A DNA stretch of 64,000 bases from Alistipes montrealensis (GTDB lineage: Bacteria > Bacteroidota > Bacteroidia > Bacteroidales > Rikenellaceae). This document shows, piece after piece, positions 1-64,000 of the stretch (positions are counted from its first letter, which is position 1; the number at the start of each line of letters is the position of its first letter). The DNA lies in assembly GCF_018362775.1 (NCBI RefSeq), contig NZ_JAGYXY010000005.1, positions 1 to 64,000 on the forward strand, read 5' to 3'. Position numbers and translations under genes: made by a program. The notes under the pieces were generated by a model, which worked only from the letters and a program-made list of their open reading frames with translations, was not told where the DNA came from and did no database searches.

Positions 1-332
1 CCGAAACGGACGACATGCGCGAAGCCCCGGCGCTGGTGCTGATCGACAAATTGGTCGCAGCCGGCTGCGCGGTGAAAGTCTACGACCCGATTTCGATGCC
101 GGAGTGCAAACGCCGTATCGGAAACAAGGTAATTTACTGCAACGATATGTACGATGCCGCGGTCGATGCCAATACGCTGCTGCTGGTCACCGAATGGAAG
201 GAATTCCGGATGCCGAGTTTCTCGGTGCTGAAGAAGGCCATGGCAGACAAGATCATTATTGACGGGCGCAACATCTACGACAAAGAAGAGGTTCTTGCTG
301 AAGGATTCATCTATTCAGCAATCGGAAAATAA
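1..332 (+). CDS. ugd: UDP-glucose 6-dehydrogenase, C-terminal part (5' end outside window)
   Basis: The reading frame is open from the first complete codon (base 3) and ends at a TAA at 330-332, so only about 109 C-terminal residues are present. They begin with a TDDMREAP motif and continue through YDPISMPE, LLLVTEWKEF and IIDGRNIYD, the hallmark segments of the C-terminal UDP-binding domain of UDP-glucose/GDP-mannose dehydrogenases. The enzyme oxidises UDP-glucose to UDP-glucuronate in the cytoplasm. The UDP-glucuronate 4-epimerase at 712 would use its product, so the two probably supply UDP-GlcA and UDP-GalA for the surface polysaccharide. The ATG at base 15 is internal, not the start. Confidence 0.9.
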   Translation, partial: ETDDMREAPALVLIDKLVAAGCAVKVYDPISMPECKRRIGNKVIYCNDMYDAAVDANTLLLVTEWKEFRMPSFSVLKKAMADKIIIDGRNIYDKEEVLAEGFIYSAIGK

Positions 333-410
333 TTTTAAATATTATCCGAATTGTTTAAGTATGATATTTATCATATGAAAGCATGTTTTATGAGCTTGGG
401 ATATATTGAT

Positions 411-708
411 TTCCACTGTTATTATCGCGGCTAATACTAAACGCGCTTTTCGATATCCAACTCGGACTACTTTCTCCAATCATCAATACAGGGCGTGATA
501 AGGCGCGTTAAAACAAAGGGCGCAAGAATTACAAGAATTATATGTGACCGACACTTGAGAACGCAGCTGTTTTCTTCGGCAGCGAAATCATAAACGACAA
601 AAAATATTTATGACACAAGCGGATGCCATCATAGCCAACCGCTACAACACATCGTTGAGCGATGCTGCTGAGAAAATTTACATTCGTGAGATTTCCCAAA
701 GGGATTAA
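411..708 (+). pseudogene. Decayed C-terminus of a second UDP-glucose 6-dehydrogenase (E. coli/HasB type)
   Basis: Read across three frames, the stretch rebuilds the C-terminal third of a short-type UDP-glucose dehydrogenase. Bases 459-540 give NSDYFLQSSIQGVIRRVK (family form: SDNFRASSIQGIMKRIK). Bases 548-610 give PTLENAAVFFGSEIIND (family: EP-FFNSRL-D). Bases 610-708 give TQADAIIANRYNTSLSDAAE then KIYIRE and a stop (family: ADVIVANR...DVADKVYTRD). Frame changes near 540 and 610 and stops upstream mean it cannot be translated. It is a different subfamily from the intact enzyme at the window start. It ends 4 bp before the epimerase, the usual ugd-epimerase arrangement. The upstream limit is approximate, and bases 333-410 hold nothing else that I recognise. 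Confidence 0.75.
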
Positions 709-711
709 GCT

Positions 712-1770
712 ATGAAAGTTATAGTTACCGGTGCTGCCGGATTTATCGGAGCAAACCTTGTGTTGCGCATCTTGAAGGACGAGCCCAAGGTAGAGATTCT
801 TGGAATAGATAGCGTAAACGACTACTACAACGTGAGCATCAAAGAGTTCCGTTTGGCAGAGATAGAGAAGTCGACTGCCGAACATCCCGAATGCACATGG
901 AAGTTTGTCAGAGGCAACATCGCCGACAAGGAGTTGATTGATACTCTCTTTACAGAATTTCAGCCCGATGTGGTTGTAAACCTTGCGGCGCAAGCCGGTG
1001 TCCGTTACTCGATAACCAATCCTGGAGCATATATCGAATCGAATCTTATTGGATTCTACAATATCTTGGAAGCATGCCGCCATTCCTATGACAATGGAGC
1101 TAACGGTGTTCAGCATTTGGTCTATGCATCAAGTTCATCTGTATACGGCTCAAATGAAAAAGTACCTTATAGTACAGATGACAAGGTGGACAACCCCGTG
1201 TCGCTCTATGCCGCAACCAAGAAGTCGAACGAGTTGATGGCGCATGCCTATTCGAAACTCTACAATATTCCATCCACTGGATTAAGATTTTTCACTGTCT
1301 ATGGTCCGGCTGGACGTCCCGACATGGCATACTTCGGATTCACGAACAAACTCATTAAAGGCGAGATAATTGAGATTTTCAACTATGGCAACTGTAAGCG
1401 CGATTTTACGTACGTTGATGATATTGTTGAAGGCGTTCTTCGTGTGATGCGCAAAGTACCTGAAAAATCTATCGGTGAGGATGGGTTGCCCATACCGCCA
1501 TACAAGATTTACAACATCGGCAACGGTAATCCTGAAAACTTACTTGACTTTATACAGGTTCTTCAAGAAGAGCTTATTAGAGCAGATGTGCTTCCTGCCG
1601 ATTATGACTTTGAGGCGCATAAAAAACTCATACCAATGCAGGCGGGAGATGTACCTGTTACATTTGCAGATACTTCAGCATTAAAAAAGGATATGGGTTT
1701 TCAACCTTCAACTCCATTAAGGGATGGATTGAGGAAGTTTGCTGAGTGGTATAAAAAATTTTATCTATAA
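712..1770 (+). CDS. UDP-glucuronate 4-epimerase (NAD-dependent, extended SDR)
   Basis: This 352-residue cytoplasmic protein starts with a Rossmann nucleotide-binding motif, GAAGFIG at residues 7-13. It has the SDR active-site Ser region YASSSSVYG and Tyr166/Lys170 in YAATK. The segment TVYGPAGRPDMAYF is characteristic of UDP-glucuronate 4-epimerases, as opposed to GalE. The expected reaction is UDP-GlcA to UDP-GalA. The length fits the family (about 335-355). The start is set by the ATG directly after the ugd relic, giving an N-terminus (MKVIVTGAAG) that aligns with the fold. An intact ugd upstream provides the substrate. A 192-residue open frame on the opposite strand is a shadow. Confidence 0.88.
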   Translation: MKVIVTGAAGFIGANLVLRILKDEPKVEILGIDSVNDYYNVSIKEFRLAEIEKSTAEHPECTWKFVRGNIADKELIDTLFTEFQPDVVVNLAAQAGVRYSITNPGAYIESNLIGFYNILEACRHSYDNGANGVQHLVYASSSSVYGSNEKVPYSTDDKVDNPVSLYAATKKSNELMAHAYSKLYNIPSTGLRFFTVYGPAGRPDMAYFGFTNKLIKGEIIEIFNYGNCKRDFTYVDDIVEGVLRVMRKVPEKSIGEDGLPIPPYKIYNIGNGNPENLLDFIQVLQEELIRADVLPADYDFEAHKKLIPMQAGDVPVTFADTSALKKDMGFQPSTPLRDGLRKFAEWYKKFYL

Positions 1771-1790
1771 AATCATTCTTAGAATCTAAC

Positions 1791-2004
1791 ATTAATGAGA
1801 ATAAACCCACTTATCCATCATCTAAGTTTGGTTATGTAGTACCAGTTGTTGAAGAAAAGCCTAAAGATTTATGAAGTATCTCGTTTTATTGAAGTACAAT
1901 CTGGAGATCACCTCGTCGAAGAGGATATAGAGTTTGGATGGATGTGGCAAATGGTTACTTCCAAGTTGGGAATAAGAATATTACCATCAATTTATAGTGA
2001 TTAA
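1791..2004 (+). pseudogene. Probable relic of mannose-1-phosphate guanylyltransferase
   Basis: No intact gene lies between the epimerase and the flippase. From 1791 one frame reads INENKPTYPSSKFGYVVP and then stops. A second frame (about 1865-2004) reads KIYEVSRFIEVQSGDHLVEE, continues as DIE and then runs to a TAA. These resemble separate pieces of mannose-1-phosphate guanylyltransferase: the PTYPSTGFGYI region, the KVSRFxEKP region and the cupin end (IEVQVGEYLxEDDI). They appear collapsed together by deletion and frameshift. The match is from memory of family motifs, so the assignment is moderate. If right, the locus once made GDP-mannose. Confidence 0.45.
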
Positions 2005-2014
2005 ACCTTAGGAA

Positions 2015-3538
2015 ATGCCCAGTGAATTTAATTTAAGGATCGCTCGCAATACTATTATTTTGTATGTAAGATTGTTTTTTACTTTAATTCTTTCTTTATA
2101 TACATCTCGAATACTCTTGAATGCAATAGGTATTGAAGACTATGGCATTTACAATATTGTTGGTGGAGTTGTTGTATTATTTACATTCTTAAATAATTCA
2201 ATGACAACCTCAACTCAACGATACCTCAACTATCACCTTGGGCTTAATGATAAAAAAGAAACGTTGCATATATTTTGCATTAGTTTGCAAGCTCATTATA
2301 CTATAGCTCTGATAGTTTTATTATTTGTGGAGACTATAGGGTTATGGATTGTATATACGCAATTAAATATTCCTTTAGAAAAAATGCCTGCAGCAAAATG
2401 GGTATATCATATTTCAGCAGTAACATTATTTATTGATATAGTTAGAGTTCCATATAATGCTAGTGTAATTGCATATGAAAATATGTCATTTTATGCTTTA
2501 TTTTCCATAATAGAATCAACTTTAAAATTAGGTATAGCTTATTTGTTATTGTTTTGTACAAATGATAAATTAATCATCTACTCTTTATTGCTCTTGCTTT
2601 TATCTATAACTTCATGGATTACTTATAGAACATATTGTCGCAGAAAATATGCAACCTGCAGATATCATCAAATAGTAGACAAGGCAAAATTTAAAGAGTT
2701 GATGTCATTTAGTGGATGGTATATGTTCGGAGGACTCGCAATGATGGGTTCCAAGCAAGGTATAAATATTGTGTTGAACATCTTCTTTAATGTTGCAGTA
2801 AATGCCGCTGTAGGTATTGCTAATCAAGTTAGAGGAGCAATTATGCAATTCGTGAATAGTTTGCAAACGGCGTTCAATCCACAGATAGTAAAATTATATG
2901 CGACACAAGATACAAACAACCTATTGCTGTTAATTAATAGGGCTACTAAATATTCGTTCTTGTTGATGTATATGTTAGCTCTTCCAATTGTGGTTTGTTG
3001 TAACGAAATATTAAATCTATGGTTGGTAAATGTTCCAGAATACGCAGTTGTATTTACTCAACTAATAATTATATCAGCTTTCTTTGAAGCAATATCTGCA
3101 CCTCTTTGGACCGCAATTGGTGCTACTGGTTTTGTTCGTCGGTATCAAATTATAGTTAGTACGATTATTCTGCTTGATATCCCTGTATCTCTAGTAGTCC
3201 TTCGGTTAACAGCATTACCTAGCATTGTCTTTCTTATTGGTCTACTGATATCATTTGTCGCATATCTATTTAGGTTATTCTACATTAAAAAATGTATTGA
3301 GTTTAGAACAACGACTTATCTCAAAGAGGCAATATTACCTTGTCTGTATTCAATCGTACTTTCTGCGCCGATTACTTATTGGGTACATTCGATTTTAGAT
3401 AGTTGGAATGGATTCATAATTACCATTATTGTGGCTTTACTTTCATCAGCTCTTTCAATTTATGCAATAAGTCTGTCTAAATCAGAACGTAGTTTCCTAC
3501 TCTCCAGCATAAAGTCAAAAGTATCTAAATTTATATAA
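2015..3538 (+). CDS. Wzx-type polysaccharide flippase (MOP superfamily)
   Basis: The 507-residue product is hydrophobic along most of its length, with about 12-14 predicted membrane spans. Its N-terminal region (IILYVRLFFTLILSLYTSR, then GIEDYGIYNIVGG) is the pattern of Bacteroidota lipopolysaccharide/capsule flippases of the polysaccharide-biosynthesis (Wzx/RfbX) family. It should turn undecaprenyl-linked repeat units across the inner membrane for Wzy-dependent polymerisation, and a Wzy candidate lies downstream. The gene is strongly AT-rich compared with the purine and PUL genes. The ATG at 2015 is the first in frame after the guanylyltransferase relic. It is followed after 2 bp by the first acyltransferase, so the two are probably cotranscribed. 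Confidence 0.85.
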   Translation: MPSEFNLRIARNTIILYVRLFFTLILSLYTSRILLNAIGIEDYGIYNIVGGVVVLFTFLNNSMTTSTQRYLNYHLGLNDKKETLHIFCISLQAHYTIALIVLLFVETIGLWIVYTQLNIPLEKMPAAKWVYHISAVTLFIDIVRVPYNASVIAYENMSFYALFSIIESTLKLGIAYLLLFCTNDKLIIYSLLLLLLSITSWITYRTYCRRKYATCRYHQIVDKAKFKELMSFSGWYMFGGLAMMGSKQGINIVLNIFFNVAVNAAVGIANQVRGAIMQFVNSLQTAFNPQIVKLYATQDTNNLLLLINRATKYSFLLMYMLALPIVVCCNEILNLWLVNVPEYAVVFTQLIIISAFFEAISAPLWTAIGATGFVRRYQIIVSTIILLDIPVSLVVLRLTALPSIVFLIGLLISFVAYLFRLFYIKKCIEFRTTTYLKEAILPCLYSIVLSAPITYWVHSILDSWNGFIITIIVALLSSALSIYAISLSKSERSFLLSSIKSKVSKFI

Positions 3539-3540
3539 TC

Positions 3541-4089
3541 ATGGCTGCTTTTTTATCGAAATGGAAATCATCCCTTGGTTGGTTCTTCGTAAATTCGATT
3601 TTATCACATACCCCCTCCCGTCACATACGTCACTGGGGGTTAAAACTTATAGGCTGCGATTTGCCCGAAGATTACGCCTTGTTTAGTGGTTTTCATATTC
3701 GTAACCCTCATGGACTACATGTGGGGGGGGGCAGTTCTATCGGGCCAAAGGTCTTGCTGGATGCTCGCAATGGAATTAATATAGGTAAAAGCGTTACGAT
3801 TGCATATGAAGCTATAATTTGGACAATGCACCATGATTATAATGATATCAATTTTAAAACGGTGGGAGGTCCAGTCGTAATCGAAGATTTTGCATGGATA
3901 TGTAGTCGCAGTATAATACTGCCTGGTGTCATTGTAGGTAAGGGATCCGTTGTAGCATCAGGTGCTGTCGTTACAAAATCTGTCCCTCCATACACTATTG
4001 TAGGTGGAATTCCAGCTAAAGTTATAGGAACGCGTGAAGAAAAGAACTACTCATACGCTTCAAGCCTGTCATCAAATCACCTGATATAA
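3541..4089 (+). CDS. Hexapeptide-repeat O-acetyltransferase (capsule decoration)
   Basis: This 182-residue protein has the imperfect hexapeptide repeats of a left-handed beta-helix acyltransferase, from about residue 55 (GLHVGGGSSIGPKVLLDA) to 165. The likely catalytic His is in TMHHDY (residues 97-98). The C-terminal SVPPYTIVGGIPAKVIG signature is the WcaF/maltose-O-acetyltransferase-like ending that precedes the last helix. It probably transfers acetyl from acetyl-CoA to a sugar hydroxyl of the repeat unit. The gene sits between Wzx and a second acyltransferase. Codons for Gly62-64 form a run of nine G in an otherwise AT-rich gene (separate entry), so expression may switch on and off. Confidence 0.85.
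   Translation: MAAFLSKWKSSLGWFFVNSILSHTPSRHIRHWGLKLIGCDLPEDYALFSGFHIRNPHGLHVGGGSSIGPKVLLDARNGINIGKSVTIAYEAIIWTMHHDYNDINFKTVGGPVVIEDFAWICSRSIILPGVIVGKGSVVASGAVVTKSVPPYTIVGGIPAKVIGTREEKNYSYASSLSSNHLI
3723..3731 (+). repeat. Homopolymer run of nine G inside an acyltransferase gene
   Basis: Nine consecutive G encode Val61-Gly64 of the acyltransferase (codons gtg ggg ggg ggc). Other glycines in this AT-rich gene mostly use GGT, GGA or GGC. Gain or loss of one G would truncate the protein about a third of the way along, removing most of the beta-helix. This is the classic form of a slipped-strand phase-variation tract; variation itself is inferred. Confidence 0.6.
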
Positions 4090-4096
4090 TAAATCA

Positions 4097-4795
4097 ATGA
4101 AGCTTTTCAAAATATCAATAGTACACACATTAATACCATCCATATTTTTTAATCTATGGTACTTCCCGCTTAAAATAGCAATAAAACTGCCCATTTTATT
4201 ATATAAGCCACATTTCAATTGCTTAAGGGGTAAGATAACTATTCAGAGTAATAAAATATACCCAGGTATGATAAGATTAGGTTTCCTTCAAGGGAATTGT
4301 TATCCTAATAGCGGAATTACTTGGTATAACAAAGGGCATATCATATTCAAAGGTCCATGTGCTATTGGGAACAATTCTCATATAGTAGTTATGCCTACAG
4401 GGTATGTTGAATTTGGTAATCATTTCCATGCGACAACTACATTTAAATTGCACTCATCTTATGCTATTATTTTTAATGAGTCGGTAAGTTTTGGATGGGA
4501 CAACACGATCATGGATTCTAATCTTCATCCAATATGTGATAAAGAGAAAAAGGAATATGCTAAATCATATGGTAAAATTGAATTTGGAGCATATAATTGG
4601 ATAACGACTCAATGTTTAATTCTACATAATGTATCCACCCCTTCCCATTGCATTTTTGCAGCTAAGAGTGTAATTACTCAAAAGAATTTTGAGCCTTATA
4701 CATTATGGGGGGGGGTCCCGCTAAGAATTATACGCCAAGAAGTTATGCGCGACTTTGAAAATGACGTGATTAATTACGCCTCCTTTAACAAGTAA
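4097..4795 (+). CDS. Second hexapeptide-repeat acyltransferase
   Basis: This 232-residue protein has hydrophobic N-terminal segments (residues 1-40), then a left-handed beta-helix region (IIFKGPCAIGNNSHIVV, VEFGNHFHA) and a C-terminal YTLWGGVPLRII signature. That signature matches the YTLWGGNPAK ending of polysaccharide O-acetyltransferases. The likely role is acylation of a sugar in the same repeat unit as its neighbour's target. The repeats are less regular than in the upstream paralogue, and I see no clear HH catalytic pair (His144 in SNLHP is a candidate). It lies 7 bp after the first acyltransferase and 4 bp before Wzy. Codons for Trp204-Gly206 hold a second nine-G run. Confidence 0.72.
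   Translation: MKLFKISIVHTLIPSIFFNLWYFPLKIAIKLPILLYKPHFNCLRGKITIQSNKIYPGMIRLGFLQGNCYPNSGITWYNKGHIIFKGPCAIGNNSHIVVMPTGYVEFGNHFHATTTFKLHSSYAIIFNESVSFGWDNTIMDSNLHPICDKEKKEYAKSYGKIEFGAYNWITTQCLILHNVSTPSHCIFAAKSVITQKNFEPYTLWGGVPLRIIRQEVMRDFENDVINYASFNK
4707..4715 (+). repeat. Second nine-G run, in the adjacent acyltransferase gene
   Basis: Nine consecutive G span the codons tgg ggg ggg gtc (Trp204-Val207) of the 232-residue acyltransferase. A one-base slip would replace the last 25 or so residues, including the GVPLRII segment that closes the beta-helix. The same tract length occurs in the neighbouring acyltransferase, about 1 kb away, which makes chance less likely. Confidence 0.6.
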
Positions 4796-4799
4796 ATAC

Positions 4800-5975
4800 A
4801 TGAATCAAATCATCCATAAATCCAATAGTGTGTTGACAATATTATCTGTTATTTTGATAGTGTTGATGACAAGATATATGTCTTATGCGATGTATAATAT
4901 GTGGATGTTTTACGATGATAATCTTAGCGCGCAAATGTCTTCAAGAACCTTATCCATATGTTTAATTTTTCTAATGCTTGGCATTTGTATTTATGGAAGG
5001 AAATATTTGGGTTTGACACCAGTAGGTAGATCTGTATTGAGCTTTTTTATATATATATCCATTATAGCTTTTTTCTATTTATTGTTTTATAATTCATCCA
5101 TTACAACTATAACAACGAGGGTTGGATTATTGATGCTACCCATTTTTTCATTTTTTTCATTTTATATTTTGTCTAAAAGTAAGGTAGATAAAAGAATTTT
5201 GAATATTCTGTTTGCATTCTTTTTCATCTCCGTGGTAGTAGATTACTTTAATCAATTATATTCGAATATTTTACTTTTAGATAGAAACATCAATGTTGTA
5301 TATTACATTGTTATAGCATTCCCAATTATACTATTTTTGAATAAGAAACCCATTAGCATTGTTTCTTTTCTCATAGTTTCATATGCTGTTTTATTAAGTG
5401 GGAAACGTGGAGGCGTCGTAGCGCTGGCTTTGGGGCTTATTGCGTATATATTGTTTGCCCAAAAGAAAACTAAGTATTTATTTTATATCGCAGCAACAAC
5501 GCTTATGGTTGTGTTCGCATTTAATAATATACAAATAAGCAATAGGACTCTTAATAGATTTGATACTGCAGATATAACTTCTGGCCGATCTAACATTTAC
5601 AAAGATGTTCTTGAAAATTATATTGAGTCCAATGTTTTAGCTTTGATTGTTGGAAATGGATATGATGCTGTAGCCAAAACAACATCAGAGGGAATGACTG
5701 CCCATAATGATTTTTTAGAAATTTTATATGACTATGGATTAATCGGACTTATCTTGTTTATATCCCTCCATGTTGCGTTTATAAAGAAAATTCTTAGAAT
5801 GCATAGGGCCGGCAACGATTATCTATCCGTGGCCATCTTCTTATACTCCATATTTGCGGTTTTTTCTATGGTAAGTCATGTTGTGATTTATCCGTATTGT
5901 TTCGTCTTGACAGCAATTCTAGGATATTTAGATGGTATTAACTCACAGCAGAACAGTACAGTTTTCATAAAGTAA
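4800..5975 (+). CDS. Wzy-type O-antigen/capsule polymerase
   Basis: The 391-residue membrane protein has about ten hydrophobic spans and a large hydrophilic loop between residues 255 and 305 (GRSNIYKDV, HNDFLEILYDYGLIG). The SGKRGG motif near residue 200 and the HNDFLExLYDYGLIG motif are typical of the O-antigen polymerase/ligase (Wzy_C) superfamily. It should join repeat units in the periplasm after Wzx export. A WaaL ligase belongs to the same superfamily and cannot be ruled out by sequence. Its place among wzx, acyltransferase and glycosyltransferase genes favours Wzy. Confidence 0.82.
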   Translation: MNQIIHKSNSVLTILSVILIVLMTRYMSYAMYNMWMFYDDNLSAQMSSRTLSICLIFLMLGICIYGRKYLGLTPVGRSVLSFFIYISIIAFFYLLFYNSSITTITTRVGLLMLPIFSFFSFYILSKSKVDKRILNILFAFFFISVVVDYFNQLYSNILLLDRNINVVYYIVIAFPIILFLNKKPISIVSFLIVSYAVLLSGKRGGVVALALGLIAYILFAQKKTKYLFYIAATTLMVVFAFNNIQISNRTLNRFDTADITSGRSNIYKDVLENYIESNVLALIVGNGYDAVAKTTSEGMTAHNDFLEILYDYGLIGLILFISLHVAFIKKILRMHRAGNDYLSVAIFLYSIFAVFSMVSHVVIYPYCFVLTAILGYLDGINSQQNSTVFIK

Positions 5976-6013
5976 CGAGATATAGACTTAATTAATATAA
6001 ATTAAGAATTAGA

Positions 6014-7231
6014 ATGAAAATAGGCATTATTACTCACCATTTTGCATCAAATTTTGGTGCTAATATTCAAACGATGTCTACTATTGAATATATAAAGAAG
6101 GCTGGGCATACGCCGATTATTGTCAATTGGACAAATAACACGTTAGTTGCTGACTATAAGAAATCCATACCGAACAGTCAATATATAGAGCATAAAGTTT
6201 TTGCAGATAATTACTATCCTCTTTCAGAAATATGTGTCTCAAAAGAAGATATGGCACGTGTGATAGAAAAGGAAGGCATAGAAGCGATAATAATAGGAAG
6301 TGACGCCGTAGTTCAACATCATCCATTCATTACACGAATAGCTTTCCCGACAAGACGAGTGATATCGTTCCATAAATTTACAGAAGATCGGCTCTTTCCT
6401 AATTTCTTTTGGGGAGACTTTTTGCCTTACTTAAAGAAGAAAATACCTATGGCATACATGTCAGTTTCTTGTCAAAATTCGCCTTATCATTATATAGTAG
6501 GCAAGACAAGGAGATTAATGAGAGATGCATGCTCTAAATTCAATTTTATATCTGTTAGAGATTCGTGGACAAAAAAAATGTTTGTTCACCTAAATCCTGT
6601 ATATGAATCTATACGTATTACACCTGACCCTGTTTTTGCATTGAATAATAATGCAGGCAAACTTCTTCATGATAGGGAGACTATCTTAAAAAAATTTAAT
6701 CTCCCTGAGAAATATTTCTTAATATCCTTTTTCAAAGGAGATAAAGAATATACAAAATGGGTTCGAGATTTTGCTACACTTGTAAAGCAAGATGGCACAG
6801 AACCGTATATGTTTCCATTCCCCAACGGGACCTTTGATATGCCTGGTATTAAAAAGATAGATATCCCTTTATCTCCAATCGATTGGTATTGTCTTATAAA
6901 ATATTCTTCAGGTTTTGTAGGCAGAAACATGCATCCTATCGTTGTTTGTCTTCACAATCAGGTTCCATTTTTCAGTTTTGATCAATATGGAACTAAAATA
7001 TTAAATTCTATTTGTGTTCAATCCAGCAGTAAAATATATGACATTTTGTCTCGCGCTAATCTGTTAGAATACCGCGCCACATCTACTGGTCTGTTTCAAC
7101 AACGTCCGACTCCCAATGAGGTGTATAAGAAAATTGGAACTTTTGATGTAGAACAATGTAAAGTATTCACAGAACGACAATACAACGCATATTTGGAAAT
7201 GATGAAAGCTATTCTCGCATCATTCAGATAG
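6014..7231 (+). CDS. Polysaccharide pyruvyl transferase family protein
   Basis: The 405-residue cytoplasmic protein begins MKIGIITHHFASNFGANIQT, typical of the WcaK/CsaB-like polysaccharide pyruvyltransferase family (N-terminal GT-B half). It keeps AIIIGSDAVVQHH near residue 95 and FISVRDSWTKK near 180, the family's xxGSDxVWN and SVRExxS positions. It would transfer pyruvate from phosphoenolpyruvate to a sugar as a ketal, adding negative charge to the polymer. Several Bacteroidota members are uncharacterised, so the exact donor is unproven. It follows Wzy after a short AT-rich gap. Confidence 0.8.
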   Translation: MKIGIITHHFASNFGANIQTMSTIEYIKKAGHTPIIVNWTNNTLVADYKKSIPNSQYIEHKVFADNYYPLSEICVSKEDMARVIEKEGIEAIIIGSDAVVQHHPFITRIAFPTRRVISFHKFTEDRLFPNFFWGDFLPYLKKKIPMAYMSVSCQNSPYHYIVGKTRRLMRDACSKFNFISVRDSWTKKMFVHLNPVYESIRITPDPVFALNNNAGKLLHDRETILKKFNLPEKYFLISFFKGDKEYTKWVRDFATLVKQDGTEPYMFPFPNGTFDMPGIKKIDIPLSPIDWYCLIKYSSGFVGRNMHPIVVCLHNQVPFFSFDQYGTKILNSICVQSSSKIYDILSRANLLEYRATSTGLFQQRPTPNEVYKKIGTFDVEQCKVFTERQYNAYLEMMKAILASFR

Positions 7232-7238
7232 GGTGTGT

Positions 7239-8291
7239 ATGAAAAAAGTGTTATATATAGATATATTATCCCCATCTGGCCATAAGAACTACAATGAAGG
7301 TATTCTAAGAATACTATCTCGTTCTTATCAAGTGGATGTGTGCATGAGAAAAGATTTGCGCCAAAGAATCAATAACAATTATTATAATAACTGTTATGAC
7401 CTGAATGAACGTCTGTTTCGCGATATAATTGCGTCTAAGATTTCTTCAAGGTTTTTTATTGGTGTTTTGTGGAGAATCAACTTATTCAAATGGATCTTAT
7501 CTACATATCGTAAAATCATAAAATCATATGATATCATTTTCTTCAGTTCTGCTGAGCCATTGAGCATTTCTATAGCTTCCTTGATAACAACATCGCCGTT
7601 CTCATTTGTCGACCATGGAATATGCAAGGTAACCACATCTCGCTCTATAAGGTTTTATTACAAGTATCTATTGTCTTGTAGAGCAAATGTGTGCGTTATG
7701 GAACCTTTCATCAAAGAAAAACTATCAAGATATGGGATAAGCAATGTTTCTGTAGTTTATCATCCTTTACCAATTATAACTGTAGAGCAAAAAAAACAAC
7801 GTGATATCCTTACAATTTTTGCTCCCTCTGGGGGAAATTGCCCAAACTTTATTAGTCAACTGATAACTGAATACCAAAAGATTCCAAATGGAGTTAAAAT
7901 AGTGATTCGAAGTTCCTCTGTATCGTTTAACAACGACAGACTGGAGGTTTACAATAAGACGTTAGACGGTTCCTCTTATAAAAAAATCTTTAGTACATCG
8001 GATGTGATTTTATTACCTTATGGACCTATCTATAATTATAGGACCAGTGCACTTTTATTCGAGGCTCTATGCTATAAAAAGTTGGTTTTTATACTTGGCA
8101 ATAATACACTGACTCATTATGCGTTTAAATACCCTTCGGTCGTTAAGAGTTTTAAAGCAATAGATGACTTAATGCTCTTAGCCTCTAATATAGAATATGT
8201 TGCAGATGATGAGTTTTCAAAAATTAAATCCGATTATTCAGACGATGTAATATTGCAACAACTTAATTGTATCTCGTCTTATGGGAAATAA
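7239..8291 (+). CDS. Glycosyltransferase, GT-B fold (GT4-like)
   Basis: A 350-residue protein. I chose the ATG at 7239 (MKKVLYID) over the in-frame GTG at 7233. The N-terminal half is divergent. The C-terminal half has DVILLPYGPIYNYRTSALLFEALCYKK near residues 255-280, which occupies the place of the donor-binding E-x7-E region of GT4 enzymes. No specific sugar can be named. The gene begins 7 bp after the pyruvyltransferase and its end overlaps the next glycosyltransferase by 11 bp, which suggests coupled translation. Confidence 0.68.
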   Translation: MKKVLYIDILSPSGHKNYNEGILRILSRSYQVDVCMRKDLRQRINNNYYNNCYDLNERLFRDIIASKISSRFFIGVLWRINLFKWILSTYRKIIKSYDIIFFSSAEPLSISIASLITTSPFSFVDHGICKVTTSRSIRFYYKYLLSCRANVCVMEPFIKEKLSRYGISNVSVVYHPLPIITVEQKKQRDILTIFAPSGGNCPNFISQLITEYQKIPNGVKIVIRSSSVSFNNDRLEVYNKTLDGSSYKKIFSTSDVILLPYGPIYNYRTSALLFEALCYKKLVFILGNNTLTHYAFKYPSVVKSFKAIDDLMLLASNIEYVADDEFSKIKSDYSDDVILQQLNCISSYGK

Positions 8292-9489
8292 AAAAGTAAT
8301 CATAATTCATCCAGATAGGCAACACTCTTTACAAACGGCAAAGGCATTACAAGATGCAGGATATTTACATAAGTACATAACCGCTGTATATTTAAAGGAG
8401 CATTCGCTTTCGTCTTTATTCTCTTCTATTGCTCCATCTGGTATAAAAAGAAAATTTCTTAAACATAAGGTTGAAGGTCTTGATGATGATAAGGTAATTT
8501 TGGTCTGTGAACTCAGAATGCTCATTTTGTCAATTATCTCATTATTTTTGCCAACTTCTGTTACCTTCTTCATAAGAAAAAAATTGTTACATACTTTTAA
8601 TAAAAAGTGTGCTAAAATATGCCACGAACAAGACTTTGACATATTATTTAGTTTCGATACTTTGAGTGGAGATTATTATAAAACCTTAAAAGAGAGAGGG
8701 GTCAAGCTTGTTTTAGATATGTCTGCACCTTGTTATAAAGCTATGTATGATTCGTACTTAAAGGATGTAAACAAACATCTAGAGCAGTCATTCGTTTTAA
8801 AACATTTCCTTCAAGGGCCAAAAGCGAAGATGTGTCTTGAAAATTGTGAGAAAGAATTGAGAACATATGATTATTTTGTAGTAGCCTCTACCTATACAAA
8901 GGACACACTGCTTATAAATGGTATTAATGAAGGCCAAATAATCATTGTTCCTTATGGTGTTATGCAACCAAAGAGTTTAGAAAAACGACCTAATGGCAAT
9001 TTTACCTGCACATATGTAGGTAATGTTTCTCAACAAAAAGGATGTCATTATATCTTTAGAATCGCCAAAGAATATTCTAATATAACTTTTAACCTTATCG
9101 GTAATTTCGACAATAGTTACATAGAAATCCCATCTAACTGTATATTGCACGGATATTTAGGGTTTGATAATATCGGAAAAATATTAACCTCTTCAGATTT
9201 GTTCCTTTTCCTGTCTTTATCAGATGGTTTTGGTTTCGCAGCTGCTGAAGCTATGGCTTATGGTGTCCCTGTTGTTTGCTCACAAAATTCAGGTATTAGA
9301 GATGTTGTTAAAGATTGTGGATGGATTATTCCGCCTGATGATACGGATGCTTTAAGAAACATATTATGTTGGAGTTTAGAGCATCGAAATGAATTGACGA
9401 AAAAAGGGAAGGAATCACAACAAAGTTTGACAAACCTTACTTGGGGAAATTATAGAAATACGTTGATCTCTTTCTTTGACACGTTGTAA
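8281..9489 (+). CDS. Glycosyltransferase family 4
   Basis: The 402-residue cytoplasmic or membrane-associated protein has a GT-B layout. The N-terminal acceptor domain begins KKVIIIHPDRQHS. The C-terminal GT1/GT4 domain is recognisable from TCTYVGNVSQQKGCHYIF (about residues 243-260), and the donor-binding signature SDGFGFAAAEAMAYGVPVV carries both conserved glutamates of the EX7E region. It probably adds one sugar of the repeat unit on undecaprenyl pyrophosphate. The start overlaps the previous gene. A TTG 13 bases before its end is in frame with the next gene but is not the likely start. Confidence 0.85.
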   Translation: MGNKKVIIIHPDRQHSLQTAKALQDAGYLHKYITAVYLKEHSLSSLFSSIAPSGIKRKFLKHKVEGLDDDKVILVCELRMLILSIISLFLPTSVTFFIRKKLLHTFNKKCAKICHEQDFDILFSFDTLSGDYYKTLKERGVKLVLDMSAPCYKAMYDSYLKDVNKHLEQSFVLKHFLQGPKAKMCLENCEKELRTYDYFVVASTYTKDTLLINGINEGQIIIVPYGVMQPKSLEKRPNGNFTCTYVGNVSQQKGCHYIFRIAKEYSNITFNLIGNFDNSYIEIPSNCILHGYLGFDNIGKILTSSDLFLFLSLSDGFGFAAAEAMAYGVPVVCSQNSGIRDVVKDCGWIIPPDDTDALRNILCWSLEHRNELTKKGKESQQSLTNLTWGNYRNTLISFFDTL

Positions 9490-9502
9490 TAAAAAATATG
9501 TT

Positions 9503-10729
9503 ATGAAAGCAGTGCGCGAACTGGCTGAAATGAAGAATGATGACAGTATGATGCCGATAACTCCTCATATCAAAAAAATAATCGTAAACACCATATCAAC
9601 AAAAAAATATGCTGGTGGTACATTTCAGATAGCGTATAATTTCATGTTGAAGACATTGGAAAATCCGGATGTGGAGTGGTATTACTTCGTTTCGAAGGAT
9701 TTGGATGATATACTTGGAGATAAGTTTAAAGATCTACTTGGACAACATTACTTCTCGTTCCCAACGCAGCCTGATTTCAAGCATTCTTATATGATGGTAA
9801 AAAAGAAATTACGCGAACTTGAGAAAAAAATACAGGCAGACCTAGTATACTCTATATCAGCTCCATCATATTTCAAATTCAAAGCAATCGAGGTGATGCG
9901 TTTTACGAATCCGTGGGTAACACATCCAAACAAATACTCATGGAGCACGTTGTCACTAAAGAATAAAATATGCTATTACCTCTACGGACTAAACCAAAGA
10001 AGAATGATGAAGGCTGTTCATCACTTCATTACTCAAACTGAAACATGCAAAGCTGGAATAATGAGAGTAACTGGTGTGCCTGAAAAGAATGTAAAGGTGG
10101 TGAATAATGTGCTACCTGCGATATTCAAAACTATAGACAAAACACCCTATCCTGTTGATAGTAATTGGATAGATGTGGCATGTATTGGCAATGCAACTCC
10201 CCACAAAAATTTTGACATTATACCAGAAGTGCTTAAAGAACTGAAGAATTTGGGTATGGACAATGTGAGATTTCATACTACAATTCCTGTTAGCACCTTG
10301 TTATTTACGATAAAAAAAAAGATTGAGAAAGAGGAACTGGCGGCCAACTGGGTGAACCATGGTCGTGTCTCTCAGAAAGAACTAGCGGAGGTGTATAAGC
10401 ATTGCCAATTTTGCTTCTTACCAACACTGCTTGAGGTGTTCTCAGCAAGTACGGTAGAAGCCATGTTCTTCAATCTACCTATCGTTGCAACACATTTCGA
10501 GTTTAACACCGAAGTTCTTGCAAATAGCTGTCTCTATTATGAACCCAAAAAGGCAAAGGATGCAGCCATGCAAATCGCAAAATTGGTAGGCAACAAGACT
10601 TTACAAGAAGATTTAAAATCAAAGATGCAGAAACGCCTTGAGGTGTATAGTAATTATGACACTCACTTCAAAACTATAAAGCAATTTCTAATTCAGGTAA
10701 TAGATAACAATTTCAGATCTGATAATTGA
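9503..10729 (+). CDS. Glycosyltransferase family 4
   Basis: A GT-B glycosyltransferase of 408 residues from the ATG at 9503. An upstream in-frame TTG at 9476 lies inside the previous gene, and ATGs at 9530 and 9548 are also possible. Evidence is IDVACIGNATPHKNFDIIPE (start of the donor domain) and FLPTLLEVFSASTVEAMFFN with PIVATHFEF, the EX7E-type motif. GGTFQIAYNFM near residue 38 is the glycine-rich acceptor loop. A run of nine A at 10312-10320 lies within a Lys-rich codon stretch. This is the last gene of the strongly AT-rich block; a transposase relic follows. Confidence 0.82.
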   Translation: MKAVRELAEMKNDDSMMPITPHIKKIIVNTISTKKYAGGTFQIAYNFMLKTLENPDVEWYYFVSKDLDDILGDKFKDLLGQHYFSFPTQPDFKHSYMMVKKKLRELEKKIQADLVYSISAPSYFKFKAIEVMRFTNPWVTHPNKYSWSTLSLKNKICYYLYGLNQRRMMKAVHHFITQTETCKAGIMRVTGVPEKNVKVVNNVLPAIFKTIDKTPYPVDSNWIDVACIGNATPHKNFDIIPEVLKELKNLGMDNVRFHTTIPVSTLLFTIKKKIEKEELAANWVNHGRVSQKELAEVYKHCQFCFLPTLLEVFSASTVEAMFFNLPIVATHFEFNTEVLANSCLYYEPKKAKDAAMQIAKLVGNKTLQEDLKSKMQKRLEVYSNYDTHFKTIKQFLIQVIDNNFRSDN

Positions 10730-10734
10730 CAACA

Positions 10735-10985
10735 TTATCGTCCCGAGAAAATTCACCATAGCAGTGCACTGCGATATAAACCAATCTGAGAACTTCTTGA
10801 ACGCAAATGGAGCAATCCACTTAAGACTCTCTTGTCAGAAATAAGCCCGGCAGAGCTATCAACCTCTCTCGTTTCAATATCTTCATAGACCATATCCTCC
10901 GCTCTTGTTACAAAGAAGTCATTGTTAAGATTAAAGTAACTCTATGGCACTGCTGTCAAAAGCATAGACATTTCGTCGAGGCCAA
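10735..10985 (-). mobile_element. Degenerate IS4-type transposase fragment
   Basis: The 497-bp gap at 10730-11226 holds no intact gene. On the minus strand, short open pieces resemble an IS4-family DDE transposase. VYAFDSSAIELL (about 10942-10978) matches the first catalytic Asp region (VYAFDSTTIDL). DFFVTRAEDMVYEDIETREV, followed by DSSAGLISD (about 10830-10920), matches the family's FFVTRAKxNMxYEV...STGLRxD segment. Stops and frame changes break it, and I could not define terminal inverted repeats. The rest of the gap (10986-11226) is AT-rich, includes a run of ten A at 11167-11176, and probably holds the promoter of the downstream block. No clear promoter match was found. Confidence 0.6.
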
Positions 10986-11226
10986 GTATAAGTTTCTGTC
11001 CCTTATACAGTTACTTAGCCTTAAATATCAAGATCTACATAATATTTCCCCTTTGTTCATAGCTCGCTTGATAGACCCTATATGCCTAATTGCATAACTA
11101 TGAGTTCTAATCGGAAACTCCATTACACTTACAATTAATTGCAAATCAAGCAGTTTAAACCCAATCAAAAAAAAAAGAATATTTATCCAGACAGCAATGA
11201 ATTGATAATTAAATAATAAAAATACT

Positions 11227-12300
11227 ATGTCAGTTTTTAAAGACAAAGTCCTGTTGATAACAGGTGGTACTGGCTCGTTTGGAAACGCAGTGCTTCGTCG
11301 CTTCCTTGACAGCGACATCAAAGAGATTCGTATTTTTTCGCGTGATGAGAAGAAGCAAGACGATATGCGTCATGCGTTGCAGAATCCAAAAGTAAAGTTC
11401 TACATCGGTAACGTGCGTAAGAAAACATCCGTAGATGTCGCGATGCGTGGTGTAGACTATGTTTTCGCAGCAGCAGCATTGAAGCAAGTGCCTTCATGTG
11501 AGTTCTTCCCAATGGAGGCAACAATGACCAACGTAATAGGTACTAGCAATGTTTTGACATCAGCAATTGAGCACGGGGTAAAGAACATAGTGGTACTCTC
11601 CACCGACAAAGCCGCATATCCTATCAACGCCATGGGGATCTCCAAGGCATTGATGGAAAAGGTGGCCATTGCCAAAGGACGTGAACTCAGCGAAGACTCA
11701 CAAACCACTATTTGCTGCACTCGTTATGGCAACGTTATGGCATCGCGCGGTTCCGTAATTCCTCTCTGGGTGGAGCAAATGATGGAAGGCAGGCCCATCA
11801 CTATCACAGACCCCAACATGACGCGCTTTATGATGACTTTGGACGATGCAGTAGACCTTGTAATCTATGCATTCACGCACGGACACAACGGAGACCTCTT
11901 TGTACAGAAAGCTCCGGCTGCAACACTTTCCACTCTCGCAGAGGCTTTGAAACAGATCTATTCGAAGATAGACCCCAAGTATGGGGACACCGAGGTAAAA
12001 GTTATCGGCACACGTCACGGCGAAAAGCTTTATGAAACGCTCGTAACACGCGAAGAGATGGCAAAAGCTATCGATATGGGTAACTATTATCGAATCCCCT
12101 GCGATAACCGTGATCTGAATTACGACAAGTTTTTTATTGAAGGAAATGAGGATGTATCTCGAATTGAGGACTACCATTCGCACAATACACACCGCCTTGA
12201 TGTTGAGGGTATGAAGGAACAACTTTTACGCTTGCGCTTTGTACGCGAAGACCTCGGACTAGAACCACGTGCAAAGTCTAAAGAGATACGAAGCGAATAG
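11227..12300 (+). CDS. capE: UDP-GlcNAc 4,6-dehydratase/5-epimerase (CapE/WbjB type)
   Basis: This 357-residue extended SDR carries the NAD(P)-binding motif GGTGSFG (residues 13-19). In place of the usual YxxxK it has Met136-x3-Lys140 in NAMGISKALMEK, the signature of the CapE/WbjB inverting dehydratases. STDKAAYPIN and YGNVMASRGSVIPLW also match. It turns UDP-GlcNAc into UDP-2-acetamido-2,6-dideoxy-4-keto sugars, the first step to UDP-L-FucNAc. The next two genes supply the remaining enzymes in order. The block beginning here is less AT-rich than the flippase-to-glycosyltransferase block, so it may have a separate history. Confidence 0.9.
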   Translation: MSVFKDKVLLITGGTGSFGNAVLRRFLDSDIKEIRIFSRDEKKQDDMRHALQNPKVKFYIGNVRKKTSVDVAMRGVDYVFAAAALKQVPSCEFFPMEATMTNVIGTSNVLTSAIEHGVKNIVVLSTDKAAYPINAMGISKALMEKVAIAKGRELSEDSQTTICCTRYGNVMASRGSVIPLWVEQMMEGRPITITDPNMTRFMMTLDDAVDLVIYAFTHGHNGDLFVQKAPAATLSTLAEALKQIYSKIDPKYGDTEVKVIGTRHGEKLYETLVTREEMAKAIDMGNYYRIPCDNRDLNYDKFFIEGNEDVSRIEDYHSHNTHRLDVEGMKEQLLRLRFVREDLGLEPRAKSKEIRSE

Positions 12301-12383
12301 ACCATTCTTTTATTCATGCATAGAGTCTTATGCTCTGCTGAAACATCTTCTTTATTTCTGCAAAATATTAGAAAATAAACATA

Positions 12384-13586
12384 ATGAAAATACTTGTAAC
12401 CGGAGCCAAAGGTTTTGTCGGTCGTAATCTTGTTGCGCAGTTGTGTAACATAAAAGATGGCAAGGCAAAATTTTATGGCGATGTAACAGTATTCGAGGTA
12501 TTTGAATACGACATCGATTCGACAACAGATGAATTGGATCGCTATTGTCGCGAAGCCGATTTTGTTTTCAACCTTGCAGGCGTAAATCGTCCTCAGAATC
12601 CGGAAGAGTTTATGCAAGGCAACTTTGGATTTGCTTCAACACTGCTTGCCTTTTTGAAGAAGCACGGCAACACTTGCCCCGTGATGATTTCTTCCTCTAT
12701 TCAAGCAACGCTTGTCGGCAGATATGCCGAGAGCGATTACGGTAAGAGCAAGAAAGCTGGCGAGGAACTTTTCTTCGACTATGGAAAAGAGAGCGGAGCA
12801 AAAGTACTTGTCTATCGTTTCCCTAACCTTTTCGGCAAATGGTGCAGACCAAACTACAATTCGGCAGTTGCAACATTCTGCAACAATATAGCCAATGATT
12901 TACCCATACAAGTTAATGACCGCTCTACACAACTTGAACTTCTCTATATTGATGACCTTGTAGATGAGATGATAGCCGCACTTACCGGCAATGAGCATCA
13001 CTGCGAATTTGACGGAGTGGATACCATACTGACAGCGGACGGACGCTACTGTGCCGTGCCGATTACTCATAAGGTTACACTGGGCGAAATCATTGACCTA
13101 TTGGACGATTTTATAAGCCAGCCACAGACATTGCTTATTCCGAGCATTCCTGCAAACTCATTTGCAAAGAAACTCTATTCAACCTATTTATCATATCTCC
13201 CCAAAGAGAAGGTAATTTTCCCATTGAAGATGCATGTGGATGATCGAGGCTGTTTTGCTGAACTTGTGAAAACCTTAGACAAGGGACAGGTAAGCATTAA
13301 TATCTCAAAGCCCGGAATTACGAAAGGACAACATTGGCACAACACAAAATGGGAGTTCTTCATAGTGGTTGCAGGCAAGGGTTTGATACAGCAACGCAAG
13401 GTGGGTACAAATGAGGTTCTCAACTTTGAGGTCAGCGGCGAGAGGATAGAGGCCGTACACACGCTTCCTGGATATACTCACAATATCATCAACCTCAGCG
13501 AAACCGAAAACCTCGTAACAGTGATGTACTGCAACGAATGCTTTAACCCTAATCATCCTGATACATTCTTTGAACCGGTAAAATAA
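12384..13586 (+). CDS. capF: Bifunctional epimerase/reductase with cupin domain (CapF/WbjC)
   Basis: A 400-residue two-domain protein. The N-terminal SDR domain (residues 1 to about 245) opens with VTGAKGFVGRNL, and YGKSKKAGEELF supplies the YxxxK. The C-terminal cupin (about 270-395) has GQHWHNTKWEFF and HTLPGYTHNI, the His/Glu zinc site of CapF. In Staphylococcus CapF, the cupin epimerises C3 of the 4-keto sugar from CapE and the SDR domain reduces it to UDP-6-deoxy-L-TalNAc. Length and layout match the family. The gene follows capE after an 83-bp gap with no obvious feature and precedes capG by 13 bp. Confidence 0.92.
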   Translation: MKILVTGAKGFVGRNLVAQLCNIKDGKAKFYGDVTVFEVFEYDIDSTTDELDRYCREADFVFNLAGVNRPQNPEEFMQGNFGFASTLLAFLKKHGNTCPVMISSSIQATLVGRYAESDYGKSKKAGEELFFDYGKESGAKVLVYRFPNLFGKWCRPNYNSAVATFCNNIANDLPIQVNDRSTQLELLYIDDLVDEMIAALTGNEHHCEFDGVDTILTADGRYCAVPITHKVTLGEIIDLLDDFISQPQTLLIPSIPANSFAKKLYSTYLSYLPKEKVIFPLKMHVDDRGCFAELVKTLDKGQVSINISKPGITKGQHWHNTKWEFFIVVAGKGLIQQRKVGTNEVLNFEVSGERIEAVHTLPGYTHNIINLSETENLVTVMYCNECFNPNHPDTFFEPVK

Positions 13587-13599
13587 AACTGAGATAAAA

Positions 13600-14793
13600 A
13601 TGGATACAAAAATAAAAACCAATCACTCGGATGTAAAGTTTGCCGATAACGGTAAATTGAAACTTCTTATAATCGTTGGCACACGTCCTGAGATTATACG
13701 CCTTGCGGCAGTGATAACCAAATGTCGCAAGTATTTCGATACTATTCTCGCGCACACAGGTCAGAACTACGACTACAACCTAAACGGAGTGTTCTTCAAA
13801 GATCTCAAACTTGGCACCCCCGAAGTGTATATGGATGCTATGGGCGATGATTTGGGCGCAACTGTAGGTAATATCATAAATTGCTCATATAAGTTGATGA
13901 CCCAGATTAAGCCCGATGCACTGCTTATTTTAGGCGATACCAACTCTTGTCTGAGCGCCATTGCGGCAAAGCGTCTCCATATTCCAATTTTCCATATGGA
14001 AGCTGGCAATCGTTGCAAGGACGAGTGTCTACCAGAGGAAACAAACCGTCGTATCGTGGACATCATATCAGATGTAAACCTTGCTTATAGTGAGCATGCC
14101 CGCCGCTATCTGGAAGAATGCGGACTGCCCAAAGAACGCACCTATGTTACAGGTTCACCGATGGCAGAAGTATTACACGCCAACCTTGCAGAGATTGAGG
14201 CAAGCGACATCCATGACCGTCTTGGATTGAAAAAAGGCAAGTATATTCTTCTTTCAGCACACCGCGAAGAGAACATAGACTGCGAAAAGAACTTTCTTTC
14301 GCTGTTTAACGCCATCAATGCCATGGCAGGGAAATACGACATGCCTATTCTTTATAGCTGCCACCCGAGAAGCCGCAAACGTTTGGCATCAAGCGGTTTT
14401 CAACTTGACAGACGAGTTATCCAACACGAACCTCTTGGTTTTCACGACTACAACTGTTTGCAAATGAATGCATATACTGTAATCTCAGACAGCGGTACAT
14501 TGCCTGAGGAGAGTTCGTTCTTCATCAGTGTCGGTCATCCTTTCCCTGCCGTCTGTATTCGCACCTCAACCGAACGCCCCGAGGCTCTCGACAAAGCCTG
14601 CTTTGTACTCGCAGGCATTGACGAAAAATCCCTCTTGCAGGCAGTAGACACAGCTGTAGACCTCAACAATGACAACGCCCATGGCATCCCCGTCCCTAAC
14701 TATACCGATGAGAATGTCAGCACTAAGGTTGTGAAACTCATTCAGAGTTATACCGGAGTAGTTAATAAAATGGTCTGGAGGAAGGAACTTTAA
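13600..14793 (+). CDS. capG: UDP-N-acetyl-L-talosamine 2-epimerase (CapG/WbjD), UDP-L-FucNAc forming
   Basis: The 397-residue protein belongs to the non-hydrolysing UDP-GlcNAc 2-epimerase family. It has GTRPEIIRLAAV near residue 27, HTGQNYDYNLNGVFF near 52, HMEAGNRCKDECLPEETNRR near 130 and SDSGTLPEESS near 297, all typical of the family. The position after capE and capF makes the C2 epimerisation of UDP-6-deoxy-L-TalNAc to UDP-L-FucNAc the natural assignment, rather than UDP-ManNAc synthesis. The 30-odd residue lead before the GTRPE motif includes a Lys-rich start. The next gene, a WbuB-like glycosyltransferase, probably consumes the product. Confidence 0.9.
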   Translation: MDTKIKTNHSDVKFADNGKLKLLIIVGTRPEIIRLAAVITKCRKYFDTILAHTGQNYDYNLNGVFFKDLKLGTPEVYMDAMGDDLGATVGNIINCSYKLMTQIKPDALLILGDTNSCLSAIAAKRLHIPIFHMEAGNRCKDECLPEETNRRIVDIISDVNLAYSEHARRYLEECGLPKERTYVTGSPMAEVLHANLAEIEASDIHDRLGLKKGKYILLSAHREENIDCEKNFLSLFNAINAMAGKYDMPILYSCHPRSRKRLASSGFQLDRRVIQHEPLGFHDYNCLQMNAYTVISDSGTLPEESSFFISVGHPFPAVCIRTSTERPEALDKACFVLAGIDEKSLLQAVDTAVDLNNDNAHGIPVPNYTDENVSTKVVKLIQSYTGVVNKMVWRKEL

Positions 14794-14804
14794 TGTTGCT
14801 TTAA

Positions 14805-16010
14805 ATGAATATCCTTTTTTTGACATTGTCTTGTTTACATGATTTGAATCAGCGGGGCATATATTCCGACTTAATGAGAAAGTTTATTAAGGACGGACAT
14901 AACGTATATATCGTGGTTCCTTTTGAACGTCGCATGAAGCGTAAAACGGAACTCTTTGAGTCGGTCGGTGCTCATATTCTTGGCGTTAAAACTCTTAATA
15001 TTCAAAAAACGAATGTTGTCGAGAAAGGAATAGGTACAATATTGTTGGAACAACAATATATGACAGCTATTCGGCGTCATTTGAAGGATATTCATTTTGA
15101 TTTGGTCCTTTATTCTACTCCTCCAATCACCTTTAATAAAATAATCGGATGGGCTAAGAATAAGTATAATGCCATGACTTATCTGCTTTTAAAGGACATC
15201 TTTCCGCAGAATGCAGTGGACTTAGGAATGTTTTCAAAATCAAGCTTAATATATAAGTTATTCAGAGCAAAGGAACGTAAACTCTATGCGTTGTCTGACT
15301 ATATCGGATGTATGTCTCCGGCCAATGTGGAATATGTCTTAAAACATAACCCTTCAGTTAATCCTGCATATGTTGAGGTTTGTCCAAATAGCGTGGAGCT
15401 ATCTAATAAAACTGCATCTGTGGATGCAACGGAAATCAAAAATAAGTACGGAATACCGACTGACAAGAACATTTGTATTTACGGCGGAAATCTTGGCAAA
15501 CCGCAGGGAATTGATTTCTTAATTGATACTATCAATAGTAATGAGAAAAGAAGCAATGCTTTCTTTTTGATTGCAGGTAATGGAACAGAATTTAATCGTT
15601 TAAAAAATTGGTTTACGCAGAATAAACCTTGTAATGCCAAATTAATCAAAACATTACCAAAACCGGAATATGATTGCTTAATGCGTTCCGCTGATGTGGG
15701 ATTAATTTTCCTTGATAGACGTTTTACTATTCCCAACTATCCTTCCCGACTGCTTTCCTATTTAGAAAACAAGATTCCAATAATGATGGCTACGGATGCA
15801 AATACGGATATAGGCACAATAGCCGAAACTAACGGATATGGTCTTTGGACTGAGAGTGGTAATATTGAGGAATTTGATAAGAAACTGGATTCAATCCTTG
15901 CTAATCAAGCAATTCGAGTTGAAATGGGCAATCGTGGTTATAAATTCCTAACAGAGAATTATACCATAGATTATACATCAAATACCATAATGTCTCATTT
16001 TGAAAAATAG
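14805..16010 (+). CDS. Glycosyltransferase, WbuB-like (probable L-FucNAc transferase)
   Basis: The 401-residue GT4-family protein begins MNILFLTLSCLHDLNQRGIY, like the WbuB/Cap5L-type enzymes usually found right after the FucNAc genes. Supporting segments are LVLYSTPPITFNKIIG, LLLKDIFPQNAVDLGMF (family form LRDIFPQ) and ICIYGGNLGKPQGIDFLI at the start of the donor domain. FLDRRFTIPNYPSRLLSYLE lies where GT4 enzymes bind the donor nucleotide. The transfer of L-FucNAc is inferred from context. The gene lies 11 bp after capG and 8 bp before the initiating sugar transferase. Confidence 0.82.
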   Translation: MNILFLTLSCLHDLNQRGIYSDLMRKFIKDGHNVYIVVPFERRMKRKTELFESVGAHILGVKTLNIQKTNVVEKGIGTILLEQQYMTAIRRHLKDIHFDLVLYSTPPITFNKIIGWAKNKYNAMTYLLLKDIFPQNAVDLGMFSKSSLIYKLFRAKERKLYALSDYIGCMSPANVEYVLKHNPSVNPAYVEVCPNSVELSNKTASVDATEIKNKYGIPTDKNICIYGGNLGKPQGIDFLIDTINSNEKRSNAFFLIAGNGTEFNRLKNWFTQNKPCNAKLIKTLPKPEYDCLMRSADVGLIFLDRRFTIPNYPSRLLSYLENKIPIMMATDANTDIGTIAETNGYGLWTESGNIEEFDKKLDSILANQAIRVEMGNRGYKFLTENYTIDYTSNTIMSHFEK

Positions 16011-16018
16011 CATTCATT

Positions 16019-17563
16019 ATGTACAAATATTTCGTCAAACGCCTACTCGATTTTATAATAGCATTTTGCACACTTGCTTTTATTTGGCCAATTCTACTAA
16101 TTATTACAATCTGGCTTCATTTCGCCAATAAAAAATCTGGCGCATTTTTCTTCCAAGAACGTCCCGGCAAAGATGGTAAAATATTTAAGGTCATCAAGTT
16201 CAAGAGCATGACGGATGAATGTGATGCAGAAGGAAATTTGCTGCCGGATAGTGAAAGAATTACCACAGTAGGGAAGTTTGTACGCGCCACAAGCATTGAC
16301 GAACTCCCTCAGCTCATCAATGTCTTGAAAGGCGATATGGCATTAATCGGGCCGAGACCATTGTTGGTAAAATATTTTCCCTATTACACGCAGAGGGAAC
16401 AATTACGACATACCGTAAGACCCGGAATAACTGGTTGGGCGCAAGTGAACGGAAGGAACAATTTACGTTGGGATGATAGATTGGAGTGCGATGCATGGTA
16501 TGTGGAACATTGCTCCTTTATGCTTGACCTAAAGATTGTCTATAAGACCATTATGAATGTAGTTACCCAGAAGGATATTGCTCTAGTGGTAACTACTCCC
16601 GATTTAGATGATATTCGTCGGAAAGAGGTAATGATCTATAATTTAAAAAATAGCAACGCTCCAATAATCATACAAAACATCATTATAGAAGATTTGCCTA
16701 TCAAACTTGTTCGCGATGACCTTTTCCCGTCTGTCGGCGGCGGCAATAAAGGACGCAAGGCCGTGGAATACGAAAAGGAACTGAAGGAACTCGACTATAA
16801 CGCCATTGTGACCACAGGTGGCATTCAGAGCAATCACAACCGTGCAATGGCTCTGCTTGCAGCGAAGAACGGTTGGAAGTGTCATTTGGTTTATCACGGC
16901 ACGGAGGAACGCTTCAATGCAGAGAACGGCAATGCGCTGTTAGTGCGCTGCACCAAAGCCACGAAGGAATTTGTGGAAGCAAGTTGCATCTCGGAAGCGA
17001 TGAACAATGCAATGGCAGCTTACAAAAAAGAAGGGCTGAAGCCATATTATGTTACAGGCGGTGGTCATGATATGTCGGGTGGCAGAGCCTACATGAAAGC
17101 CATTCAGCAAATGTATGCTTATGGAAAACTATATAACTACAAGCCCGACTACATTTTTCACGCTTCAGGCACAGGTTCTACACAAGCCGGCATTTTAGTG
17201 GGCTTGGAATCGGTTGGCTGGGGCGATGTTAAAGTGATCGGCATCTCTGTGGCGCGTCAGCAGGAAAGAGGCAAACAGGTGGTGACGGAATTTGCCAACA
17301 AATTGGCAGAGCACCAAGGAATCAATGCGGACTTTACAGACAGGGTTCACTTTGTGACAGACTACCTTTTCGGAGGCTATGAACAGTTCTCTCCCGAGAT
17401 GAAGGATTTCTTGGATTATGCGATGCAGGAGACGGGCATTATCTTCGATACAACTTATTCGGGCAAGGCTTTCTACGGCATGTACGACTACGTGAAACGC
17501 AACGGTATTAAAGATAATATCTTGTTCTGGCATACTGGAGGATTAATGAATATCCAAAAATAA
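16019..17563 (+). CDS. Fusion: initiating sugar-phosphate transferase + PLP enzyme (ACC deaminase/D-cysteine desulfhydrase family)
   Basis: One 514-residue open frame holds two enzymes. Residues 1-195 are a polyprenyl-phosphate sugar-1-phosphate transferase (PglC/WcaJ family). It has an N-terminal membrane segment, FFQERPGKDGKIFKVIKFKS, SIDELPQLINVLKGDMALIG and the GPRPL motif. Residues 205-514 are a complete fold-type II PLP enzyme: RDDL, GGGNKGRK with the PLP lysine at 244, QSNHNR, ASGTGSTQAG and HTGG, as in ACC deaminase and D-cysteine desulfhydrase. The first domain would start repeat-unit assembly at the membrane; the second acts on an amino acid. An in-frame Met205 with a purine-rich Shine-Dalgarno sequence could also release the PLP enzyme alone. 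The ATP-grasp and aminotransferase genes follow. Confidence 0.82.
   Translation: MYKYFVKRLLDFIIAFCTLAFIWPILLIITIWLHFANKKSGAFFFQERPGKDGKIFKVIKFKSMTDECDAEGNLLPDSERITTVGKFVRATSIDELPQLINVLKGDMALIGPRPLLVKYFPYYTQREQLRHTVRPGITGWAQVNGRNNLRWDDRLECDAWYVEHCSFMLDLKIVYKTIMNVVTQKDIALVVTTPDLDDIRRKEVMIYNLKNSNAPIIIQNIIIEDLPIKLVRDDLFPSVGGGNKGRKAVEYEKELKELDYNAIVTTGGIQSNHNRAMALLAAKNGWKCHLVYHGTEERFNAENGNALLVRCTKATKEFVEASCISEAMNNAMAAYKKEGLKPYYVTGGGHDMSGGRAYMKAIQQMYAYGKLYNYKPDYIFHASGTGSTQAGILVGLESVGWGDVKVIGISVARQQERGKQVVTEFANKLAEHQGINADFTDRVHFVTDYLFGGYEQFSPEMKDFLDYAMQETGIIFDTTYSGKAFYGMYDYVKRNGIKDNILFWHTGGLMNIQK
16621..16633 (+). promoter_or_regulatory. Possible internal ribosome-binding site and start for the PLP domain
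   Basis: The sequence gaaagaggtaatg places an AGAGG motif 3-4 bases before an in-frame ATG (codon 205) at the exact boundary between the two domains. The ta-atg arrangement resembles a gene overlap. The sugar transferase frame has no stop here, so both a fused and a separate PLP protein could be made. Bacteroidota use Shine-Dalgarno sites weakly, so this is suggestive only. Confidence 0.4.
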
Positions 17564-17585
17564 CACAACAATAAAACAGACTCAT

Positions 17586-18596
17586 ATGAACATCCTTTTT
17601 ACGTGCGCCGGACGTCGCACTTACCTATTGAAGTATTTCAAGGAGAATCTGTCTGCTGGAGATAAAATTTTAGCAACTGATATGCAACTGTCTGCGCCGG
17701 CATTGCAGGTGGCTGACATCAAGGTGCAGGTTCCCGCAGTCTACGCTCCCGACTATGTGAGTCGAACACTGAACATCTGCCGGGAATACAACGTGGATGT
17801 TCTGATTTCTCTAAATGACCTTGAACTGCCCATCTTGGCTGAGCGAAAAGCGGAATTTGAAGAACTCGGCGTGAAGGTAATTGTTTCAAGCCCGGAAGTG
17901 ATTGACATCTGCTTTGACAAATACAAGACAGCTCAGTGGATTGAGGCCCTTGGATTATCATCTCCAAAAACATATGTTTGCCTTGCAGATGCAAAAGAAG
18001 CTCTCGCTAAAGGCGAAATATCATTCCCTATCTTCATGAAACCTCGTTGGGGCTCTGGTTCTATAGGATTGGAGACCATCGCTGATATAGACGAGTTAGA
18101 TATTTATTACAATCTCTTAATGAAGAAGATTAAAAAGACAATTCTTGCTACGGCGTCAGTGGGTAATGAGTATATTATGATTCAGGAAAAACTTATAGGT
18201 TCAGAATTCGGTCTCGATGTAATGAATGATCTTGAGGGTAATAATGTAGCTGTATCTGTGAAACAAAAACTTGCAATGCGTGCAGGTGAAACCGATAAGG
18301 CAATGACCGTAAATCTTTCAGAAGTTAGAGAAATTGGTAAGAAAGTGGGTGAAAACCTTAAGCATATCGGTAATCTCGATGTAGATATAATGCAACGAGC
18401 TAATGGTGATTATTGTGTGCTGGAATTAAACCCTCGTTTTGGAGGTGGTTTTCCATTCTCCTATGAGGCTGGCGTGAATATGCCAAAGGCAATAATAGAG
18501 TGGGTTAAGGGTAATAATGTTGATCCTGCAATTCTGCAACCTATATATGGGAAAATGTTTTCAAAGAATGACTATTTAATGGAGATCAGTCTCTAA
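17586..18596 (+). CDS. ATP-grasp ligase (CarB/PylC-like)
   Basis: The 336-residue cytoplasmic protein has a pre-ATP-grasp Rossmann-like domain (MNILFTCAGRRTYLLKYF) and an ATP-grasp domain from about residue 110. The nucleotide-binding segment is FPIFMKPRWGSGSIG, and the metal/ATP segment ends VLELNPRFGGGFPFS. It resembles the carbamoyl-phosphate-synthase-large-subunit-like ligases seen in surface polysaccharide loci. The family joins a carboxylate to an amine through an acyl phosphate. With a PLP amino-acid enzyme before it and a 4-aminosugar aminotransferase after it, attachment of an amino acid to a 4-amino sugar is a reasonable inference. The substrate is not shown by sequence. It lies 22 bp after the fusion gene and 4 bp before the aminotransferase. 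Confidence 0.78.
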   Translation: MNILFTCAGRRTYLLKYFKENLSAGDKILATDMQLSAPALQVADIKVQVPAVYAPDYVSRTLNICREYNVDVLISLNDLELPILAERKAEFEELGVKVIVSSPEVIDICFDKYKTAQWIEALGLSSPKTYVCLADAKEALAKGEISFPIFMKPRWGSGSIGLETIADIDELDIYYNLLMKKIKKTILATASVGNEYIMIQEKLIGSEFGLDVMNDLEGNNVAVSVKQKLAMRAGETDKAMTVNLSEVREIGKKVGENLKHIGNLDVDIMQRANGDYCVLELNPRFGGGFPFSYEAGVNMPKAIIEWVKGNNVDPAILQPIYGKMFSKNDYLMEISL

Positions 18597-18600
18597 ATAT

Positions 18601-19845
18601 ATGAGTAGAAATCGTATTTACCTCTGCCTGGCTCATATGTCGGGCAAGGAGCAACAATTTATCAAGGAGGCATTCGATACAAACTGGGTAGTTCCCTTGG
18701 GTCCGAATGTCAATGCTTTCGAGGAGGAATTGAAACAATTCGTTAGCGGCAACAAAGAGGTTGTCGCACTCGCATCCGGCACTGCCGCCGTGCATTTGGC
18801 TTTGCTGGCTTGCGGAGTAGGATCTGGCGATGAGGTAATCGTACAGAGCTTTACGTTCTGCGCTTCATCGCACCCTATTACTTATCTTAGAGCGACGCCC
18901 GTATTCATTGATTCTGAAAAGGATACTTGGAATATGGATCCACAACTGCTTGAAAAGGCTATCAAGGAACGTATTGTCAAGACCGGCAAGAAGCCTAAAG
19001 CTATCGTTCCCGTAGCACTTTACGGCATGCCTTACAAAATTGACGAGATAATGGAGATAGCCAATCGTTATGACATTCCCGTAATCGAAGATGCTGCCGA
19101 GGGCTTCGGTTCGAAATATGATGGCAAAGTACTTGGTACATTTGGCAAGTATGGAGTTTTGTCCTTCAATGGCAATAAGATGATTACTACCTCCGGTGGC
19201 GGAGCCCTCATTTGCTCAAATCCGGATGATAAGAACACTATCATGTGGTACGCTACCCAAGCGCGTGAAGCTTATCCATATTATCAACATGAGGTTATCG
19301 GTTACAATTATCGTATATCAAATATCTGTGCAGGTATTGGTCGTGGTCAAATGACTGTCGTCCAACAGCACATTGATCACCACAAGCATGTACAAGCGCT
19401 TTATGAGGATTTGTTGGCTGATGTTCCCGGCATAACTGTCAATAAAGCCCCGTCCGGAAAATTCGATAGCAACTATTGGCTCTGCACGATAACCATTGAC
19501 GAAAACCTAAAGGTAAAAGGACAAGAGAAGGCATACGCAGTTGCTATTACCAATGCTGTCGGCGGCACCGCCGGAGTTATTCATACAGGTGGTGGTGTTC
19601 ATACCGATTGCGAACCTAATGCCAATATTGAGGCTATGCGGATAGCACTTGATACTGCAGGTATCGAAGCTCGTCCCGTATGGAAACCTATGCATAAGCA
19701 ACCTGTGTACAAGAATGCACCAGCTTATGTGAATGGCGTATCAGAGTCTATTTTCAAAGTCGGCATGTGTCTGCCGGCAGGTCCTTATGTAACAGATGAT
19801 GATGTCAAGTATATTGTTGAGCAAATCAAAGCAAATATCATATAA
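18601..19845 (+). CDS. DegT/DnrJ/EryC1 aminotransferase, PglE-like (UDP-4-amino-4,6-dideoxy sugar forming)
   Basis: The 414-residue protein is a type I-fold PLP sugar aminotransferase. It has ALASGTAAVHLALL near residue 57, VIEDAAEGFGSKYDG near 161, and LSFNGNKMITTSGGG with the PLP lysine at 193. The SFNGNK form is the one seen in PglE/LegC bacillosamine-type enzymes, which aminate UDP-4-keto-6-deoxy-GlcNAc with glutamate as donor. No PglD acetyltransferase or PglF-type retaining dehydratase is visible in the window. The ATP-grasp gene takes the place where the N-acyltransferase would stand. This is the last gene of the locus, and an intrinsic terminator follows 150 bp later. Confidence 0.87.
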   Translation: MSRNRIYLCLAHMSGKEQQFIKEAFDTNWVVPLGPNVNAFEEELKQFVSGNKEVVALASGTAAVHLALLACGVGSGDEVIVQSFTFCASSHPITYLRATPVFIDSEKDTWNMDPQLLEKAIKERIVKTGKKPKAIVPVALYGMPYKIDEIMEIANRYDIPVIEDAAEGFGSKYDGKVLGTFGKYGVLSFNGNKMITTSGGGALICSNPDDKNTIMWYATQAREAYPYYQHEVIGYNYRISNICAGIGRGQMTVVQQHIDHHKHVQALYEDLLADVPGITVNKAPSGKFDSNYWLCTITIDENLKVKGQEKAYAVAITNAVGGTAGVIHTGGGVHTDCEPNANIEAMRIALDTAGIEARPVWKPMHKQPVYKNAPAYVNGVSESIFKVGMCLPAGPYVTDDDVKYIVEQIKANII

Positions 19846-19995
19846 TATATTCCGTGCAGTTTGGGTATTTTCTATCATTCATCTTTGTGCCACAATGGTG
19901 TGTAAAGAATAATCACGAAACGAAGATAATATAGAAATTTATGTATGCATATACTTTACATTTTCTCCAATAACTTCTTTAAGTTTATGGATAAT

Positions 19996-20032
19996 AAAGC
20001 CGATGGGAATAATCCTATCGGCTTTAACTTTT
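19996..20032 (+). terminator. Intrinsic terminator of the capsule locus
   Basis: AAAGCCGATGGG and CCTATCGGCTTT pair as a 12-bp stem with one G-T pair and a short loop, followed by a T-rich tail (aactttt). It lies 150 bp after the aminotransferase stop and faces the plus-strand transcripts. Bases 19846-19995 show no gene. Confidence 0.8.
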
Positions 20033-20039
20033 AGAATAA

Positions 20040-20340
20040 TGGTACTATCAAAAACGCTTCCTTTGGGTGACAACAAATGCAAGTCGTTTTCAGCAGGGAT
20101 CGTTCCTCATCCGTTCTAAAACGGGCAACTATTCGCGGTTTGCGACGCAAAAATACGCGTCGCTTCGACTATGGCAACTCTGTAAAGTAAAACTTACCTC
20201 ACCAGTCGGCCAGCGTTTGTAAGCAAACCGTTCCGTTTTTTAACGTTCGTATTTCGAACTGCTCTCGTGCCACCTCTGGTGACACTTGGCTAAAGAATCC
20301 GATTTTCAACCAAATTCTTGATTATCACAAAGCATATTTT
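20040..20340. other. Unassigned hairpin-rich intergenic stretch between convergent operons
   Basis: About 300 bp between the two terminators hold no gene that I recognise. Several short inverted repeats lie in series: ccgtt/aacgg near 20111, gcgacgc (20142-20148)/gcgtcgc (20157-20163), gtttg/caaac near 20217, ttcg/cgaa near 20250 and ccacc/ggtgg-like near 20272. On the minus strand a short frame starting GTG TCA CCA GAG runs 27 codons before a stop, too short to call a gene. It may be a structured RNA, a decayed repeat or mobile-element scar; nothing decides between these. Confidence 0.35.
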
Positions 20341-20345
20341 GCTTC

Positions 20346-20398
20346 AAAAAAGCCCGGCCCGGACGGACATAGCAATCTATCTCACGTTCGGACCGGGC
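20346..20398 (-). terminator. Intrinsic terminator of the purine operon
   Basis: On the minus strand, GCCCGGTCCG and CGGGCCGGGC form a 10-bp GC-rich stem with a loop of about 27 bases, followed by six T. It lies about 35 bp after the purH stop codon and ends the operon. Confidence 0.85.
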
Positions 20399-20433
20399 AA
20401 AGTAAGGTGAAAGGAGTCTGCGAGAATCGAAAA

Positions 20434-21963
20434 TCAGTGTTTGAAATGGCGTTCGCCCGTGAATACCATGGCGATACCTTTTTCATCGGCCTTTTTGATC
20501 GAGTCTTCGTCACGAACCGATCCACCGGGCTGCACGATTGCCGTCACGCCGTATTCAGCGGCCAGCGTCACGCAGTCGTCGAAGGGGAAGAACCCGTCCG
20601 ACGCCAGAACGAGACCCTCGGTGACGCCAGCGGCATGGGCCTGCTTCAAAGCGATCTCGGCCGAACCGATGCGGTTCATCTGCCCGGCGCCGACGCCCAG
20701 CGTCCGGCCGTCCTTCACCGCCACGATGGCGTTCGACTTCACGTGTTTGACGATGTGCCAGCCGAAATTGAGATCCTCCATCTGCTCGGGAGCGGGCTTG
20801 GCCTTCGTGACGCACAGGTCGGCCGTAACGGGCTTCGTAGCCACGTCGAGGTCCTGCACCAAGAGGCCGCCGTTGACGCTCACATACTGTTTGGGGTCGA
20901 CAGCGCCCTTGTCCATGCAGACTTCGAGCAGGCGCAGGTTCTTTTTCGTGCAGAGCACTTCCAATGCGCCTTCGTCGAATTTCGGAGCCATGATGATTTC
21001 GAGGAAGATCGGCTTCATCAGCTCGGCGGCCTCGCGTGTCACCGTGCAGTTCGTAGCCACGATACCGCCGAAGATCGAGACCTTATCGGCCTCGTAGGCC
21101 TTGGTCCACGCCTCGACAACGTCCTTGCCCACGGCGGCGCCGCAGGGATTCATGTGTTTGAGGCCCACGCAGAACGGTTTGTCGAACTCGCGCACGATGC
21201 ACAGCGCAGCATTGGCATCCTGGATATTATTATACGACAACTCTTTGCCGTTCAACTGCTTGGCGAAAGCCAGCGAATAGGGGACCTCTTTTTCCTCGCG
21301 GTAGAACTTGGCCCCCTGGTGGGGATTCTCGCCGTAGCGCAGCGACTGCACGAGGTCGAATTCAAGGAACAGTTTTTCGTTCAGCCCGGCCTGTGCGCGC
21401 ATGTAAGTCGCGATCATCGAATCGTATTCGGCGGTATGCGTATAAGCCTTGGCCGAAAGCCGGAGACGCGTAGCTTTTTCGGTATTGCCGCCGGCTTTGA
21501 TCTCGCCGAGGATCTGCGCATAATCCGCGGGATCGCACACGACCGTCACGTCCGCCCAGTTCTTGGCGGCCGAACGCAGCATCGAAGGTCCGCCGATGTC
21601 GATGTTCTCGATAGCATCCTCCATCTTCACATCGGGCTTTGCGATCGTCTGGCGGAACGGATAGAGGTTCACACAGACCATGTCGATAAATTCGATCTTG
21701 TTCTCTTTCAGAGCCTTCAGGTGTTCGGGGTCGTCGCGGCGGGCCAGCAGGCCCCCGTGCACATTGGGATGCAGGGTCTTCACACGGCCGTCACAGATTT
21801 CGGGGAATCCCGTAACGTCGCTGATATTGATCACCTCGACACCGCTGTCCGAAAGCAGTTTCATCGTACCGCCCGTGGCGATCACCTCCCAGCCCAAGGC
21901 GCGCAGCCCTTTGGCGAACTCCACGACACCGGTTTTGTCACTTACACTAATTAAAGCGCGCAT
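20434..21963 (-). CDS. purH: Bifunctional AICAR transformylase/IMP cyclohydrolase
   Basis: The 509-residue cytoplasmic enzyme carries out the last two steps of IMP synthesis: formylation of AICAR with 10-formyl-THF, then ring closure. The N-terminal cyclohydrolase domain (about 1-195) begins MRALISVSDKTGVVEFAKGL and has ATGGTMKLL, GRVKTLHPNVHGG and NIDIGGPSMLRSAAKN. The transformylase domain includes LRYGENPHQGA and LKHMNPCGAAVG (the KH..NPCG catalytic region). Length is normal. It is the last gene of the operon, 10 bp after purN. A long plus-strand open frame over it is a GC-driven shadow. Confidence 0.97.
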   Translation of the reverse strand: MRALISVSDKTGVVEFAKGLRALGWEVIATGGTMKLLSDSGVEVINISDVTGFPEICDGRVKTLHPNVHGGLLARRDDPEHLKALKENKIEFIDMVCVNLYPFRQTIAKPDVKMEDAIENIDIGGPSMLRSAAKNWADVTVVCDPADYAQILGEIKAGGNTEKATRLRLSAKAYTHTAEYDSMIATYMRAQAGLNEKLFLEFDLVQSLRYGENPHQGAKFYREEKEVPYSLAFAKQLNGKELSYNNIQDANAALCIVREFDKPFCVGLKHMNPCGAAVGKDVVEAWTKAYEADKVSIFGGIVATNCTVTREAAELMKPIFLEIIMAPKFDEGALEVLCTKKNLRLLEVCMDKGAVDPKQYVSVNGGLLVQDLDVATKPVTADLCVTKAKPAPEQMEDLNFGWHIVKHVKSNAIVAVKDGRTLGVGAGQMNRIGSAEIALKQAHAAGVTEGLVLASDGFFPFDDCVTLAAEYGVTAIVQPGGSVRDEDSIKKADEKGIAMVFTGERHFKH

Positions 21964-21973
21964 ATGCTAATAC

Positions 21974-22540
21974 CTATTTCTGTTTTAATAATTTGTCAAT
22001 CGTTTCAATATAAAGCGGATACTCCACCGCATGAATCATCGGCTCCAGTTCTTCGATGTCATTGCCCTCGTAGGGAAAAGCCCGCTGGGAGATGATACGC
22101 CCGCCGTCCAGTTCGGCATCCACATAGTGGATCGTCACGCCGAAAACCTTGACGCCGTATTCCAGCGCCTGCTCGATGGCGTGCGCCCCGCGGAAAGCCG
22201 GCAGCAACGAGGGATGGATGTTGATGATCCGCCCTCCGTAAGCCCCCAGCAGTACGTCGCCCGCGATACGCATATATCCCGCCAGGCAGACCAGTTCCAC
22301 GCCCGCGGCATCGAGCCGCGCGACGATCTCCCGTTCGTAATCGGCTTTCGAAGCATACTGCTTCGGAGCGAAAACAAACGCCTCGACCCCGTGCCCGGCA
22401 GCCCTTTCGACCACCTTCGCGCCGGGTTTGTCACAGACCATCAGCACGACCTCGGCATTGAGCACGCCCTGCTCGCAGGCCGTGACGATAGCTTCGAAAT
22501 TCGTACCGCTGCCGCTGGCGAAGACTGCTAACCGATGCAT
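21974..22540 (-). CDS. purN: Phosphoribosylglycinamide formyltransferase
   Basis: The 188-residue folate-dependent GAR transformylase adds the formyl group to glycinamide ribonucleotide. Evidence is the N-terminal LAVFASGSGTNFEAIV, LAGYMRIAGDVLL and IINIHPSLLPAFRGAHAIEQ (family: NIHPSLLPxFxG, with the catalytic Asn/His). TIHYVDAELDGGRIISQRAF supplies the conserved Asp region. Length is typical. The gene begins 3 bp after purM's stop and ends 10 bp before purH. Confidence 0.96.
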   Translation of the reverse strand: MHRLAVFASGSGTNFEAIVTACEQGVLNAEVVLMVCDKPGAKVVERAAGHGVEAFVFAPKQYASKADYEREIVARLDAAGVELVCLAGYMRIAGDVLLGAYGGRIINIHPSLLPAFRGAHAIEQALEYGVKVFGVTIHYVDAELDGGRIISQRAFPYEGNDIEELEPMIHAVEYPLYIETIDKLLKQK

Positions 22541-22543
22541 CGG

Positions 22544-23569
22544 TCAGCGGATTACAACACCCTCGGTGTCCGTTACACGTCCGATGACCGTAGCCTTCTC
22601 GCCCTGTGCCGTGAGGATGTCGATGGCCTTCTGCGCCTCCTTTTCATCGAGGGCGATGACCATACCGATACCCATGTTGAAGATGTTGAACATCTCGCGG
22701 TGGGCCACCTTGCCGTACTTTTCCAGGAAGTGGAACACGGGCAGTATCTCCCACGAACCCTCCTCGATTTCGAGGCCCTGGCCGTCGTGCAGGATGCGGG
22801 GGATGTTTTCGTCGAAACCGCCGCCTGTGATGTGGCTGATGCCGTGTACGTCGCAGTTGCGAACCACTTCCAGCACCTGCTTCACGTAGATTTTGGTCGG
22901 CGCCAACAACACTTCGCCCAACAGTTTGTTCGACAATTCGGGATAGGACTCGCGCAGATTCAGGCAGTTGTCCGCAACGATCTTGCGCACGAGGCTGAAA
23001 CCGTTGGAATGCACACCGCTCGACGCGATACCCACCAGTACGTCGCCCGCCTTGACCTTCGATCCGTCGATCAACTGCGATTTCTCCACGACGCCGACCG
23101 TAAATCCGGCGATGTCGTATTCGCCTTCGGCATACATGCCCGGCATCTCGGCGGTCTCGCCGCCCACCAGTGCACAGCCGGCCTGGCGGCAGCCGTCGGC
23201 GACACCCGCAACGATGGCTTCGATCTTCTGGGGTTCGTTGCGCCCCACAGCCACATAGTCGAGGAACACCAGCGGTTCTGCGCCCTGCGCCAGCACGTCG
23301 TTGACGCACATGGCCACGGCGTCGATACCGATTGTGTCGTGCTTGTCCATCTCGAAGGCCAGCTTGAGTTTGGTTCCCACGCCGTCGGTTCCGCTCACGA
23401 GGATCGGTTCCTTCACCCGAAGGGCCGAGAGGTCGAACATTCCGCCGAAAGCGCCGATGTTGCCCATTACGCCCAGACGCGAGGTCGACGCAACGTGTTT
23501 TTTGATGCGCCGCACCACTTCGTATCCGGCTTCGAGGTTCACGCCGGCTTTTTCATAACTTTGAGCCAT
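22544..23569 (-). CDS. purM: Phosphoribosylformylglycinamidine cyclo-ligase (AIR synthetase)
   Basis: The 341-residue ATP-dependent enzyme closes the imidazole ring of [22 protein letters not shown] is the typical N-terminus. [18 protein letters not shown] holds the phosphate-binding residues, and [15 protein letters not shown] and [15 protein letters not shown] are family signatures. Length matches the family. It sits between purF (24 bp upstream) and purN (4 bp downstream). Confidence 0.97.
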
Positions 23570-23592
23570 AGTAATTTATGGTTTAAGGTTTT

Positions 23593-25011
23593 CTAACATT
23601 TAACGTCTTTGTTGGCCTCGTCGGGCGACTGGTACAGCATCGTGGGATAAACTCCCGTGAAGCAGGCCATGCAAAGCTCCTTGCGGTTGCCCGCCTCGAG
23701 CAGCGACTCCGGCGAAAGGAACACCAGCGAATCGGCGCCGATCTCCTCGCACACGCCCCTGAGGTCCTTGCGCGCCGAAATCAGTTCTTCCCGCGTCGAG
23801 GTATCCACTCCGTAAAAGCAGGGATTGGTCATCGGAGGGCTGGCGATGCGCACATGCACCTCGGTAGCTCCCGCCTCCTTGAGCATCGTGACGATACGCC
23901 GCGAAGTCGTGCCGCGCACGATCGAGTCGTCGACCAGCACCACGCGCTTGCCCCGAACGATCGAACGTACGGCCGAGAGTTTCATCCGCACACCCTTTTC
24001 GCGCAGTTCCTGCGAGGGCTGGATGAAGGTGCGACCGATGTATTTGTTCTTGATCAGTCCCATTTCATAAGGCAGTCCGCTCGCCTCGGCGTAACCCATC
24101 GCGGCGCTGAGGCTCGAATCGGGAACACCGACCACGATGTCCGCTTCGGCGGGCGCCTCCTTGTAGAGCAGGCGTCCCGACTCCTTGCGGTAGGCATGGA
24201 CGTTGCAGCCGTCGATGTCGCTGTCCGGGCGTGCGAAATAGATGTACTCCATCGAGCACATCTGGCAGCGCTTGTACATCGAGTAGTCGCGGCTGCGGAT
24301 GCCCTGTTTGTCGATCGTGACGATCTCGCCCGGCTCGACATCGCGCACGAACTCCGCACCCAGCACATCGAATGCACAGGTCTCGCTCGAAACGACATAA
24401 CCGTCGCCCAGCTTTCCGATCGACAACGGACGCAGTCCGTATTTGTCGCGGCAGGCATAGATGCGGTTGGCCGTCATGATCAGGAAGGCAAAAGCGCCTT
24501 CGAGCATGTTCAGCGCGTCGATGATCGCGAAGATGCGCGGCCGGTCATGGTAGCGCGTCTCCTTTTTGATCAGGTGGGCCAGGATCTCGCTGTCGGAGGT
24601 CGACTGGAACAGGCTGCCCTTGTTTTCGAGGTGGCGGCGCAGCAAGGCCGAATTGACGATGTTGCCGTTATGCGCCAGCGCAAAATCGCCTGTATTGTGA
24701 CGGAAAAGGAAAGGCTGCACATTCTCGATGCCGCCGCCCCCGGCCGTGGTATAACGCACATGCCCGATGGCCATGGAACCCTTCAGCGTGGCGAGTTTCG
24801 CCTCGTCGAAAACTTCAGTCACCAGTCCGCCGCCCTTGATGCGGCGGAACGTGCCGTCGTCGTCCACCGAGACGATACCGGCCCCCTCCTGTCCGCGGTG
24901 CTGCAACGCATGCAGCCCGTAGTAGGTCAGCGACGCGGCGCCCGGCACTCCATAGATGCCGAACACCCCGCACTCCTCGTGCAACTCGCGGTCGCTAATC
25001 ACTTCCATCAT
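23593..25011 (-). CDS. purF: Amidophosphoribosyltransferase (glutamine PRPP amidotransferase), Fe-S type
   Basis: The 472-residue enzyme performs the first committed purine step: PRPP plus glutamine gives phosphoribosylamine. A 13-residue propeptide precedes the Ntn nucleophile Cys14 in HEECGVFGIYG, as in the Bacillus-type enzymes that process themselves. The glutaminase domain is followed by the PRTase domain with the PRPP loop VVLVDDSIVRGTTSRRI. Cysteines in the CQMCSMEYI and LCMACFTGVYP segments are consistent with a [4Fe-4S] cluster like that of B. subtilis PurF. The start could be either of two adjacent ATGs. It begins 1 bp after purC ends. Confidence 0.97.
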   Translation of the reverse strand: MMEVISDRELHEECGVFGIYGVPGAASLTYYGLHALQHRGQEGAGIVSVDDDGTFRRIKGGGLVTEVFDEAKLATLKGSMAIGHVRYTTAGGGGIENVQPFLFRHNTGDFALAHNGNIVNSALLRRHLENKGSLFQSTSDSEILAHLIKKETRYHDRPRIFAIIDALNMLEGAFAFLIMTANRIYACRDKYGLRPLSIGKLGDGYVVSSETCAFDVLGAEFVRDVEPGEIVTIDKQGIRSRDYSMYKRCQMCSMEYIYFARPDSDIDGCNVHAYRKESGRLLYKEAPAEADIVVGVPDSSLSAAMGYAEASGLPYEMGLIKNKYIGRTFIQPSQELREKGVRMKLSAVRSIVRGKRVVLVDDSIVRGTTSRRIVTMLKEAGATEVHVRIASPPMTNPCFYGVDTSTREELISARKDLRGVCEEIGADSLVFLSPESLLEAGNRKELCMACFTGVYPTMLYQSPDEANKDVKC

Positions 25012-25012
25012 A

Positions 25013-25729
25013 TTATTCGACGATTTTCTTCAGGCGTGCCAGAATCTCCTCGTAAGCCTCGCGGACCTTGCCCAGATCGCGGCGGAAACGGTCCTTGTCG
25101 AGTTTTTCGTTGGTCGTAGCGTCCCACAGGCGGCAGGTGTCGGGCGACACCTCGTCGGCCAGCACGATTTCGCCGTCCGAGGTTCTGCCGAACTCGATCT
25201 TGAAATCCACGAGCTTGATGTTCATCTTCAGGAACATCTCCTTGAGCACCTCGTTGATTTTGGCCGTCATGGCGTACATCTCGTTGAGCTCCTCGTAAGT
25301 CGCGGCGCCGAGCGCCACGGCGTGGTGGTCGTTGATCAGCGGATCGCCCAGTTCGTCCTTCTTGTAGCAGATGTCGAAGATGACGTTCGAAGGCTGCGTA
25401 CCCTCCTCGATGCCGAGGCGCTGGGCCATCGAACCGGCGATTACGTTGCGTACGATAACCTCCAGCGGAATGATCTCGACACGGCGGCAGATCTGGTCGC
25501 GGTCGTTGATGGTCTCGATATAGTGGGTCTTCACGCCGGCCTTCTGCAGCTCTTTGAAGATCAAGGTCGAAATAGCGTTGTTCAGCACTCCCTTGTTCTC
25601 GATCGTAGCCTTCTTGATGTTGTTGAAAGCCGTAGCCGCATCCTTATAGTGAATGATGATCTTATCGGGATCGTCCGTGCGGAAAACCTGTTTTGCCTTG
25701 CCCTCATAGAGCATTTCGAGCTGTTTCAT
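25013..25729 (-). CDS. purC: SAICAR synthetase
   Basis: The 238-residue enzyme condenses CAIR with aspartate using [37 protein letters not shown] and [10 protein letters not shown] plus [15 protein letters not shown] are standard PurC segments, covering the ATP and aspartate sites. Length is typical. It lies 36 bp downstream of the inserted EEP-family gene and nearly abuts purF. Confidence 0.97.
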
Positions 25730-25765
25730 GTTGTTTGGGTGTTTTTAATTATTTGATTTATTGCC

Positions 25766-26734
25766 TTATTTCAGATTGAAGTCGACGACGATCGGACGGT
25801 GGTCCGAAGGATGCCAGAAGTTCGAAAGATTGCCCGGATCGCGGACCGGAGTCGTATAGCCGTCCGTCACGACATCGGCATGCGTCACCAGTTCATAGAG
25901 CGCAGGCGTGCAGTAGACGAAGTCGATGCGCGATTTCCCGCCGGTCGTCGTCTTGAACTCGCCCGGGTATTTCTCGGCGATCACATCGACGTAGGGCGTG
26001 TTTTGAAGGATATAGTCGTGGACCAGAAAACGCGTGTCGTCCGCCGGGTACTTGTAGAACCAGTTGTCGCGCGACGAACGCGAATTGAAGTCGCCCATCA
26101 TCATCCAAAGCTGCTCCTTAGCATCGGGAACCGTGCCGATCGTATGGTTGCAGATGTATTCCAACTCCATACGGCGGTATTTGTCGCCGCCGTGCTCCGC
26201 TTTGCTCGCGTCGCGGTCCTTTGCCTCGAAAGCATAAGCCTGGGGCCACGTGTGAAGCGTCACGATATTGATCGTCTTGCCGTTTTTCGCGATACGGGCC
26301 CAGCCGCAGCCGTGCGAAACAACGCTGTCGGGCCGGGAACCGATAATGCGGGCCACGTTTTCGATCGGGTATTTCGATGTGATGACCTGCGGGAAATTAT
26401 CCCGGTGACCGCCTTTATACCAGTACTTGTGTCCGTAGCGGGCGGCCAGTTCTCCCCAGTTATCCGTCAAATAGCGATCTTCGGGCGCCATTTTCTCAGC
26501 CGAACCCGTTTTATAGTTCGATTGCGCTTCGCACCACACGCAAACATCCGGAGCCTGGGACGCAACCCATTCCACGAATTTATCGTAGTTATCGCCCTGG
26601 CCCGACCACATCCCGTTCTGGATGTTCCAGTACAAAAGACGAAGGTTGTCATCGGTCTGGGCGCTGCTGCGCCCCGGAAGTAAGATCGCGGTGAAGAGCA
26701 ATGCTGCCCACAAGGTAAATAAGGAGGTTTTCAT
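25766..26734 (-). CDS. Secreted endonuclease/exonuclease/phosphatase (EEP) family hydrolase
   Basis: A 322-residue protein with a cleavable signal peptide (hydrophobic core LWAALLFTAILL, likely cut after SSAQ near residue 26). The EEP catalytic set is complete: LLYWNIQNGMW (Asn), VCVWCEAQS (Glu), MMGDFNSRSS (Asp-x-Asn) and HPSDHRPIVVDF (Ser-Asp-His). The family covers nucleases, inositol phosphatases and sphingomyelinases, and the substrate here is unknown. It is embedded between purL (20 bp) and purC (36 bp) in the purine operon, where a secreted hydrolase is unexpected. A role in scavenging nucleotides or phosphate outside the cytoplasm is conceivable but unproven. Confidence 0.87.
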   Translation of the reverse strand: MKTSLFTLWAALLFTAILLPGRSSAQTDDNLRLLYWNIQNGMWSGQGDNYDKFVEWVASQAPDVCVWCEAQSNYKTGSAEKMAPEDRYLTDNWGELAARYGHKYWYKGGHRDNFPQVITSKYPIENVARIIGSRPDSVVSHGCGWARIAKNGKTINIVTLHTWPQAYAFEAKDRDASKAEHGGDKYRRMELEYICNHTIGTVPDAKEQLWMMMGDFNSRSSRDNWFYKYPADDTRFLVHDYILQNTPYVDVIAEKYPGEFKTTTGGKSRIDFVYCTPALYELVTHADVVTDGYTTPVRDPGNLSNFWHPSDHRPIVVDFNLK

Positions 26735-26754
26735 CAGCGTAGTAGTTTGGTTTA

Positions 26755-29700
26755 TTACTTTTTGCGGAAATAGGCCACGGCGTTCACAAACAGCGATTGC
26801 TGCTTGTTGCCGGCGATATTTTTGAAAAGGTTCTCCTCGTAGCGCTCCGTGTGGCCCATCTTACCCAGAATCTGACCGTTCTGCGAGATGATGCCCTCGA
26901 TGGCATACAACGAGCCGTTGGGGTTATACGGAGCCTCGGCGGCAGGCTTTCCTTCAGCATCGGCATACTGGAAAGCGACCTGTCCGTTGGCAAAGAGTTC
27001 CCTGGCGAGCGTTTCGCTCACGACGAACTTGCCTTCGCCGTGGCTGACGGCGATCGAATGCAACTCGCCGAGTTCAAAGCCCGCGAGCCACGGGGAAGCG
27101 GTCGTCGCTACGCGCGTCGTGACGATCTGCGAAATGTGGCGGTTGATGTCGTTGCGGAACAGCGTCGGCGAATCCTTGGTGACCATGCCCAGCCGGCCGT
27201 AGGGCAAAAGGCCCGATTTGACCAGCGCCTGGAAACCGTTGCAGATGCCCAGAATCAGACCGCCGCGGTCGATCAACGCATGTATTTCTTCGCGAATATC
27301 TTTGTTGTTCAATACGTTGACAATAAACTTCGCACTTCCGTCGGGTTCGTCGCCTGCGGAGAAACCGCCGCTCAGCACGAAGATATGCGCCTGGCGGATA
27401 TGCTCCTTCATCTCGGCGATCGAACGCAGGATGTCGTCGCCTGCGATGTTGCACAACACGCTCATCCGCACCTCGGCTCCCGCCTTGCGGAATGCCTTGG
27501 CCGTATCGTAATCGCAGTTCGTGCCGGGGAACACCGGAATATAGACCACCGGGGTTTCGACTGCCGCACCGGGATAGGTGAAACTCTTCGGCGCCGGCTG
27601 CGAGGTCATTACCTCCGTCAACCGCAGGTCTTTGTCCGGGTAAACAGCCGCAAACTTCTCGGTATTGGCCTTATAGAGCTCGTCGAGCGGCATCCGGACA
27701 CCATTGACCGTCAGCGCCTCCTCGGCCACCGTAAAGCCCAACTGCTCGGCATGGGGATATTCGAGCGTACCCTCGCACTCGACGAGAATCGAGCCGTAGG
27801 CATATTCGTAGAGTTTCTTTTCATCGAAGGTCACCTCCGCACCGATGCCGTTGCCGAAAGCCATCTTCGCAAGGCCCTCGGCGATGCCGCCGAAGCCCAC
27901 GGACCAGGCCGAAAGGATTTTCCCGGACTCGATCTGTTCGCTGACGAACGAAAAGTTCTGTTTGAGCTGCGCCGTGTCGGGCATGTAGTTCTCGTGCGGG
28001 GTATGCCGTACGAGGTAGATGCGGTGTCCGGCCCCTTTCAGGTCGGTCGAAATGACCGTCGGAGCGGCGACCGTCGTGATGCCGAAAGCCATCAGCATCG
28101 GCGGAACGTTGATGTCCTGGAACGTTCCGGACATCGAGTCCTTGCCGCCGATCGAAGGCAGGCCCAGTTCGACCTGCATCTTCAGCGCGCCGAGCAGCGC
28201 ACTGAGGGGCTTGCCCCACGACTCGGGGTTCTTGGTCATGCGTTCGAAATACTCCTGGTAGGAGTAGCGCATCCTGTCGTAACGGGCGCCCGCCGCCACG
28301 ACCTTGGCCGCGGCTTCCACGACGGCATAGGCCGCACCGTGGTAGGGGCTCCACGAAGCTACATAGGGGTTGTAGCCGAAAGCCATGACGCTGGCCGTCT
28401 CGGTATAACCGTCGGTCGGGAGTTTCTGCACCGAGACCTGCGTCTCGCTGCGCTGCCTGCGGCCGCCGAAGGGCATCAGCACCGTGGAACGGCCGATCGT
28501 CGAGTCGAACATTTCGATCAGCCCCCGCTGCGAGACGACGTTGTTGTCTTTCAGGTTATTCGCAAAGCGCTCGGCAAGCGTCTCCCCCGCTACTTCGCGG
28601 ACAAAAGGATTGCGGTTCTCCACCTCGCCGATCTTGGCTTCGGCATAGTGTTTGGCGCCGGCGCTGTCGATAAACTCGCGGCTCAGGTCCACGACCTTCC
28701 GCTCGCCGTTGAACATCCGCATGCGCGCCGTATCCGTCACATCGGCCACGTGCACCGCCTCGATATTCTCCTCGCGGCAGTAGTTCATAAACTCCTCGGC
28801 ATCCTTCGCTTCGACGACCACCGACATGCGCTCCTGCGACTCGCTGATGGCGAGTTCCGTGGAGTTCAGGCCGCTGTATTTGGTCTTCACGCGGTCGAGG
28901 TAGATGTCCAGTCCGTCGGCCAGCTCGCCGATGGCGACGCTGACGCCGCCGGCCCCGAAGTCGTTGGACTTCTTAACCAGGCGCGTTACCTCGGGACGGC
29001 GGAACAGCCGTTCGAGTTTGCGCTCCTCGGGGGCGTTGCCCTTCTGAACCTCGCTGCCGCAGGTTTCGAGCGACTTCACGTCGTGCTCCTTCGACGAACC
29101 CGTAGCTCCGCCGATGCCGTCGCGGCCCGTACGACCGCCGAACATGATGATCTTGTCGCCGGGAGCAGGCCGCTCGCGGCGAACGTTTTCGGCCTTCACG
29201 GCTCCGACCACCGCGCCGACTTCGAGGCGTTTGGCCACATAGTCGTCGTGGTAAATCTCGCGCACGTGGGTCGTGGCCAGTCCGATCTGGTTGCCGTAGC
29301 TCGAATAACCCGCCGCGGCTTTTTTCGAAATGACACTCTGCGGCAGTTTTCCCGAGAGCGTATCACTGACTTTCTGGTAAATATTGCCGGCTCCCGTAAC
29401 GCGCATCGCCTGGTAGACATAGCTGCGGCCCGACAGCGGGTCGCGGATGGCACCGCCCAGGCAGGTCGAAGCTCCGCCGAAGGGTTCGATCTCGGTCGGG
29501 TGGTTGTGGGTTTCGTTCTTGAATTGCAGCAGCCACTTTTCGGTCTTTCCGTCGACATCGATGTCGATATAGACCGAGCAGGCATTGTTCTCCTCGGAGA
29601 CCTCCAAATCGTCCAACAGGCCCTTCTTGCGCAGGTAACGGGCTCCGATCGTCGCCATATCCATCAGGCAGAGGCTCTTGTGCTCGCGCCCCAGTTCGCG

Positions 29701-30468
29701 GCGGATGCGCAGGTACAGCGCCAGCGAGTCCTCGATCTCATCCTTGGCGAACGACTCCTCGACGGTGATGCCTTCGAGTTCGGTCGTAAAGGTCGTATGG
29801 CGGCAATGGTCGCTCCAATAGGTATCGAGGATGCGCAGTTCCGTTTCGTAGGGATCGCGACCCTCGGCGCGGAAATACTTCACCACCTCGCGCAGGTCGT
29901 CGGCGTTCATCGCCAGCCCCTGAGCCTTGCAGTAGGATTCGAATTCCGAATCGGCCATCTCCCGGAAACCCTCGAGCACCTCGACGGGTTTCACCTCGGC
30001 CTGCTCCAGGTCGGTCAGCACCGAAAGGTTCTTCTCGCGCGACTCAACGGCATTGATGTAGTAATGTTTGATTTTGTCCAGATCCCCGTCGGTCACCTTG
30101 TCGTCGAAAACGAGCAGTTTCGAGGAACGGATGTTGACCTGAGCTTCGGGGTCGATCAGCCGCACGCAGTCCGCTGCCGAAGCGGCGCGCTGGTCGAACT
30201 GGCCGGGCAGGTATTCCACGGCGATATACTTGCGGCCCGTGAGGTCGCAGGCGTCGGTCACGGAGTCGGTCACCACCTCGCCGAAGACCGTATAACGGCT
30301 CTTCTCCAACAGTTCCGCACTGAAGCCGAACAGGTCGTAAACACAGAGCAGGCGCACCTCGCCCAGTTCGAGATTCAGGTTTGCATTCAGCTCGCGGCGC
30401 AGGCTCTCGGCCTCGACACGGAAGCGGGGCAGTTTTTCTACAAAAATACGATAGTTGGTCGTGTTCAT
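26755..30468 (-). CDS. purL: Phosphoribosylformylglycinamidine synthase, large single-chain type
   Basis: The 1237-residue enzyme converts FGAR to FGAM with ATP and glutamine. The N-terminal domain is followed by the two AIRS-like halves: TFKNETHNHPTEIEPFGGAS-like QFKNETHNHPTEIEP near residue 305, and PSIGGKDSMSG near 790. The C-terminal class I glutaminase has VFPGTNCDYD, FVLSGGFSAGDEP and LILGICNGFQALVKSGLLP, where the Cys is the nucleophile. The catalytic His/Glu region lies in AVSHGEGKF. The long form agrees with the absence of purS and purQ here. It follows purK after 16 bp. A 1250-residue frame on the plus strand is a shadow. Confidence 0.97.
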   Translation of the reverse strand: MNTTNYRIFVEKLPRFRVEAESLRRELNANLNLELGEVRLLCVYDLFGFSAELLEKSRYTVFGEVVTDSVTDACDLTGRKYIAVEYLPGQFDQRAASAADCVRLIDPEAQVNIRSSKLLVFDDKVTDGDLDKIKHYYINAVESREKNLSVLTDLEQAEVKPVEVLEGFREMADSEFESYCKAQGLAMNADDLREVVKYFRAEGRDPYETELRILDTYWSDHCRHTTFTTELEGITVEESFAKDEIEDSLALYLRIRRELGREHKSLCLMDMATIGARYLRKKGLLDDLEVSEENNACSVYIDIDVDGKTEKWLLQFKNETHNHPTEIEPFGGASTCLGGAIRDPLSGRSYVYQAMRVTGAGNIYQKVSDTLSGKLPQSVISKKAAAGYSSYGNQIGLATTHVREIYHDDYVAKRLEVGAVVGAVKAENVRRERPAPGDKIIMFGGRTGRDGIGGATGSSKEHDVKSLETCGSEVQKGNAPEERKLERLFRRPEVTRLVKKSNDFGAGGVSVAIGELADGLDIYLDRVKTKYSGLNSTELAISESQERMSVVVEAKDAEEFMNYCREENIEAVHVADVTDTARMRMFNGERKVVDLSREFIDSAGAKHYAEAKIGEVENRNPFVREVAGETLAERFANNLKDNNVVSQRGLIEMFDSTIGRSTVLMPFGGRRQRSETQVSVQKLPTDGYTETASVMAFGYNPYVASWSPYHGAAYAVVEAAAKVVAAGARYDRMRYSYQEYFERMTKNPESWGKPLSALLGALKMQVELGLPSIGGKDSMSGTFQDINVPPMLMAFGITTVAAPTVISTDLKGAGHRIYLVRHTPHENYMPDTAQLKQNFSFVSEQIESGKILSAWSVGFGGIAEGLAKMAFGNGIGAEVTFDEKKLYEYAYGSILVECEGTLEYPHAEQLGFTVAEEALTVNGVRMPLDELYKANTEKFAAVYPDKDLRLTEVMTSQPAPKSFTYPGAAVETPVVYIPVFPGTNCDYDTAKAFRKAGAEVRMSVLCNIAGDDILRSIAEMKEHIRQAHIFVLSGGFSAGDEPDGSAKFIVNVLNNKDIREEIHALIDRGGLILGICNGFQALVKSGLLPYGRLGMVTKDSPTLFRNDINRHISQIVTTRVATTASPWLAGFELGELHSIAVSHGEGKFVVSETLARELFANGQVAFQYADAEGKPAAEAPYNPNGSLYAIEGIISQNGQILGKMGHTERYEENLFKNIAGNKQQSLFVNAVAYFRKK

Positions 30469-30484
30469 TTTATTTTGTTTGCAC

Positions 30485-31576
30485 TTATTTTACAAATCTT
30501 TCGGCCCATTCCTCAGCGTAATTCCCGGCATCCATACCGACAAAAGTAATATGCCCCATCTTGCGCTTGAGACGACTTTCAGTCTTGCCGTAGAGATGGA
30601 CATATACACCCGGCAGGTTCTCCGCAGCCACCTTTTTGGCTGCTTCGAGGTCTTGGCCCAGGATGTTTTTCATCACCGTGGGAGCCACCAGCCGCGGCTC
30701 CTGCAAGGGCTCCCCGGCAAGGTAGCGGACCAGTTCGCGAAACTGGTTCGTGGTCGCGCCCTCGATGGTGTAGTGGCCCGAATTATGCGGACGCGGAGCC
30801 ATCTCGTTGAAATAAATCGCATCGCCCCGGATGAAATACTCGATGGCCAGGATGCCCTCATAACCGCAGTCGCGCATGAAACGTTCGCTTTCGGCCTTCA
30901 TCCGCGCCAGCACCTGCGGATCGGCCCCGGAGGGAACGATACAGAGGTCGAGGATTCCGTCGCGGTGGATGTTGCGCCCCACGGGGAAACTCACGACTTT
31001 CCGACCGTCGGAAACCATCACGATGCTGGCTTCGGAATCGAACGGCACGAACTCCTCCAGGATGCAGGGAACCGCAAGCAGGGGCAGCGCCCGGGCAATG
31101 TCGGCTTCGGTCTTCAAGACCATCTGTCCGTGCCCGTCGTAACCCAGCGTACGGGTTTTCAGCACAGCGGGAAGCCCAAGCCGCTTCACGGCTTCGCGCA
31201 GCGACGCTTCGTCGCCGACAGCCTCGAAACCGGGCGTGCGCAGCCCGTGGTCGCGGGCGTTCGACTTTTCGCGCAGGCGGTCCTGCGAATCGTAAAGGGG
31301 TTTATACCCCTGCGGGATATTGTATTTCTCGCACAACGGAATCAGAATATCCCCCGGTACATTTTCGAATTCATAGGTCACGGCGTCGCTGCGACGGCAA
31401 AGTTCTTCGAGCGCCGCGGCATCGTCGTAGGCCGCAACGATATGTTCGTCGCAGACGTTGAATGCCGGAGCATCGGCCGCAGGATCGAGGCACACGGTGC
31501 GCACACCCAGTTCCCGGGCCTGTTCGGCGATCATCAGGCCCAACTGGCCGCCGCCTATGATACCGATGGTCTTCAT
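30485..31576 (-). CDS. purK: N5-carboxyaminoimidazole ribonucleotide synthase
   Basis: An ATP-grasp enzyme that carboxylates AIR with ATP and bicarbonate. I place the start at the ATG at 31576 (MKTIGIIGGGQLGLMIAEQA), giving 363 residues, the usual length. In-frame ATGs at 31606 and further upstream would add Lys-rich or low-complexity sequence running into the GC-hairpin region. Family evidence is the N-terminal glycine loop, AVTYEFENVP, LKTRTLGYDGHGQ and YFNEMAPRPHNSGHYTIEGA. It works with PurE, encoded 145 bp upstream in the same operon. Confidence 0.95.
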   Translation of the reverse strand: MKTIGIIGGGQLGLMIAEQARELGVRTVCLDPAADAPAFNVCDEHIVAAYDDAAALEELCRRSDAVTYEFENVPGDILIPLCEKYNIPQGYKPLYDSQDRLREKSNARDHGLRTPGFEAVGDEASLREAVKRLGLPAVLKTRTLGYDGHGQMVLKTEADIARALPLLAVPCILEEFVPFDSEASIVMVSDGRKVVSFPVGRNIHRDGILDLCIVPSGADPQVLARMKAESERFMRDCGYEGILAIEYFIRGDAIYFNEMAPRPHNSGHYTIEGATTNQFRELVRYLAGEPLQEPRLVAPTVMKNILGQDLEAAKKVAAENLPGVYVHLYGKTESRLKRKMGHITFVGMDAGNYAEEWAERFVK

Positions 31577-31663
31577 TGATTCAGAGCTATGTTGTTCATT
31601 CTTCATCTTCTTTTTGCTTTTGACCGCTGTCATTCGCGGCGTGCCGCCGCGTTTACAAGTCCG

Positions 31664-31692
31664 CCCCACCCCAACCCCCTCCCTCGGGAGGG
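31664..31692 (-). repeat. G-rich tract with hairpin between purE and purK (possible G-quadruplex)
   Basis: In the 145-bp purE-purK gap, the minus strand carries four G runs in a row (3, 5, 4 and 4 G, separated by 1-2 bases; 31664-31683), a textbook G-quadruplex pattern in the mRNA sense. The two C/G runs CCCTCCC (31677-31683) and GGGAGGG (31686-31692) can pair as a hairpin instead. A second GC hairpin lies at 31636-31652. It may be a REP-like dispersed element or may act on expression of the downstream genes. Confidence 0.45.
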
Positions 31693-31721
31693 GCTTATCG
31701 CATGCGGTCGGAACTACCCAG

Positions 31722-32189
31722 CTATATTTCAGCCTTCAGCACATCCGCGGTTTGTTTCGAGCGGAAGGCGTCGAGTTTCGCAGCCAGTTCCGCATCCTGC
31801 AAAGCGAGGATCGACACGGCGATCAGCGCGGCGTTCTTCGCGCCGTTGATAGCCGTCGTAGCCACGGGAACGCCCGCGGGCATCTGCACGATCGAGAGCA
31901 GCGAGTCCAGCCCGTTCAGGGCACGCGACTTCACGGGAACACCCACGACGGGCAGCGGGGTCATCGAAGCCACCATGCCCGGCAGGTGCGCCGCGCCGCC
32001 GGCCACGGCGATGATCACGCCGATACCGCGGCCTTTGGCCGTCTTGGCATATTCGCACAGCAGATCGGGCGTGCGATGGGCGCTGACTACCCGTTTTTCG
32101 AAATCCACACCGAACGTTTCGAGCATGGCGACAGCCTCAGCCATCACCTCGTAATCGCTCACAGAGCCCATAATCACGCCGACCTTCAT
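31722..32189 (-). CDS. purE: N5-CAIR mutase (PurE, class I)
   Basis: The 155-residue enzyme converts N5-CAIR to [36 protein letters not shown] (the SAHRTP motif) and [13 protein letters not shown] are the class I signatures, and the length is typical. It is the first gene of the purine operon. A leader of about 250 nt with a small open frame and an intrinsic terminator precedes it. Confidence 0.97.
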
Positions 32190-32220
32190 CGTTTATATAT
32201 TGGTTTTAAGTTAATAATCT

Positions 32221-32259
32221 AAAAAAGCAAACCGCCACGACATCGCATGTCATGGCGGT
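32221..32259 (-). terminator. Intrinsic terminator in the purE leader (probable attenuator)
   Basis: On the minus strand, ACCGCCATGACAT and ATGTCGTGGCGGT form a 13-bp stem, including one G-U pair, around a 3-base loop, followed by ttgctttttt. It ends 31 bp before the purE start codon, so it lies between the promoter and the whole operon. It would abort transcription unless bypassed. Alternatively it ends a separate short transcript that carries the 48-codon frame. Confidence 0.75.
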
Positions 32260-32266
32260 CTGGTAT

Positions 32267-32413
32267 CTATCCGAGCAGCCCACGAGCAGGTATCTGCTGC
32301 TCCCGGGACTGTGCACGTCGCATCTGTTGCCGACACATCCACGAATAGAAGGCAGCGGCCTGGCCCTGCTGTTTCTTTCGTTCGCGTTGGTCGATATTGC
32401 AGCCTGAAATCAT
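32267..32413 (-). CDS. 48-codon open frame in the purE leader (possible leader peptide or small protein)
   Basis: The frame begins with ATG about 28 bases after the predicted transcription start and stops with TAG just 8 bases before the attenuator stem. The predicted peptide starts MISGCNIDQRERKKQQGQ. It is rich in Gln and Arg (about 8 of each), with YSWMCRQQMRRAQSREQQ in the middle. I do not recognise it as a named family. Position and size fit a leader peptide whose translation controls the terminator, but the Gln-rich content would be an unusual sensor. It could equally be an independent small protein. Confidence 0.45.
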   Translation of the reverse strand: MISGCNIDQRERKKQQGQAAAFYSWMCRQQMRRAQSREQQIPARGLLG

Positions 32414-32447
32414 CGGAATTAACCTAACAGTTGTAAAAACAACGTTA

Positions 32448-32478
32448 CAAAAGTAGTGCTTTTCGGCATACTTTCAAA
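32448..32478 (-). promoter_or_regulatory. Primary-sigma promoter of the purine operon
   Basis: On the minus strand, TTTG (complement of 32475-32478) is followed after exactly 19 bases by TACTTTTG (32448-32455). This matches the Bacteroidota consensus TTTG-N19-TAnnTTTG at every defined position. Transcription would start near 32441. Confidence 0.75.
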
Positions 32479-32494
32479 ATTCCGGGACACATTC

Positions 32495-32515
32495 TATCGA
32501 CAATTTATCGACAAT
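32495..32515. repeat. Direct repeat upstream of the purine promoter (possible operator)
   Basis: TATCGACAAT occurs at 32495-32504 and again at 32506-32515, an 11-bp period, close to one helical turn. It lies 17-40 bp upstream of the -33 element and overlaps the last codons of the GH92 gene. Such phased direct repeats are typical of activator or response-regulator sites; function is inferred. Confidence 0.4.
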
Positions 32516-34793
32516 CGTTCCGGCTCATCGAATACGGGGCGTCGCCGGGATTCACTCCGCGTCCTCGATTCGGTTCGGACTGCATGTCGAACCGGATACG
32601 AGCCCCCTTCACGAGGCCGGAATAATTCAGGAACGTCTTGTCATACGGCTTTCCGTCGATGGTCATTTTACCGACATAACGGTTCTCGGAGCTATTCTCC
32701 GGGGCGTCGATCTCGATCGTATTGCCGTTTTCGAGGTGGATGACGGCCTTGCGGAACAGCGGCGAGCCGACTGCGTATTCATCCGAACCGGGGCACACGG
32801 GATAGAACCCCAGCGCCGAGAAGACATACCACGCCGAAGTCTGTCCGTTGTCCTCGTCGCCGCAGTAGCCGTCGGGCTTGGCCGAGTAGAGGCGGTCCAT
32901 CACCTCGCGCGTCCACCACTGCGCCTTCCACGGCTGGCCGACGTAGTCATACAGGTAAATCATGTGCTGTGCGGGCTGGTTGCCGTGGGCGTAGTTGCCC
33001 ATGTTAGCCACCTGCATTTCAGTGATTTCGTGGATACGCACCCCGTAGTAACTGTCGTCGTAGATCGGCGGCACGACGAATACTGAATCGAGCATCTGCA
33101 CGAAGCCCTCCTTGCCGCCCATCAACTCCGCAAGCCCTTCGACATCGTGGAACACCGACCAGGTGTAGTGCCACGAGTTGCCTTCGGTGAAAGCGTCGCC
33201 CCACTTGTAGGGGCTGAAAGGCGACTGGAACGTCCCGTCGGCATTGCGTCCCCGCATCAGGCGGGTCTCGGGATCGAACAGGTTTTTATAGTTCTGCGAA
33301 GCCTTTTCCAGCATCGCAGCGTCGTCGGTTTTTCCCAGTTTTTTCGCCACCTGCGCGATACACCAGTCGTCGTAGGCGTATTCGAGCGTGCGGGCCGCAT
33401 TTTCGTTGATGCCGACATTATAGGGTACATACCCCAACGTGTTGTAATACGCGTGCCCGAGGCGGCCCGTGGAACTTACCGTGGGATGCACCGCCGTACG
33501 CCCGTGCAGCATCGCCTCGTAGAGCGTCGCAACGTCCCCCTCGGGAGTGATGCCTTTGAGAATGGCATCCGCCGCTACGGACGCCGAGTTGTTGCCCACC
33601 ATGCAGCCGCGGTGTCCGGGCGAAGCCCATTCGGGCAGGAAGCCGCTCTCACGGTAGGTATTGGCCAGGCCCGCCTGGATTTCGGCGTTGACCGAAGGGT
33701 AAACGAGGTTCAACAGCGGGAACAGGCTCCGAAACGTATCCCAGAAACCCGTGTCGGTATACATGTAACCCGGCAGCACCTCGCCGTTGTAGGGGCTGTA
33801 ATGGATTGGATTGCCCGCAGCGTCGATTTCGTAAAACTTGCGCGGGAAGAGCGTCGAACGGTAGAGGCACGAATAGAACGTGCGGTATTGTTCTTCGGAA
33901 CCGCCCGAGACCTCGATCGCTCCCAGCACCTCGTCCCAGCGCGCCTGGGCCTTCTCCTTCACCGCGTCGAACGAATCGTCGCCCAGTTCTCCCAGGTTAC
34001 GCACGGCCTGCTCTTCGGAGATAAACGACGAAGCCACACGGGCCGTGACCCGCTCGCCGCGGCGCGTGGTGAAATAGACGGCTGCCAGCGCATGACCGCC
34101 TTCGACCGACGAGCCGGCGATTTCCCGCTCCCCGTCGAACAGCTTGCTGCTCTCGATCGGTTTGTCGAAGCGGATGACGAAGTAATTGCGGAAATTGTCG
34201 GGGACGCCGCCGCTGTTGCGGGTCGTATAGCCCGCAACGGTCCGCTCGTCGAGCACCTTCACACAGGAACCGCGGTCGAAGGCGTCGATCACAACGCCGC
34301 TCTCGGCGCTTTCGGGAAAGGTGAAACGCAGGATCGCCGCACGCTCCGTCGGAGCCATTTCGGCCACAACGTCGTGGTCGGCGAGGTATACGCTGTAATA
34401 ATACGGCCGGGCTGTTTCCGACTGATGCGAAAACCAGCTCTGGCGGGCGTTCTCGTCGATCTTGTCCTTCCCGCGTACGGGCATCAGCGAAAATTGTCCG
34501 TAGTCGTTGATCCACGGCGAGGGCTGGTGCGTCTGCTTCAGGCCCCGGATCGTGTGGGCCCCGTAGGTATAAGCCCAGCCGTTGCCCATCTTACCCGTCT
34601 GCGGGGTCCAGAAGTTCATACCCCACGGCAGGGCCACCGCCGGATAGGTGTTGCCCGTCGAAAGCGTATAGTCCGACTGCGTGCCGACAAGCGTCGAGAC
34701 GTATTCCGAAGGCCGCAGAAGTTGCTCCTGCGGCGTGGTTTTGCAACAGGCGGAGGCAAGGACTGCGAGAGTCAGGATTGCGAGGTTTTTCAT
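32505..34793 (-). CDS. GH92 mannosidase-family lipoprotein with Gln at the catalytic-acid position
   Basis: A 762-residue lipoprotein with lipobox LASAC (Cys16). GH92 features include the N-terminal YVSTLVGTQSDYTLSTGNTY and PALPWGM-like VALPWGMNFW segments, and GDEDNGQTSAWYVFSALGFY, which holds the base region. In GH92 alpha-mannosidases the general acid is the Glu of GNEP; here the motif is HGNQP with Gln606. The two other GH92 proteins in this locus keep Glu. A Gln here is known from GH92 enzymes that hydrolyse mannose-1-phospho-6-mannose, where the phosphate leaving group needs no acid. So a role in uncapping phosphomannosyl glycans is inferred. It is the last gene of the PUL. Confidence 0.88.
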   Translation of the reverse strand: MKNLAILTLAVLASACCKTTPQEQLLRPSEYVSTLVGTQSDYTLSTGNTYPAVALPWGMNFWTPQTGKMGNGWAYTYGAHTIRGLKQTHQPSPWINDYGQFSLMPVRGKDKIDENARQSWFSHQSETARPYYYSVYLADHDVVAEMAPTERAAILRFTFPESAESGVVIDAFDRGSCVKVLDERTVAGYTTRNSGGVPDNFRNYFVIRFDKPIESSKLFDGEREIAGSSVEGGHALAAVYFTTRRGERVTARVASSFISEEQAVRNLGELGDDSFDAVKEKAQARWDEVLGAIEVSGGSEEQYRTFYSCLYRSTLFPRKFYEIDAAGNPIHYSPYNGEVLPGYMYTDTGFWDTFRSLFPLLNLVYPSVNAEIQAGLANTYRESGFLPEWASPGHRGCMVGNNSASVAADAILKGITPEGDVATLYEAMLHGRTAVHPTVSSTGRLGHAYYNTLGYVPYNVGINENAARTLEYAYDDWCIAQVAKKLGKTDDAAMLEKASQNYKNLFDPETRLMRGRNADGTFQSPFSPYKWGDAFTEGNSWHYTWSVFHDVEGLAELMGGKEGFVQMLDSVFVVPPIYDDSYYGVRIHEITEMQVANMGNYAHGNQPAQHMIYLYDYVGQPWKAQWWTREVMDRLYSAKPDGYCGDEDNGQTSAWYVFSALGFYPVCPGSDEYAVGSPLFRKAVIHLENGNTIEIDAPENSSENRYVGKMTIDGKPYDKTFLNYSGLVKGARIRFDMQSEPNRGRGVNPGDAPYSMSRNDCR

Positions 34794-34803
34794 CGTATTG
34801 CGT

Positions 34804-37800
34804 TTAGTTTATGGAGTTCAGCAGGTCTGTTTTCCCTTCGTTCACGAGTTTGAGTATCAACTCCCCGAACAGCGTATTTTGCCACGCGAACCATGCACGG
34901 GTGAAGTTCGCGGCATCGTGGCGCGAGAAGGATTCGTGCATGAAGCCCGTCCCGGCATCGGTCGTCATCAGGGCCACGATACAATCGCGGATTTCAGCGT
35001 CGTCGTCCGACGTGAAGGCCCGCATCATGATGCTCATGGGCCAGATCATTTCGACCCCGATATGCGGACCGCCGATACCCTCGCCTGCCGCGCCGCGCCA
35101 AAAATAAGGATTATCTCCGCTCCAAACAAATTTTCGGGTATTTTCGTAAACCGGATCGCCGCGATCGACATCGCCCAGGTAGGGCATTGCCAACAGCGAC
35201 GGCACGTTGGCGTCGTCCATCAACTGACGCGAACCGAAACCGTCGACCTCGAAGGCGTAGATTTTACCGTATTCGGGGTGCTCCACGACCGCATGTTTCT
35301 GCAACGCCTCTTCCACCTCGCCGGCCAGCGCCGTGCACTCCGCGGCAAGTTCCCGCTCGCCGTTCACCGCCGTCAGTATTTCGGCAGCCTTGCGCAGCGA
35401 CGTGACGGCCATGAAGTTCGACGGCACGAGGAATCCGAAGGTCGTGGCGTCGTCCGAGGGACGGAACGCCGAGACGATCAGCCCCACGGGTTTCACCGGG
35501 TTGCCGCGCCCCACGTGACAGCGGGTATCCAACTGGCGGTCGGTCGTACGCAGAAAGATGTAATCGCCCGGCCCTTCCTTCATCTGCTGCTCTTTCAAAG
35601 TTTTCACGATGTTGCGCATCGCCTCGACCCATTCGGCATCGAAGACCGACGCGTCGCCCGTGGTTTTCCAGTAATGGTGCGCAAGGCGCAGAGGATAACA
35701 GTGCGAGTCGATCTCCCATTTGCGCTCGAAAACCCAGGGACTTTGATCGTTGCCCGGATAGCCGACATCCTCGCCGTCACCCGTAGGGCCGACGTTGAAG
35801 GCATTAGCGTAAGGGTCGATATTGATCAGTTTCAACTGGCGGCGGATTACGCCCGCGATCATCTTCTGTAAGGCCGGGTCCTCATTGCACAACTGCACAT
35901 AGGGCCACACCTGCGCCCCCGAGTCGCGCAGCCACATGGCCGGAATGTCGCCTGTATAGACGTAGGTGTCGGGATTGCCCGCTTCGTCCTCGCCGTAATG
36001 CACCGTCGTGTCGAGCGTATTGGGAAAGCAGTTGGCGAACATCCACCGGAGGCGCTCGTTGGTCAGAAGACCGCATACGCGGGCGATCTCCCCTTCCACT
36101 GCTTCCGACTTAAAAAGCCGTTTTTCCTCCGCAGGACGCTGGTCGGCGTACGCCTCCGGTTCGTCGGGGCAGTACCATACCTTCTCTTCGGCCCCCATCT
36201 CGAAGCGCAACTCCCCGCCCTTCATCACGTCGGCATGACCGATCCAGGGCTTCGTGTAGGGTTGTCCGTTGAGCCAAACACGCTGGATATACTTGTTAAC
36301 GGCGGAGTTGTTCCCGGCCGTGATCGTGAACACGCCGCCCGGAACGCGGATTTCGGCCCGGTCGAACAAGGGCGAGCCGAACCAGTAGCGCCCTCCCGCA
36401 GGTTCGACTTCGTACATGCCCAGCGACGAGAGCACATACCAGGCCGACATCTGCCCCACGTCCTCGTTGCCCGACAAACCGTCCGGCCGGTCGTGGTACA
36501 AGGTCGTGAGCACCTCGCGGACCTTGTCGGCCGTTTTCCACGGCTGGCCCAGCATCGTGTAGAGGTAGAGGATATGGTGGCTCGGTTCGTTGCCGTGGGC
36601 GTACTGGCCGATCAGGCCCGAGATGTCGGGCGAAGTCTCGCCGCCCTCGACGACCGAACTGACCGTAAAGAGCGAGTCCAGTTTTTCGAGCATTTTCTCC
36701 CGGCTTCCGAACAACCCTTCGAGCCCTCGGACATCGTGCGGCGCCAGCCATGTATACTGCCAGGCATTGCCTTCGCAGTAATCGTCGGCGCGGTGTGTCG
36801 AAGCGAACGCATTGAACGGCGTGCGCCAGCCTTTTTTCGAATCCCTGCCCCGCATAAATCCCGTCTGCGGGTCGAAATAGTTGCGGTAGGAATGGCTGCG
36901 GGTTGTGAAGAGCTTCGCATCGGCCTCTTTGCCCAGCGCTTCGGCGGCACGCGCCGCCGCACCGTCGGCCAGCGCATACTCCATATCATAGGCGACGGCC
37001 TCGTTGAACATCTCGCAAGGGATGTAACCGTACTCCATCCGCAGGCCGTTGCCGCGGTCGGGGTTCATGGCCGTCTTACGGATCGCCTCGAAAGCCTTTT
37101 CCCGGTCAAAACCCCCGATGCCCTTTACGATGGCGTCGGCAACGGCCACAATACCCGGGTTGCCTACCATGCAGTCGGTCTCGTTGCCCCACAAGTGCCA
37201 CACCGGAAGGCGGCCCTGCTCGTCGGCGATATGCAGCATCGTCTGCACGATGTCGGGCATCTTTTCAGGATGCAGTACCGTCATCAGCGGCATTGCGGCC
37301 CGGTAGGTGTCCCACAGCGAGAAGGTCGTATAATTCGTGAACCCGGCGTTGCGGTGGATTTCATGGTCCGAGCCGTAGTAGTCGCCGTTCACGTCGCAGA
37401 AAACCGACGGGGCGATCATCGTATGGTAAAGGGCCGTGTAGAAAATGCGCCGGGCGGCATCGTCCGTGGTCGTGATCTTCACTTTCGACAACTCGGCGTT
37501 CCATTTCGCATCGGCAGCGGCGGCCGTAGCGTCGAAATTCCACCCGGGAAGCTCCGCGGCGAGGTTCGCTTTCGCGCCTTCGATACTCACGGGCGAAAGG
37601 GCCACCTTCAGCAGGATCGGCTCATTATCCGCCGTCTCGAGCTCCACACGCAGGTAGCGAGCCTTGACCGTAACGTCGTCGTCCTCCGGCCGGGCCTCTT
37701 CGGCATCGGGATAGGTGCAGTTTTTCACCGGCTTCGAGAACTCCGCCACGAAATAGACCCGCTGGTCTTTGGCCCAGCCCGTCGAATAACGGTAACCGCA

Positions 37801-38388
37801 TATCTGCTGCGGATTGTCCCCGATGACAAAAGCCGTCTCGGTAGCTTTGTCCCAGCAGCCGCCGTTCTCCAGGTCGAAGACCACGGCGGCCTTTTCAGAC
37901 GCGGGGAAGGTGTAGCGGTGAAATCCCACACGCTCCGTCGCAGTCATCTCGGCCGTAATTCCGTAGCGCGTCAGCGGAACCGAGTAATAACCGGGTTTCG
38001 TGATCTCCCGTGTACGGTCGGCGTAGGACCACAGGCCCGAGGCCGGGTCATTCTCCTCGCCGCGGGCATAGGTCACGTCCCCCGTAACGGGCATAACGGT
38101 AATGTCGAACAGGTCGCCGATACCCGTACCGGAGAGGTGTGTGTGCGAGAAGCCGATCACCGTCGAATCCGACACGTGGTAGCCCGAGCACCAGTCCCAC
38201 GTCTGAGGAATGCTCGTCGGCCCCACCTGCACCAGGCCGAACGGCACGTTGGCCCCCACGAAGACGTGGCCGTGGCCGCCCGTACCGATCTTCGGGTCCA
38301 CGAAGCGTGTTAAATCATTGTCCTCCGCAGACTGCGAGCAGGCTCCCAGCAGCAACGCAGCGGCGGTCAGTAGTTTTGTATGTTTCAT
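34804..38388 (-). CDS. GH92-GH125 fusion, surface or periplasmic alpha-mannosidase
   Basis: A 1194-residue lipoprotein (lipobox LLGAC, Cys17). Residues 25 to about 735 form a GH92 calcium-dependent exo-alpha-mannosidase. They include FVDPKIGTGGHGH, a WDWCSGYH segment, the catalytic acid Glu601 in HGNEPSHH and GNEDVGQMSAWYV. Residues about 755-1194 form a GH125 exo-alpha-1,6-mannosidase with YVYTGDIPAMWLRDSGAQVW, FAFDxDGxGS-like FEVDGFGSRQLMDDANVPSL and the C-terminal TGFMHESFSRHDAANFTRAW. One chain could remove alpha-1,2/1,3 branches and then the alpha-1,6 arm. The domains normally occur on separate proteins. It lies between two other GH92 genes in the operon. Confidence 0.9.
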   Translation of the reverse strand: MKHTKLLTAAALLLGACSQSAEDNDLTRFVDPKIGTGGHGHVFVGANVPFGLVQVGPTSIPQTWDWCSGYHVSDSTVIGFSHTHLSGTGIGDLFDITVMPVTGDVTYARGEENDPASGLWSYADRTREITKPGYYSVPLTRYGITAEMTATERVGFHRYTFPASEKAAVVFDLENGGCWDKATETAFVIGDNPQQICGYRYSTGWAKDQRVYFVAEFSKPVKNCTYPDAEEARPEDDDVTVKARYLRVELETADNEPILLKVALSPVSIEGAKANLAAELPGWNFDATAAAADAKWNAELSKVKITTTDDAARRIFYTALYHTMIAPSVFCDVNGDYYGSDHEIHRNAGFTNYTTFSLWDTYRAAMPLMTVLHPEKMPDIVQTMLHIADEQGRLPVWHLWGNETDCMVGNPGIVAVADAIVKGIGGFDREKAFEAIRKTAMNPDRGNGLRMEYGYIPCEMFNEAVAYDMEYALADGAAARAAEALGKEADAKLFTTRSHSYRNYFDPQTGFMRGRDSKKGWRTPFNAFASTHRADDYCEGNAWQYTWLAPHDVRGLEGLFGSREKMLEKLDSLFTVSSVVEGGETSPDISGLIGQYAHGNEPSHHILYLYTMLGQPWKTADKVREVLTTLYHDRPDGLSGNEDVGQMSAWYVLSSLGMYEVEPAGGRYWFGSPLFDRAEIRVPGGVFTITAGNNSAVNKYIQRVWLNGQPYTKPWIGHADVMKGGELRFEMGAEEKVWYCPDEPEAYADQRPAEEKRLFKSEAVEGEIARVCGLLTNERLRWMFANCFPNTLDTTVHYGEDEAGNPDTYVYTGDIPAMWLRDSGAQVWPYVQLCNEDPALQKMIAGVIRRQLKLINIDPYANAFNVGPTGDGEDVGYPGNDQSPWVFERKWEIDSHCYPLRLAHHYWKTTGDASVFDAEWVEAMRNIVKTLKEQQMKEGPGDYIFLRTTDRQLDTRCHVGRGNPVKPVGLIVSAFRPSDDATTFGFLVPSNFMAVTSLRKAAEILTAVNGERELAAECTALAGEVEEALQKHAVVEHPEYGKIYAFEVDGFGSRQLMDDANVPSLLAMPYLGDVDRGDPVYENTRKFVWSGDNPYFWRGAAGEGIGGPHIGVEMIWPMSIMMRAFTSDDDAEIRDCIVALMTTDAGTGFMHESFSRHDAANFTRAWFAWQNTLFGELILKLVNEGKTDLLNSIN

Positions 38389-40641
38389 CTATCTCTTGTT
38401 TTTAAGTTCGAAGGTCAGTTTGCCGCCGCGGAGCAGTTCGTCGTGGCTCAGGCGGTATTTTGTCAGGGGTTTTCCCCCGAGGGTCATTTTGTCGATATAT
38501 CCCTCGCCGCTTTTTTCGATCACGAGCGTTCCCCGTTCCGTGTCGATCTCGGCCCGGTCGAACGTCGGGGCTGTCAGCGTATAGAACGGTTCGCCAGGGC
38601 AGTCGGGGTAGAGGCCCAGCATCGTGAACACCGCCCAAGCCGACATCGTCCCCGTGTCGTCGTTGCCCGGGATGCCGTCGGGCCGGATTGTGAAGTATTT
38701 CTCCAGCAAACGCCGCGTTTCCCGCTGCGTGCGCCACTCCTCGCCCCGGAAGCGGCTGAACAAATAGGCATAAGCGATGTCGGGTTCGTTCGCCGGGTCG
38801 TACAACCCCTCGTCGAAGACCATTTGAAGCTTCTCGACGAATTTGCGTCGCCCGCCCATCAGCCGCACGAGTCCCTCCACGTCGTGCGGGACGTAGAACG
38901 TATAGTTCCATGCCGAGCCTTCGTGGAAGCCCGGAGCGGCCGTAAAGTTCTCGCCCGCCTTCGGGTCGAAGGGCGCAAGGAACGTCCCGTCGGGATTGAT
39001 CGGCCGCAGTGTCCCGCTCTCGGCGGAATAATAGTGTTTGTAACCCCTGGAACGATCGCGGAACAGCGCCGCGTCGTCCTTGTGTCCGAGCGAATCGGCC
39101 AGCAGCGACAGGGCTGCGTCGGCGACGTAGTATTCCAGCGCGTGCGAAACAGAGGTGTCGCCCGCAAGGTCCTTGGCATAGAATCCCAGCGGGATATAGC
39201 CCCGTTCGGCGTAGGGGTCGATGTCCGGACGCAGGCGGTTCTCCGCCCCGGGCGTCGTGGCCGACTTGCGCATCGCCTCGTAGGCCTTTGCCATGTCGAA
39301 ATCCCGAAGGCCCTTCATCCAGCTGTCGACGATCACCGGGATCGACGGGTCGCCCTCCATCGTGAAGGTCTCGCGCCCGTAAAGCTCCCATTTCGGAAGC
39401 CATCCCCACTCTTCGTACATGCCTACCATCGAGCGCAACATCTCCGCCTGCCGTTCGGGATAAACCAGCGTCAGCAACTGATGCAGGTTGCGGTAGGTAT
39501 CCCACAGCGAGAAGACCGTATAGCGGTCGCCGTCCGTGACGCCGACCTCGCCGCTCCGCTCCATCAGCGGGTATTCGCCGTTCACATCGCTCACAAGGTT
39601 CGGGTGGATCAGCGCGTGGTACAGCGCCGTATAGAACACTGTCTGCTGCTCCGCTGTGCCGCCTTCGACACGAATACGTCCCAGCACATCGTTCCAGCCC
39701 TTGCGCGTCTGTTCCCGGATCGCGTCGAACGTCGTGCCCGCGGGCTGTTCCGCATCGAGGTTCTTACGGGCGTTCTCCGTCGAGATATACGAAATGCCGA
39801 TCCGCACCTCTACCTGCCCGCCCTCCCCGAGGTCGCCGAATGTGAACCAGTAACCCACGTCGTCGCCCGACAGTTCGCGGCCGTATTCCGTATAGAGTTT
39901 ATAGCGGCCGTTGTCGGGGGTCCACTCCGCCTCCACGCCCGTCATCGCACGCTGTTTCTTCCAGTAGCCCGAAGCCGTCGGCGTCTTCGAAACGCGCAGC
40001 ACGAAATAGACCGGGAACACCGCCTGCGGGTTGTAGCAGAACGTACCCAGCAGTTTCGTGCCCTCGATCTCCGTGGCGCTCACGCGGCGCACCATCGCGC
40101 CGCTTTCGTTCGTAAGGCCCTCGCCCAGATTCAGCAGGATATGCCCTTCTCCCCCGGGGAATGTGTAGCGTTCCAGCGAGGTCCGCGCCGTGGCCGTGGC
40201 TTCGGCAAGGATGCCGTACTTCGTCAGCGTCGCGGAATAGTAGCCCGGCGAAGCCTTTTCGTCCTTATACGCCGTGCCGTACTTCCGGTAATCCACCTCC
40301 AGCGGTCCGGTCGTGGCCATAGTCAGCAGAGAACCCATCTCGGGGCATCCCACACCGCTCAGCGCACCGTGCGCAAAGCCCGTGAAGAACCGGTTGTGGT
40401 ATTCGTAGGGCGTGGACCACCAGCGCGCATCCTTGTCGTAGACGTTCGTATCGGACCCCATCACGTTGAACGGAACCACCGACATCATCCCGTGCGGCGT
40501 GACGGCCCCGGGATTCGTCGTCCCGAAGTTCGTCGTCCCGATAAACGGATCGACCCGATCGGCAGGTGTTTGGGCCCCGCACGGAGATGCGAACCCGGTT
40601 ACGGCGAGCGCAGCAACCAGGAGCGTTCGTCGCAAGGCCAT
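38389..40641 (-). CDS. GH92 exo-alpha-mannosidase
   Basis: A 750-residue exported protein with a type I-like signal peptide (RRTLLVAALAVTGFASPCGAQ). GH92 segments include RVDPFIGTTNFGTTNPG, the catalytic acid Glu619 in ANEPDIAYAY, and GNDDTGTMSAWAVFTMLGLY. The NEPDIAYAYLF version is typical of a different GH92 subgroup from its two neighbours, so the three enzymes probably cut different linkages. I use the ATG at 40641, which overlaps the GH130 stop, rather than the GTG one codon upstream. It begins where GH130 ends and is followed directly by the GH92-GH125 gene. Confidence 0.9.
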   Translation of the reverse strand: MALRRTLLVAALAVTGFASPCGAQTPADRVDPFIGTTNFGTTNPGAVTPHGMMSVVPFNVMGSDTNVYDKDARWWSTPYEYHNRFFTGFAHGALSGVGCPEMGSLLTMATTGPLEVDYRKYGTAYKDEKASPGYYSATLTKYGILAEATATARTSLERYTFPGGEGHILLNLGEGLTNESGAMVRRVSATEIEGTKLLGTFCYNPQAVFPVYFVLRVSKTPTASGYWKKQRAMTGVEAEWTPDNGRYKLYTEYGRELSGDDVGYWFTFGDLGEGGQVEVRIGISYISTENARKNLDAEQPAGTTFDAIREQTRKGWNDVLGRIRVEGGTAEQQTVFYTALYHALIHPNLVSDVNGEYPLMERSGEVGVTDGDRYTVFSLWDTYRNLHQLLTLVYPERQAEMLRSMVGMYEEWGWLPKWELYGRETFTMEGDPSIPVIVDSWMKGLRDFDMAKAYEAMRKSATTPGAENRLRPDIDPYAERGYIPLGFYAKDLAGDTSVSHALEYYVADAALSLLADSLGHKDDAALFRDRSRGYKHYYSAESGTLRPINPDGTFLAPFDPKAGENFTAAPGFHEGSAWNYTFYVPHDVEGLVRLMGGRRKFVEKLQMVFDEGLYDPANEPDIAYAYLFSRFRGEEWRTQRETRRLLEKYFTIRPDGIPGNDDTGTMSAWAVFTMLGLYPDCPGEPFYTLTAPTFDRAEIDTERGTLVIEKSGEGYIDKMTLGGKPLTKYRLSHDELLRGGKLTFELKNKR

Positions 40642-41648
40642 CACAGGATGTTGTTTTTCTTCGTGAACTCGATAATTTCAGGGATATAGCCGAACGCAAG
40701 GCCCGTAACCGTATCCGCGCAGCCGTAGTAGACCGCAACGCGCCCCGTCGCGGGGTCGTGCAGCGCGGCGCACGGGAACGTAACGTTCGGAACGTCCCCC
40801 GTCAGTTCGTAAATCTCCCGCGGAGAGATCAGGTAGGGACCGCTCCGTGCCAGGACCTTCCAAGGCTCGTCGAGGTCGAGCAACGCCGAGCCGAAAGCAT
40901 AGACGTAACCGTTACACGAGCGAAGCACCCCGTGGTAGAACAGCAGCCAGCCCTCCGAGGTCTCGATAGGAACCGGACCCGCGCCGACCTTCATGCACTG
41001 CCACGCCGACACCTCGAAAGCCGCCGGAGACATCACATGCCGGTGGCGGCCCCAGAACTCCATATCCGGGCTCTCCGAGTAGAAGATGTCCCCGAAAGCC
41101 GTATGGCCGTTGTCGCTCGGGCGCGAAAGCATCGCGAACTTACCGCCGATCTTACGCGGGAACAACACCCCGTTGCGGTTGAACGGAATAAAGGCGTTCT
41201 CGAGCTGGTGGAAGGTCTCGAAATCATCCGTCCATGCGATGCCTATCGTCGGGCCGTGGTAGCCGTTGCACCACGTGACGTAATACTTGTCCTCGATCTT
41301 CGCAACGCGCGGATCGTAACCATAGACCCATTCCCCGATCTCGGCGTCTGCGCCCGTCAGGCGGAAATCAGCCTCCTCGATGTCCCACGCGATGCCGTCC
41401 ACCGAGAAGCCCACATGGATACGCATGCGGCGATTGGTGTCGTCGCAGCGGAAAACTCCCGCATAGTTGTATTTCCCCTTCCGAAACGGCACGACCGCCG
41501 AGTTGAAAACCGAGTTCGAGGTCGCAAGTGCGTCCCGACCGATGATCGGGTTCGCAGAATAGCGCCACAGCACCTCTTTGGAGCCTGCGGGACGCTCTTC
41601 CCAAGGCATATCGGGCAGATTCGCGCCCGTAATTTTCAGATTGTTCAT
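40641..41648 (-). CDS. GH130 mannoside phosphorylase (probable beta-1,4-mannosyl-GlcNAc phosphorylase)
   Basis: A 335-residue cytoplasmic protein with no signal peptide. [41 protein letters not shown] and [16 protein letters not shown] are close to the GH130 enzymes that phosphorolyse Man-beta-1,4-GlcNAc in Bacteroides (BT1033 type). They yield mannose 1-phosphate and GlcNAc. Asp in GYDPR is the likely catalytic acid region. With a cytoplasmic phosphorylase and a dedicated MFS importer in the same locus, the N-glycan core disaccharide is the likely substrate. Its stop overlaps the next gene's start. Confidence 0.88.
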
Positions 41649-41659
41649 AGTTTTATTTT

Positions 41660-43702
41660 TTAATTGATTCTGATTTCATCGGTAAAAAGCCAGCCGCCCG
41701 GCCGGCCGTTCGAAACGGCATGGTAACGGATATAACGCGCCTTATCCGCGCCCTGCCAACCAAAAGTGCGGTATTCGGGACGCTGCGCCTCCGCCGGGTA
41801 GTCGTTTTCAACGGCGCACAACGGCCGGAAAACCGCACCGTCGTCCGACACCGCGATTTCGACCCGTACGGGCAGACATATCCATGCGGAATACCACTGG
41901 ATAAAATCGGCAGCCACCTCCCGAATCGGCTTCACTGCGCCCAGATCGACCGTCACGACCACATCGCTGTCCAGGAAACCCTGCCAGCGGGAGCCGTAGC
42001 TCCACGGGCCGCGCAGGCCGTCGGTCAGCGTTGCGGCGCCTTCGGCGGGATAACGGTCGCTCCACGGCGTGGCATAGGAAACCGGACACCCGACAGCCAG
42101 GTGGCCGCCAGGTTCCGCGGCCTCACGCCGCTCCCCATATTCGGCCACCAGGTCGAAAACTGCGTATCCCTGCGCCAAGACCGCCGCATTGCGCAACAGC
42201 GCCCGGCGGTGGAAATCGGCATAGTCCTTGACTTCAGAGGGACTCCATGCCACTTCCGAGAGTGCAAACAGCCGCGGATAGAGCATATACTCCGCCTGTC
42301 GGGGCGTAGGAATCTGTTCGGTCCAGAGGTTCGCCTGCACACCCAGCACCCGCTCGCACCCCGGCATCCCGGCAGGAGCGGGGTCGTAGGCGTAAACCTT
42401 AGCCAACGGCAGGTAACCCGACATGGCCTGCGGCTCGGTGGTCGGATTGTCCTGATAGCTGTCAAAATAGCACCACGCATTCGGCGTCATCACCACATCG
42501 TGTCCCGCAGCGGCGGCCCTGCGGCCGCCCTCTTCGCCGCGCCACGACATGACAACGGCTCCGGGGGCCAGTCCGCCGTCGAGAATTTCATCCCAGCCGA
42601 TCAGTTTGCGGCCACGGGCGCCGAGGAAGCGTTCGATGCGGTGCACGGCGTAGCTTTGCAGTTCGTCGAGCGACTGCAAATTCTCCCGTTTCATGCGGGC
42701 GCGGCATTTCGGACACCCGGCCCACGCCGCCTTCGACGCCTCGTCGCCCCCGATATGGATATACTCCGAGGGGAAAAGTTCCATTACCTCGGCCAGCACG
42801 TTTTCCAGGAACCCGAACGTCGCGTCGTTGCCGATGCAGAAATCGCCGTCCGTATAGGGTTTGCCCGAACAGGAAAGTTCGGGATAAACCGCCAGCACCT
42901 CGTCCGAATGGCCGGGCAGTTCGATCTCGGGAATCACCGTGATATGGAGCGAGTCGGCGAAGGCCACGACCTCGCGGATGTCGGCCTTCGTATAATAGCC
43001 GCCCGAGGCCCCGGGTTCGTCGAAGCGGCAGTAACGCCGTCCTCCGGCCTGCCACTCCTGCCACGTCGCACCCCGGCGCCAGGCCGCAACGGAGGTCAGC
43101 AGCGGGTAGCGGTCGATTTCGATGCGCCATCCCGCGCCGTCGGTCAGATGCCAGTGCAGGCGGTTGAGTTTCAGCGACGCCATCATGCGCAACTGTTTTT
43201 TAACGAACTCCTTGTCGAAAAAGTGGCGTGACACGTCCAGGTGCAGCCCCCGGTACGCAAACCGCGGGGCGTCGGCAATTTCCCGGGCTGGAATCCGGGT
43301 CCCGTACTGCGCATGCAGTTGCAGGAAGGTCTGCAACCCGTAAAACAACCCCGCTGTACCGCGCGAACGGACGGTAACACCCTCCGGACGCACCGACAGG
43401 CAATAACCCTCGCCGGAGGCAGGCAGCGCGGCAGCATCCGAGAGTTCTAAATGCAGGTAATTCACGGCGGCCTCCGGCCGGTCCGTACGGCAGGGAACCT
43501 GCGCCGCACGCAGGCAGGCCGCGAGCTTCCCCGCAACCTCCTGCGGCGCATCGAACGCCAGCGGGCCGCGTATCTTGAAACTGCCGGAGCCCTGTCGCAC
43601 CGACACGGGCCGCGGAATCACGGCATCGCGTTCGGGGCCGGCGACGCAGGCGCAACAGCATAGGAATACCGTCAGCAAAAGCGTATATCGTTTCAGGTTC
43701 AT
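41660..43702 (-). CDS. GH20 beta-N-acetylhexosaminidase lipoprotein
   Basis: A 680-residue secreted enzyme. The start is taken at 43702 ([13 protein letters not shown]), because the open frame upstream lacks sense and this ATG is followed at once by a signal peptide with a Cys-rich lipobox region ([10 protein letters not shown]). The GH20b domain precedes the catalytic barrel with [28 protein letters not shown] and the catalytic pair Asp320-Glu321 in [10 protein letters not shown]. The C-terminal 150 residues resemble an F5/8 (discoidin) carbohydrate-binding domain ([19 protein letters not shown]). It would remove beta-linked GlcNAc from antennae or from the trimmed core. Confidence 0.9.
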
Positions 43703-43719
43703 AGCGGCCGTCGTTTTTT

Positions 43720-45615
43720 TTATTTGAATAACTTGTCGAGCAGAGCCGCCCGCGAACCGGTCAGCGTACGGATACGTTCGATCTCCAGCGGATAGGTCTT
43801 GGCCGGCATCTTGGCTTCGCCGCTGTATTGGTAGTAAAAAGGCCACACCTCGAAATTCGCTGCGATGGCCTTCGCCATCCGGACAGGCATCTCGTCGAGT
43901 TCCTTCGTCACCGTAGCGAGAAGCTGCGCTTTTTTGCGGGCCCAGCGGGCAGCGACGAACGTCCGGAAGGTTTCATCCGCCCAGAAGCGGTGGAACCAGT
44001 CGGGATCGACGGAATCGGGCATGTAGAAACCGGCATAGATCATCAGGTTGGTCAGGGGATCCGAATGCGGGAGGCGTTTTTCGTTGTCCCAGCCTTTATC
44101 CACATCCCAAACGGGGCCGAAGAAGAGTTTGTCGACTCCCCGGCGCTTGTAGAAATAGGTGCTCGTATAGCCGTCCATGTCGCCGCAAAGTTCCTTGACG
44201 ATGATAAAATCGGCAAGCGTCTTCTCGTCGAAATACCGACGCCAGCCGTTGACGGGGTCCTTGAAATTGCTTCCATAGAGCACCGCTTCGGCTTCGTTGA
44301 TGAATTTTTCGATGTAGGCATACTGCGCCGGCGTACAGTCGTCGTCCTTGGGATATTTGTGGCTCATCTTCACGCCGCGACCCGAATAAAACGTGCCCTC
44401 GTGAATGTCGGTCTCCATGATATGCCCGCCGGAAATCGTCGCCGGGTCGTCGCCGTCAGCCTCCTCCAGTTTATCGACCGCAATGCGGCCCTTGGCGCGT
44501 TCCATCTGGTCGCTCATCTGGTACAGGCCGAGATAATCATCGTTCTTGTAAACGTTGACATACTGCGAGCAGGGCGTGAACAAGACAGCAGAAGCATCGT
44601 GGTAACCGTCCGATTTATTGAAAAGGTCGCGCGAGATGGCGAAACCCAGGTGGTCGCGGAGCAGCGATTTGTCCATGTCGTTGGCCAACAGCACCCAACT
44701 TTTCTCCATAGCATGATTCAACCCGACCGGGCTGAATTTCGAAGGGAATTTCATGCGGTAAGGCTTTTTCGGAAGGCCCCAGGTCGAATTGCCGCGGCCG
44801 CGCATCTGGATTTTGCCGTCGGCAGCACTGTCCCACCACCCCTCGGCCGTATGCGGGCTGTAAAGTTTGATCGCAGTATCCACATAGTCATCCTTGCTGG
44901 TGATCTCGCGGTCGGGCTGCATGCGCAGCACCGGCAGTTCGGTGTTGATCTGCGGGCAGTTGAGCGAAACCGTATAGGTCCGTGTATCGCCGTTTTCGGC
45001 CACGACCACAAGGGATACATCCCCGGCGAAGGAGATTTTAGTTTCGCCCGACACTACCGAAACGTCGTTCACCAGCACCTGTGCGCCGTTGGTCGTGAAC
45101 GTCGGGACAAGCATCGCAGGCTCTGCGTTGTCGATCCATTTCAGGTACATCGCCGAGAGAGTCCGTTTTTCCTTGTCGAAATCGAATACGATGTCGTTCG
45201 CCAGGTTGTTTTTCGAGCGGCCGATGCCGAAGGTCAGCAGGTCGCACCGGCCCTGGAATCTCCCCTGGGCCACGCTAATTTCGATATCGTTGCAGCCGGA
45301 TGCGGACAAAAGGACGACCGCCGTGCGCTCCGCGCCGTCGTTGGGCTCAACAACGAGTTTCAGGTTGTGCTCTCCTTCAGCGGACAGCAGCTCCGCCCCG
45401 CACCACGACGCCTTCGGGTGCAGGGTGATCTCCCTGTTGGAAGACACCGTTGCGAAAAATTCGCCGCCGTCGGCTCCGGGCGTGAATTCCCTCCCGTCGA
45501 CAGTCAGGTAAGGTTCCGTATCGTCGGCCTCGTCGCCTCCGGAACAGGAGACAACCAAAAGTCCGGAAAGCAGGCAGAGCCACGCGGATAAATAACGAAT
45601 GTTTTTCATTTTCAT
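43720..45615 (-). CDS. CotH-kinase family lipoprotein with BACON-like N-terminus
   Basis: A 631-residue lipoprotein (LVVSC, Cys24). Residues about 35-120 look like a BACON-type beta domain (FTPGADGGEFFATVSSNREI, then SVAQGRF). Residues 120-220 look like a DUF5018-type domain, and the CotH-kinase-like domain follows from about 235. In it are MRGRGNSTWGLPKKPYRMKF, WVLLANDMDKSLLRDHLGF, GGHIMETDIHEG and FGPVWDVDKGWDNEKR, the Asp-rich metal motif. CotH proteins are atypical kinases, some of which phosphorylate spore-coat proteins. In Bacteroidota they often lie in glycan loci without a known role. Two ATGs two codons apart could serve as start. Confidence 0.82.
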   Translation of the reverse strand: MKMKNIRYLSAWLCLLSGLLVVSCSGGDEADDTEPYLTVDGREFTPGADGGEFFATVSSNREITLHPKASWCGAELLSAEGEHNLKLVVEPNDGAERTAVVLLSASGCNDIEISVAQGRFQGRCDLLTFGIGRSKNNLANDIVFDFDKEKRTLSAMYLKWIDNAEPAMLVPTFTTNGAQVLVNDVSVVSGETKISFAGDVSLVVVAENGDTRTYTVSLNCPQINTELPVLRMQPDREITSKDDYVDTAIKLYSPHTAEGWWDSAADGKIQMRGRGNSTWGLPKKPYRMKFPSKFSPVGLNHAMEKSWVLLANDMDKSLLRDHLGFAISRDLFNKSDGYHDASAVLFTPCSQYVNVYKNDDYLGLYQMSDQMERAKGRIAVDKLEEADGDDPATISGGHIMETDIHEGTFYSGRGVKMSHKYPKDDDCTPAQYAYIEKFINEAEAVLYGSNFKDPVNGWRRYFDEKTLADFIIVKELCGDMDGYTSTYFYKRRGVDKLFFGPVWDVDKGWDNEKRLPHSDPLTNLMIYAGFYMPDSVDPDWFHRFWADETFRTFVAARWARKKAQLLATVTKELDEMPVRMAKAIAANFEVWPFYYQYSGEAKMPAKTYPLEIERIRTLTGSRAALLDKLFK

Positions 45616-45624
45616 GGCGGCGGG

Positions 45625-46935
45625 TTATTTCTCCGCAGCGCTGCCGCCGTCGGAATAGGTGAAAGGCACGAACCTCGTCACGAGGAACGCCGGGATCGTA
45701 GCCAGCATAACTACGATAAAGAACACGCCATAGCCCAGTGCGTCGCTCAGGTAGCCCGAAACAGCCCCGGTGAGCATCACCGAAAGGTTCATGATTCCCG
45801 AGGCGAAGGCGTAGTGCGCCATCTGGTGTCGGCCGGGGGCCACCTGCTGCATCATAAAAAGCGTCAGCCCCACGAAACCGAATCCGTAGCCGAAGTACTC
45901 CATGACGATGCCTCCGCCCACGAGCCACATCGACTGCGGCTGAAACCACGCCAAGAGGGCGTAGACGGCGAACGGGAGGTTGAAAATACAGCAAAGGGTA
46001 AAAAGCGTACGTTTCAGGCCCCGATGTGCGATATAGTAGCCCGCCAACAGCGAACCTAGAAGGAATGCCCCGGCGCCGCACGTACCATAATAAAGACCGA
46101 TCTTCTGGTTCGTAAGGCCCAGGCCGCCCGAAACAACGTCGGCTTTGAGGAACAGCGGCACGATTTTCATCACGAAACCTTCGCCCAAGCGATAGAGGAT
46201 GATGAACGCGATGTAATACCAGATGTGTTTCTTCGCGAAGAACGTCACGACAACCTCTTTCAGACTCCGGAGTCCCTCTCGCAGCGAATGTTCGTCGGCT
46301 GCACTACCGCCTGCGGGAAGCACACGGCCGTGATAGATGCCCAGCAGGACGAGAAAGCAGCATAAGATTATCAGCACGACTGTCCACGACCGGACATAAG
46401 CGTCGAAAGTCGCGGCGCCCGAGGCGCTGAAGCCCTCGTAGAGGCAGCCTGCGAGCCAGACCAGACCGCCCGAAGCTACCAACTTCGCCAGGTTATAGAA
46501 CGCTCCCTGCCAGCCGATGTATTTCGCCTGGTCTTCTGTGGAGAGTTCCGACATGTAGACGCCGTCAGCAGCGATATCATGCGTCGCGCCGCTGAAAGCG
46601 ACGACCGCAAAGACCGCAATCGTAACTGCAAAAAACGACGGCAGGTGCAGCGCCAGCGCCGCAAGGCCGAACAGCACGCCGCTCAGGAGCTGCGTCGCAA
46701 CGACGAAGAATTTTTTGGTCCGGAAAATTTCCAGGAAAGGGCTCCACAGGAACTTGATCGTCCAGGGCCACATGATCAGCGAGGTCCAGAACGCGATCTG
46801 TGCGTCCGAGATGCCAAGATCCTTGAACATCACGGCCGAAACCATGTTCAGTACCACAAACGGCAGGCCCATCGCAAAATAGAGCGAGGGAACCCAGTTG
46901 AGCGGCCCGGAGAAGTGGGAATTCATTCGGTTCAT
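45625..46935 (-). CDS. MFS transporter, probable mannosyl-GlcNAc importer
   Basis: The 436-residue inner-membrane protein has about 12 predicted spans and resembles the MFS/AmpG-like permeases found beside GH130 phosphorylase genes in Bacteroides. The start LNWVPSLYFAMGLPFVVLNM, and FWTSLIMWPWTIKFLWSPFLE after the second span, are characteristic. It would move the trimmed core disaccharide from the periplasm to the cytoplasm for GH130. It is preceded by a terminator and a promoter-like box, so it starts a second transcription unit of the PUL. Confidence 0.85.
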   Translation of the reverse strand: MNRMNSHFSGPLNWVPSLYFAMGLPFVVLNMVSAVMFKDLGISDAQIAFWTSLIMWPWTIKFLWSPFLEIFRTKKFFVVATQLLSGVLFGLAALALHLPSFFAVTIAVFAVVAFSGATHDIAADGVYMSELSTEDQAKYIGWQGAFYNLAKLVASGGLVWLAGCLYEGFSASGAATFDAYVRSWTVVLIILCCFLVLLGIYHGRVLPAGGSAADEHSLREGLRSLKEVVVTFFAKKHIWYYIAFIILYRLGEGFVMKIVPLFLKADVVSGGLGLTNQKIGLYYGTCGAGAFLLGSLLAGYYIAHRGLKRTLFTLCCIFNLPFAVYALLAWFQPQSMWLVGGGIVMEYFGYGFGFVGLTLFMMQQVAPGRHQMAHYAFASGIMNLSVMLTGAVSGYLSDALGYGVFFIVVMLATIPAFLVTRFVPFTYSDGGSAAEK

Positions 46936-46960
46936 TCGGATTAGCGATTACAAAAATAAC

Positions 46961-46968
46961 AATTTTCC
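46961..46968 (-). promoter_or_regulatory. Candidate -7 element of an internal PUL promoter
   Basis: TATTTTTG on the minus strand fits TAnnTTTG and lies just after an intrinsic terminator and 26 bp before the MFS start codon. The -33 position 19 bases upstream reads TTTTTATC, a poor match to TTTG, so the promoter is probably weak or activator-dependent. Confidence 0.45.
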
Positions 46969-46980
46969 GTCTGACGGGAT

Positions 46981-47026
46981 AAAAAACCGCGCGGTCTGAA
47001 AGGATTATACCTCCGAAACCGCGCGG
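46981..47026 (-). terminator. Intrinsic terminator inside the PUL
   Basis: On the minus strand, CCGCGCGGT and ACCGCGCGG form a 9-bp GC stem with a loop of about 22 bases, followed by six T. It lies 40 bp after the stop of the DUF1735-F5/8 gene and separates the SusC-to-binding-protein block from the transporter-and-hydrolase block. Confidence 0.8.
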
Positions 47027-47066
47027 CCGTCAATTCATTCGAATGCCGTTTACGGCAGGTTGCACC

Positions 47067-48410
47067 TTATTTTTTGCCGTAGAACCGCATGATCGAAATA
47101 TCGTGGTAGTACCCGCTCGTCTCCAACGACGTAATTTTCACATGACGGGCTTCGATCGGTTTCACGAATTTGAAGAAATGAGCGATAGTCATCGGCAAAC
47201 CCTCTTTCGTACCTTGTTCCATCCAGGTTATGCCGTCGCTCGAGGTCTCAATACGAATTGTCTTCGACGCATAGGAAGCCGAATAGTAGTAGACCTGAAT
47301 GCCTGCCAGCATCTTCTGTTCTTTCATGTCAATGGCAATCCAGAGCTGTTTCCCGCTGCCATAATAGTCGTTGTACCTGCTGTCATCGAGGACGTTCGAA
47401 GGGCTGCCGCTGCCGCCTTCACCGGTGGCCGTAAAGCCCGTACGGCTGTATTCCTCCCAATCAGCCTGTACAGCGTCAACCATCTCAACAATATCGAAAA
47501 CCTTGGAGATATTAAAAGTCAACACATTGGCATCTTTTACCGGTTTCACGGTGGGGTCAGCGCTCTCGAAGGCCGCCGTCAGGGTAACCGTAAAGTTACC
47601 GGGATCGGCATTGGTCAGCAGGAAATCGTCGGTCAGCGTCCAATGCACTTCGTCCGATTCGAGAGAACCGGCCGGAACAGTTACCTCCGCAGGCGTGAGT
47701 GTTACGTCGCCGGCAAATTCCGGAGCAAGTCCCTCCGAGGAGAAAGTCACTTTGACATCGGCGTCGGCCGGTCTGTCGAGTTTGATCTTGAACGTATACT
47801 CCATCTTGTCCTCGTTGAGGATCGCGCCATCGAGGTAAGCGCGGCGGAAACTTACCGTATTGCCGTTTGTGCCGACAACCGAGCAACCGACCACATAGGC
47901 CTCCTTTTCAACGACAACCTTCGCCGTACCTTCGCCGACCAGCGCCACGTTATAACCGTCGGCGTCGGCAACCTTCACACCCAGTTCATAGGTGCAGGCC
48001 GCTTTTTCGGGTTCCGCAAAACTGAAATCAGGATCGAGATAAGTGACCGTAACAGGCTCGGCAGATTTCGAACCGGCAGGAATGCGGAGTTCGCGTTTGT
48101 CGATCTCCACCTTGTCTTCGGGGATATTGACGATCAGCGGATCGACATGCAGGATGAGGTCCTCGGGACTCGGCGTCGCGAGTTGGAAGGTATAGGTACG
48201 TGTCAACTCCCCGTTGACGGAGAGTTTGCCCGCACCGTCGTAAACCGCTTTCAGGGGAACGGAAACCACTCCGCTCTCCGCTCCTTCGATCCCGAGGCTG
48301 ACGTTAGTATCGGGATAACCCGCCAGGTCGAGCTTCTCATCCTCCCGGCAGGAAGTCAGTGCGGCTGCTCCCAGCACGGCAAGAAGAGCTATTTTTCGAA
48401 TATTTTTCAT
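47067..48410 (-). CDS. Surface glycan-binding lipoprotein: DUF1735 domains plus F5/8 type C
   Basis: A 447-residue lipoprotein (LTSC, Cys21). Two beta-rich segments with the DUF1735 look (about 30-160 and 165-300) include VDPLIVNIPEDKVEIDKREL and VTLTPAEVTVPAGSLESDEV. The C-terminal 130 residues are a discoidin/F5/8-type domain with NVLDDSRYNDYYGSGKQLWI, IETSSDGITWMEQGT and IEARHVKITSLE. The layout matches accessory binding proteins of N-glycan PULs such as the BT3986 group. It probably holds glycan at the outer membrane for the GH18 enzyme encoded just upstream in the operon. Confidence 0.82.
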   Translation of the reverse strand: MKNIRKIALLAVLGAAALTSCREDEKLDLAGYPDTNVSLGIEGAESGVVSVPLKAVYDGAGKLSVNGELTRTYTFQLATPSPEDLILHVDPLIVNIPEDKVEIDKRELRIPAGSKSAEPVTVTYLDPDFSFAEPEKAACTYELGVKVADADGYNVALVGEGTAKVVVEKEAYVVGCSVVGTNGNTVSFRRAYLDGAILNEDKMEYTFKIKLDRPADADVKVTFSSEGLAPEFAGDVTLTPAEVTVPAGSLESDEVHWTLTDDFLLTNADPGNFTVTLTAAFESADPTVKPVKDANVLTFNISKVFDIVEMVDAVQADWEEYSRTGFTATGEGGSGSPSNVLDDSRYNDYYGSGKQLWIAIDMKEQKMLAGIQVYYYSASYASKTIRIETSSDGITWMEQGTKEGLPMTIAHFFKFVKPIEARHVKITSLETSGYYHDISIMRFYGKK

Positions 48411-48474
48411 AGTTCTGTTTTTTTTCGGTTAGTATCGCCCGCAGGGGCCGGGCAAAAGTTTCAAATCAGCCGTT

Positions 48475-49950
48475 CTATTTCGTATCGGGAAGATCTTCGG
48501 GATAACGGTACAACGTGAGATCGTCTTTCTTGTAGAAAACCGTCGGGTCCTTAAGCTGCGAACCGTAAAGCGTCTCGGCTCCCTTCAGGCGGTTGAAGAT
48601 TCCCTGCCAATGGCTCTTATTGATCACATTCGAATTCGAATAGGTCTGCATCGGGTTGGGAGCAAATCCCATGAACCAGCCGTAACCTTCGCTGATGAGG
48701 CGCTGCGCCGAGGATGCGGTCAGGTCGCTGCCGCCGCCGTTGTACTCGGACGAAATGCCGGAGCACTTTTTCTTGGTCATATTCCCGATCGGGCCGGCGC
48801 TCGATCCATAGTTCGCCACAGCAACATCGATCCATTCGTCCGCATCCACGCCGTCCACAGATGCCGTACCATACATATTACCCCAGATGAACACAGTTAC
48901 CAGTTTGTCAGGCATCGCTTTCTTCGTCTCGTAGCAGAGGCGCGCAGCAGCAGCAGAACTCGAATTCGTATAAGCCGGGTGGCTCAGGTCGGGATAGTCG
49001 GAATACTCGTCGTCGTAATTCACGCCGTCGAGGTTATACGCCTCGCAGTAATAGGCCACTTCCGCGGCAAAATCCTTCGCGCCCTTATCGGAGAGCTGCG
49101 CCAAACCGGCCTGGTCGTGGTTGCCCAGCAGGCCGAGCAGTACCTTGATACCGCGTTTGCGCAACGGCTGCAGGTATTTCTCGTTGTTGTCGAGCAGGAA
49201 CTGCACATTGGGGTTGCACTGGATATAGGGGCGGTCTTCATCGACATTGTGATTGATGTTGGCGGCGAAAAGCACCACGACATCCCACAACAGGCGGCCG
49301 TCCTCCAGTTCGAAGGTCAGTGCGTTAAGCGGATTCACATCGTTCACCTCGAAAAAGAGGAAGCCTTTGGGCAGGTCCTCCCCCTTATTGCAGGAAGGAA
49401 GTTCTTTTTCGGCTTTGACCAGGTAGATGCAATGACTGGCTTCATCCTTGACGGTCAGTCCGTCGGCCTTCACGGTAACGGCCACAGGAACCGCATAGAC
49501 TTTACCTTCCACCAGATCGTCGGCGGCGGCGATAGTCATACCGACCGAAACATCGTGGGCACGAGCAGCCCCGAGCGTGATGGAACCTTCATTTTCGAAG
49601 GATACCAATTGTTCGGGATAAGGCAGGTAATCGGTTCCGTTCTTTTTGTTGTACTCGGTCAGGTAACCCGGGTCGATACCCAGTTTCACCTCGGCAGGAA
49701 CCGAAAGCGTCTGCGTAAGGCTCAGCTTGACACTGGACTGAAAACTGCCTTCGAAGAATACAACATCGACAACCGATTTGCTGGTGTTGGCGTCCTTCAA
49801 GACGATGGTGTTTTCATGAACGCCCTGATAAGCGCCTTCATCGATCGATTTTCCAACGACGATATCGTCGGCGCAGGAGACCACCGATACGGCGCACAGC
49901 AGCGCAGCGGCTGCCGCGAGCACTCCGGATTTGAAATATCTTGTCTTCAT
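48475..49950 (-). CDS. GH18 endo-beta-N-acetylglucosaminidase with N-terminal DUF1735 domain
   Basis: A 491-residue lipoprotein (SVVSC, Cys26). The DUF1735 domain spans about residues 35-180. The GH18 barrel follows, with RGIKVLLGLLGNHDQAG and the catalytic motif LDGVNYDDEYSDY: Asp308, Asn311, Asp313 and Glu315, the general acid. The DDEY form is that of Endo H/Endo F-type enzymes, which cut between the two core GlcNAc of N-glycans. The architecture matches Bacteroides EndoBT-3987, which acts on high-mannose N-glycans. As the first enzyme to act, at the cell surface, it defines the substrate of the locus. Confidence 0.92.
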   Translation of the reverse strand: MKTRYFKSGVLAAAAALLCAVSVVSCADDIVVGKSIDEGAYQGVHENTIVLKDANTSKSVVDVVFFEGSFQSSVKLSLTQTLSVPAEVKLGIDPGYLTEYNKKNGTDYLPYPEQLVSFENEGSITLGAARAHDVSVGMTIAAADDLVEGKVYAVPVAVTVKADGLTVKDEASHCIYLVKAEKELPSCNKGEDLPKGFLFFEVNDVNPLNALTFELEDGRLLWDVVVLFAANINHNVDEDRPYIQCNPNVQFLLDNNEKYLQPLRKRGIKVLLGLLGNHDQAGLAQLSDKGAKDFAAEVAYYCEAYNLDGVNYDDEYSDYPDLSHPAYTNSSSAAAARLCYETKKAMPDKLVTVFIWGNMYGTASVDGVDADEWIDVAVANYGSSAGPIGNMTKKKCSGISSEYNGGGSDLTASSAQRLISEGYGWFMGFAPNPMQTYSNSNVINKSHWQGIFNRLKGAETLYGSQLKDPTVFYKKDDLTLYRYPEDLPDTK

Positions 49951-49978
49951 GATTGGTTATCAGATTTAAATTCCACAA

Positions 49979-51172
49979 TTAGTTGAGGGCAGGAATCTGC
50001 ACGGGAACCCATGTCGGATCGTCGCTCTCGGTTTGGCCCGTATTACGTACGAAAGTAATATCCGAGCCGTAGGAGGTCTGGTCTTTGATCGTGCGGCCCG
50101 TACCCTCGTTGAACTTCCAGTAGGCGATCAGGCCCGGCGTAGCGGGATCGACGCGGTAGGGATTATCGGCGATCTGCTGCTGCGTACGAACGATGTTCCA
50201 GATACGCATCTCGGACATCTGGCCCGGGAACCAGCGTTCATTGTCCCAAGCGTAGCCGATCCAGCAGCCCGATGAGACATCCACGCTCGACGAAGAACCG
50301 TTGGTCGAAGAAGCGACCTCTTCGCCGTTGATATAGTAATGCAGTTCCCGGTTCACACCGTCGTATACCACGGCGAGGTGCACCCACTCTTCGACAGGCA
50401 GAGCCGGAGACTGCGCCTTAGAAGGCCAGCTACCCGCAGGCGACACCAACTGCAACTGGTTGGGATTACGATCCGCATCGCCGATACGGATGAGGAATTT
50501 GCCCTCGATACCGAAAACCGTACTCAACCCGTAGCCGTTACGACCACTCTGCCAGTCCTTCGTGCGAACCAGCACCTCGATGGTAACCTGTTTCATGTTG
50601 CTGACGATCGGTCGGGCTGTTGCGGACCAATTGATCGGAGCCTTCAATTTGGAGATATCGGCGACCATATTGATCAGGGCGGCGCCGCGGACAATGAAGT
50701 AGACCGTGCGGCGGCTATCGAGCAGAGTTGCGCCGTCCACCTCCGAAATCGTTACGGGAAGGACGTAGCGCGTCTTCACGTCGAGCGTGTTGATATCCTT
50801 GAAGTTGATGGGGATGTCGGCGGCGAAAACATTGCCGGCCTCAATCTCGGTCGTATTTTCGGGAATACTCCAGTAGTCTTCGGGCAGCGCGAATGCGTTG
50901 TCGAGATAAATCTGGTTGTACTGTGCGGCCAGGTCGGGACGCGCCTCCAGCCGCACCGTGACATTCTTATCGGCAGGCTGGGCCAGGCGGATGCTGACCG
51001 TACGCGAACTCTCCGTTACGGCGGGATCGATCAGCAAATCGTCGGTCATGATCGCCGAAGAGATGTAAAGTTTGTTGTCGAAGTGGTGCTTGTCGACATC
51101 CTCGTTCTTGCAACCCGTAAAAGCGGCCGCTGCGAGGACGAAAAGCGCCAGTAAACATTTATTGAGTTTCAT
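49979..51172 (-). CDS. Surface glycan-binding lipoprotein: DUF1735 plus LamG domain
   Basis: A 397-residue lipoprotein (AFTGC, Cys21). Residues about 30-165 form a DUF1735-type domain (SIRLAQPADKNVTVRLEARP). Residues about 185-390 form a laminin-G/concanavalin-like beta-sandwich, seen in EEWVHLAVVYDGVNRELHYY, SSGCWIGYAWDNERWFPGQM and SEMRIWNIVRTQQQI. No catalytic residues are apparent. It probably binds glycan or glycoprotein at the outer membrane as part of the Sus-like complex. It lies 6 bp downstream of the GH18-fold protein and 28 bp before the active GH18 gene. Confidence 0.85.
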   Translation of the reverse strand: MKLNKCLLALFVLAAAAFTGCKNEDVDKHHFDNKLYISSAIMTDDLLIDPAVTESSRTVSIRLAQPADKNVTVRLEARPDLAAQYNQIYLDNAFALPEDYWSIPENTTEIEAGNVFAADIPINFKDINTLDVKTRYVLPVTISEVDGATLLDSRRTVYFIVRGAALINMVADISKLKAPINWSATARPIVSNMKQVTIEVLVRTKDWQSGRNGYGLSTVFGIEGKFLIRIGDADRNPNQLQLVSPAGSWPSKAQSPALPVEEWVHLAVVYDGVNRELHYYINGEEVASSTNGSSSSVDVSSGCWIGYAWDNERWFPGQMSEMRIWNIVRTQQQIADNPYRVDPATPGLIAYWKFNEGTGRTIKDQTSYGSDITFVRNTGQTESDDPTWVPVQIPALN

Positions 51173-51178
51173 AACCGG

Positions 51179-52234
51179 TTAGTTTTTAGGTGAGGGATTC
51201 ATGATGGAAATAGCCTCGCGCAGGTGGGGATAGATCAGGGTACGGTTGTAGTAATCGTTTTCCGAGTCCTTGACCAGGATGCCGGCGCGCGTGAAGGTAG
51301 GCGACGGAAGCGTAGCCCAGACAGCCGTAGCATAAAGCGCACGCACCTTCTCACCGTTCTCGTCCTTGGTTCCGAAATACCCGAACACCTTGTCCTTATC
51401 GTCGGGACGAATCTCCAGGGCTGTAACGATAACTCGGTCAGCAGGAACTCCGGCGGCCTTGACCACAGTCAGTGCCTTGAGCGAAAGATCGTCCTCATTC
51501 TGCACGCCGTCAGTCGGGACGACGATGTAATTACATTCGCCGAGAACGGTGCGGTTCTCTTCCAGCAAGTTGTCGGCACGCCCCGAGAAGATGCAGACAT
51601 GCTGCTTATGGGCGGCCTTCCATGCTGTAACGGGATTGAGGAAAGCCTGCTGCCGTGCATTGTAAGCCGGCAGTTCCTCGTCCCGGATGCTGACCAGCGC
51701 CCGGCCCGTATAGCCGAAAATCAGGCCGTCGTAGCCATACTTGTCACAGAGCGCAAGGTCCTTTTCGGCACATGCGGAGAAGTAGGCCAATGCCTCGTCC
51801 TCGGTGAGTTCGGGATTTTCCTTCACCATTTTGCCCCACGCCGCCTCATAGGTGTCGAAGCTCATCGAATAGAGCACGCGGGTCCCTTTCTTGCGGACCT
51901 CGGTCATCTCCTTGACCAGGTCGGGATGCAGGTTGTCGGGATTGTTGAGGACAATGAAATCCACGCTGTCGGGCAGCGTTGTCAGGTGCTGGGGACGAAT
52001 CGCGGGAGCCGCATTCACGGGGTTGTCCATCGTAACGAAGACCACCTTGTGATCGCCCGCCTTGTATGCCCGTAGCGCTTCCATGTACTGCGCGTAAAGC
52101 GCCGGATTCTGCTCTTCGAGCGACGGATTCTTGATGTCGAGACTTTCAGGCTCTACCCAGTCGCCGCACGCCGCAAACAAAAGGGCTGCGACAACCGCGA
52201 CCGGCAACAGAAGGTTCTTGATATTGCGTTTCAT
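51179..52234 (-). CDS. GH18-fold lipoprotein without catalytic residues (probable surface glycan-binding protein)
   Basis: A 352-residue lipoprotein (LLFAAC, Cys23). The start is set at 52234 (MKRNIKNLLLPVAVV), since the upstream in-frame ATG at 52291 lies inside the SusD gene and has no signal character. The fold follows Bacteroides GH18 relatives, e.g. the strand KVVFVTMDNP and the barrel segment CDKYGYDGLIFGYTG. In active enzymes this last segment reads DGxDxDxE. Here Asp169 is kept, but positions 172, 174 and 176 are Ile, Gly and Thr, so the catalytic acid is missing. Binding rather than cleavage is inferred. It lies directly after SusD. Confidence 0.8.
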   Translation of the reverse strand: MKRNIKNLLLPVAVVAALLFAACGDWVEPESLDIKNPSLEEQNPALYAQYMEALRAYKAGDHKVVFVTMDNPVNAAPAIRPQHLTTLPDSVDFIVLNNPDNLHPDLVKEMTEVRKKGTRVLYSMSFDTYEAAWGKMVKENPELTEDEALAYFSACAEKDLALCDKYGYDGLIFGYTGRALVSIRDEELPAYNARQQAFLNPVTAWKAAHKQHVCIFSGRADNLLEENRTVLGECNYIVVPTDGVQNEDDLSLKALTVVKAAGVPADRVIVTALEIRPDDKDKVFGYFGTKDENGEKVRALYATAVWATLPSPTFTRAGILVKDSENDYYNRTLIYPHLREAISIMNPSPKN

Positions 52235-52260
52235 AATGATTTGTCGTTCAAGGTTGGTAA

Positions 52261-53856
52261 TTAGTTGATCCGGGGATTGCAGTCCCACCACAACCGGGTG
52301 GACATCTTATCCGCACCGCCAAGGAATTCGTTCACGGCAGCCTGAATCGTTTCGCTGTTGGTCTCGTACTCTTTGAGCGGATAGGTCAGGCGACGGGCGC
52401 CCAGCGACGGTTTCACGTCGGCATTGCGGTTCACGACGACTTCGGCCAGGCGCGGATAGCCCGTACGGCGGTAATCAGCCCACGCCTCGGTTCCCAGCGG
52501 GAAGTTGGCGATCCATTTCTGGGTGATGATCCGCTCCAGGTTCTCCTCGAAAGCGCCGTCATTGGCGGGATTCCATGCGATCTGCACTGTCGACTGCGCC
52601 GGGAAAGCGTATCCCAGGCCGCCCAGGTCTTCATAAGAAGCCGGCTTAGCCGTGCTCTCAGCATAGGCGGATGCGTTCGAAATATTGAAACGTGCGAACG
52701 ACAGTTCAATACCGTTCTTGTAGAAAGTCTCGGCAGTGCCGCCCATCGCCCAGCCGCGCAACGCGCCTTCGGCACGCAGGAAGGCTACCTCCGAAGCATT
52801 CATCCACATCAGCGAACTGGCGGCCGATACCAGGTACGAGGAATACTGGTCGACAGCTTCGCTCGTAGGAACCGTAATGCCGTTACGCAGACCCACATAG
52901 CCGTTGGTTACGCCCGAAGCCGTAAACTGCGACTGGGTGAAGTAAGCCTCGCGGCGGGGATCGTTGTAGCCGTTCATATAGGAGGTGATGTCGGCAGCCA
53001 CTTTGTGGTCGCCCTTACCGCTCTTATACGAATAGAAGCAGATGTAGAAGGGGTTGCCGTCCTTGCCGAAACCGGTGTACATCGCATTGTCGGTGTTATC
53101 GGTCATGACGCCCACTTCCGAACCGACAGCTTCTTCGGCCATCTCCTGGGCCAGTCCCGCATTGGCATAGACCACGCGCATCGCAAGGCGCAGCTTGAGC
53201 GAATTGGCCAGTTTGCACCACTTCTCCAGGTTGCCGCCGTAGAGACGGTCGGCGTCCGAAACGATGGAGTTGGTCCGGTTGACCGTCAGCGTCGCAATGG
53301 CGTCGTTCAAGTCCTTGAACATAGCTTCGTAAACCTTTTCTTCCGAATCCAGGGCGACGGCTCCGGAACCGGAACCCAGCGCCGTGTAAGGAATCGGGCC
53401 GTAGGTGTCGACCACGCGGCTCAGACCCATCACCTTGACCACCTTGGCCACAGCGATGGCATTCTGATCGTTGGTGATATTCTCCAACTCGAAGTAGTTG
53501 GCGATGATTTTCTGGTAGACTGTTTCGTAGAACACCTCCGACCAGTTCGAAGCGGGTTGGTAAGTTGCGAACGAATTGGCATTGAAACCGGCGTTGGCAT
53601 CGACGAAATAACCGCCGTAAACACCTCCCAGCAGGATATCGGTAAACTGACACTGGTTGACATCGGTCGGGATCACCCAGCTCTGCATCGTAGTGAGGTA
53701 GGAGCGCATGGCATAGCCGTCGCGGTCCATCTCACCCGGCGTTACCTCGTAAGGATTCTTGTTTATTTCTTCATAATTGGCCGTACAGGCAACCGAAAGC
53801 GTGAGCATCCCGAGGACGGCCTTCATGAATATATTGATTCTCATGACGTTTTTCAT
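52261..53856 (-). CDS. SusD-like glycan-binding lipoprotein
   Basis: A 531-residue RagB/SusD-family outer-membrane lipoprotein. The start at 53856 (MKNVMRINIF) lies 1 bp after the SusC stop and is followed by a signal peptide with lipobox LSVAC (Cys24). Typical features are YEEINKNPYEVTPGEM, the helical TPR-like N-terminal region with AIAVAKVVKVMGLSRVVDTY and GPIPYTALG, and ASEVAFLRAEGALRGWAMGG. It acts as the lid that captures glycan on the SusC channel. It is read with SusC. Confidence 0.93.
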   Translation of the reverse strand: MKNVMRINIFMKAVLGMLTLSVACTANYEEINKNPYEVTPGEMDRDGYAMRSYLTTMQSWVIPTDVNQCQFTDILLGGVYGGYFVDANAGFNANSFATYQPASNWSEVFYETVYQKIIANYFELENITNDQNAIAVAKVVKVMGLSRVVDTYGPIPYTALGSGSGAVALDSEEKVYEAMFKDLNDAIATLTVNRTNSIVSDADRLYGGNLEKWCKLANSLKLRLAMRVVYANAGLAQEMAEEAVGSEVGVMTDNTDNAMYTGFGKDGNPFYICFYSYKSGKGDHKVAADITSYMNGYNDPRREAYFTQSQFTASGVTNGYVGLRNGITVPTSEAVDQYSSYLVSAASSLMWMNASEVAFLRAEGALRGWAMGGTAETFYKNGIELSFARFNISNASAYAESTAKPASYEDLGGLGYAFPAQSTVQIAWNPANDGAFEENLERIITQKWIANFPLGTEAWADYRRTGYPRLAEVVVNRNADVKPSLGARRLTYPLKEYETNSETIQAAVNEFLGGADKMSTRLWWDCNPRIN

Positions 53857-53857
53857 T

Positions 53858-56800
53858 TTAGAATTTGAGACGTACATTGAAGCCGACGCTTCGCATCGAA
53901 GGCATCATGAAGTTATCGATACCCTGGTAGTAGTTGCTCGTGGTAGCCACGGCTTCGGGATCGAACGGCGCTTTGTTGTAGATCATCCAGAGATTACGTC
54001 CCACCAGCGAAATGGTCATTTCGAGCAGGCCGCCCAGCTTCTTGCGCGGAATGGTGTAACCGATCGACGCCTCCTGCAGGCGCAGGTTCGTAGCCGAATA
54101 GGTGTAATACTGCGGAATCAGGTCGCCGCTGCCGATAGTGCGATACCACGTCTGGGCATTGATCTGGTCGTTGCCGTTGATCACGACACCGCCTGCATCG
54201 CGCGCATCGGCCGAGTCGCCGGAAACGCCGTAAAAGTCGAGCATGGCCTGCGTGCGCGAGAAGACCACGCCGCCCAGGCGGGCGGTAACCAGGAAGCCGA
54301 AGTTGAACTGCCCCCAGCGGAAATCGTTGCGCCAGGCAAGGTTTGCATCGGGCAATACCGATCCGAGCTTGATATAGCTGGCCGAACTGGTCTTATTGTC
54401 GATGCCCACGCCGCCGTCACGGTCGACGTAAATATCGCCGTTGGAGTCGCGAAGCAGGTCGGCGCGCGAGTAAAGATCGCCCAGCGAACCGCCCTCGCGG
54501 AGGACGAATTTCGCATTGTTCAGTCCGCCGACAACCAGGTCGCCGATAGCCCAGGGCTTACCTGTGTTGGGGTCGATGACATTGTCGGCCAGTTCCATGA
54601 TCTTGTTGCTGTTGGAACTTGCAGTAAAGTTGGAGCTCCACGAGAACTTGCGCCACGTGTTCGAATAGCCCAGCGCGAGTTCGACACCGCGGTTGCGGAC
54701 ATCGCCCGACTGCACGTAAACCTTGCTGTATTTCGAACTGGCGGGAATACCCGTATTGAAGGTCTGGTTGATAGTACGCGTGCTGTAGTACGTAGCGTCG
54801 AAGTTGAAATGACGCAGGAAACGCATCGTCAGACCGATTTCGAACGACTTCGTGCGCTCGGGTTTCAGGTTGTAGAGCGGATTCTGCGACGAGAGGCTCC
54901 AACTGCTGGAGGAGTTGCTCCATTCACGGGTCGGATTGGCGTAGAAACGCGAGAAGGCCAGACCCACCGAAGCGTACGACGTACGCAGCTTGATGTAGGA
55001 GAGGTTTTCGGGCATGTTGGGGATGATCTCCGACAGCAACACCGAAAGGCCGACCGAAGGATAGAAGAACGACGAATTCTTCGAATTGGGACCCGCCAAC
55101 TGCGACGGCCAGTCGTTACGGCCCGTAACAGTCAGGTAATAAGTGCCTTTGTAACCTACTTCGGCCGAAGCGAAGACCGACTGAGCCTGTTCGCGATAAC
55201 CGATCTGCTCGCGTACGGTCCCCGAATTGGAAAGGTTGTAAACGTTGAATACGTTGGGAATGTTGTTCGGCTCCTTGATCTCGTTGCCGTCCTTGTCGTA
55301 ACCGATCACCTTACCGTAGGCGATCGGACCGCGCACCTTCACCGCGTCGGACTGCATGTCCGAAATAGAGGCGCCGGCGTTGACCTGCAGCGTCCAGTTG
55401 TCGCCGAACGACTTGTTGATGTTGACCATCACGTCGCCGTAGGTCTGCTTGTCGTTCTGTTTGGTGATGCCGTACATACCGTTGGGCGAGTTTTCGGCCA
55501 GCAGCAGGTTGGTCGAAGCCGAATACTTCTCGGTGAACGTGCTGTTGGAATTGTCGATCTGGATGCGTCCCGACACCGAAAGCCAGTCGAGAATCTGGTA
55601 AGAGAGCGAGGCGTTGAGCTTATAGCGGTCCTTGCGCGTCTCGCGCAGGTTGCGGTAGCTGCTCCAGTAGGGGTTCTGCATCTGGAGTTCGTCCTGGCCC
55701 ATCGTCGGCCAGTACTGCTCCGAGATCTGGCGTGCGGGATTCCAGCGCTCGTACATCTTGATGTCCGACCAGTCGTCGCCGCGCGGGAAGAGATAAGCCG
55801 CCACGACGGGATTGGCGTAGAGGCCCTGATTGATCATGTTCCGGTCCTTCTGGATGATGTAATTCGCACCTACGTCGAGCGTCAGTTTATCCTTGAGGAA
55901 CGACGTGGTGTTGCGGAACGTAAAGTTGTAACGGTCGTAGCCGTTGTTGGGAACGACGCCGCGCGAATTGACGGCTCCGGCCGACAGGTAGGTCTGGTTC
56001 TTCTCCGTACCGGTCGAGAAGGTTACGGTCTCGGTTCCCACGACGCCCGTCTGGAAATAATCGTCCGCAGGGTCATAACCGCGGTAATTCGATTTGTTGA
56101 GTTTCTCACCCCACGAAAGGATGTTGTTGGCCTTGCCCGAGAGCACGTCGCCCGTGCCGTAGCGGGTTTGGAAAACGGGCATCACGAAGGGCGAGAGTAC
56201 CTCGGTATTGCTCGATACGGTTACGGTAGTCTGTCCGACGCGGCCTTTTTTCGTGGTGATCAGGATGGCGCCGTTGGCGGCATCCGAACCGTAAAGGGCG
56301 GCGGCAGCAGCGCCCGAGAGGACGGTCATCGTCTCGATATCCTCGGGATTGAGGTCGGCGATAGCCTCAGAAGAGCCCTGCGAAGCGTTCTCCTCACTGC
56401 CGTCGCTGCGGAAGTTGCTCATCGGAATACCGTCGATGACATAGAGGGCGTTGGACGACTGTTCGATCGACTTGGCGCCTCGCATAATGACTTTCGATGC
56501 GCCGCCGACGCCCGACGACGAAGCGTTGATGTTCAGACCGGCGACCTTGCCGTTCAGCGCGTTGATGAAGTTGGCATCCTTGACCGTGGTAAGTTCTTCG
56601 GCCTTGACCTGCTGTGCGTTGTACGACAGCGCCTTCTCCGAACGCTTGATACCCAGGGCCGTTACCACGACCGCATCCACGCTCACGGCTGACTCGGTCA
56701 GCGTGATATCGATGTTAGTGCGCGTGCCTACGGGAACTTCGACGGGTTCATAACCCAGGTAATTTACGGTCAGTACAGCCGACGTTGCGGGGGGGGGAAT

Positions 56801-57262
56801 TTGCAGTGAATAACTTCCGTCGAAACCGGTACTCGTTCCGATGGTCGTACCTTTTACCAGCACAGCAGCGCCGATAATCGGACCGTTCTTGTCGACGACC
56901 TTACCGGTTACCGTCACGGGTTTCTGCGGATCGGCAACAGCGGGTTTCTGCGAAAGGACGACGGAGGTGTTCTCGACGGCATAGTTGACGTTAGCCAACC
57001 GGGCAATCCGGTCGAGCACGCCTTTCAGCGATTCGTCTTTTACGTCGAGCGAGATCTTTCGTGCGACATCGACATTCTTGTCGTACACGAAAAGATAAGT
57101 GGTTTGTTTTTCGATTGCATTGAGCACCTGCTCCAGGGGAGCGTCCGAAACCTTCAGGGTTACCGGTACGGACTGTGCACGCGTTTGTCCGGCCGCGAGG
57201 CAGAACGCAAGCGTCAAAAGAGGCAAGAGCAGTTTTGCCCTTACGTGATCTTTCATTTTCAT
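53858..57262 (-). CDS. SusC-like TonB-dependent outer-membrane transporter with STN domain
   Basis: A 1134-residue protein. After the signal peptide (cut near AQ30) comes an STN domain (about 32-105, TLKVSDAPLEQVLNAIEKQT). Then come a carboxypeptidase-regulatory-like beta domain (115-200, VTGKVVDKNGPIIGAAVLVK), a TonB plug (VIMRGAKSIEQSSNALYVID) and a 22-strand barrel ending in Phe. The STN domain marks a transporter that signals through FecR and an ECF sigma factor, both encoded just upstream. It imports the GH18 product with SusD. The codons for Pro156-158 form a run of nine C, listed separately. Confidence 0.94.
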   Translation of the reverse strand: MKMKDHVRAKLLLPLLTLAFCLAAGQTRAQSVPVTLKVSDAPLEQVLNAIEKQTTYLFVYDKNVDVARKISLDVKDESLKGVLDRIARLANVNYAVENTSVVLSQKPAVADPQKPVTVTGKVVDKNGPIIGAAVLVKGTTIGTSTGFDGSYSLQIPPPATSAVLTVNYLGYEPVEVPVGTRTNIDITLTESAVSVDAVVVTALGIKRSEKALSYNAQQVKAEELTTVKDANFINALNGKVAGLNINASSSGVGGASKVIMRGAKSIEQSSNALYVIDGIPMSNFRSDGSEENASQGSSEAIADLNPEDIETMTVLSGAAAAALYGSDAANGAILITTKKGRVGQTTVTVSSNTEVLSPFVMPVFQTRYGTGDVLSGKANNILSWGEKLNKSNYRGYDPADDYFQTGVVGTETVTFSTGTEKNQTYLSAGAVNSRGVVPNNGYDRYNFTFRNTTSFLKDKLTLDVGANYIIQKDRNMINQGLYANPVVAAYLFPRGDDWSDIKMYERWNPARQISEQYWPTMGQDELQMQNPYWSSYRNLRETRKDRYKLNASLSYQILDWLSVSGRIQIDNSNSTFTEKYSASTNLLLAENSPNGMYGITKQNDKQTYGDVMVNINKSFGDNWTLQVNAGASISDMQSDAVKVRGPIAYGKVIGYDKDGNEIKEPNNIPNVFNVYNLSNSGTVREQIGYREQAQSVFASAEVGYKGTYYLTVTGRNDWPSQLAGPNSKNSSFFYPSVGLSVLLSEIIPNMPENLSYIKLRTSYASVGLAFSRFYANPTREWSNSSSSWSLSSQNPLYNLKPERTKSFEIGLTMRFLRHFNFDATYYSTRTINQTFNTGIPASSKYSKVYVQSGDVRNRGVELALGYSNTWRKFSWSSNFTASSNSNKIMELADNVIDPNTGKPWAIGDLVVGGLNNAKFVLREGGSLGDLYSRADLLRDSNGDIYVDRDGGVGIDNKTSSASYIKLGSVLPDANLAWRNDFRWGQFNFGFLVTARLGGVVFSRTQAMLDFYGVSGDSADARDAGGVVINGNDQINAQTWYRTIGSGDLIPQYYTYSATNLRLQEASIGYTIPRKKLGGLLEMTISLVGRNLWMIYNKAPFDPEAVATTSNYYQGIDNFMMPSMRSVGFNVRLKF
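56789..56797 (-). repeat. Nine-base C/G homopolymer in the SusC gene
   Basis: Codons CCC CCC CCC for Pro156-158 make a nine-base run near the 5' end of the transporter gene. A slip of one base would stop translation early and switch the transporter off. The Bacteroidota often use CCG or CCT for proline, and nearby prolines here do so. Variation is inferred, not shown. Confidence 0.45.
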
Positions 57263-57444
57263 ACGTTGGTAGTTAATTTAGGTTAGGCATCCCGTTTCGG
57301 GGACTTCCGGATAACCGCCATCCGGCAGGGGATTGAGATTTTCAGCTGGTCAAACATGAAAATCAGGTTTGAAGTCGGGCTAAAATTCTTCGCTCATATG
57401 AATTGGTTTTAGGTTAATGATAGCAGTGGTTTTCGGTCAGGAAA
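57263..57444. other. Untranslated region upstream of susC
   Basis: This 182-bp gap between the FecR gene and SusC holds a perfect 6-bp inverted repeat (CCGGAT 57307-57312, ATCCGG 57320-57325). It is the natural place for the promoter read by the locus's ECF sigma factor. No TTG-N19-TAnnTTTG match is present, which fits dependence on an alternative sigma. The element itself cannot be read from one copy. Confidence 0.4.
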
Positions 57445-58377
57445 TTATTGTATATAGATGGTATCTTTGGCTTCGTTCCGCGTATATTTGAAATCGGCGC
57501 TTTGCTGCAGAACCCAGAGAGCATGGTCTACACCCTCTGCGATACGGATCTTGCCCGTAAAGCGGTTGGGAACCATCAGACGCTGCACCTCGATTTTCAC
57601 CCCGTAATATTTTTCGAACTCTTCGATCAGCTCCATAAAGGTCGCATCCCGGAAAGCGATCAGGCCTTCGCGCCACTGGAACTGCTCGTATTCGGGAATC
57701 CGGTCGACGACCAACCGTCCGTTGATATGGCTCACCTGTTCGTCGGGCCTGAGCAGCACCTGGTTTCGAGGGTCGTTTCGGTCGGTTACGCGGACTTTTC
57801 CGTCGACGAGAGCCGTAACGAACTCGTTTCGTTCGGAATCCGCCAGCACGTCGAACTTCGTACCGAGCACCTCCACATCACAGGCGTAGGTCTCGACGAT
57901 AAACGGATGTTCTTCGTCGTGCGACACTTCGAAGAAGGCTTCGCCGCTCAACTGCACCTTACGGTATTTGCCGGCAAAAAAGCCCGGATATTTCAACTCG
58001 GAAAGCGCATTCATGCAAACCTTCGTGCCGTCGGGCAGCACCACGTCGACACGCTGGCCCGCGGGTACGGAAATCGTATTGCCGGCATAAAGCAGCCTGT
58101 CGTAAACGCGGTGTACATAGCCGCCGCCGACAATGGCGGCAACCAGAACCGCAGCGGCATATCCGACAGCCTGGCGCGCCCAACGGGGCAGCGTGAACGT
58201 TTTCCGCTTCACCTGCTGCTCCGGGCTTACGAGCATCAGCATCGCGTCGAACAGACGCCGCTCGGAAAGCATTTCCTCCCGGTGCGCCGGGCTCTCGTCG
58301 AGCCAGTCGAGAATAAGCCGTTCTTCCTCTTCTGTAGTACGGCCTTCAAAAAATCGAACCAATAATTCCTTTTCCAT
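57445..58377 (-). CDS. FecR-family anti-sigma factor
   Basis: A 310-residue inner-membrane protein. The cytoplasmic N-terminal sigma-binding region (about 1-75, LVRFFEGRTTEEEERLILDW) is followed by one membrane helix (VGYAAAVLVAAIVGGGYV). A periplasmic FecR domain (GNTISVPAGQRVDVVLPDGT, VSHDEEHPFIVETYACDVEV) and a C-terminal DUF4974 domain that contacts the STN domain of SusC (FEKYYGVKIEVQRLMVPNRF) complete it. It holds the ECF sigma factor inactive until the transporter signals. It begins 93 bp after the sigma gene. Confidence 0.94.
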   Translation of the reverse strand: MEKELLVRFFEGRTTEEEERLILDWLDESPAHREEMLSERRLFDAMLMLVSPEQQVKRKTFTLPRWARQAVGYAAAVLVAAIVGGGYVHRVYDRLLYAGNTISVPAGQRVDVVLPDGTKVCMNALSELKYPGFFAGKYRKVQLSGEAFFEVSHDEEHPFIVETYACDVEVLGTKFDVLADSERNEFVTALVDGKVRVTDRNDPRNQVLLRPDEQVSHINGRLVVDRIPEYEQFQWREGLIAFRDATFMELIEEFEKYYGVKIEVQRLMVPNRFTGKIRIAEGVDHALWVLQQSADFKYTRNEAKDTIYIQ

Positions 58378-58470
58378 GACATATTAATAACACGCAACCC
58401 GGAGATATCCCTGAAAAAAAATCGTTTTTTTTCGAAGGATCTTCGGGCAACGCTGGTAAATAAAACAGAA

Positions 58471-59058
58471 CTAATTGATATAAAACCAGAAAGCAAGTAT
58501 GGCAAGATAATCTTTCAGAGCGATGCGTAGCATCTTCGTAGCCTTCGACACCTCGAATTCCACACTTTTGACCGTCGTATCCATTTCCGCGGCAATCTCT
58601 TTGTAACTCTGGTCGTGAAAACGGCTGCGCGTAAAGATTTCGCGCGTCCGGGCAGGCAACGATTCGAGGGCGCGCTCCACTAGGCGGCGCGCCTCCTCGC
58701 TGAAAAGCTCTTCGGGATCACAGGCCTGAAGCGTCGCGATGCGCGTATGGAGAACCCGCGTGTCATGCGTGTGGATGTTCTCCGCAGCACGGGTGCGCAC
58801 TTCCTGCCCGCGCAGGTAGTTCAGGCATTTATTTTTGACGATGGTAAGCGTATAAGGCGGGAAAGAGGCTTCGGTAAGCATTTCACGGCGTTCCCACGCC
58901 GCCACAAAACTCTCCATGACGATGTCCTCGGCGGCTCCCAGGTTCAGGGTGTACCCCGCGGCAAAACGGATAAACCGCATCTGATACTCCTTGAACAGGC
59001 GGTTAAATGCAGTAAGATCCAGAACAGCACCTGATTGAGAGGTCTCCAATTTCATCAT
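58471..59058 (-). CDS. ECF-type RNA polymerase sigma factor of the PUL
   Basis: A 196-residue sigma-70 family protein of the Bacteroidetes ECF group. Region 2 is seen in FNRLFKEYQMRFIRFAAGYT and AEDIVMESFVAAW, and region 4 in ALESLPARTREIFTRSRFHD and SYKEIAAEMDTTVKSVEFEV. The start is one of two adjacent ATGs (59058 or 59055); the longer open frame upstream is GC-shadow sequence and runs through the pyrB terminator. It should direct transcription of susC and the genes after it when FecR releases it. A primary-sigma promoter lies directly upstream. Confidence 0.93.
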   Translation of the reverse strand: MMKLETSQSGAVLDLTAFNRLFKEYQMRFIRFAAGYTLNLGAAEDIVMESFVAAWERREMLTEASFPPYTLTIVKNKCLNYLRGQEVRTRAAENIHTHDTRVLHTRIATLQACDPEELFSEEARRLVERALESLPARTREIFTRSRFHDQSYKEIAAEMDTTVKSVEFEVSKATKMLRIALKDYLAILAFWFYIN

Positions 59059-59076
59059 AGCTTTTCTTAGCCTAAA

Positions 59077-59107
59077 CAAATTTAGCAAAAAAAACGGAAC
59101 AGTCAAG
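59077..59107 (-). promoter_or_regulatory. Primary-sigma promoter of the ECF sigma gene
   Basis: On the minus strand, CTTG (complement of 59104-59107) is followed after exactly 19 bases by TAAATTTG (59077-59084), a full match to TAnnTTTG. The predicted transcription start is about 12 bases before the first ATG, so the leader is very short. Confidence 0.72.
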
Positions 59108-59118
59108 GAATTACACGT

Positions 59119-59164
59119 AAAAAGCGCGCGCCCGGTACAGCATATGCGGTATCGGGCGCGCGCT
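59119..59164 (-). terminator. Intrinsic terminator of the pyrimidine operon
   Basis: On the minus strand, AGCGCGCGCCCG and CGGGCGCGCGCT form a 12-bp perfect GC-rich stem around a loop of about 18 bases that can pair further, followed by five T. It lies 16 bp after the pyrB stop codon and isolates the pyr operon from the PUL promoter. Confidence 0.88.
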
Positions 59165-59179
59165 GAAACGGTAAAAAAG

Positions 59180-60265
59180 CTACCTGGCTTTCGCTTCGCA
59201 GTAGGCGCAGCGGCAGGTTCCGTCCGCCTGGCGGTGAAAAAGCAGGTCCACATCCTCCGAAGCGGAGATGCAACGGCGGTTGGGGCATTCGTATTCGTTG
59301 ACGACATACTGTTCGCCGAAGACCGGGGTATGCTCGAAGGGTTTGTTCTCGTCGGCCCAGCGCAGCAGCGTGTAGATCAGCGCCATCCGGACGAACTTAC
59401 CGTTCTCGACCTGGCGGAAATAAGCGGCACGGGGGTCGTTGTCCACGGCGCGCGTGATTTCGTTGACGCGCGGCAGCGGATGGAGGATGATCATATCCTC
59501 TTTGGCAGTCGTCAGTTTCTCGGGATCGAGCACGAAGCTGTTTTTCACGCGGTCGAACTCCTCTTCGTCGAGGAAGCGCTCCTTCTGGACACGCGTCATG
59601 TAGAGAATATCCAGCTCGGGCATCACCTCCTCCATCGTCTCGACCTCGCGGAACTCCAGTTTCGAGTTCTCGGCCATCTCGGTGAGCATGTAGTCCGGCA
59701 GGCGCAGCTCCTGGGGAGCGATCAGGATCACCTTAATATTCGAATAACGCGACAGCGCCTTGATCAGCGAGTGGACCGTGCGGCCGAATTTCAGGTCGCC
59801 GCAGAACCCGATCGTCATGTTGTCGAAGCGGCCTTTTTCGCGCTTGATCGTCAGCAAGTCCGTAAGGGTCTGCGTCGGATGGGCATGGCTGCCGTCACCG
59901 GCGTTGATAACCGGAATGCCCGCATACTGCGAAGCTACGAGCGGCGCGCCCTCCTTGAAGTGGCGCATGGCGATGATGTCGGCGAAGCAACGGATCACAC
60001 GTACCGTGTCGGCCACCGTCTCGCCCTTGGACACCGACGAAGAGTTGGCGTCGGAGAAGCCGATGACCTGTCCCCCGAGTTCGAGCATCGCCGAAGTAAA
60101 GCTCAGGCGCGTACGGGTCGAAGGTTCGTAAAAGAGCGTAGCCAGCTTCTTGCCCTTGCACGCCTCGCTGTATTTGGCGCGGTTGGCGATGATATCCTCC
60201 GCCAGGGCTACGATCTGCTCGGTTTCCTGTACCGTGAGGTCGGTGGGATCAATTAAGTGTCGCAT
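59180..60265 (-). CDS. pyrB: Aspartate carbamoyltransferase with C-terminal PyrI-like zinc domain
   Basis: A 361-residue enzyme joining carbamoyl phosphate and aspartate. Residues 1 to about 308 are the catalytic chain, with [20 protein letters not shown] (carbamoyl-phosphate loop), [15 protein letters not shown] and [11 protein letters not shown]. The usual chain ends there. This one adds about 50 residues with Cys327-x4-Cys332 and Cys353-x2-Cys356 ([16 protein letters not shown]), the same pattern as the zinc domain of E. coli PyrI (CPNSNCIS...CKYCEK). The allosteric nucleotide-binding domain of PyrI is absent and no pyrI gene is visible nearby. The zinc domain may stabilise contacts between subunits. 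Confidence 0.93.
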
Positions 60266-60276
60266 AGGTTTTCATT

Positions 60277-60450
60277 CTAAAGTTTCGGGTTTTCACCTAA
60301 TTCTGCTTTCAGAGCCTCGGTGTTTGTCGTCAGCGTGCGGCAGATTCCGCAGATCGAGAAGCGGGATGCGGACGGGATATACAAGGCGTATCTCCCGTTC
60401 GCGGCACGCAAAGGATCTACGGAAGATGCCGTGAGATCACGGCAAACGAT
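60277..60450 (-). other. Unassigned open segment between pyrE and pyrB
   Basis: The 184-bp gap is fully open in one minus-strand frame that overlaps the pyrE end and stops 11 bp before pyrB. It would encode about 57 residues ending RFSICGICRTLTTNTEALKA, then ELGENPKL, with GC-rich third positions in many codons and a CxxC. There is no ATG at a sensible place; only CTG or a frameshift from pyrE would enter it. It may be a small gene with an unusual start, or the remains of one. I do not recognise it. Confidence 0.25.
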
Positions 60451-61079
60451 TATCTCATCCAGCTTTCGTCCGACGGATTGTTTCGGAATGCAATCAACCG
60501 GGCCTTGTCCTCGGGCTTGATATACCCCTCCTCGGCGGCCACTTCCACAAGCGCGTCGAGGTTCGAAAGGCTGTAATTGATCACATTCGCCTCCTTCATG
60601 CGGTCGAGACCCTTTTTCATGCCGTAGGTGAAGATCGACGCCACACCGAGCACTTCGGCTCCGGCTTCGCGCAGGGCGTTGACCACCTCGATACACGAAC
60701 CTCCTGTCGAAATGAGGTCCTCGATCACCACGACCTTCTGGCCCTTTTCGAGTTTACCCTCGATCTGGTTGCCGCGGCCGTGGTCCTTCGAACCCGAACG
60801 CACATAGCCCATCGGCATGTCGAGGATGGTGGCCGTGATGGCCGCATGGGCGATTCCGGCGGTCGAAGTTCCCATCAGCACCTCGGCTTCGGGGAATTTC
60901 GTGCGGACGATTTCGGCAAGGCCCGCCTCGACATGTTTACGTACCACAGGAGCCGTAAGTGTCAGGCGGTTGTCGCAGTAGATCGGACTTTTAATACCGC
61001 TCGCCCAGGTGAAAGGCTGTTCGGGACGCAGGAATACCGCACCGATCGACAGCAGGTCTTTTGCAATAGACTTCTCCAT
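60450..61079 (-). CDS. pyrE: Orotate phosphoribosyltransferase
   Basis: A 209-residue cytoplasmic enzyme converting orotate and PRPP to [22 protein letters not shown] is the typical substrate region, [19 protein letters not shown] the flexible catalytic loop with its Lys, and [20 protein letters not shown] the PRPP-binding motif. Length is normal. It lies 9 bp downstream of the S41 peptidase gene in the pyr operon. Confidence 0.96.
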
Positions 61080-61088
61080 ATTATTTTT

Positions 61089-62174
61089 TCAGTTTTTGGT
61101 TTTCAAATCTTCAGCCACCCAACGTACCCATTCGTCGACGTTGTCGGTCAGCGTTTCGGGCAGCGGCAGCATAATCCGCACGTCGGGAGCGATGCCCGCG
61201 GAGTCGATCCCGCGGCCTTCCGAAACCCGGCAGGAACGAGTCGTGGGGAGCATCATCCAGCGCGTCGTGTCCTGCGGGAAATAAAGAATCTCGCAGTTCG
61301 AGTAATCGAGGCATCCCAGCGTGTTGTCCTGCCCGTAAACAGTCGTCCGGCTGCTGCCGGCCCGGACTTCAAGCACCAACTGCTCACCTGACGAGCCGAC
61401 CGAACCGTCGATCAGCAGCGCCGCCCGGCGGGGCCGCGGCGACACGGAATCGTAACGAATCCGGTAGGTCTTCGCCCCGCCCGTCAGAAACTCCCCGGCC
61501 GGAGTCCGCTCCATCCGTGCGATCTTCGCACGTCCCCGCTCCGTATCCCCGGCGAACTCCCTCACATGGGCGATGGCCAGATCCGAAACGCGGTATTCCA
61601 TGGCATCCTCCACTCCTTCGTGGTCGTAGAGCAGTTTGAGCAACGGTTCATAGGCACTGTCGCTCCCGCCGCCGTTGCCGCGAATGTCGAGGACCAGATT
61701 CTCACAGCCCGAAGCCAGATAAGCCTCGACCGCCGCCTGCACACCGACTGTTTCAGCGTCGGTCAGATCGCACGACGGAAAACGGATCAGATACGTGTCG
61801 GCATCCACCCGGCAGTGGGTGAACTGCGGGGCATAGCACTTCATCTGCCCGGCGTAATCCGGATTGCGGCGGATCGATTTGGGGCGATAGGTCCGCACGC
61901 CGGCTGTTCCGAGGTGCGAATCGTCGAACCAGCCGAGATATTCGGCAATGGCGTCATACGTGTCGCGCCCCGAAGCGATCCCGCGTTGCAGCCGCTCTTT
62001 CAGCGCCCCGTATTCCGCCCTGCGGCCTGCGGTCTTGTCCGGATAGCCCGCATAGGCACGCTCCACGACATCGACGGCGTAGTCGAAATCCCCCGCAGCC
62101 GGAGTTTGCGCCCCGGCAGACAGCAGGCCGACGAGGGCCGCGACAAACGACAGAACACGCAGCAAGGGCTTCAT
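61089..62174 (-). CDS. Secreted S41-family (C-terminal-processing-like) peptidase
   Basis: A 361-residue protein with a signal peptide (LLRVLSFVAALVGLLSAGAQ). The S41 core appears as ENLVLDIRGNGGGSDSAYEP and the catalytic serine region as LLIDGSVGSSGEQLVLEV, where Ser follows GS. A PDZ domain is not evident, so it belongs with the short tricorn-like S41 hydrolases of Bacteroidota. It would act in the periplasm or outside the cell, and its substrate is unknown. It is embedded in the pyrimidine operon, abutting the CPFC protein gene and 9 bp from pyrE. Confidence 0.85.
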   Translation of the reverse strand: MKPLLRVLSFVAALVGLLSAGAQTPAAGDFDYAVDVVERAYAGYPDKTAGRRAEYGALKERLQRGIASGRDTYDAIAEYLGWFDDSHLGTAGVRTYRPKSIRRNPDYAGQMKCYAPQFTHCRVDADTYLIRFPSCDLTDAETVGVQAAVEAYLASGCENLVLDIRGNGGGSDSAYEPLLKLLYDHEGVEDAMEYRVSDLAIAHVREFAGDTERGRAKIARMERTPAGEFLTGGAKTYRIRYDSVSPRPRRAALLIDGSVGSSGEQLVLEVRAGSSRTTVYGQDNTLGCLDYSNCEILYFPQDTTRWMMLPTTRSCRVSEGRGIDSAGIAPDVRIMLPLPETLTDNVDEWVRWVAEDLKTKN

Positions 62175-62435
62175 CTACTCCAGTGCCGAGCGTAAAATCT
62201 TCTCCACCTCCTCGGGATAGATGCCGCCCTCGTGGACCTTCACGCCGTCCACATAGAACGTGGGCACATAATAGTAGTCGAACGTATCGGCCACGTCGGG
62301 CTGCTCCGACTCCTCGATCATCTCGATATTGACGGCTGCCAGTTCCGGATGGGCGGCTTTGGCCTCCTCGATGTAGCGCAGCGCCTTCTTGCAGAAGGGG
62401 CACGATTGCAGGTAGAAAAGTTTTACCGGTTTCAT
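62175..62435 (-). CDS. Small thioredoxin/glutaredoxin-fold protein with CPFC motif
   Basis: An 86-residue cytoplasmic protein with the redox motif SCPFCKKA at residues 11-18 and the cis-proline region YYYVPTFYVDG near residue 55. Both belong to the thioredoxin fold. The size and motif resemble glutaredoxin-like thiol oxidoreductases. The partner is unknown. It lies 28 bp after pyrF and directly before the S41 gene. Confidence 0.85.
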   Translation of the reverse strand: MKPVKLFYLQSCPFCKKALRYIEEAKAAHPELAAVNIEMIEESEQPDVADTFDYYYVPTFYVDGVKVHEGGIYPEEVEKILRSALE

Positions 62436-62463
62436 ATCTTCCTTGTTTTAAAAGGTTTGTCCG

Positions 62464-63168
62464 TTATCCGACGAACTCGGCGACGCACCGGCGGTAGGCC
62501 GCCACAGGGTCCCCGGCAGCCGTGATCGGGCGGCCCACGACGATGAAGTCGGAACCGATCTCACGGGCGCGGGCGGGCGTCGTGACGCGCACCTGGTCCG
62601 CTACGTCCCCATCTGCAAAACGCACGCCGGGAGTGATCGTGAAGAACTCTTTTCCACACGCCTCGTGCACCATGCCGGCTTCGAGCGGCGAGCAGACTAC
62701 GCCGTCCAGCCCTGCGGCCTTGGTGTTCTGCGCATATTTCACAATCGTGTCGTTGATCGAAGCGTCGATCAGCAGTTCGCTGCGCATGCGCTCCTCGCTC
62801 GTCGAGGTAAGCTGCGTCACGGCGATCAGCAGGGGCCGCGTGCCGTCCTCGCGCGTAAGGCCTTCGAGCGCGGCTTTCATCATCTCGATCGTTCCGGCAG
62901 CATGGACGTTGCACATGTCCACATCCAGCCGCGACAGCACGGACATCGCTTTCTTCACCGTGTTGGGAATGTCGTGGAGCTTCAGGTCGAGGAAAATTTT
63001 ATGTCCCCGGCGCTTGATCTCGCGCACGATCGAAGGTCCTTCGGCGTAGAAGAGTTCCATGCCGATTTTCAGAAAAGGTTTACGCTCCTCGTCCTTGAAA
63101 AGATCGAGAAACCGGAAAGTATCTTCCGCCGACTTGAAGTCGCAGGCTATAATTACGTCGCGTTGCAT
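62464..63168 (-). CDS. pyrF: Orotidine 5'-phosphate decarboxylase
   Basis: A 234-residue enzyme that makes UMP from [23 protein letters not shown] opens the barrel. The catalytic tetrad is in [18 protein letters not shown] (Asp-x-Lys-x-x-Asp), and [20 protein letters not shown] and [15 protein letters not shown] bind phosphate. Length is typical of the class I enzyme. It lies 2 bp after pyrD. Confidence 0.97.
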
Positions 63169-63170
63169 GT

Positions 63171-64000
63171 TTATTCGATTATTCCGATTATGTCACTCAG
63201 TTTTTCGATGCCCAGTTTCCGCATTTCGCCGGGCAGGGCCTCGACGATCTCCTTCGAGGCATAGGGGTTTACCAGGTTTGCAGCCCCGACCTGCACGGCC
63301 GTAGCACCGGCCATCATCATTTCGATCACGTCGCGGGCTGTCGTCACGCCGCCGCACCCCATGACCGGAATCCGGCAGGCCTTGGCGACCTGATAGACCA
63401 TTCGCAGGGCGACGGGGAAGACCGCAGTGCCCGAAAATCCGCCCATCGTGTTGGCGACGACCGGACGGCGGCGGGCAACGTCGATGCGCATGCCCAGCAG
63501 CGTATTGATCAGGCAGATGCCGTCGGCCCCGGCCTCTTCGCACGCCCGGGCGATCGACACGATGTCCGTAACGTTGGGCGAGAGTTTGATGAAGACGGGT
63601 TTGGTCGTCACCGCCTTGACAGCCCTCGTCACTTCGGCCGCGGCGTCGGGACAGGTCCCGAACGACATGCCGCCGTGCCGCACGTTAGGACACGAGACGT
63701 TGACTTCGATGATGCCCACCTGCTCCTGTTTGTCGATCCGCTCGCAGCAATAGGCATACTCTTCGACCGAGAAACCCGAAATATTGGCAATGACGGGTTT
63801 TCGGAAAAAAGTCTTCAGCCGCGGCAGCTCCTCGCGGATGACGGCGTCGATACCGGGATTTTGCAGACCCACGGCATTGATCATGCCCGCACCGCACTCG
63901 GCGATGCGCGGCGTAGGATTGCCGAAGCGCGCGTCGCGCGTCGTACCCTTGAACGAGAACGACCCGAGGACGTTGATGTCGTAAAATTCACGGAACTCGT
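63171..64000 (-). CDS. pyrD: Dihydroorotate dehydrogenase, class 1B type (5' end outside window)
   Basis: The frame is open to the window edge, so the N-terminus (about 30 residues) is missing. Codons upstream of the internal Met at 63884 read [30 protein letters not shown] and so on, normal PyrD sequence. [16 protein letters not shown] carries the catalytic Cys region of the class 1B enzyme. [22 protein letters not shown]-like [13 protein letters not shown] and [12 protein letters not shown] bind FMN. Class 1B enzymes pair with PyrK, whose gene would be expected just beyond the window. The product feeds PyrE and PyrF, encoded downstream. Confidence 0.95.

Follow-up and report, generated by a model that had tools for sequence, protein, structure and literature searches.

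In a Bacteroidales bacterium, a gene cluster for a capsule includes, on the plus strand, a single frame of 514 codons (16019-17563) that encodes a PglC-type phosphoglycosyl transferase and a fold-type II PLP enzyme as one chain, each of them complete. Positions refer to the window, the whole stretch of 64,000 nucleotides that was analyzed. Is this fusion the essential feature of the locus, or is it the set of genes to which it belongs, and what might these genes make? The main finding at the locus is a conserved pair, the PLP enzyme and the ATP-grasp protein encoded next to it.

The operon and its proteins

The frame is open throughout, and the motifs SIDELPQ, GPRPL, K244, IQSNHNR and HTGG were all found in its translation. 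Pfam assigned residues 7-182 to Bac_transf (PF02397, 2.4e-60, positions 1-178 of 179 covered) and residues 232-507 to PALP (PF00291, 7.7e-24), and the domains of the operon as a whole had full-length family matches. From these matches and the homology to the PglC of locus L004, the PglC-type monotopic domain was placed at residues 1-204 (16019-16630), and the PLP domain at 16631-17563. The contig of the genome carries the identical 514-codon frame, but it comes from the same assembly and is therefore not an independent confirmation.

The fusion is followed by an ATP-grasp gene (17586-18596, plus strand) and a gene for a PglE-like aminotransferase (18601-19845, plus strand), with no PglD match in between. 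The ATP-grasp ligase, with a PylC-like N-domain, matched PRK12767.1-3 best (NF009404, 405.7 bits against a cut-off of 316), a family whose name, "carbamoyl phosphate synthase-like", carries no substrate information; the closest solved chain by sequence was 2pn1. Structure models of the ATP-grasp protein (pLDDT 41.4 from 2 sequences) and of the fusion (pLDDT 53.5 from 6 sequences) were too poor for use. The aminotransferase is DegT/LegC-like (PF01041, 7.2e-91) and scored 344 bits against the curated LegC family TIGR04181, short of the cut-off of 420; its nearest solved chains, 1o61 and 4ztc, are presumably C. jejuni PglE.

The operon begins upstream of the fusion, with four further genes on the plus strand. 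These encode an FnlA-like UDP-GlcNAc 4,6-dehydratase/5-epimerase (11227-12300; PF02719; TIGR04130 548.4 bits, below the cut-off of 730), an FnlB/WbjC-like reductase (12384-13586; PF14667; NF047837 347.6 bits, below 500), an FnlC/WecB-like 2-epimerase (13600-14793; TIGR00236 212.8 bits, above 210.15) and a WcaI-like glycosyltransferase of the GT4 type (14805-16010; PF00534; NF007640 86.6 bits, below 276). FnlA, FnlB and FnlC together predict UDP-L-FucNAc, and the WcaI-like enzyme is predicted to move L-FucNAc onto the primed sugar, with the acceptor suggested by a parallel in F. psychrophilum.

The PLP enzyme had been called a member of the ACC deaminase family. The fold family (fold-type II) holds, but the function does not: ACC deaminase is marked by Glu295 and Leu322 (PMC4048297), and in an alignment to 1rqx both places differ (S481 and T506), on which ground this activity was rejected. 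The PLP domain instead matched the residue set described for D-cysteine desulfhydrase, namely the PLP lysine, Ser78, Tyr287, Thr288 and Thr315 (PMC3344862), with K244, S271, Y480, S481 and T506, where serine replaces threonine at S481 as it does in 7ysk. The best NCBIfam matches nevertheless missed the curated D-cysteine desulfhydrase families (CuyA 176.7 of 450 bits, TIGR01275 148.6 of 289.4). The catalytic residues are conserved, and PDB alignments, clade residues and the tree place the domain in a D-cysteine-desulfhydrase-like clade with a GGGH motif (H350) and an N511 of its own. Automatic annotation would likely label this subfamily ACC deaminase or D-cysteine desulfhydrase.

A PglE-type enzyme requires a 4-keto sugar. 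A search of the window's genome (G000) at E <= 1e-25 revealed no long PglF-type dehydratase, whereas 9 of 10 other genomes of the genus tested have one, the exception being G068. The genome encodes two PF02719 proteins, both of the FnlA type, and had ten PF16363 matches; leaving L141 and L143 aside, one of these is a clear 4,6-dehydratase, RmlB-like, and two (L139 and L140) remained unnamed. An SDR in the window (712-1770) was ruled out as the missing dehydratase, since it is of the epimerase type (SSS..YxxxK).

The PglC-PLP junction

Among ten loci with this PLP clade, the window included and the genome collections holding one genome per species, the PglC::PLP join was seen in one, and the count of fused versus split versions yielded no second genome with it. 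In L004 and L087 the PLP enzyme is fused to a GNAT acetyltransferase instead; in L088, L090 and L130-L132 it is a separate gene. The PglC domain of the window remains homologous to the L004 PglC up to its final residues (LDDIRRK versus LDDERRN). A three-frame reading of the junction (16620-16634, plus strand) found TAA at 16629-16631 and TGA at 16632-16634 in the +1 frame and an internal ATG (16631-16633) at the beginning of the PLP domain, so that the join is one nucleotide off the overlapping stop/start (ATGA) layout of the relatives.

Given a single occurrence in ten loci and a junction one nucleotide from the relatives' layout, the fusion is probably incidental or an error and looks like a recent one-letter accident. 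Most likely it is a by-product of a swap site at the 3' end of pglC, with no functional requirement. The proposal of the sequence-only reading that the fusion links chemistry to priming was not supported, on the same counts and on the GNAT fusions of the two relatives, and the idea that the fusion is itself the system was dropped as the main point. Deletion of a GNAT gene was considered as the origin of the fusion; this is weakened by L130 and L131, in which PglC overlaps PLP by 8 nucleotides without a GNAT, and by L132, where the two genes abut or overlap according to the start codon chosen.

The PLP/ATP-grasp pair and the PglD slot

A matching ATP-grasp gene adjoins the PLP gene or lies one gene off in all ten loci of the PLP clade, the window included, and PglC adjoins the pair in eight. 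The flanks (up to 1.5 kb a side) of 54 more distant PLP matches, out of 56 listed, contained no ATP-grasp. In draws of 393 genomes from the order, PLP matches of at least 40% identity and ATP-grasp matches at E <= 1e-70 share the same 4 genomes. In trees, each protein forms a single group, and the deep branching is alike. The fetched stretches of four of the ten loci (L087, L130, L131 and L132) showed no aminotransferase, L130 and L132 being contigs of 5 and 7 kb.

The suggestion that the ATP-grasp gene, here with the PLP enzyme, stands in the place of PglD was borne out. We examined 20 stretches, comprising the 19 best PglC matches in other genomes and a second locus of the same genome. Eleven stretches of the same genus hold both PglC and the aminotransferase, and in nine of these PglD is in the slot, as in L013 (fnlC-GT-pglC-pglD-AT); PglD occupies it in L005 as well. 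L088 has the operon of the window, except that PLP, like ATP-grasp, has a gene of its own and a PseH-like GNAT stands between PglC and PLP. In L106, where the order is PglC-ATP-grasp-HAD-AT, a HAD hydrolase partners a related ATP-grasp, and in L130-L132, from another family, PglC, PLP and ATP-grasp occur without GNAT. The slot thus contains PglD, ATP-grasp with HAD, GNAT with PLP and ATP-grasp, PLP with ATP-grasp, or nothing: the flanks are constant while the genes between PglC and PglE vary, as expected of an exchangeable cassette. L020 has PglD and ATP-grasp together; an ATP-grasp gene is thus not in every case a replacement for PglD.

Proposed role and known systems

At about even odds, we read PLP enzyme and ATP-grasp ligase together as an exchangeable cassette that lies between PglC and PglE, in the PglD slot, and determines which acyl group the initiating sugar carries at its 4-amino position. 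What is observed is the gene content, the slot, the conserved pairing and the PLP active-site residues; all reactions, their order and the aminoacyl nature of the attached group are inferred. The PglE-like enzyme would yield a UDP-4-amino-6-deoxy sugar. The PLP enzyme may provide a small amino acid or an acid derived from it, by analogy with D-cysteine desulfhydrases through removal of the C-alpha proton of an amino acid that is D-configured or beta-substituted. The ligase would activate the carboxylate of the acid provided with ATP and, as predicted, link it to the 4-amino group as an amide, PglC would put the decorated sugar-1-phosphate onto undecaprenyl phosphate, and the WcaI-like transferase would then add L-FucNAc. 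A more specific version, in which the GGGH enzyme makes a dedicated, perhaps D, amino acid that is joined to the sugar before PglC acts and is capped by a GNAT or formyltransferase where present, as an undescribed Bacteroidota route to 4-N-(N-acyl-)aminoacyl UDP-sugars, is held more tentatively. The pairing in all ten loci, the slot swaps and precedents in C. difficile and F. psychrophilum count for the cassette reading; the missing long PglF, the four loci in which no aminotransferase was seen, the PseH-like GNAT of L088, the HAD partners and the joint occurrence with PglD in L020 count against it. The HAD partners suggest that the attached acid may be something other than an amino acid, and the GNAT of L088 could acylate the 4-amino group itself, the ATP-grasp then having another target.

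Such a target might be a uronic acid residue in the repeat unit, amidated with an amino acid or amine as in capsules with amidated glucuronic acid. ATP-grasp ligases can take a sugar carboxylate, the epimerase-type SDR of the window may act on a UDP-uronate, and the GNAT of the relative could already fill the 4-amino group; this alternative is nonetheless unlikely, as the PglD slot is precisely where the cassette is found, mostly next to PglC. We consider it somewhat less probable still that the PLP enzyme acts on a hydroxy- or thio-amino acid by elimination and releases a keto acid, used as such or reduced before ligation. Its desulfhydrase-type residues would agree with this, and HAD in place of PLP fits variable acid suppliers, yet in the ten loci no reductase was seen immediately next to the two genes or between them, and the GNAT-PLP fusion in two intact loci fits an amine-bearing product.

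Two further explanations are improbable, to a similar degree. The fusion could work as a bifunctional phosphoglycosyl transferase whose PLP domain, tethered to the membrane, passes its product on to PglC and the ligase; both domains are complete and such enzymes are a recognized class, with N. gonorrhoeae PglB described as an example. Against this stand the single occurrence of the join, the GNAT fusions and stand-alone PLP genes of the relatives, and a junction one nucleotide off the overlap layout with an ATG opening the PLP domain. Alternatively, the locus may be a decaying copy that, without the GNAT step and PglF, no longer makes the sugar, consistent with the merged frames, the GNAT-free operon and the absence of long PglF from the genome search. 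The full-length domains, the conserved PLP catalytic residues and the GNAT-free loci of another family (L130-L132) argue otherwise.

The cassette reading would give a direct gene-to-structure prediction useful for capsule typing, and it bears on the way in which gut Bacteroidales vary their surface through exchange at a single PglC-PglE slot. No description of the pair was found among the matches listed from the open-access literature; the likeliest place for an earlier prediction would be the work of Iyer et al. in 2009 on amidoligases. Amino-acid amides are described at amino groups of many bacterial surface sugars, several on Qui4N and Fuc4N, and N-acetyl-aminoacyl Qui4N sugars are known.

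Like the C. jejuni PglC-PglD-PglE/PglF pathway to UDP-diNAcBac, the window has PglC and PglE homologues and would prime a lipid carrier with a 4-amino sugar, but it has PLP and ATP-grasp in place of the PglD acetyltransferase, and no long PglF was found in its genome. Fold-type II and the K, S, Y, S/T, T set are common to the PLP enzyme and the D-cysteine desulfhydrase/D-cysteate sulfo-lyase/ACC deaminase family; the window clade differs in H350 (GGGH) and N511, in lacking E295/L322 and in its place in polysaccharide loci beside ATP-grasp. Bifunctional monotopic phosphoglycosyl transferases (Bi-PGT) likewise carry a further enzyme domain in the same frame as the PGT core; the source passages used here mention no fold-type II PLP partner, and the join in the window may not be a selected fusion. 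The extra domain of N. gonorrhoeae PglB is an acetyltransferase. One source gives that protein a C-terminal aminotransferase domain (PMC6133551).

The C. difficile type B flagellin locus (CDR20291_0244-0247) similarly clusters a DegT/FdtB-type aminotransferase, a PF13535 ATP-grasp and an amino-acid-type enzyme, and mutants of the latter two are reported to lose the peptidylamido sugar (PMC5207245, PMC5207246), which makes an aminoacyl product plausible by analogy. There, the enzyme is OCD-like rather than fold-type II PLP, a FemAB-like acyltransferase is used, and Fuc3N ends the flagellin glycan (PMC5207245, PMC5207246), whereas the sugar predicted for the window is an initiating one, primed by a PGT. 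In F. psychrophilum, the O-polysaccharide repeat contains L-FucNAc and Qui2NAc4NR, and its locus (fnl genes, wfpA, wfpB, R-group genes, pglE and pglF) resembles the window in its UDP-L-FucNAc genes, PglE, a WbuB-like FucNAc transferase and a PglC-like transferase with a strain-specific C-terminus (PMC6519341). It differs in having pglF, not found in long form in the window's genome, and in an R1 group predicted from fatty-acid-type enzymes and a PglD-like acyltransferase in place of PLP and ATP-grasp (PMC6519341). In F. psychrophilum, the genes for the 4-N group, called R-group genes, are exchanged next to genes of the pglC, pglE and fnl types (PMC6519341); the slot swaps seen here resemble this exchange, and the 4-N substituent is therefore most likely what the cassette determines.

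Architecture of the operon and the PglC-PLP junction

A single open frame of 514 codons (16019-17563) carries a full Bac_transf match (residues 7-182) and a PALP match (residues 232-507); both domains in one frame at such scores are not chance. Short gaps separate this frame from an ATP-grasp protein (17586-18596), and the latter from a PglE/LegC-like aminotransferase (18601-19845). Open reading frames and domain matches confirmed what the sequence-only reading had observed, a PglC-type transferase fused to a PLP enzyme and followed by an ATP-grasp protein and a PglE-like aminotransferase. Upstream of the fusion lie FnlA-, FnlB- and FnlC-like proteins (11227-14793), among which only FnlC reached its curated cut-off, and a WcaI-like glycosyltransferase (14805-16010) scoring below its cut-off, so that the operon predicts UDP-L-FucNAc besides a 4-amino sugar. 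The remaining cluster (3541-10729) encodes a hexapeptide transferase, a Wzy-like protein, a polysaccharide pyruvyl transferase and glycosyltransferases. The G+C content was 31% for wzy, 35-47% for the measured genes over 9476-19845, and 59% for purH just outside.

The fusion contains the whole PglC, since homology to PglC of L004, a Muribaculaceae locus (G949), extends to the final residues (LDDIRRK versus LDDERRN). In L004 and two further relatives (L088, L126), the 3' end of pglC overlaps the next start codon as ATGA. The window retains TAATGA at 16629-16634, but out of pglC's stop frame, and its join differs from the overlap layout by one nucleotide in length. This join, seen in a single strain, may be a mutation or a sequence error. 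In F. psychrophilum, WfpB proteins beside different R-group genes are reported to be virtually identical except for distinct C-termini (PMC6519341), which by analogy suggests that the pglC 3' end is a usual swap point. We infer that the window junction arose by such a swap. The sequence-only reading had proposed counting fused against split versions; PglC was joined to the PLP enzyme in one of ten loci, that of the window. The fusion is probably incidental.

Relatives and identity of the PLP enzyme

The PLP domain is rare, being found in 1 of 268 family genomes, the host's own. Matches at E <= 1e-20 occurred in 31 of 393 genomes drawn from the order, with close relatives (at least 40% identity) in the host, G621, G461 and G306, and in 27 of 296 drawn from the phylum, with close relatives in the host and G919. 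Two family draws around further matches, at E <= 1e-40, were positive in 2 of 178 genomes, adding G1078, and in 3 of 92, adding G1166 and two loci of G1143. In the 3-genome family of G461, the same threshold yielded no PLP match besides G461 itself. A scan of genome contigs returned 5 loci, with the PLP part in L004 only. The total set, including the window, was 10 loci in 9 genomes. More distant matches (at most 36% identity) from the order and phylum draws numbered 56, of which 54 were fetched and read and 53 had a usable frame. The ten clade enzymes formed one group against these 53 (SH-aLRT 99). No ATP-grasp gene was found beside the distant matches in the 54 stretches, a limited view of about 1.5 kb per side and less at contig ends.

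ACC deaminases are reported to be marked by Glu295 and Leu322 (PMC4048297), and D-cysteine desulfhydrases to carry T or S, and T, at these positions (PMC3344862). Alignment to chains of solved structures placed S481 and T506 of the window enzyme there, as in D-cysteine desulfhydrases, which speaks against ACC deaminase chemistry. Wherever the segment was covered, clade members shared K244 (8/8), S271 and N272 (9/9), and Y454, Y480 and T506 (10/10). H350 was specific to the clade (10/10; S in 51 of the 53 others), T385 was common to it (S in 49/53), as was N511, for which the others most commonly have A, G, E or I. Position 350 falls in the PLP-lining segment of StDCyD (residues 158-161), as placed by alignment, not structure. 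NCBIfam scores for the PLP part were far below every cut-off.

The PLP/ATP-grasp pair in the place of PglD

An ATP-grasp gene accompanied the PLP gene in all ten loci, with one gene between them in L004 and truncation at the contig end in L132. Order draws for the two proteins were of equal size and, as far as listed, comprised the same genomes. Of 393 genomes, 8 had an ATP-grasp match at E <= 1e-30; among the matches listed, those at E <= 1e-70 fell in 4 genomes, exactly the 4 with the PLP clade. The ATP-grasp tree split the ten PLP-linked proteins from four linked to HAD-type hydrolases (100/100), with L102 on a long branch of unsure placement. Deep branching agreed between the PLP and ATP-grasp trees (L089 with L090; L130-L132 together), and the window and L087 were placed differently (supports 80 to 97).

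L088 (G461; fnl genes, glycosyltransferase, PglC, GNAT, PLP, ATP-grasp, aminotransferase, PglF-like) has the layout of the window operon, but with PglC and PLP as separate genes and an extra GNAT. In L126 (G1078), fnl genes, glycosyltransferase, PaaK-like and PglC precede a GNAT that continues into PLP across a frame break, and ATP-grasp and aminotransferase follow. GNAT is fused to PLP in L004 (PglC, GNAT::PLP, PaaK-like, ATP-grasp, aminotransferase) and L087 (G621; PglC, GNAT::PLP, ATP-grasp). In L089 (G306) it is a different GNAT that continues into PLP across a frame break; ATP-grasp and PaaK-like come next, and a DegT aminotransferase lies some 5 kb off. The broken PLP frames in L089 and L126 are possibly assembly errors. 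L090 (G919) has DegT aminotransferase, formyltransferase, PLP and ATP-grasp; L130 and L131 (G1143) and L132 (G1166) have PaaK-like, PglC, PLP and ATP-grasp. Within the fetched stretches, PglC was present in 8/10 loci, a PaaK-like ligase and an aminotransferase in 6/10 each, and GNAT in 5/10.

Two aminotransferases carry in-frame inserts. The PglE-like protein of L126 (6037-7725, minus strand) is interrupted by an entire DUF559 nuclease-like domain (PF04480 at residues 317-422, 4.3e-33) bounded by PSPQGEG/CGEGRGG-type stretches; the frame stays open, and the insert looks like a mobile element sparing its host gene's frame. The homologue in L004 (7389-8717, plus strand) has a different insert, roughly 30 residues long, that follows approximately residue 50.

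We surveyed 20 same-genus stretches: the host's second locus and, from other genomes, the 19 PglC loci with the best scores. PglC and the aminotransferase were both present in 11, with PglD between them in 9 and nothing in 2 (L023 and the host's L002). L013 (fnlC, glycosyltransferase, PglC, PglD, aminotransferase) matches the window operon over the fetched stretch, except that PglD takes the place of PLP and ATP-grasp; the order PglC-PglD-aminotransferase recurs in L005 (Bacteroides faecichinchillae). L020 (G018) counts against strict replacement: it combines PglC and PglD with an ATP-grasp (32% to that of the window), so that the two can coexist. Polysaccharide loci of Bacteroidales also have a second cassette, in which ATP-grasp is paired with a HAD-type hydrolase (L103-L106). 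Both PglC and a PglE-like aminotransferase neighbour it in L106 (PglC, ATP-grasp, HAD, aminotransferase) and L103 (PglC, glycosyltransferase, ATP-grasp, HAD, aminotransferase), PglC in L105, and neither on the 4.4-kb contig of L104. Occurrence with PLP, HAD or PglD indicates that ATP-grasp is common to several cassettes and that the adjoining enzyme varies.

Proposed pathway and precedents

In the reading we favour, the aminotransferase would make a UDP-4-amino sugar, and the PLP enzyme would provide an acid, which is probably an amino acid. The ATP-grasp protein would form an amide at N-4, PglC would prime the lipid, and the WcaI-like enzyme would attach L-FucNAc. Against this pathway, no long PglF was found in the host genome (13 contigs, 99.6% complete), where both PF02719 proteins are FnlA types, and the initiating sugar may therefore not be QuiNAc4N. 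The 11 stretches came from the host and 10 other genomes of the genus; a long PglF was present in 9 of those 10, G068 being the exception. The host (L002/L091) and G068 (L023), unlike those nine, combine this lack with a PglC and PglE-like locus with nothing between, and may use another 4-keto sugar. The clear 4,6-dehydratase among ten host PF16363 matches was RmlB-like (L135); L139 and L140 were unnamed at the threshold used, and the scan left out L141 and L143. The window SDR at 712-1770 carries epimerase residues and was rejected as a 4,6-dehydratase.

The sequence-only interpretation was partly supported: for an ATP-grasp, together with the PLP enzyme, in the place of PglD (pair in 10/10 loci; PglD in 9/11), but not for the weight it put on the fusion (1/10). 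The cassette is most likely a variant of exchangeable 4-N-acyl genes, a known kind. A table of PMC10609480 includes natural 4-amino sugars that bear aminoacyl or N-acetyl-aminoacyl groups. The latter fit the GNAT::PLP proteins of L004 and L087, provided that GNAT serves to cap the amino acid. In L088 the GNAT comes closest to PseH (77 bits, cut-off 93.1), a sugar-amine acetylating enzyme, and GNAT might compete for N-4 instead; it is missing from the window, L130, L131 and L132. The nearest tested precedent found is C. difficile CDR20291_0244-0247, reported to combine an ATP-grasp with an amino-acid-type enzyme and an FdtB-like aminotransferase. The terminal sugar, in wild type Fuc3N with a taurinyl-Ala-Gly amide, was lacking in mutants of 0245 and 0246 (PMC5207245, PMC5207246). 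The C. difficile ATP-grasp belongs to PF13535, which the window ATP-grasp matches too.
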